Below, piece by piece: positions 1 to 24,068 of a stretch of 24,068 bases of DNA. The notes under the pieces were generated by a model. It did no database searches. It was not told the DNA's origin and worked only from the letters and a program-made list of their open reading frames with translations. This DNA comes from a virus, in the IMG/VR virus record IMGVR_UViG_3300025889_000936, positions 1 through 24,068 of that record, one strand, 5' to 3'. Each line of letters begins with the position of its first letter. The first letter of the stretch is position 1. The translations under genes were made by a program, and so were the position numbers.

Positions 1-1883
1 AACTCTCGGCTAGATCCTCCAACAACAATAGCGTCGGCTTGATTTTCTGATGTGACGTTTCCAAACTCAGAGAATACAGTATTAATGTAGTCATTAGGAT
101 ATTTTCCAACATCTTGTAGCTCTCCAGCAGTAGCCCAAGTAGCAACATCCCAATCGGGATAAGCTGGGATAGAAAATCCTGTTCTACTGTAGCCGTATTT
201 TTGTCTAATGAATTCCTTTACTGCTTGCTCGCTTTCGTTTCCTTGTATCGGATCATTTCCGAAAGCAGTCCTGTAGAAGTCGAAAAGGGCACCCTCAGGG
301 CCAAAGTTCCAACCCCCAAAAACATATCCGGCAGCTACAGTTCTAATACCTGTAGGTAAACCTTCTTCTTCAACGACCTCTAGAGAGTTTATCCTCCCAT
401 TAAACTCATCGTACTGTCTCTTTAGTTCATAATCCATCTGGCCCTTGCCTACGGCGGGATTAGCTAAAGATAGCTGAGGCATTGCAGCCGCAATACCTGC
501 TCGCTCATTGTATGTTAGTTCTGCTGTTCTGAAAAGGGGTCTAATGTCAATAACATCCGTCGTAGAAATCACAGACCCTGTATTGCTGACCCAAACATAA
601 GCTACCGGAAGAATGGACTGCCCAACTAATTCATAAGCGGTGCTCTCCAATTTCTCAGTGATCAAGGGTGCTATGTTTAAAATGTCATCGGGCGAAGGAA
701 AACTTCCTCTGATGTCGTAAGCTATATCGTTAGCCGAAGCTGCGGTGAATCCCATGTTTTCGTTCGCCGCGTCCCCAGGAGAAGCTAGTATTTTGTGGTC
801 TGTCCCTGTTCCCTCCATGTACTCTTCTTCATAATTAGGAGTGCCCGCAAAGTTTGCTCTTAGACCAGCCCCCCGAACAATTCCTAATGTGGGAGTGGTA
901 ATAGTTTCCTTTCCCGTCCCCTTTAGTATCGTAACAGAACTAGCATCAACGGGTTTACTGTAAATGAAAACCATGTCAATTCTGTTTAAAACATTGTCCA
1001 CCTGCACTCGGTTTCCGTTCTCGTCTGTATAGGAAAAATCAGTCTCATCGAAGGCCGGGACTTCGATTGAAAGCTCCTCTGGAATGTCTACTATAGAAGT
1101 TCTGCTGACACCCCTCCAAGTTTTTACGAAGAAACTTTCTGTCCTCGGTAGTGATGCGAATCCATCGACAGGCGAAGTAAAATCATAAGTAGGTAAAAGG
1201 ACTCTATCCGCAGAGTTAAACCTAGACTTTGCCCAAATCAAAGCCTCCGTAATAACCATTGGTGCTATAGAGGCTGCGGCACCTGACCCTGTGCCACCGT
1301 ACCCTAAAGCGTTAGAGTCGCTTTGCGAGCTTACCTGTGCCCCTTCAGGTCGATTAACGGGGTAGTCAGGAGTTATTACAGGCCAAGTGAAAGCTCTCTC
1401 GGCTAAACCATTTGCACCTAAAGCATCTTGACTCAGGTTACTTTTAAATTTATTTATTGTTTGCTCTAAAAAGTAGTTCGCTCCATTTGTGGACAACATT
1501 CCCGTAACGAAGCCTCCGGGGTTCGGCAGGGCTGCTTCCCAAGTATCTATCTCACCTACTTCGTCACCTAAAATTCTTCTTAGGTAACCTAAAGGGCGTT
1601 TGTTACTAAGATCATTTATTCTAGCAGAGTACCTGCCAGGATTAACTCGAACTAAACGGTCCCCACCCGTAGCATAGGGCCTAAGTTCATCAATGTCGGC
1701 TCGCTTGACGTTACTAATTTTAATAACGTCTCTTCTAATTTGATCTTTTAGCCACAAGCAGTTTTCTTGTAGCTGCTTTAAAGGAATGTTATCTACCTCA
1801 AAATAGTATGGATCATTTTCTTTAAACATCCTTACCGGATCGGTAAATCTGTAAACACTTTCGTTGTAAACTTGTTCTGCCAT
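1..1883 (-). CDS. Partial large virion (baseplate or fibre) structural protein, C-terminus cut by window edge
   Basis: About 627 codons are open from the ATG at 1883 to the left edge with no stop, so the 3' end lies outside. The ATG shares one base with the stop of the gene before it (TAATG). A good GAGGG ribosome site sits 7 bases upstream, which fixes the start. Residues 26-45 carry a Y-Y-F-E-V-D-N-I-P-L-x-x-L-Q-E pattern that recurs near the N-terminus of the adjacent beta-helix protein (5323-1883). Later there is an N-R-I-D-M-V-F-I-Y stretch (about residue 300) and, in the C-terminal third, an I-D-I-R-P-L-F-R-T segment followed by Y-N-E-R-A-G-I. I see no catalytic motif, signal peptide or membrane segment. 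Position at the distal end of the baseplate cluster suggests a peripheral baseplate or fibre-attachment protein. That role is inferred; I cannot name the family. Confidence 0.72.
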   Translation of the reverse strand, partial: MAEQVYNESVYRFTDPVRMFKENDPYYFEVDNIPLKQLQENCLWLKDQIRRDVIKISNVKRADIDELRPYATGGDRLVRVNPGRYSARINDLSNKRPLGYLRRILGDEVGEIDTWEAALPNPGGFVTGMLSTNGANYFLEQTINKFKSNLSQDALGANGLAERAFTWPVITPDYPVNRPEGAQVSSQSDSNALGYGGTGSGAAASIAPMVITEALIWAKSRFNSADRVLLPTYDFTSPVDGFASLPRTESFFVKTWRGVSRTSIVDIPEELSIEVPAFDETDFSYTDENGNRVQVDNVLNRIDMVFIYSKPVDASSVTILKGTGKETITTPTLGIVRGAGLRANFAGTPNYEEEYMEGTGTDHKILASPGDAANENMGFTAASANDIAYDIRGSFPSPDDILNIAPLITEKLESTAYELVGQSILPVAYVWVSNTGSVISTTDVIDIRPLFRTAELTYNERAGIAAAMPQLSLANPAVGKGQMDYELKRQYDEFNGRINSLEVVEEEGLPTGIRTVAAGYVFGGWNFGPEGALFDFYRTAFGNDPIQGNESEQAVKEFIRQKYGYSRTGFSIPAYPDWDVATWATAGELQDVGKYPNDYINTVFSEFGNVTSENQADAIVVGGSSRE

Positions 1884-4800
1884 TAGTTGTCCCTCGATAA
1901 ATCAAATATGGTAGCCGACTTAAATCCACCTATATCGTCCCCTGGGTAAGTATCAGAATTTCTACCTAACCCAGCGTTGTAAATTGTTGTTTTCTTTGGT
2001 CTTCCCGCAAGACCTATACTTGCATTTCTAGAATTTGCAAACGTGTCAGCCGCAGATTCATCCAGAATACATTGCATGGGATTTTCTTCTAGCATTTCAT
2101 TACAGTAATAAAATCCTGAAGTCCATAGCTTTTCGTTAACTCCATCTCCGCTCTCATCAATGCTTTGCTTTATCAAGTCCGGTGCTACAGAGCTTGCGTT
2201 CGATGCTCCTACGGGAGGTAAAGCAGAAAGACCCGCTGAACAGTTGTACCCTTGAGCAAACACTTGATATGCTGGGCCTAGAACCCCGGAGAAGTTTCCG
2301 CCGTGAGGATATCCCCCTTCTGTAAATCCGCTCAAGTCACATAATAATAACTTAGCACTTGCTTTTGGTGACCAATAAATTCTAAAGAACCCTCTGTTAT
2401 TATAGGCTCCGCTAACACCAAAGAATAGAGTATCTAAACCACTAACATTTATTCCCGCTTGCGATAGTGCAGAAGCTGCTTCAGGAGATAATGATCCCTC
2501 CCCAGAAATAGGGAAGTATCGGTCGAACGGCTGATTAATATCAACTCCCGAAGGTGGCACCCACACAGCACTACCTTGGCCGAAGGCATCAAGGATGCTG
2601 AGTGTGCCCGTGTCAGGAGTTCCTGCGGGAGCGCCTGAGGCAGGGACCTCTCCACCAGCACCGTCTGAGGAAGCCCACAACGCGCTTGGTCCATGTTGAA
2701 GGGAGTCCGCAGGGTGCGTACCACTTAATGATAAGTAGGAAGCGTTCATTCTTGAGGTGTCTGCGACATTCCAGATGTTAAATCTCTCACAAAGATCGCC
2801 ACTAGAATCGTACACTAGTCCATCAGCAGGGCTATCATTTGGAGGGAATGGGAAGTGAACATTTCTAGCATTAACTACACTATCTTGAACAACTCTAAGA
2901 CATACCCCCCCAGCCCCAATAGCTAAAGCACCCGCGTAATTTGGAGTTCCTAAATTTCTATCCACTAGGAGTGCGTTAATTTGATCTACTGAGGTTACAG
3001 ACAGTGGTGCCGTAAACGTCGCTGTGTTCAAAGAAGAAGTAGAAATGGCATCCGCATCCTGAGGGTTTGCATAAAATTGCATTGACCCCCCGGAAACAAT
3101 ACTGCTATATGGTAGAGGATAGTCTACGCCGTCGTCCAAGGCAGAAAGACCAAAATCGGTGCTCTCCCAGTTTTTGGCGTAAGCTCCTAGATCTTTCATG
3201 TTGACAATACTGTTCTTGTTTGCAACTATGCACGCTCTAGTAGAATGCAGTTCTACAGAAGTATGATTTTGGCTACTGCTTAGTTCAAAAGAACTCTCGT
3301 CTGGTATAGAGAGGCCATCAAGTCTTCTAGGCTCAAAGTTTATTACAGAGTTTTCCTCAGCAAGAACGTCTACTCCTGCTTGGGAGATAGCAGTAGGTCC
3401 GTGGAAGTTTACTGTTGAGTTTGCTTGAGCACATACTGCGGCTAAATTCTTTTGGGCTAAGTAAGTTGCTGGTCCAATGACGGATGTGGCACCGTTACCC
3501 GCCCCGTTAAATGTAATAACAGAGTTGTTTTCTGCTTTGGCCGCTCGACCGTAAACGGCTCTACTGTCCACAGAAGAGTCCGTGACATTTATGTGAGCTT
3601 TAACTAAATCTGCGTTAGAGTTATCTTTAGCTACCAAGGCAGGAGTTCCACTAAAAGCGTTTCTAAAGAAGCTATTTCCGTAAAGTGTAGGAACTCTATC
3701 TTTTATTTCGAACCCGAAGCTAGTCGATTTTCTGAGGTCTAAGTGTACGGCGTTTCCAGAAAGATCCAACTGTCTTCTAAAAGACGCATCGTCTAGGTCG
3801 GCCGCGGAGTCATAAGTAAAGGATGCGTTATCACCCAGTATGCCTTGTTTTTGACTAGCATCTACAGTTAGATTTTCATAAATAAAGTGAGAACCTTCGG
3901 ATTTTATTCCCGTGGAGTTTCCGTAAACGTCAACCAATCCGTTAAGATTTACTTGAGAAGATCTTAGGGTTATGCCTTCCTGAGTGTTTAGTTCTGCACA
4001 AACGATACCTCCGGTGGTAGCGTCCGAGGAAGAAGTTCGTTTAACTCCCCCACCCAACTTTGAATTTTCTAAAACAAATCCTTGTGTGTTCCTGGAAGCA
4101 ACAATCACAGCATCTCTACCTTCAGCGCCAGAATCCCCAACTTCAGTTGAAGTAAGGTCTAGGATTCTAGAACTGACCGTAACGTCACTGTTAAGAAGGT
4201 GATACCCGATTCCTTGGTTCTCTATCCTAGAACTAACGTCAGTAGGATCAATTTCGTAATTTCTGTAAGAGAACGCAGATCTGGAGAGAGTTACTTCCGA
4301 GTTGCTGAATTTAAATCCTGCCTTCTTGGCTCTTACGGCTGTGCAGTTTTCCAAAAGAACTTTAGAGTTAATTACTTCTATCGCAACGTCGGAATTTTGA
4401 TTAGCATCAGAAAAGAAATTTCTAATGTAAATAGGCCCGTCACAGTTTTGAACACTTATTTTTGTACAAGCATTCCCATAGAAGTTTCCTCCAACTAAGT
4501 TATCCCCAGTTCCTGTGGTAGTTACGCTACTCCGACGTAGTGGGGCAAGTGTAACAGTATTTGTTGAGCTAATATCATTATCACTTATAGTAGCATCTGT
4601 AGTAAAGTTTTCGAAAACGCTAGTAAAGAACCTGTTAGTTCCTGCTCCGAAAGTGCCCGCCCTCTTGTAACTTACTGCTAGAGGGGCTCTTCGCTGTACA
4701 TGAGAGGGATACAAAACAAAGTTAGCTTCAGTTAGTCGAGCGTCAGCGCCTCCATCAAAAACGGTACTTGATATATGTACACAGGACGTATCAGCTAAGG

Positions 4801-5323
4801 TGTTACTCAGATCAAGGGAACTAAGGCTAGTAGGAGTTTGGTGCGTTTGATTATAGTTAGGCGTCCCTACTGAAGGAGCTACTGAAGATGCGTTGAATAC
4901 TCTAGAGAAATTTCTGTTTATAATTTCTATGGAGCCACCCTCCTCTATCCTAAAGTTATGAAGCTCTAAGGGACCTAAATCCCCAAAGTTAGCCACTTCT
5001 ACAAGAACAGGAAATCTAACCACCTTTGGTATGGCAGCTATAGCAGAGCTAACATCTGTGAATATATTATTGTTCTGATCTAAGGTAGCTTGAGGGGTAT
5101 CAGCAGAAACAGTTAGAGCTAGACCTGGAACTCCTGCGGAAGTAGCAAACCCAGCCTGTTCCCAAAGCTCGTAAGTTCTTTCTTCCAAGTCATAAAGAGG
5201 GACGTTATCCTGCTCCCAATTGTAGAAGGTACTAGTATCAAACTTAGACACATAAGGCGTCCAAGAATTAAATAGCATTACGTCTCCGCTGCTTGTGTAT
5301 ATGTCGTCTTTGTTAAATGCCAT
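1883..5323 (-). CDS. Large predicted beta-helix tail fibre or tailspike protein (1146 aa)
   Basis: Residues 36-54 hold W-E-Q-D-N-V-P-L-x-x-L-E-E, matching the N-terminus of the next gene downstream and probably a baseplate-docking segment. From about residue 120 to 830 the protein is rich in short Asn/Ser/Val repeats of the type N-S-x-[V/I]-N-[F/M/A] (for example near 600, 636, 658, 704 and 815), spaced irregularly as in right-handed parallel beta-helices of the pectin-lyase type. The last 250 residues are Gly/Ser/aromatic-rich and could form a receptor-binding or trimerisation tip. No polysaccharide-degrading active site can be identified. The start ATG follows the upstream stop after one base (TGATATG), with only a weak, distant Shine-Dalgarno-like sequence. 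Fibre or tailspike is well supported by composition and position; whether it is enzymatic is unknown. Confidence 0.75.
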   Translation of the reverse strand: MAFNKDDIYTSSGDVMLFNSWTPYVSKFDTSTFYNWEQDNVPLYDLEERTYELWEQAGFATSAGVPGLALTVSADTPQATLDQNNNIFTDVSSAIAAIPKVVRFPVLVEVANFGDLGPLELHNFRIEEGGSIEIINRNFSRVFNASSVAPSVGTPNYNQTHQTPTSLSSLDLSNTLADTSCVHISSTVFDGGADARLTEANFVLYPSHVQRRAPLAVSYKRAGTFGAGTNRFFTSVFENFTTDATISDNDISSTNTVTLAPLRRSSVTTTGTGDNLVGGNFYGNACTKISVQNCDGPIYIRNFFSDANQNSDVAIEVINSKVLLENCTAVRAKKAGFKFSNSEVTLSRSAFSYRNYEIDPTDVSSRIENQGIGYHLLNSDVTVSSRILDLTSTEVGDSGAEGRDAVIVASRNTQGFVLENSKLGGGVKRTSSSDATTGGIVCAELNTQEGITLRSSQVNLNGLVDVYGNSTGIKSEGSHFIYENLTVDASQKQGILGDNASFTYDSAADLDDASFRRQLDLSGNAVHLDLRKSTSFGFEIKDRVPTLYGNSFFRNAFSGTPALVAKDNSNADLVKAHINVTDSSVDSRAVYGRAAKAENNSVITFNGAGNGATSVIGPATYLAQKNLAAVCAQANSTVNFHGPTAISQAGVDVLAEENSVINFEPRRLDGLSIPDESSFELSSSQNHTSVELHSTRACIVANKNSIVNMKDLGAYAKNWESTDFGLSALDDGVDYPLPYSSIVSGGSMQFYANPQDADAISTSSLNTATFTAPLSVTSVDQINALLVDRNLGTPNYAGALAIGAGGVCLRVVQDSVVNARNVHFPFPPNDSPADGLVYDSSGDLCERFNIWNVADTSRMNASYLSLSGTHPADSLQHGPSALWASSDGAGGEVPASGAPAGTPDTGTLSILDAFGQGSAVWVPPSGVDINQPFDRYFPISGEGSLSPEAASALSQAGINVSGLDTLFFGVSGAYNNRGFFRIYWSPKASAKLLLCDLSGFTEGGYPHGGNFSGVLGPAYQVFAQGYNCSAGLSALPPVGASNASSVAPDLIKQSIDESGDGVNEKLWTSGFYYCNEMLEENPMQCILDESAADTFANSRNASIGLAGRPKKTTIYNAGLGRNSDTYPGDDIGGFKSATIFDLSRDN

Positions 5324-5324
5324 A

Positions 5325-5930
5325 TCAGAAGTTTATTGTCCACCTAAAGATTAAACTAAAATCATTAGTTTTTACGATATTACTAAATGTTCTGTAACAC
5401 ACCAGGATTGGCCTGTCCTGAGCCGCGCCTGTAGGGTTCTTCATGAACATGCCAATCTCATTTATTCCTCGGTCCTGTCCACCTCTCTGTATATTATTAG
5501 CGGCCTCTTCATCAATAACCAAAGTATACCTAACCGAGTTTTCATTTATTCTAGTCATTTTGCTAGAAGGTATCTCTGCAAACACTCTACCCGGAACCAA
5601 GGAGTCTCCCACTATTTGGCTTCCTTCATATAGAAACAAGTTGCTGCCTGTTCCATATTCGTCGATAGAACTTAACGCTCCCGACAACTCATTTATAGAG
5701 CTAACTATACCTCCAGCAGGAGGCCCAGAGATACCAAGCTGGAATTTTTGTATTTGATAATCAATAACGGTATCCGAACCTGAAGCGGCAAAAAGATAGG
5801 ACAAGCCTACCCCCATACCAGATACGATTATGTTGGAGTCGTCTAAAAGAACTTCCTCCTCACCCGTAGTGCTTTTTTTTATGATTTGAAGGTGGCCTGT
5901 TATGCCTAATTCATCTGTAAAGTTTTTCAT
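5325..5930 (-). CDS. Peripheral virion structural protein, paralogue of its upstream neighbour (201 aa)
   Basis: I place the start at the ATG at 5930, not the in-frame GTG at 5948. The ATG forms an ATGA overlap with the stop of the preceding gene and lies 11 bases after GGAGG, whereas the GTG itself overlaps that GGAGG. From the ATG the protein has 201 residues. The N-terminal part (G-H-L-Q-I-I-K, then D-S-N-I-I-V-S-G-M-G) resembles the N-terminus of the 360-residue protein encoded just before it. Both proteins end in a basic-Trp-x-hydrophobic-x-Phe motif (R-W-T-I-N-F here). A G-x-N-E-I-G-M-F-M segment near residue 155 looks like a beta-structured fibre or collar domain. The family is not recognised with certainty. 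Its place between gp7-like and fibre genes suggests a baseplate-to-fibre connector. Confidence 0.7.
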   Translation of the reverse strand: MKNFTDELGITGHLQIIKKSTTGEEEVLLDDSNIIVSGMGVGLSYLFAASGSDTVIDYQIQKFQLGISGPPAGGIVSSINELSGALSSIDEYGTGSNLFLYEGSQIVGDSLVPGRVFAEIPSSKMTRINENSVRYTLVIDEEAANNIQRGGQDRGINEIGMFMKNPTGAAQDRPILVCYRTFSNIVKTNDFSLIFRWTINF

Positions 5931-7009
5931 AGGAAGTGTAGCCTCCACTTAATAGTTAGATCCTGGTTTCGGGCCTGTACATCTGAAGTTATTGTTAGGT
6001 CCTTGGACACACCTTTCCGACAAAACAGTCTGTACTTTCTAGGATTATCTAGTACACTAAACTCAAAAGGAGGTGTATTTCCAGACAGAAGAGATTTTTT
6101 CATGTCTATAGTCCAAAGACCCATGTGATAAATTCCTCCGAAAAGTTGAAGGAAAGCTAGGTCGTCTTGGGAGAGCGTGGTAGAATACTCAACGATACCG
6201 TTTGAAGAAAAATCAGCATTAGAAGAGGTGGTTAGTCCCACTGTTGTATCTGTTCCTGTTACACTAGTAATGAATCCAGAGACATCCATTGAACTAGCTT
6301 CATTAGGGTAGCTTCCAGTGGTTAAAGTTGTGCCTAAATCTCCTCCCACTTTTCTGTAAACTAGTCTAGACCCAATAGCTCCTTTCTCAGAATTTCCCGC
6401 TGGATAGCTGCCCATTAAACTTCCTACATAAAAGCTAGATAGGGATCCACTCAAAGGCGTTCCCAAAGTAACATATTCTCTAATAGCAGAGGGCATGAAG
6501 TTAACATGCTGCCCATTTCCAGGAAAAAGTGAGCTTATGCTTGTAGGATTTTCTTCATCAAAAAACTGACCGGGAACTGAGCTAATGCTAGTTTCATTTT
6601 CTAGTGCCTCCAACATCGGGTCGGGAGGCACAGGGAAGAGAGTATTTGTTGGATAATACTTATTGGATGCGTCCGCATCATCTCTATTAGCCACTGCTAT
6701 GGTATTAACGCTACCGTTAAGATATAGGTTGTATGCTCCTGGTCCAGAAAGGTAAGAAGCCTTTGTACTGTCAAGCCCTCTCCCAAAACCAATTCCTGAG
6801 AACGCCTCAGCGGCTGTCCCAAAAGATATAGACTGAATAACATAGTTAGAGGCATCTAATATAGCTTGAGTTCCTGGGTCTGATATGGTGCCTAACGAAG
6901 GAGAGACAGTCATTATATCAGCTATTAATTTTCCTGCCCCATCAGTTAGCATATTCGCTTCCTGAAGAACTAACTCATCGCCTCTCCAAACTTCAACTTC
7001 TCCTCTCAT
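5927..7009 (-). CDS. Peripheral virion structural protein, larger paralogue (360 aa)
   Basis: The start ATG at 7009 overlaps the previous stop by one base (TGATG), with GGAG 11 bases upstream. The N-terminus (G-E-V-E-V-W-R, then E-A-N-M-L-T-D-G-A-G) and the C-terminus (K-W-R-L-H-F-L, preceded by a stretch that ends in N-Q-D-L-T-I) align with the 201-residue protein that follows. This one has roughly 150 extra residues in the middle, rich in Ser, Gly, Pro and Asn. No enzymatic motif, signal peptide or membrane segment is visible. The duplicate pair directly after the gp7-like wedge gene suggests that both attach to the wedge periphery, perhaps as fibre adaptors. This role is inferred from order only; the family name is not known to me. 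Confidence 0.7.
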   Translation of the reverse strand: MRGEVEVWRGDELVLQEANMLTDGAGKLIADIMTVSPSLGTISDPGTQAILDASNYVIQSISFGTAAEAFSGIGFGRGLDSTKASYLSGPGAYNLYLNGSVNTIAVANRDDADASNKYYPTNTLFPVPPDPMLEALENETSISSVPGQFFDEENPTSISSLFPGNGQHVNFMPSAIREYVTLGTPLSGSLSSFYVGSLMGSYPAGNSEKGAIGSRLVYRKVGGDLGTTLTTGSYPNEASSMDVSGFITSVTGTDTTVGLTTSSNADFSSNGIVEYSTTLSQDDLAFLQLFGGIYHMGLWTIDMKKSLLSGNTPPFEFSVLDNPRKYRLFCRKGVSKDLTITSDVQARNQDLTIKWRLHFL

Positions 7010-10000
7010 CAGTTCTCAAACTCCACAGAAGTATAATTATCATGAGTGCCCAGCGTATGGACTCCCCACTCTGGCTGGACCCTATAGGAGATTCTACTAC
7101 CTCCACTAACCTCAAGGACACCAGAAGTGATGCTGGCGTCCCTGGACGCTAGATTGGTAGTGTTTTCTCCCGCTCTGTACCCCAACATACCATTATAGAA
7201 ACTTAATATATTAGCAAGCTCTTCTTTACTAAATTCGTATTTAAATTCTGTAACAAACGGTCTTAACGGAATACCGCTAGTTTCCACCCCTATCCCAGTA
7301 GATACTCCTGCCTGATACCTAAGCGTTGTGTCTTCTAGTCCAATAGAATCTATCAGCAGATATTTTTCATAGTTATTGTTTGGTATGAAGAATACTTCAA
7401 TGACATAATTTCTATCCTTGTGTACCTGATCTGTTATCTTAAACTGCTCGTTTGTTTTTGGTATAATGTCAAGATACTCATAGTTATTATGTATAGTAAA
7501 GTTTCTGGTATCGAAATCTATCTTAACATTATGGAAGAAGCTCTCCTTAATATTAGTAAGCCCTAAATCATTTACACTATTGGGGGCGACTTCTTTACTA
7601 TTCAAGCAGTATTCTGTTTCTATCCCAGGATCACTTAAATTGAATGTATACTTATGGCACAGTTTTTGGATAACTTGTTCAATGTTTAGTGTGCTCGCAT
7701 CTGTAGGCGTCCACTTTTTGTCCTCTGTCCAGGACCACATCAATCCGCTAGTCGGCTCCGTGTGAATCCAAACACCGAGTTGTCCACCACCAAGTAAGGG
7801 CTTCCTCTCATCAGCTACCAACGACTTTATATTCAGCGTGAACTTGTGCTGTGGTATTAATTGATTAGGCATTTCTCCATAAGATGAAACGTCAAACCTA
7901 AGGCGAGGTAAACCACCAATAGATTTACATTTTATAACCGGATTATTTATGAAGTAATTCTCCTGACCCCTAACGGAGGCGCTTGAGTCTAAATCTATAA
8001 TCCTAAACTCATTTCTTGAAGGTGCTCCCGAGAGATCGCAAAATTCAATTCCGCTAAGAATTGTGGGATTTCTAAAATCAAAAGATTCCCCTGAGGTATA
8101 AGTTCCTCTCAAAGGAACAACAGCTTGTTCTAGACTACTTCCCACAAAAGTACCAACCCCTCCATCGGACCAAACATTCGTATTATTTATTGGGGTGTTT
8201 GCTCTAAGATTATTTTGTATGAAGTTTGCAGCGTTGACCCCGGATAATTCAAAGTCTCCATTATACAAAGCTTTTCCGAAGACATGTGCAAATATATTTC
8301 CGCCCGTCTTATCTCTGATGTTCTCTCCTAAAACGTGACGCCCAAATCTCTTTGTATAATCAGAGAAAAGATATTGAAACTCCCTTCCAAAGCTGAAGTT
8401 TTCATAGTCTGTGTATGAGTTTATTGTATACCCACTTGCAATCGCAGAGTTAGCAAAACTCTGCACCTGATCCTTCCAGTACATGTCATCACTAAAGGAA
8501 GAGGGAGTAGAATTTATCTGAAGCTCTGAGTATACTCTAGCTAAGTTCTCAAGAGAAGAGTGCATGGACCTAATTATCTTAGGCGTCTGGCCCCTGTCAA
8601 CATATCTAGCTGTGGCCTCAGGGACTTCAGGCATCTTTGCATCAGAGCCTAACTTGTAGACGCCTCTATATGGGAAGGTATTGCTGGTATCTACGCCTGA
8701 AAAGGCTCTAGATGAGTTGGTATCTTCACAAATGTTCCAAACTCCAGACACGTTTCTGTGGTCCTCTACTGGGTGAAACTTTCCAGCGGAAGCTACATAA
8801 CCTAGAGTTAGCTCTCCCAAAGAACTAGGCATGGAGTTTTCTATGACTGAAGGGTCGTAGCTTGTGGGGCCATTAAATCCTGTCCTATCGTAATACCCTT
8901 CTTCGGGTAATAAAAACTTTAAATTTCTTCTTCGTATAGCCCGTCTAGCAGGACCTACAATACTATTAGTTGAACTTAGATCTTCATCTAAAGAATCTAC
9001 TCTGTCCCGCTTAAAAGTTTTGTACCCATCTCTTCCTGGGTCGAAAGGAGAAGATCCAATTAAAACTCCACTAATCTCTGCGTTAGCTAGAACTGTGCCT
9101 GAACTATAACCGACTCTAGTGTCTTGGTCGTCTAAGCCTAAGTAAGAGAATCTTGTGGATGAAGATTCGAAAGTATCGTCAGCACTAGCATTCAAGTTTA
9201 CCTTAGGTATCGTATGAGCAGGAGTAAATTCCTGAGCTACCCTAGCTGTCTCATACAGAGCATACTTTGAGTCCGACTCTAGAGTGTTCTTTCTAAAATT
9301 GAAATCGGTATTATCAAAGTCTAAGAATATATGAGAAGACTTTCCATTCCAAAGACTCAAGACATTCTTTTCGTAGTCCGATATATTCTCTATGACATCC
9401 CCATAGTTCGGAGGAAGCTGTACTGAACTAAAGAACATCAAAAACTCATTAAGTGAATTAATGTTGTCTGTGTCTGTGGCCGCGCTGCTAACCAAGAAAT
9501 CACCCACTTGTTCAGCAAAACCGCCCTCTACCTGGAAACACTTAAGCCTCTCAACTAGTAAATCAACTAAAGGTTTCGTTACAACACATTCCCTATAATA
9601 TTTTACCTCTTCAAAAGGGGGAAGAGGGTAGTTATATTTTGCTCTATAATTAAATACGAAATCGGTATCTCCCTCAAAGAGAAGATAAGTTGGTCGCTCT
9701 TGACCAGCAGGATGGGTGGCACCTGCCATGTAAACACCTTCTCCAAAGGGGCCTGGGCCTACGGCTCGATCCCAAAGTGCAAGCTCCCCAAAGTCACGGG
9801 CTTGGCGCTTGATAGCTAAGTACCCTGGAGCGTCAATCGGGTGCGCGTGCCAAGGCTTCATTTTGGTGTCTCCAAGAACTGTATATAACTCGCCCTTTGT
9901 TCCATCCGGGTTTAAGATATAAAATCTAGGGAACGGAAAGTTCTGTCCGAAATATTTAAAGTTAGTAGGGAACGCTGAAGCTAAATCTAAAAGTATAGAA

Positions 10001-11373
10001 TCTGTAACTAGTTTTAAGTTTTCTTCTAGGCTACTGGTGCTGTACGATATTACTCCTGAGTCTTTTGACGTTTTTAGTGTCCAAGTCTTTAAATTCTTAA
10101 ACAAAGGAGACCCTGACGCTAGAGCATACCAGATAATGAAAGGTAGGTAAGATTCCCACAAGGGAATAATTTTATTATCTATGTCCAGTACACTATCAAC
10201 GATTATGGCATTTAACGCCGACCTCAGAGATTGTTGGGTTCCAGATCTCTTATAAATATCTACCGCTGTTCTAAGTTGATGTCTCCACTTCTCAGACTGA
10301 TTTCCTCGAAGTTTAAACCCGATCAAGTCTGCGATGTACCTAAGCTTTTCCTGCTCCGTATTTTCTATATCGTAAAGATATTTTATATCCTCTACCTGAT
10401 TAGATATATCAGCAAAATGATATCCAAAAGCTGTTAATATCTTCCTGAAAGGACCATCAGAAACTTCGTCTTCTAGCAGTAGCTGTGCATTTAAAAAATC
10501 ATCAAAAGCGGATTTTACCCTAAAGTCCTGCCTGTCAATTGCCAAAGGTGAATAGATAACGTCAATTAATGTTAATAGGTTATCTAGCTTTTGTGTTCCA
10601 CTGGTATAGGTTGCTACTTCTCCTGCGCTTGGATCGCTTATTGCATCCTGTACTCCAGAAAGAAAATCCTGAGGGATGTAACTTCCATAGGAACACGCTT
10701 CAACATTCCTCCAAACAAAATTGGTTAAACCTTTTACTCCATCTACTGTCTCTAAAGTTGCTCCTGTGTAAAGCTTACTAAGATTATCTAATACAAAAGA
10801 AGAAGGAGAATAATCCAGACCGCCTAAAGCTGAAGTGTTTAGAAAGTAAAACCAACCTAAGTTATCTACTAAGTAATTATGAATACTACTTGCGTTAGAG
10901 TCTTCCGTGAATGCGGATAGCTCTGATATATTGTCTTCTATGGTGCCAGGAGTCGTTATACCCGGAGGGATTATTTTGGGCAGTAGGGAAGAAGATAAGA
11001 AAGAAACAAACTCTCCGCTAGTATCGAAATCAGAAAAGTTGGAGCTTAGGGGAAGAAGTATTTTTTGTCGGAAGCTTTGCGTAGTTACTTTTGTTAGTTC
11101 GTTCTGCTTTACAAAATACTGCGAGATTCCCTCTATAGAACTTAGGGAGCTTGTCTGAGAATCCGGTACAGAGGACAATGGCAAGATAGAAGCAATATTA
11201 TCCGCTATATCTAAATGGCTATTTATTACTTTGGATAAAGGATTTATCTCAGTACCACTTAAAGCTAAGTCTTCCTGCTGATATACCTTAGGAGTCAACA
11301 ACTCTAAAAGATCTACAAAATTAGATTTTGAGAACTCTCTAGGGTTCGGAGTATATTTGCTGTTATCTACCAT
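7009..11373 (-). CDS. Baseplate wedge protein, gp7 / P2 gpI-like, enlarged (1454 aa)
   Basis: Residues about 335-395 carry the signature of the P2 gpI family: E-K-L-R-Y-I-A-D-L-I-G-F, then W-R-H-Q-L-R-T-A-V-D-I-Y-K-R-S-G-T and L-R-S-A-L. In contractile tails gpI/gp7 partners with gp6/J and gp25/W to form the core wedge, and those two genes lie immediately upstream here. T4 gp7 is about 1030 residues, so this one is much longer. Residues about 1165-1345 (including G-G-Q-L-G-V-W-I-H-T-E-P) look like a beta-sandwich, but this is only a visual impression. The middle, about 400-1100, has no recognisable domain. The start shares one base with the gp6-like stop (TGATG), and I see no good ribosome site, so translation probably depends on coupling. 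The wedge role is well supported; the extra domains are of unknown use. Confidence 0.82.
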   Translation of the reverse strand: MVDNSKYTPNPREFSKSNFVDLLELLTPKVYQQEDLALSGTEINPLSKVINSHLDIADNIASILPLSSVPDSQTSSLSSIEGISQYFVKQNELTKVTTQSFRQKILLPLSSNFSDFDTSGEFVSFLSSSLLPKIIPPGITTPGTIEDNISELSAFTEDSNASSIHNYLVDNLGWFYFLNTSALGGLDYSPSSFVLDNLSKLYTGATLETVDGVKGLTNFVWRNVEACSYGSYIPQDFLSGVQDAISDPSAGEVATYTSGTQKLDNLLTLIDVIYSPLAIDRQDFRVKSAFDDFLNAQLLLEDEVSDGPFRKILTAFGYHFADISNQVEDIKYLYDIENTEQEKLRYIADLIGFKLRGNQSEKWRHQLRTAVDIYKRSGTQQSLRSALNAIIVDSVLDIDNKIIPLWESYLPFIIWYALASGSPLFKNLKTWTLKTSKDSGVISYSTSSLEENLKLVTDSILLDLASAFPTNFKYFGQNFPFPRFYILNPDGTKGELYTVLGDTKMKPWHAHPIDAPGYLAIKRQARDFGELALWDRAVGPGPFGEGVYMAGATHPAGQERPTYLLFEGDTDFVFNYRAKYNYPLPPFEEVKYYRECVVTKPLVDLLVERLKCFQVEGGFAEQVGDFLVSSAATDTDNINSLNEFLMFFSSVQLPPNYGDVIENISDYEKNVLSLWNGKSSHIFLDFDNTDFNFRKNTLESDSKYALYETARVAQEFTPAHTIPKVNLNASADDTFESSSTRFSYLGLDDQDTRVGYSSGTVLANAEISGVLIGSSPFDPGRDGYKTFKRDRVDSLDEDLSSTNSIVGPARRAIRRRNLKFLLPEEGYYDRTGFNGPTSYDPSVIENSMPSSLGELTLGYVASAGKFHPVEDHRNVSGVWNICEDTNSSRAFSGVDTSNTFPYRGVYKLGSDAKMPEVPEATARYVDRGQTPKIIRSMHSSLENLARVYSELQINSTPSSFSDDMYWKDQVQSFANSAIASGYTINSYTDYENFSFGREFQYLFSDYTKRFGRHVLGENIRDKTGGNIFAHVFGKALYNGDFELSGVNAANFIQNNLRANTPINNTNVWSDGGVGTFVGSSLEQAVVPLRGTYTSGESFDFRNPTILSGIEFCDLSGAPSRNEFRIIDLDSSASVRGQENYFINNPVIKCKSIGGLPRLRFDVSSYGEMPNQLIPQHKFTLNIKSLVADERKPLLGGGQLGVWIHTEPTSGLMWSWTEDKKWTPTDASTLNIEQVIQKLCHKYTFNLSDPGIETEYCLNSKEVAPNSVNDLGLTNIKESFFHNVKIDFDTRNFTIHNNYEYLDIIPKTNEQFKITDQVHKDRNYVIEVFFIPNNNYEKYLLIDSIGLEDTTLRYQAGVSTGIGVETSGIPLRPFVTEFKYEFSKEELANILSFYNGMLGYRAGENTTNLASRDASITSGVLEVSGGSRISYRVQPEWGVHTLGTHDNYTSVEFEN

Positions 11374-12968
11374 CAGGCTAAGTATTCTACGTTAATGATT
11401 AAATTATTTAGTTGAATGATTTCATTAAAATCAATTCTAATATCCTGACCAACATTATCTAGCGTGGAGAATCTGACCTCATCCACCTCAAAAATCTGCC
11501 TGTTTAAATCAGCAACAATAAGATCCTCCCCAAATTCTGTATTGTCAATACTTAGATAGTTTAGAATCTTATTCCTAACTTTAGCCTTGATAGGCTCCTC
11601 ATTTTCTTTTTGCTCTAAATCAATTCTAATCGTACAAACTAAATCCAAGGTTCTGATTAGGCCGTCAACAATAACTATGTCATCCGTAATCATCTTCTTT
11701 TCATTTATAGCGTCAAGAAGCTGAGTTTTAAAGTTACTCGTAGCCCTCTGTAGCTGAATGTCCGAAGCTTTCTCTAGAACATAAATATCTATGGTGTTTG
11801 CGGAAGAGTATGCGTTTCTAGTCGCTGCTGTTGCTTTTCCTAAAGTTCCAAAGGTGCTGATAAAGGTATTAGCAAAAACGGAATAATCTTGTAGAGTTAC
11901 CAGCCTGTCCTGTCTTCTGAAGGTTAGTGGGGCGTACTTCTTAGCGTGCTCTATCGACTCCGCGTTGGCACCTCCTGTAGCCTTAGATGTATTTCTTATA
12001 GTACCTGTATAATTAGTTGCTCCTTTTTGCGCTGTAACTGCTACTGCAAGGGCCTCCTTCTCTATGTTTCCTCTGGTTCCTCCTCCCACTCTATAGGTAA
12101 CCGTATAGGTCGCTGAGTCGGGAGGAGAGATTCCTGCTACTCCAGTGCCTAAAACTACCGTAGCGTTATAGAATTCATCGTAACTAATCTCAAAAATCTT
12201 ATCTGTCGAACCAGATGCGAAGTAAATGCTGTCCACCTCAGTGTAGGCTCCATTTGATTCCTCCGTAGGAGAAGTAATAAATAACTGAATGCTTCCTTCA
12301 ACCACTGGGCCATCTGTAAGAGGAATCGTTTTCTGCCCTTCAGTTGCAGCAAACTCACCGGACTCGACTACTAGAGATCCTTCTTGGAGAACTAAGTTTT
12401 GAAATACATTTTCATTTGTCCCCAACCCCTCAGAAGAAGGGGTTAGGTTTATTTCTGTTGTTGCCCTAGCTTGATCAACCAACCCGTTGACAACCTTGTA
12501 TAAAGTGTATGTGACTTGAGCCCCGTCTTCAGGGGATCTAATCTCAAAAGTTCTCTGGTCTGTAGGGATAGCTATGGAGTCCACTCCTGCTAGATCGTCA
12601 GTAAAAGTTATTTGGGCATCCGCCGCTGCTGAAGTTGGCCCCCGCATCCGCACTCCAATCAACTCTAATAGCTTTTTTACACTTCCTCTCTGGGTTGCTG
12701 TGGCAATAAGGTTTTCGTTTGCTAACATATCAGCCTTCATGGATAAGACAGCACCCATGTAGGCAGCTAGTTCCACAAACATCATACCTAAATCAGATTC
12801 TACAAAATACTTATACTCATCAGGATAAGCCGCCTTTACATAATCAATAAGAGAGTTTCTTAAAGTAAGGAAGTCTGTTGCTGCAAAGTTAATTAAGTCT
12901 GCTCGCCTATTAAGAGCCATAGGGGCTAACTTCATAAAGTCTGAGTTTATTGTACCAGAAAAATTCAT
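11373..12968 (-). CDS. gp6: Baseplate wedge protein, gp6 / baseplate J-like (531 aa)
   Basis: Residues 60-107 show the usual J-family N-terminal pattern: L-G-M-M-F-V-E-L-A-A-Y, then A-D-M-L-A-N-E-N and T-A-T-Q-R-G-S-V-K-K-L, followed by L-I-G-V-R. The C-terminal part has the expected alternating beta/alpha domain (residues about 430-520, with D-L-V-C-T-I-R-I and D-L-N-R-Q-I-F-E-V). Length fits between P2 gpJ (about 300) and T4 gp6 (about 660). In known contractile tails, gp6 dimers form the ring of the inner baseplate together with gp25 and gp7, whose genes flank this one. The ATG overlaps the gp25-like stop by four bases (ATGA), with GAGG 10 bases upstream. No anomaly is seen. Confidence 0.88.
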   Translation of the reverse strand: MNFSGTINSDFMKLAPMALNRRADLINFAATDFLTLRNSLIDYVKAAYPDEYKYFVESDLGMMFVELAAYMGAVLSMKADMLANENLIATATQRGSVKKLLELIGVRMRGPTSAAADAQITFTDDLAGVDSIAIPTDQRTFEIRSPEDGAQVTYTLYKVVNGLVDQARATTEINLTPSSEGLGTNENVFQNLVLQEGSLVVESGEFAATEGQKTIPLTDGPVVEGSIQLFITSPTEESNGAYTEVDSIYFASGSTDKIFEISYDEFYNATVVLGTGVAGISPPDSATYTVTYRVGGGTRGNIEKEALAVAVTAQKGATNYTGTIRNTSKATGGANAESIEHAKKYAPLTFRRQDRLVTLQDYSVFANTFISTFGTLGKATAATRNAYSSANTIDIYVLEKASDIQLQRATSNFKTQLLDAINEKKMITDDIVIVDGLIRTLDLVCTIRIDLEQKENEEPIKAKVRNKILNYLSIDNTEFGEDLIVADLNRQIFEVDEVRFSTLDNVGQDIRIDFNEIIQLNNLIINVEYLA

Positions 12969-13432
12969 TTTATTTTAGCCTCTATATCGAAAACTTCTAG
13001 GTCATCCGTTGTTAGTTGAACCCTCAATACGACCCGAAGTTGGTTTCCTCCAGCGGCATCGTACTCTCCCGTCTCATATACTCCAACCTTTAATAGGTTA
13101 GCTCCTACTATGTAATTTTCAAAAGATACTTGGATAGTATCTTTTATTTGACCAAATAACTCTTTAGTTATCGGTTGAAACAAAAATCTTCTGAGGTTGC
13201 AGCCAAAGTTAGGTAGCATTACACGCTCTCCACGCTCTGTTTTTAATAGCTGAGTGACCGCTTGTCTAATCATTTCTCGACCACTATTCTTTTTAAAAAA
13301 ACCTCCCGACTCTCTATTACGTCCTAACGGAAAAGTAAGTCCATAAATTTCTTGGCGCTTGGCTCTTGGGCCTTGCTCCTCGTATTTTGTTGGTCTTCTT
13401 CCATACCTAGAGACTGTGTTATTCGCTGCCAT
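12965..13432 (-). CDS. gp25: Baseplate wedge subunit, gp25 / P2 gpW-like (155 aa)
   Basis: Residues about 55-155 match the GPW/gp25 family: R-Q-A-V-T-Q-L-L-K-T, then G-E-R-V-M-L-P-N-F-G-C-N-L and F-L-F-Q-P, ending in alternating strands (V-V-L-R-V-Q-L and F-D-I-E-A-K-I-K). T4 gp25 is about 132 residues; the extra 40-50 residues here form a basic N-terminal extension with a G-L-T-F-P-L-G segment. In the baseplate gp25 binds gp6 and links the wedge core to the sheath. The family is sometimes annotated as lysozyme-like, but a structural role is established. The start shares one base with the lectin-protein stop (TAATG) and no clear Shine-Dalgarno is visible, so coupling is likely. Confidence 0.92.
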   Translation of the reverse strand: MAANNTVSRYGRRPTKYEEQGPRAKRQEIYGLTFPLGRNRESGGFFKKNSGREMIRQAVTQLLKTERGERVMLPNFGCNLRRFLFQPITKELFGQIKDTIQVSFENYIVGANLLKVGVYETGEYDAAGGNQLRVVLRVQLTTDDLEVFDIEAKIK

Positions 13433-16125
13433 TATATTCTAATGTTTTTGAAGAAGCCTTGCTGTGCTTCATAGTTCTTTTTAACTTCCGTACTATCTAG
13501 TGGCTTAGAGTAAAATTTCAAGCTTCCTACATGCCCGCGAAGACCGCTGGTAACTCCTCCGCGCTCCCCTCCACCCATGAAGTTTCCGTAGTTGTACATA
13601 CCATCGGTATAACCCCCTCCCACAACCCAGGGAGTGTAGAATGGGTTGAGCAGCGGGCCTTGCTTTAGAACAAACGGTCCATCTACAGATGAGGTAGAGT
13701 ATTCAAAGCTGTTAGGTTTCTTGAAATTAGGGACCGAAGGAGTTTGCTTCGGATCTATACCGAATACTGTAGACAATGCTGAGGTAGCCACCAAGCTCCC
13801 ATCCGCATACATACTTATCTCGTCATTCAGAGGATCACAGGTAATGTCAACAAGAATAAACTCAGAATCTACCTTCCCAAAATCTGTAGCAGATAGATCG
13901 ACCTTCATCTTTAGGAAGTCTGGGTAGTTTGTACACTCGTCTGCATTAACAAAAGACGCCGAAGACAGGTCTCTGGAAATTGTAGGTGCTATGAAGAAAC
14001 TCAAAGAAGATACTGGGTCATTTTCTGAGTTTAGGTTACTGTATCCTACTGGATTAGCTTCTGTGGATTGTTGAGTAATTCTTCTATCTCTAGTGAATCC
14101 ACAAACAAGACCCCTAACAAACTGCTCTCCCCGATCATTAGGCAATAAGTCTAGATCTCTCAATTGGCCTGTATGGTCAACCGAGGAAACTCCCTCCTTT
14201 ACTCCGACATTTTCTGAAGCAAGAAGAACTTTTGTTAGTGACGATGGGCCTCCACTTAACCAACCTTCTTCCCCGTCAGTAATATTGGGAACATGAACCC
14301 AACATTCCATACTGAACCCGGAGGGAGAGTAAGTTAAATCTCGATATTCCTTTGTGTCAGGTAACTTTATGAAACTACCCAACGCTGAAGCTGCCGCAAC
14401 ATCTCCTGTGCCTTTATTTTTTGTTATTCCTTCCAAGTAAGGAATAGCTAAACCCGAAGCAAATATATTTTTCTTTGAACTACCTACCAGTTGAGCATTA
14501 TTATACATATTATCGGTAGCACAGTTCGTGGTTTGGAAATCAATGGAGGAGGGTAGTTCTAAGTTAGTATCTAGGAAGTTATAGATACTAAATAGACCCT
14601 CGGTTACTATGTTATCTGTTAGAGATAAAACAGTTGCCTCGGTATTATCTGTAGAAGAAGGGGCGTAAATAATACTTCCTCGTCCTATGGTAGGAACCTG
14701 AAGATGCTCATACCCTACTGACCCTGCTTTCGGAGATGATCGAACAAACTTTGGGTTTAGGGGTAAAACTATACCGTCTACCTCAGCTTGCTCAAATACC
14801 AATGCCCTTTGCTTTTCTAAATCAACTTGTAAATTATAGTCAGCTAGATAAGAGAAGTCGTTAATTGGCACTTCTCCAGGAGCAAATAAGGGAGATGTTC
14901 TTCCTCCGTAGATTTGAGGCGCTTTTACCGCTACCTCAATCTGCTTCTTTCTTCGATTAATCTTATCGGTATGGTTAGCAATTTCGGAAATAATTAGCTG
15001 CCTTTGATTGATCACGATGGCATCAGTATCTCCGTACTCAGTTATGAATCTTTGTAGATCCGAAGATAGATCAAATACTAATTTGTCTCTCTGCTGTTTT
15101 ACTACTTTTAGGAAATGATCTTCATCGTAGTAAGCTTCCATTCCTAGACTGTCATCAATCCTGTTAGGATCAAATATATTATCAGCAAACTTGTTTAGTG
15201 AGTCTACATCAATCTTTCTACCCTTACCTCCTAAGTTCGGGTCGTAGTCATATCTCCAGCGGTCTCCTGGGGGAACTATCCCAGAGATAGCTAGGAATAC
15301 GGGGTCTAACCCGCCTGACTGAGAATCATAGTAGAGTCCATCCTGTGTCAGTACATACTGTCCGTTAATTGTCTCAGGAGGCCCGAAGGTGAGCCTGAAG
15401 ACATCATCATCTTCTTCCAGCCCAGGATCCGTTACGGGGCCAATGTTGAGTCCGCTTAAGCCAAACTCAGCGTCATCACGGAACACAGGCTCTAGAGAAG
15501 GATCATCTCTTCTTTGTCTAAGTACGGAATTGATTCTAGCCTGAAACTCATCAGCTTGTTTGATAAAGTCTCTAGCTGAATTAGCTGCCGCCATAGTCCC
15601 CGCGAATCGGTCTTCTAGTCGCTGCTGGTTCTCCTCTGGGGTGAGTTGGTTGGCCGCGTACCCAGGATCTTTAGCACTCAAGTAGTCACCGAATTTTCCC
15701 ACACAATCAATAATGGCTTCCACCTGATCTATGGCAGCGTTTACGTTTTGGTAAATTTGTGCTCCAAATTCGGCTAGTCCTTGAACAAGGTTGAGTATCT
15801 CTCCTAGATCACCTAAATCAAAACCAAGCCAACCGTCGTCTAGCTTAAATTGAAAGGTTCCCGTCTCCGTGTCAAAGGTTATAATGCCAGCATCAAGCTG
15901 AAGAATACGAAAAAGTTTAGCCGTTATTTCATTTGCCTTAGCCTTTGCTTGACTAGTGGCAAGATTCATTGATATTAGGATTGGCGTGGGCAGTAAAGCA
16001 AGGACATCCGAAGCCAAATTAAGCATACAGCTAGGCACACCATACGCCATGCCCAAGGCCCCCACAGGGCCTGTGCCTGTTTGACCTTGTGCAGTAAGAA
16101 ATGTATCTAAATCAAATGAAGCCAT
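13432..16125 (-). CDS. Baseplate-associated structural protein with C-terminal LamG-like lectin domain (897 aa)
   Basis: Residues about 580-885 look like a concanavalin-A/LamG fold: G-S-F-I-K-L-P, F-S-M-E-C-W-V-H-V-P, a D-E-I-S-M-Y-A-D-G-S-L-V strand pair and a final G-H-V-G-S-L-K-F-Y-S-K-P-L-D. This order and the final G-x-x-x-x-x-x-F-Y-x-x-x-L-x motif are typical of LamG-type modules in secreted and virion proteins. The N-terminal 200 residues are helical with a hydrophobic patch near 33-54 (L-A-L-L-P-T-P-I-L), and a charged helical stretch lies near 340-400. The gene sits between the central spike and gp25 genes, where T4 and P2 have no such protein, so a baseplate-linked glycan-binding role is inferred. 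The ATG follows the spike stop after one base and has a GGGGGTG upstream. The carbohydrate target is unknown. Confidence 0.78.
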   Translation of the reverse strand: MASFDLDTFLTAQGQTGTGPVGALGMAYGVPSCMLNLASDVLALLPTPILISMNLATSQAKAKANEITAKLFRILQLDAGIITFDTETGTFQFKLDDGWLGFDLGDLGEILNLVQGLAEFGAQIYQNVNAAIDQVEAIIDCVGKFGDYLSAKDPGYAANQLTPEENQQRLEDRFAGTMAAANSARDFIKQADEFQARINSVLRQRRDDPSLEPVFRDDAEFGLSGLNIGPVTDPGLEEDDDVFRLTFGPPETINGQYVLTQDGLYYDSQSGGLDPVFLAISGIVPPGDRWRYDYDPNLGGKGRKIDVDSLNKFADNIFDPNRIDDSLGMEAYYDEDHFLKVVKQQRDKLVFDLSSDLQRFITEYGDTDAIVINQRQLIISEIANHTDKINRRKKQIEVAVKAPQIYGGRTSPLFAPGEVPINDFSYLADYNLQVDLEKQRALVFEQAEVDGIVLPLNPKFVRSSPKAGSVGYEHLQVPTIGRGSIIYAPSSTDNTEATVLSLTDNIVTEGLFSIYNFLDTNLELPSSIDFQTTNCATDNMYNNAQLVGSSKKNIFASGLAIPYLEGITKNKGTGDVAAASALGSFIKLPDTKEYRDLTYSPSGFSMECWVHVPNITDGEEGWLSGGPSSLTKVLLASENVGVKEGVSSVDHTGQLRDLDLLPNDRGEQFVRGLVCGFTRDRRITQQSTEANPVGYSNLNSENDPVSSLSFFIAPTISRDLSSASFVNADECTNYPDFLKMKVDLSATDFGKVDSEFILVDITCDPLNDEISMYADGSLVATSALSTVFGIDPKQTPSVPNFKKPNSFEYSTSSVDGPFVLKQGPLLNPFYTPWVVGGGYTDGMYNYGNFMGGGERGGVTSGLRGHVGSLKFYSKPLDSTEVKKNYEAQQGFFKNIRI

Positions 16126-16126
16126 G

Positions 16127-17461
16127 TCAATTCACCCCCTTTCCGAAGTAATCATCTATCTTATATATGTCGGTAGGATTAGTATTCTCAACATATCTTG
16201 GCGAGTTTGGTATTGCAGCGGAACCTCCCGCAAGGTTAACCACGCCTTGCCCAGGCTCTATACTCACTCCCGCTCCAGCGGCTACTTCAACAGATCCTGA
16301 CGTTGTAGTATGTACTCCACCTAAACCACCATTAATGAACACTCCCGCTGGAGCGTTTAAATCTATTACTCCTCCAGGACCTGTGGCGTCTAAAACAATT
16401 GAATTAGCTTGTAGTACAATTGAGCCGTCCGCTCCTGCGGTCCCTAGTTTTATTAGTTGTCTTTGTCCCCCTGGGCTTAGAGTCTCGATAAATATTCTTC
16501 CCGTATAAGGAGAATTTGACATGATGTTAACATCACCCCTATCACTTTGAATATTTACGTTTCCAGCAGGAATGATTGGGTTTAAGAATGGTACGCCAGC
16601 AATTTTTCCCCAACCAACACCGTTGGCACTGTTAATAATATTTAGCTCGCGACCGCCACCACCAACTCGAATCTCCATCTCCGACTCTCGGCTAACATGT
16701 ATCTGAGGTCCTTTGGAGTCTATCTCGATGGCACCAGCGTTGGCTCCAATCCTGTCTGGATTTTGTGTAAGTGTTATTGTTGCATCATTTCCAGAATCTA
16801 GTTTTATAGAATCTATCGAAGGGCTGTCGTGCATGGTTATTTTCTTTTTATTTGAAGACGTTAACTCAGTTTTAACGTCTAGGACTGTAGTTCCGTTCTT
16901 AGTGTCAGAAATCTCTAGACCATGACCGTTCTGCCCTTTAATTAATATTTTGTCCGACTGATTAGATACAGAGGTATCATTTCCAGAAGTCTTTTCAAAA
17001 TTAGATTTTGGCTCATTGTCAGAAGCAGGTTCTATATTTTGTTGTTTAATTAACTCCTGAGCTTTTTCTTGCTTGGTTTGTGGCTCTTTCTTTCCAAAGT
17101 TGATAGGGTTTCCATTTTTATCTCGAACCACTGTGCCATTCCTATCTTTGACCGACACTGCACTTTTTGATTTGCCCACCTCATCGGAAGTAGGTTGTGA
17201 AGGAACTCCGAAGTAAGACCCCATGTAAAACCATTCTTTGGATCCCGAGGGACGACAGACTAGAATATTAGTTTGTGGCTCAGGAATGCCGATGAACCCC
17301 GCCTCTCCAGGAGAACCATAAGGGGTAACATAATAGATATTAATTTCTTCTCCCGTATCCTGAAGGTGCCCTACAAAAGTTCCCTGCCCATCAAACATAG
17401 TCACATCATCTACTGTAGCTTTTCTTAGTTCTGAAAAGTTATCTTGATCTTTTTCTATCAT
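16127..17461 (-). CDS. Central baseplate spike protein, gpV / gp5-C-like (444 aa)
   Basis: Residues about 22-85 look like the OB-fold of spike proteins (G-T-F-V-G-H-L, then Y-Y-V-T-P-Y-G and N-I-L-V-C-R-P, W-F-Y-M-G-S-Y-F). A charged low-complexity linker follows (about 88-170, Lys/Asn/Glu/Gln). From about 171 to 415 there are short repeated strands of the I-x-I-x-x-x-x-G type with many Gly and Asn, as in triple-stranded beta-helical needles (K-I-L-I-K-G, A-I-E-I-D, N-V-N-I-Q-S, G-S-I-V-L-Q-A-N-S-I-V-L). No lysozyme domain like that in T4 gp5 is present, and no H-x-H iron-binding tip motif is visible. The gene directly follows the hub gene (ATGA overlap, AGGAG 7 bases upstream), matching the hub-spike order of contractile tails. 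The membrane-piercing role is inferred from the family. Confidence 0.84.
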   Translation of the reverse strand: MIEKDQDNFSELRKATVDDVTMFDGQGTFVGHLQDTGEEINIYYVTPYGSPGEAGFIGIPEPQTNILVCRPSGSKEWFYMGSYFGVPSQPTSDEVGKSKSAVSVKDRNGTVVRDKNGNPINFGKKEPQTKQEKAQELIKQQNIEPASDNEPKSNFEKTSGNDTSVSNQSDKILIKGQNGHGLEISDTKNGTTVLDVKTELTSSNKKKITMHDSPSIDSIKLDSGNDATITLTQNPDRIGANAGAIEIDSKGPQIHVSRESEMEIRVGGGGRELNIINSANGVGWGKIAGVPFLNPIIPAGNVNIQSDRGDVNIMSNSPYTGRIFIETLSPGGQRQLIKLGTAGADGSIVLQANSIVLDATGPGGVIDLNAPAGVFINGGLGGVHTTTSGSVEVAAGAGVSIEPGQGVVNLAGGSAAIPNSPRYVENTNPTDIYKIDDYFGKGVN

Positions 17462-19911
17462 CGGTATTCTCCTAATCCGTAAAGCCTTTCATTTTCCTCT
17501 TGAGTTGGGGGAGTGTAGAAATTAACTCCTTCTAATGTAGGATCTATTGCTGGAGCATTTTTTGCTGGATCAGGCTTAGGCGTGGAGTTTACTAAGCGTT
17601 CCTCTTGTGTTACATTATCTGGTTTTTCTGTCACTCTCGTTTCTGTTATTATACCCTCTTCATCTTCTCCAATGTCTAGTTGAGGCTTGACTAAGGTGAA
17701 CTTAGAACGTACAGATCCTGCCCGTATGGTATGCACGTAACCCATAACTTTATATGCCCCAGTTAAGTAAGTATTAAATCCTGTTCTAGTCACCTCTGGC
17801 TGGCCCATTACTGGGGCATCTTGTGCAAACAACATGCAGGGGCTGTGAATATAAGAGGTATTAGAAATGTTAAAGAATGGGAGAGTATCAATAACTACTG
17901 ACCTCGCGCTAGTAACCATCCTCTGTACAAATTCAGTCATCAACTGAACGGGGGCCTTATCGAAGTAGCTGGGTACTAAGTGCGTTAGTCCATTTAATTG
18001 CCTGTTTTGTTCGTTCGATAGAGCTACAACGTAATCCACCATAGACTTTTTTGCTCCTTTCTTATAGAGTTCAAACTGAATATCCGTAGAAAGGTTATTT
18101 GCGATCTGCTCTAAAACATCTTCGCGGTTGGATACACACCCGTTATTATAATACTTAGATAGAAGCAGGGAATCAAATAAAGCGCCAGAGGTTGTTATTG
18201 GGAAGTCAGCCACCTGAACAGGTACTCCTCCTTCACTTACGCTCTTGGTTAATTCTCCCCTTAGTTTCTGGAAGCTTGCTGCGAGGAGGGGAAAGTATAC
18301 CCCCGGCTCAAAGCTATCTTTGATACTTATAACATTAGGATTAGTCGTGTTATATTTAAATACCGGGGCTGCGAAATCCTTCTGATCCTTCTTTGCTTTT
18401 TCTATTAAGTCCTGATCTGTATATGCAAACTCATCTGGGACTTGGTAAAGATTGCCTAATACATATGATGACGGAAGATCTTTCTTTTTTGATACCGTAG
18501 AAATACTTTCCTTGTAAGTTTCATTCAGTAACAATTTTTTGTCTAAATAGTGAATAGGTATGGGGCTATTAGATTGCCCAAAAAGAACCTCAGAAATTAC
18601 GTTTCTATCACCTAGAATAACTGTTGGGGATTCAGGATCAAATGGCTCATAGCCATTTAAGGTCCAACCACCTCCTTGAGTTCCAGCCCAGTAATCAATA
18701 ATGTTTTGGTCAGACTCTACCAATAAAGAAAAGTTCAATTCATAGGAAGAGGACAGTTTATTAATATTATTAAATACTTCCTTTAAGACTTGTTTTATCT
18801 CAGGCACTCCTTTACCTATCTTAGTAGATAGAGATGCATAGAAATCCCTTTCGGACAACCTGCCTAAGTTTCTTTCTATAAGGTTGGAAGAGTATCTAAC
18901 CTGATCACAAAGCCCTCTTATTTCGTCTGGGATTGATTCAAGAGTTTTGTATCTATCCGTTAGCTGTCCTATAACCTCCATCTTCAATTCGGTTAATATT
19001 TTATTTACAGCTATCTCCGGTGCTCCTGGGGATAGTGGTCGCTTAGTATACGGTAAGTTTATTTTTTTTATAGTTGGACCTAAGAGAACATTAAGGTCTG
19101 GCAAGGCAATAATTACATTACAGCCGTTGGTTGCGTTACGAACAAAATCTCGAAGCACATCACAGATCAATTGATGATAATCAACGGCACCATAAGAGTT
19201 TCCATAAATCGGACTTTTATCTCTTAGATACTCAAGGAATCTAAGTCTTTGAGAAAGTCCCTGACATCTAACATCAGTACCAAAAGTCTCCAAGTCAACA
19301 GAAAAGCCCTGACTGTCTGTCCTCCTGGATTTGCTTAAAGAGTAGGGTATAACACTCAATTGTGCTGTAAACTTTCTAGTGGCCTTCATGTCATAAGTTA
19401 TTGTAAATAACTTTACTTTATGAATATTAGACCAATACTTTACGTTGTCTCCTACGCCATACGCAACGTAAAAATACCTATCATCAAAAGCAGCATCTAA
19501 TTTGTTTTTAATAGCTTCTGATATACCGTTCTTGTCTACTCTCAGGTTAGATCTTTTTACTTCTAATTGACGTTTAGTATCTACCGCATTCTTTACTATT
19601 TTTCCAAGATTAGTTGTTTTTATATAAGTAAATAGAGTATCATATACACTTCTATTGCTTAAATATCTTTGTTCAAAATCGCCCTGAGGATCTAAAAACT
19701 CCAAAGTCATTAGGGGATTATCTTGATCGAAGCTGTGCTCGAAAGATATGAAGTGTGGGTTAGTTTGGTTGGAGAACAAGGCTACTTCGCTATCATCGTT
19801 TAGTTCATTAATAAGATTTTTTATACGAGTCCCTGAGGATAGTTTAAATAAAATATCTTCTAAACTCTCTTTATTGGTAGTTACTAAGATGTTTGCGGTC
19901 GGTACACTCAT
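17458..19911 (-). CDS. Baseplate hub protein, gp27 / P2 gpD-like, enlarged (817 aa)
   Basis: The gene precedes the spike and carries hub-like features. Residues about 52-83 (F-I-S-F-E-H-S-F, M-T-L-E-F-L-D-P-Q-G) and 145-190 (Y-V-A-Y-G-V-G-D, F-T-I-T-Y-D-M) resemble the first beta-barrel domain. Residues about 700-747 (Y-L-T-G-A-Y-K-V-M-G-Y-V-H-T-I-R-A-G, F-T-L-V-K-P) resemble the last domain of gp27/gpD. T4 gp27 and P2 gpD are about 390 residues, so roughly 400 are extra; the middle (about 280-650) is not recognised. The last 70 residues are acidic and Pro-rich and probably disordered. In known tails three hub copies join the tube to the spike. The ATG overlaps the gp53-like stop (ATGA) and lacks a clear ribosome site, so it is probably read by coupling. 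Confidence 0.75.
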   Translation of the reverse strand: MSVPTANILVTTNKESLEDILFKLSSGTRIKNLINELNDDSEVALFSNQTNPHFISFEHSFDQDNPLMTLEFLDPQGDFEQRYLSNRSVYDTLFTYIKTTNLGKIVKNAVDTKRQLEVKRSNLRVDKNGISEAIKNKLDAAFDDRYFYVAYGVGDNVKYWSNIHKVKLFTITYDMKATRKFTAQLSVIPYSLSKSRRTDSQGFSVDLETFGTDVRCQGLSQRLRFLEYLRDKSPIYGNSYGAVDYHQLICDVLRDFVRNATNGCNVIIALPDLNVLLGPTIKKINLPYTKRPLSPGAPEIAVNKILTELKMEVIGQLTDRYKTLESIPDEIRGLCDQVRYSSNLIERNLGRLSERDFYASLSTKIGKGVPEIKQVLKEVFNNINKLSSSYELNFSLLVESDQNIIDYWAGTQGGGWTLNGYEPFDPESPTVILGDRNVISEVLFGQSNSPIPIHYLDKKLLLNETYKESISTVSKKKDLPSSYVLGNLYQVPDEFAYTDQDLIEKAKKDQKDFAAPVFKYNTTNPNVISIKDSFEPGVYFPLLAASFQKLRGELTKSVSEGGVPVQVADFPITTSGALFDSLLLSKYYNNGCVSNREDVLEQIANNLSTDIQFELYKKGAKKSMVDYVVALSNEQNRQLNGLTHLVPSYFDKAPVQLMTEFVQRMVTSARSVVIDTLPFFNISNTSYIHSPCMLFAQDAPVMGQPEVTRTGFNTYLTGAYKVMGYVHTIRAGSVRSKFTLVKPQLDIGEDEEGIITETRVTEKPDNVTQEERLVNSTPKPDPAKNAPAIDPTLEGVNFYTPPTQEENERLYGLGEYR

Positions 19912-20216
19912 TTTACATTAGGTATTAATATTCTGTCGGCCACCTTAAACCCTTCGTTGGGGTCTGATATAGAGTTAACTAGCATGAGCAGCCACCAGTA
20001 GGCAGGAGTTCCGTAAAATACATTTGAAATCAAGTCAGGTCTATGCTCGTAACCTACAGGAACATAGCCTACCTCATAATTATAGGCATCTTCCAAATTG
20101 CCTATTAGTTTATCGTAAGCAGGTGCGTTATAAATAGTTTTTACTTTTGCATTTCTATGCGTGACTGTATTAGAATCTAAAGCATAGGGGCCTTTTTTAT
20201 CAAATATGTTTTTCAC
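19908..20216 (-). CDS. gp53: Baseplate wedge/hub protein, gp53- or LysM (gpX)-like (102 aa)
   Basis: Residues about 57-100 carry the signature H-R-P-D-L-I-S-N-V-F-Y-G-T-P-A-Y-W-W-L-L, then N-S-I-S-D-P-N-E-G-F and R-I-L-I-P. This R-P-D-x-I-x-x-x-x-Y-G-T-x-x-Y-W-W pattern is typical of T4 gp53 and the related LysM-like P2 gpX. The protein is shorter than T4 gp53 (196) and longer than gpX (67). LysM-like folds in tail proteins usually bind other baseplate parts rather than peptidoglycan. The start is GTG, inside a GTGA overlap with the upstream stop, and an AGGTAGG lies 11 bases before it. Its position next to the hub agrees with the role. Confidence 0.85.
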   Translation of the reverse strand: MKNIFDKKGPYALDSNTVTHRNAKVKTIYNAPAYDKLIGNLEDAYNYEVGYVPVGYEHRPDLISNVFYGTPAYWWLLMLVNSISDPNEGFKVADRILIPNVK

Positions 20217-21157
20217 TGTAAATCAAACCTACCTGGATCCATAGAGTTTTTCTTGTTCTGAATGGTTGCTTCCCAACCAACAACATTGTCCCTGGCTACA
20301 GAATCGTCAGGGTTCCATTCTCCGAAATCTCCAGCACGAATCTCAGATAGATTAAGAGTATACCTAATCTTTCTAGGCAACATAGTTTCTAAGTCGTACC
20401 CCCCTTCCTCTATAGGCTGTATGCTGTAATCATTGCAAATACAAGGTATACCCTGAAACAGTATACCGTGATTAATTCTAACCACAGGAGGACCGTATAT
20501 CGGATTTGGTGAATAGTTAGTAACTGAAGATCTAATTAAATTTGTCCAATAAACTATTAGATCCACCATCTTTAGCTTAGTCGGGCCGACTATAGCTTTA
20601 ATTTTCTGTGCGTTAATATTCGTATCAGGGTCATCACCCAATATCCCTCCTAAGAAAGTATCAACCCCATTTAATACACTATCTAAAAGGTTTGTGTTGG
20701 TATCAACAACCTGACCTGTATAATTATACCCACTAAAATCAGCCGCATACTTTTTAGCTGTGCCGCTTATTTTTTGATCAGCCGGAAAATTATTAAACCT
20801 TAGCTTCTCCGCATACGCAGAACCCGTAAAGTTCTGAAACAAAGAAATGTAACCGATAGCTATATCACCATGTTCCGCTAGGATATGAGGAAAGGTCATA
20901 TCAAAAGTTATACTAAACCTTCTTGCCTGAGCGCCCGTGTAAGTAAATAATTCACTAGGTCTAGACAATAGATTATACTTCTGATAATTCGCTCGCTTCC
21001 TTTCTCTTATTTTTATATTTTCGAAGAAGGGTAGACGAACATTGATTCTCCCTCCACCTTGTTCTGGATTAGGAAATTCAAAAGTTAGATAAGATCGCTT
21101 GTCTAAGTTTCTATCTTGTATAGGTCGATAACTGGTTTTTATATTTTGTGTTGCCAT
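20213..21157 (-). CDS. Probable tail tube initiator / baseplate cap protein (gp48/gp54-like position, 314 aa)
   Basis: The N-terminal region has R-S-Y-L-T-F-E-F-P-N-P and R-I-N-V-R-L-P-F-F-E-N-I-K-I, then Y-N-L-L-S-R and F-T-Y-T-G-A-Q-A-R-R-F-S-I-T-F-D-M-T-F-P (about residues 60-95). A C-terminal part has P-C-I-C-N-D-Y-S-I-Q and Y-T-L-N-L-S-E. This beta-rich pattern is typical of tube-like or tube-initiator proteins that link the hub to the tail tube. T4 gp54 and gp48 are about 320 and 364 residues, so the length fits, and the gene lies between tape measure and gp53-like genes. It starts 5 bases after the tape-measure stop, with GGGGGC upstream. The family assignment rests on position and pattern, not on a decisive motif. 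Confidence 0.62.
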   Translation of the reverse strand: MATQNIKTSYRPIQDRNLDKRSYLTFEFPNPEQGGGRINVRLPFFENIKIRERKRANYQKYNLLSRPSELFTYTGAQARRFSITFDMTFPHILAEHGDIAIGYISLFQNFTGSAYAEKLRFNNFPADQKISGTAKKYAADFSGYNYTGQVVDTNTNLLDSVLNGVDTFLGGILGDDPDTNINAQKIKAIVGPTKLKMVDLIVYWTNLIRSSVTNYSPNPIYGPPVVRINHGILFQGIPCICNDYSIQPIEEGGYDLETMLPRKIRYTLNLSEIRAGDFGEWNPDDSVARDNVVGWEATIQNKKNSMDPGRFDLQ

Positions 21158-21162
21158 GAGTA

Positions 21163-22854
21163 TCAGCCCCCATTATTTGCAGGTAGTGCAGAAGCACGCA
21201 CTGTTGTATTATCCGCAGTAACTTGAGCGGCCCGTAAAAGCTCCTCCATAAGAGGATTGTCGTCTGTGTTTTGCGCGGCGATGGTAGCCATAACATCCCC
21301 TAAGGTTTGGAAGGAAGCCTCCATTATCTCAGTGGGTTTATTTGCGTCCGCAATCGCTTCGGGAAGACCTTCTAACTGAGCATTTCTTTCTTTAGCTAAT
21401 TGCGTTAGTTGCTCAGTAAGAAATTTCTGAGCTAAGTTAGCGTCTAAAGACTTTATATCTATCTTTCCTTTGTCAACATCTATCTTTCTAGCTGCCGCAA
21501 CTCGTTGTCTCCGTTCGCTCTCCTGTGCGTCTCTACCCTGCCTGAAAAATTCAGCACCTTCCCGACCCTCAAAAGCATGTATAAATCCTAATTTATACAA
21601 TAAGTCTGCGCCCATTGCACCAATGGTATTCTCTCCTACATTTTTAACAGCGGCCATAGGGTCAGCCCGAAATAATTCTATATCTACATAAGCTGCTCCT
21701 AGAGCATTGGCTAAATTTTGAACTCTATTTTTTAACTCAATAAAAACATTAGCAACACTAAAAGACACCATCCTAATAGTATCAGCAAATGATCCTAGCT
21801 TTTGAGCGATAAATAGCAACCTTTCATCTGTACTCTTTGGGAGGCCCTCTGTAAAGCTAACCAAGAAATCTCTAAACTTGATGATTTGGGGTTTTATCAG
21901 TTCAGTAAAGCCCATAATAAGATCCCTAGCTAGAGGATATACGACTTCCATAAACGCCGTTTTAAATGGAACGAAAATCTCTCTACGCATGTTTGCTATA
22001 GTTTCACCAAAAAGTGCTCTATTCTTTGCGTTCTGTATTTCTCTTTTGTTTATATTTTGAGATAATACAAATAGAGACGCCCCAGCTTTTCCTAGTTGCT
22101 GTATAGGAACGGAAACCCCAGCAAATAGTTCTTCAGCATCGCCACCAAGGATCTGAAACTGTTTACCCGCTGTCTTAATTCCTTTCAACAAGATGTCCAG
22201 TCTCTGCGACTCAGTTTGGGCGGCAGCGAAATCTTCTCTAATTCTACCTATGCCCATCGCCGTGAGCTTCATTTGGTTCTGTAGCGACGGGTCACCCAAG
22301 ATCTGGGCGAACGCTTTAACGTCATTAGCTAACTGGGGTCCGAAAGAGCCAGCCAATCTAGTTAATGTTTCTGGGAGCATTTGCAGACCACCAACATTTA
22401 GAGCAGCAGCGTTTTGTTGTAAAGAACTCAGAACGTCTACAAGTTTATCCGTGGTGATCGTATACTGTAAAGAAGTTTTCAGTATAGTTTCTGCTAGGTT
22501 TCCTGTCTGTTCCCTGGTAGTTCCTAAGGTAACTTCTAAACTAGCTAACCTTCTAGCCGTTAATCTAAAAGCCCCATTAGTTAGCTGCTGTTGATTAATT
22601 AGTTTAGCTATTCCTTTAGTGCTGCCCTGGAATCCTTCCGCTAAGGTTACTAGGCCATTGTTGAGTCGGTCAACGACACCGCCCCGAAGATTGTCTATAC
22701 TTGTCCCAAACTGCCTTACAGCGCCTTCATATGAAAGTCCTAGGGCAGTAGTTCCTTTTTGAAACCTATCCGCCACTTGTATAGCAGTCGTTAACGAATT
22801 ACCTAAAGAGGACATCTTCTCCGTTAAAAGATCTATAGACTTACTTAAAACCAT
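21163..22854 (-). CDS. Tail tape measure protein (563 aa)
   Basis: The protein is almost wholly helical, rich in Ala, Leu, Gln, Lys and Arg, with many Gly-Leu-Thr and Ser/Thr-Leu segments and no Cys-rich or catalytic motif. Moderately hydrophobic segments near residues 295-335 (F-M-E-V-V-Y-P-L-A, L-I-M-G-F) are typical of tape measures. A charged helix with many Arg/Glu lies at about 438-500. The gene directly precedes the tube-initiator and baseplate genes, the usual place for a tape measure. Length is close to T4 gp29 (590 residues), so by the usual rule of about 1.5 angstrom per residue the tail would be roughly 85 nm. The ATG shares one base with the upstream stop (TAATG) and has GGAG 9 bases upstream. 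No slippery site for a frameshifted chaperone is obvious before it. Confidence 0.82.
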   Translation of the reverse strand: MVLSKSIDLLTEKMSSLGNSLTTAIQVADRFQKGTTALGLSYEGAVRQFGTSIDNLRGGVVDRLNNGLVTLAEGFQGSTKGIAKLINQQQLTNGAFRLTARRLASLEVTLGTTREQTGNLAETILKTSLQYTITTDKLVDVLSSLQQNAAALNVGGLQMLPETLTRLAGSFGPQLANDVKAFAQILGDPSLQNQMKLTAMGIGRIREDFAAAQTESQRLDILLKGIKTAGKQFQILGGDAEELFAGVSVPIQQLGKAGASLFVLSQNINKREIQNAKNRALFGETIANMRREIFVPFKTAFMEVVYPLARDLIMGFTELIKPQIIKFRDFLVSFTEGLPKSTDERLLFIAQKLGSFADTIRMVSFSVANVFIELKNRVQNLANALGAAYVDIELFRADPMAAVKNVGENTIGAMGADLLYKLGFIHAFEGREGAEFFRQGRDAQESERRQRVAAARKIDVDKGKIDIKSLDANLAQKFLTEQLTQLAKERNAQLEGLPEAIADANKPTEIMEASFQTLGDVMATIAAQNTDDNPLMEELLRAAQVTADNTTVRASALPANNGG

Positions 22855-23195
22855 TATTTAATTCTCCAAACAGGGCCTTTAATCTTTGACAGTATATATG
22901 TCCTGTAATTTTCTGTAGGAAGCTCCTTATTTTTATATAGATCCTTCAGGGAATCTGGGGTGTAATCTCCATCAGAGGGAACCTTAAAACCCGTAAACAA
23001 TCTATTACCTGTCCTAGCATCTTTAACTACTGGAGAAATAACAAGAAGAACCGATTGCTCGCTGAAATACTTGAAAAATATAAAGTCCCCAGGGCGTATG
23101 CCAGCAGACGATTTAGGAACCATCTGAATCCTTTGGTCGTCGGCAGCATCAACCTTAGACAAAAAATTCCTGATTACATTTGAAACAAATCTCAT
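22854..23195 (-). CDS. Small basic protein opening the tail cluster, function unknown (113 aa)
   Basis: The ATG at 23195 has GAGG 5 bases upstream and is the first gene of the minus-strand run. The central region (G-D-F-I-F-F-K-Y-F, then V-L-L-V-I-S-P-V and N-R-L-F-T-G-F-K-V-P) looks like a small beta-barrel or SH3-like fold, followed by a Y-R-T-Y-I-L-S-K-I segment. There is no signal peptide or membrane segment. The stop overlaps the tape-measure start (TAATG), so it is probably cotranslated with it. In many phages tape-measure chaperones lie just before the tape measure, but this protein does not look like the usual helical chaperone. I do not recognise the family; a structural or assembly role is inferred from place alone. 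Confidence 0.6.
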   Translation of the reverse strand: MRFVSNVIRNFLSKVDAADDQRIQMVPKSSAGIRPGDFIFFKYFSEQSVLLVISPVVKDARTGNRLFTGFKVPSDGDYTPDSLKDLYKNKELPTENYRTYILSKIKGPVWRIK

Positions 23196-23231
23196 TTCTA
23201 CCTCTTATATATTAGTATATAGGTAATAAAC
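23196..23231. promoter_or_regulatory. Divergent intergenic region with AT-rich inverted repeat, candidate promoter
   Basis: These 36 bases separate the start of the minus-strand tail cluster from the TTG-start plus-strand gene. They contain an inverted repeat TATATA-TTAG-TATATA at 23206-23221, and the bases 23161-23220 are only about 22% GC by hand count. On the minus strand TATACT is a fair match to a -10 hexamer, but no good -35 is placed. A T4-type late box (TATAAATA) is absent here. This is the only intergenic space of any size in the window and so the most likely site for transcription of both sides; the exact start is not known. Confidence 0.4.
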
Positions 23232-23531
23232 TTGAGCAAAAACATAGACATAGAAATAGTAGACTTCCTTGATCTGATAAACCATACACTAAGCAATGCC
23301 TTCGTAGAAAAGTGGAGGCACAAATATAGTGAAAAATTTATAAAGCATTTCCAACTGAAGCTTCTTGATTCTATGAATCGCCAGAAGCCTGTAAAGAAGG
23401 AAATGCTTTATAACTATCTTACTAAGAAGTGTAAATACTCAAAAGAGCAGGTACTTAATTTCTTTGATACTATAGAAATAGATATCTATAGGCCCTTTAT
23501 TTTTGGCTCTTTGAAGAAGATTTCTTCTTAG
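23232..23531 (+). CDS. Small plus-strand protein of unknown function (99 aa, TTG start)
   Basis: An open frame of 99 codons begins at TTG; an in-frame TAG at 23220-23222 rules out an earlier start. AGG lies 8 bases before the TTG, in the correct range. The protein is lysine-rich and mostly helical in composition (I-E-I-V-D-F-L-D-L-I, F-V-E-K-W-R-H-K-Y, Y-L-T-K-K-C-K-Y-S-K), without Cys pairs or a hydrophobic segment. It is the only gene on this strand, sits between two minus-strand genes and ends inside the 3' part of the nuclease gene (35-base convergent overlap). The family is unknown; a small regulatory protein would be compatible but is a guess. Confidence 0.6.
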   Translation: MSKNIDIEIVDFLDLINHTLSNAFVEKWRHKYSEKFIKHFQLKLLDSMNRQKPVKKEMLYNYLTKKCKYSKEQVLNFFDTIEIDIYRPFIFGSLKKISS

Positions 23532-24068
23532 CCTTTAGCTCGTCAAACTTCTTGGTACAAGTATGAGGGTCATTATACTCTGGGCAAAGGCCCTTATAGG
23601 CACACCAGTTACAGAAGTCGTTCCTGCTAGGCTTTAGTTCCGCTTTCTTCTTCTTCCTAATCTTCCAAACCTCATCAACGATGTTCTTGACATGAGCGTT
23701 GATCTGGGGTACACTGTACTGAACGTGTACAAAGTTGTTGGTCAGAGGGTAGTAATGTGCAGCAACAATATTCTTGACGGGTACATCGTACAGCTTACTG
23801 ACAGCATACACATAACCCTTCAACTGTGAGTCCTGGTACAGGTCTACCTTACTTTTCTCCCTCTTGGAGGTCTTGTAGTCGATCACCAGATAGCCGCCGT
23901 CCTTCCCCTTGATCACTCGGTCGATGACCCCGTTAAGGGTGATATCGTCCTTTACAGGGACCTGGAAGACTAGCTCTGTGGCGATGCTTCCCTCTAACCC
24001 AGCGTTGAACTCAAGAAAGTTACGGAAACACGTTGAATCTTTGCCCTCATACTTCTTTGATATAGTCC
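23497..24068 (-). CDS. Partial PD-(D/E)XK nuclease, RecB/Cas4 family, with C-terminal Cys cluster
   Basis: The reading frame is open from the right edge to a TAA at 23497 (190 residues visible), so the N-terminus is missing. A G-V-I-D-R segment, followed by Y-L-V-I-D-Y-K-T, gives the D...D-x-K catalytic core of this superfamily; an upstream T-E-L-V-F-Q may supply the Glu. A Q-L-K-G-Y-V-Y segment matches the family's glutamine motif. Near the C-terminus C-N-W-C-A-Y-K-G-L-C (C-x2-C-x5-C) looks like the triplet of an iron-sulfur cluster, and an earlier Cys in S-T-C-F-R could be the fourth ligand. Such nucleases act in end processing or recombination, which is the likely role here. The tail is Lys/Ser-rich. 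Codon use is richer in G and C than in the neighbouring tail genes. Confidence 0.86.
   Translation of the reverse strand, partial: TISKKYEGKDSTCFRNFLEFNAGLEGSIATELVFQVPVKDDITLNGVIDRVIKGKDGGYLVIDYKTSKREKSKVDLYQDSQLKGYVYAVSKLYDVPVKNIVAAHYYPLTNNFVHVQYSVPQINAHVKNIVDEVWKIRKKKKAELKPSRNDFCNWCAYKGLCPEYNDPHTCTKKFDELKAKKKSSSKSQK
23514..23529. repeat. Perfect inverted repeat at the convergent gene ends
   Basis: AAGAAGATTTCTTCTT reads as a 6-base stem (AAGAAG / CTTCTT) around an ATTT loop and overlaps the stop of the plus-strand gene. It also codes K-K-x-S-S on both strands. No run of T follows on either side and the stem is weak, so a terminator role is possible but unproven. Confidence 0.35.

Follow-up and report, generated by a model that had tools for sequence, protein, structure and literature searches.

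Tail fibres in uncultured phages are hard to recognise because their bodies vary, and a locus in which two large and unlike proteins begin with the same short motif raises the question of what that common start does. The window, which is the whole stretch of 24,068 nucleotides analysed here, is a fragment of an uncultured phage in whose baseplate operon the genes A and B adjoin, both on the minus strand. A first-pass annotation had seen in their N-terminal motif a reused attachment module that lets different fibres dock to the same baseplate site. A constant start of ~40 residues would flag receptor-binding proteins from sequence in window-type and Arash-like phages, two per genome included. 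A plug function of the module would show how unlike fibres can be mounted by a phage on a single kind of socket, and would make the docking question testable in a cultured phage. The features of the window are the following:

3..1883, minus strand: protein A, partial, 627 aa in the window; body with a weak predicted resemblance to receptor-binding proteins
1734..1853, minus strand: N-terminal module of A, residues 11-50 (core 1764-1808, residues 26-40)
1883..5323, minus strand: protein B, 1146 aa; predicted right-handed beta-helix, tailspike-like
5153..5269, minus strand: N-terminal module of B, residues 19-57 (core 5180-5224, residues 34-48)
5325..5948, minus strand: phrog_5417 protein, 207 aa (profile match, E 8.8e-5)
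5927..7009, minus strand: 360-aa protein, by alignment a probable paralogue of the 207-aa one
7009..11373, minus strand: gp7/gpI-like baseplate wedge candidate (weak Tail_P2_I match)
11373..12968, minus strand: baseplate wedge subunit (phrog_219, E 1.2e-38)
12965..13432, minus strand: gp25-like baseplate wedge subunit (GPW_gp25, E 4.1e-12)
19908..20216, minus strand: small baseplate wedge subunit (phrog_7145, E 1.1e-7)

Wedge-subunit genes (gp6-, gp25- and gp53-like) are found in one operon, as in a contractile-tail baseplate of the T4 type. The PHROG names of phrog_219 and phrog_7145 are 'baseplate wedge subunit' only, with no gp number; we read the product of 11373..12968 as gp6-like, that of 19908..20216 as gp53-like and the wedge genes together as a T4-type set. 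As at the periphery of the T4 baseplate (gp6-gp7 wedge, gp8, gp10), wedge genes including a gp25 match are followed by genes of peripheral or fibre type; in contrast, T4 gp8 and gp10 are named by none of the window's matches, and the function of phrog_5417 is unassigned. Genes for a head protease and a major head protein (phrog_207, phrog_138) are present in a relative.

Neither A nor B gave a significant match in PHROGs, Pfam, NCBIfam or the PDB, and a search of 50,697 cultured phage records with full-length B and with A, as far as it lies in the window, returned nothing at E up to 1. A longer protein A (868 aa) is encoded in contig 3300021364_001626 (loci L003/L141). Of 105 distinct A-B gene pairs, 103 adjoin, with a gap of -7 to 8 bases.

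The module common to the two N-termini

The presence of one motif at both N-termini, noticed in the first-pass annotation, was borne out by profile comparison, shuffles, conservation ranking and a record scan. The module comprises ~40 residues around the core Y-x-[W/F]-E-x-D-N-x-P-L-x-x-L-[E/Q]-E, which reads Y34-N-W-E-Q-D-N-V-P-L-Y-D-L-E-E48 in B and Y26-Y-F-E-V-D-N-I-P-L-K-Q-L-Q-E40 in A. The span previously given for A (residues 27-45) picks out the right segment, but relative to the core at 26-40 it is displaced towards the C-terminus by one residue at its start and by five at its end. That the remainder of the two proteins differs, as had also been stated, agrees with the comparison of the bodies only (hhalign probability 0.2%).

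In both families conservation peaks at the module. Among 829 sequence windows of its length in A, just 2 outscore it, both of them overlapping it, and a stretch from residue 443 is almost as conserved (0.828 vs 0.835 for the module). In B it is outscored by 6 of 1108, and the best five listed all overlap the module. A DNA scan of viral contigs for the exact pattern [FY]Y-x-WE-x-DN-x-P returned at least 120 stretches, with the motif at ORF residues 28-45 (120/120) and the B body in every one of the sufficiently long ORFs (116/116).

Comparison by hhalign of the full family alignments, of 55 A sequences (A2) and 56 B sequences (A3), gave the module as the single match, over 40 columns, with a probability of 8% and an E value of 0.0045, which is weak for profiles of such length. 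The modules compared with each other reached a probability of 75% (E 2.6e-5) and a score of 29.2, the best of 100 column shuffles being 22.5. A module profile built without any B sequence (A4) produced a second, weak match (E 2.4e-4 to 0.0042) in 10 of 11 window-type records, and all ten fall at the start of B, nine as judged by locus coordinates and the tenth in a separate comparison. The best cross-family E values were 3.5e-4 and 7.8e-4. With the A-module profile, only 29 of 130 B ORFs exceeded 9.9 bits, the score of the best reversed ORF, the median for B being 6.9, and the B profile scored one unrelated 77-aa ORF of L108 among the A proteins. At the level of sequence, the similarity between A and B is moderate.

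The likeness could also have arisen by convergence of two peptides on one site and not by common descent. A4 and B overlap over a short segment only (16-23 profile columns when the records were scanned, 22 in hhalign), the D-P ahead of the aromatic residues is absent from the B module, and most single B sequences lie below the reversed control. However, the position in the protein and the helix register are identical in A and B and the module score exceeds that of all 100 shuffles, so that convergence is considered unlikely; it would still mean one docking function.

Predicted structures of A, B and the module

Protein B was modelled by AlphaFold2 as a single-chain parallel beta-helix (pLDDT 83.7, pTM 0.83). 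Its fold matches include Geobacillus virus E2 ORF18 (Z 21.4), CBA120 TSP2 (Z 20.6) and the Sf6 tailspike (Z 16.4), and Foldseek retrieved a K64-1 phage depolymerase (E 4.9e-5). The model points to a tailspike-like right-handed beta-helix; the tailspike role itself rests on context, because an alginate epimerase/lyase scores alike in fold (Z 21.2). A Pfam match of B to ISAV_HA (E 0.014, under the cut-off) was taken as chance.

The model of A is of modest quality (pTM 0.45) and is not a beta-helix. Its body superposes weakly on TssK (Z 4.8, 103 residues, rmsd 3.6), and a fold Z below 8 may reflect merely a common arrangement. Seven of the eight best matches in a viral fold library carry the name Receptor Binding Protein, none of them with an E value below 0.039, and Foldseek against the PDB gave no confident match (best E 2.0). 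The modelled body of A thus bears a weak resemblance to receptor-binding proteins. Neither TssK nor the p2/1358-type siphophage receptor-binding proteins match A significantly in sequence or fold, and A is not claimed here as a member of that group.

In both models the module helix begins directly after D-N-x-P (residues 35-50 in A and 43-56 in B). Residues 17-64 of B and 20-32 of A, which include the D-N part of each module, have a pLDDT below 50, a low value that is ambiguous, poor prediction being also possible. The helix at residues 35-50 of A is at 68-78 (block means), so it may be packed against the body. These values bear indirectly on burial in folded cores, the other counter-case named in the first-pass annotation. 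According to another explanation, the module is the fibre's own trimerisation or folding-registration element and attaches to no other protein. This is rather improbable, since the near-invariant D, P, N, P and aromatic residues that precede the helix form no coiled-coil pattern and one sequence class heads a beta-helix and a 98-aa protein alike. Trimerisation and attachment could, however, coexist in the module.

Carriers of the module in other phages

The module belongs to a wider class, V-x-[FY]-[FY]-x-x-x-D-P-Y-Y-x-x-[VI]-D-N-[RIL]-P-L, which lies within 43 residues of the N-terminus in 162 ORFs whose bodies differ. The module is joined to tail-collar and Peptidase_S74 parts in L226 (602 aa) and to C-terminal minor-tail or tail-fibre families in L210 (739 aa) and L223 (324 aa), which lie on one contig. 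L235 (865 aa) is a weaker fibre case, with BNR, DUF4183 and glycosylhydrolase matches all under curated cut-offs. Arash-like phages keep the module at their helicase-flanked locus while the size of the protein there varies (304, 310, 324, 378, 392, 602 and 865 aa). A 98-aa carrier in L443 consists of the module and a C-terminal piece matching 45 phage records, with annotated tail fibre, tail spike and minor tail proteins among the 12 matches listed. ORF21 of Acinetobacter phage Loki matches this 98-aa carrier from residue 21 onward. A 141-aa carrier of the same locus (DPYYWATDNIPLQQL) bridges the A type and the DNRPL type, and among the carriers seen no intermediate sequence joins the B form to these two. 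Residues 12-57 of the carrier L211 gave a weak match to phrog_25677 (77 aa, function unassigned; E 0.005). The proposal of a reused attachment module is therefore supported in part, in that the module is N-terminal and stands on unlike bodies, several of them tail fibre or minor tail proteins in other phages; A itself is a possible fibre.

Some observations on carriers count against docking. Small carriers of 98-161 aa exist. One of 159 aa (L290) is encoded between the major-head-protein gene and a gene read as sheath, in the head-neck region, and its body matches a PHROG labelled head scaffolding. The Arash carrier gene is remote from the wedge genes (125 kb vs 13-18 kb).

Salmonella phage Arash and three Vibrio phages were reached with the 70-residue N-terminus of a divergent A relative; seven further records from this query were taken as chance. 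Arash gp199 matched the A-family query with E 0.01 (48.5% identity over 33 residues) and full A with E 1.8e-6 in a two-sequence comparison; beyond the module, BLAST found no similarity between gp199 and A, and between gp199 and B none above E 0.2. Like A, gp199 and its homologues in Vibrio phages D69, D181 and D148 possess the module, but these are proteins of 306-310 aa. Arash is a myovirus, and its description reports gp199 in the virion by mass spectrometry, with 70% coverage, 9 unique peptides and 245 spectra (PMC10585845). Searches of PDB sequences with gp199 were empty or returned unrelated proteins only, and the best PDB match of the module profile was an unrelated protein (E 0.76). With the N-terminus of a B relative no relative was found among the cultured phage records, and the L108 locus returned by this query is unrelated. 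The accessible portions of the literature on DNRPL, Arash and fibre N-termini hold no description of the motif.

The module profile matched 26 of 26 phage records (best E at most 1.3e-18), which is a positive control only, because the records were chosen for carrying the module. At E 1e-4 the same profile matched none of 149 genomes from the phylum to which one Spirochaetaceae MAG belongs, and a common cellular-protein motif was rejected on this basis (one phylum, a narrow negative control). That the motif is common among unrelated non-fibre proteins, a result which the first-pass annotation had set against its own proposal, was not borne out in these genomes, though one carrier is encoded in a head-neck region.

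Proposed docking at the baseplate periphery

From these data we infer, with a probability of about 70%, that the module is a reused N-terminal docking peptide, or plug, used by proteins of the baseplate periphery. In this reading, an extended aromatic stretch (DPYYxE or SFYxWE) would lead into D-N-x-P, which would start a helix of 14-16 residues (L-x-x-L-x-x-N/R). While the protein is free the plug would be loosely ordered, and it would become ordered upon binding a conserved wedge site; its putative partner is the gp7-like protein, the phrog_5417 protein whose gene follows the gp7-like one, or both. A plug distinct from the body would allow one kind of socket to carry bodies as unlike as the beta-helix tailspike (B), the receptor-binding-protein-like body (A) and, elsewhere, classical fibres.

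A constant N-terminus joining swappable receptor-binding bodies to the tail is likewise present in Klebsiella phage receptor-binding proteins and in CBA120/Ackermannviridae tailspikes, although the TSP4 anchor measures 335 residues vs ~40 in the module of A and B. Such N-terminal anchors of phage tailspikes and fibres, and several unlike spikes per virion, are described in three papers (PMC8825819, PMC12692247, PMC8262889). In two further papers, a receptor-binding-protein-like trimer docks on gp7-like TssG, with two TssK trimers on two TssG loops (PMC6300606, PMC7291167); the TssK trimer binds the two loops via N-terminal residues, and removing 17 of them abolishes binding (PMC6300606). By analogy, the best explanation would be that the module works like the TssK N-terminus on TssG. 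A doubtful extension of the analogy is that a widespread, unnamed plug fits a standard socket on contractile-tail baseplates, present in window-type phages as two equivalent sockets per wedge with a B trimer in one and an A trimer in the other. One plug sequence would then set two unlike receptor-binding proteins side by side, their genes lying back to back.

The module might instead be an assembly-chaperone tag, or a targeting or processing signal, dispensable or removed after the virion is built. Such a role would agree with a highly conserved peptide that is short, N-terminal and in part of low confidence in the models, and with the one carrier away from the baseplate genes, but no common small chaperone gene was noticed beside all carriers in an unsystematic look, and we hold it to be quite improbable. 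Diverged duplication of one gene, in which the start stayed recognisable and the module has no separate role, would fit the fixed order of the adjoining genes and their common N-terminal segment, but it is very improbable given bodies lacking profile similarity and a beta-helix model for B and not for A (from the modest model), and it leaves unexplained the N-terminal peak of conservation and the class on the fibres of other phages.

For the docking peptide, the gp7/gpI-like protein (7009..11373) is a candidate partner. Its Tail_P2_I match (E 0.011, 16.1 bits) is below the Pfam cut-off of 20.6, whereas the L227 protein in the gp7 position is above it (29.3 bits, E 9.1e-7). The 207-aa phrog_5417 protein is a candidate for part of the docking site, and that it stands in for gp8 is a guess. 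The order of wedge genes, phrog_5417 and carriers is the same in the window, L227, L274/L444 and L443, and phrog_5417 lies after the gp7-position gene in all these and in Arash. The five Arash genes gp12-gp16 are matched both by genes of L443 and by genes of L444/L274. The phrog_5417 matches beside module genes have E values of 9e-18 (L274), 3.8e-10 (L227) and 9.9e-15 (L443). This profile gave no match in 5 of the 26 records examined (39-78 kb, possibly fragments), and of 14 cellular genomes used as controls 3 matched it as well. A pairing of one phrog_5417 protein per carrier was rejected, since records with a single phrog_5417 match can have two or three carriers. The relatives G015 and G017 have two phrog_5417 matches each and G023 has three, which may be compared with the 207- and 360-aa pair of the window.

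Conserved N-terminal segment of two adjacent proteins

The minus strand of this 24-kb virus record reads as a contractile-tail operon, in which a beta-helix protein (B) and a partial protein (A) are encoded side by side.

Baseplate-operon genes of the window
19908–20216, minus strand: small wedge subunit (phrog_7145)
12965–13432, minus strand: gp25-like protein (family match)
11373–12968, minus strand: wedge subunit (phrog_219)
7009–11373, minus strand: 1454-aa protein (weak Tail_P2_I match)
5927–7009, minus strand: 360-aa protein, between the genes of the 1454-aa and 207-aa proteins
5325–5948, minus strand: 207-aa protein (phrog_5417), preceding B
1883–5323, minus strand: B, beta-helix protein
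3–1883, minus strand: A, truncated by the window edge

The full length of A (868 aa) was taken from a related viral contig (L003, 3300021364_001626), in which A is 100% identical over the 627 residues and is followed further on by genes for a head protease and a major head protein (PHROGs 207 and 138). The gene directly after A encodes a protein of 915–1409 aa with a Pro-rich start (L003 6327–9560, and 12518–15265 and 12578–16807 in loci L015 and L020); the PHROG search with the L003 gene gave no match, and in L020 a PAAR-type 99-aa protein comes next. Between the spike-like and gp25-like genes, 13432–16125 of the window encodes an 897-aa protein with a C-terminus that is LamG/concanavalin-like by eye only (Pfam empty, no PHROG below E 0.26).

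The core of the shared segment runs Y26-YFEVDNIPLKQLQ-E40 in A and Y34-NWEQDNVPLYDLE-E48 in B. In each protein, conservation peaks in the 40 residues around this core, with a mean identity of 0.835 against 0.446 for whole A (55 sequences; a stretch from residue 443 is nearly as conserved, at 0.828) and of 0.832 against 0.515 for whole B (56 sequences). The two modules align with an hhalign probability of 75% and a score of 29.2, compared with a maximum of 22.5 when the columns of the B module were shuffled 100 times. The bodies give a probability of 0.2%, with nothing detectable in common outside the module block. The motif claimed by the first-pass annotation for these two neighbours, and the dissimilarity of their remainders, are both confirmed.

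In profile searches over the locus ORFs, the 16 best non-B matches of the B profile were A proteins; an unrelated ORF ranked next, with more A proteins below it (best reversed ORF, 9.0 bits). The best non-A matches of the A profile, from 29.7 bits down, were carriers of the wider DNRPL class of the module; its matches to 130 B ORFs were weaker (best 17.7 bits, median 6.9), with 29 scoring above the top reversed ORF (9.9 bits) and the majority below it. It is through about 20–40 columns only that the B form is joined to the remaining carriers.

The pairing of the two genes is tight, with a gap of −7 to 8 bases in 103 of 105 pairs (distinct B sequences with a same-strand A in the same locus) and of 79 and 81 bases in the other two. 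In 96 of the 105, a gene homologous to that of the 207-aa protein is found no more than 600 bases from B, and some contigs end at this point. In one locus (L299, 400–3962) the B gene is interrupted, leaving one open frame of 815 aa and another of 325 aa, each of which matches the B profile.

In the predicted models, pLDDT falls below 50 at residues 20–32 of A and 17–64 of B, and a helix begins directly after D-N-x-P in both (A 35–50, B 43–56). The helix of A, with blocks of mean pLDDT 68–78, may pack on the body. These features fit a peptide that becomes ordered on binding, low confidence being no proof of it.

Carriers of the module and their bodies

Searching with the N-terminus of a divergent A relative retrieved gp199 of Salmonella phage Arash, with the module sequence VRYYTNLDPYYVDVDNRPLKDISDN, together with proteins of Vibrio phages D69, D181 and D148. 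The DPY...DNRPL DNA pattern was found in 44 stretches of viral contigs, and a profile scan confirmed 243, many on contigs already found, of which the best 80 were used. The module profile matched 162 of 6511 distinct ORFs at E below 1e-4 (323 sequences), always beginning within the first 43 residues. By body, these carriers form nine groups: 115 A proteins, two large DNRPL groups (27 and 12) and six small ones holding 8, two of which are cut pieces resembling each other. Over 26 virus records the profile gave 1 to 3 matches each; in 10 of 11 window-type records the second match was B, although no B sequence had entered the profile (the tenth being L299, with B in two frames). A second phage group also has two or three nearby carriers with unlike bodies (L274, the related L280, and G011).

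Several bodies are of fibre type. A 602-aa carrier (L226) shows tail-collar fibre matches and terminates in a Peptidase_S74 chaperone, and two carriers of one contig (L210, 739 aa; L223, 324 aa) have C-termini in minor-tail or tail-fibre families. A 98-aa protein (L443, 13488–13784), perhaps a minimal fibre, consists of the module and a C-terminal piece of about 50 residues common to cultured phage fibres; this piece has matches in 45 cultured-phage records, at 40–70% identity among the 12 listed, which include tail fibre, tail spike and minor tail annotations. The matches of an 865-aa carrier (L235) to BNR, DUF4183 and glycosylhydrolase families all lie under curated cut-offs. Among the best fold matches of the B model are phage tailspikes, together with epimerases and lyases of polysaccharides; A gave weak ones only, to receptor-binding proteins and TssK. 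In Arash-like phages the carrier gene adjoins one conserved helicase gene, and protein size varies; gp199 was detected by mass spectrometry in purified virions (9 unique peptides; PMC10585845).

Some carriers fit docking poorly. Several have just 98–161 aa, and the body of one (159 aa; L290 3980–4459, contig 3300036715_002161) matches a PHROG labelled head scaffolding, its gene lying between a major-head-protein gene and what we read as a sheath gene. The same contig holds two further carriers, of 98 and 141 aa.

Proposed docking role and candidate socket

As the module class heads unlike bodies, several of them fibre-type, the reused attachment module proposed in the first-pass annotation is retained as the best explanation of the segment in A, B and the other carriers, with a probability of roughly 70%, a value that takes into account the possible packing of A's helix on the body and the many B sequences below the reversed control. 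Like known fibres with a constant N-terminus and a variable body, the carriers combine a constant start with varying bodies; what is unusual about the module among such N-termini is its very short length and its presence at the start of two dissimilar neighbours. The precedent for the proposed docking is TssK, which is held by its N-terminal residues on two loops of TssG, the counterpart of gp7 (PMC6300606).

A possible socket for the module, which A and B may share, is the gp7-like wedge protein, the phrog_5417 protein or both. The phrog_5417 gene follows wedge-position genes and precedes module carriers in L227, L274/L444 and L443, separated from the carrier by one 120-aa gene in L274 and by 2–5 kb in the other loci. 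L443 matches every one of Arash gp12–gp16, and L444 (gp12–gp14) and L274 (gp14–gp16) together match the same five genes, among them gp13, which matches phrog_6, a baseplate wedge subunit; the Arash carrier gene lies elsewhere in its genome. The gp6- and gp7-position proteins of L227 gave no match to Arash at E 1e-3, and match phrog_219 and Tail_P2_I, respectively. Matches to phrog_5417 occur in 21 of the 26 module-bearing records, a co-occurrence that alone is weak proof because the family also gives matches in 3 of the 14 cellular genomes used as controls.

The 207- and 360-aa proteins of the window look like tandem paralogues of phrog_5417. Two virus records (G015 and G017) each have a pair of closely spaced phrog_5417 matches, of which one is in a much longer open frame. 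In L227, a gene that is homing-endonuclease-like by eye (8347–9393) separates the phrog_5417 gene from the module gene.
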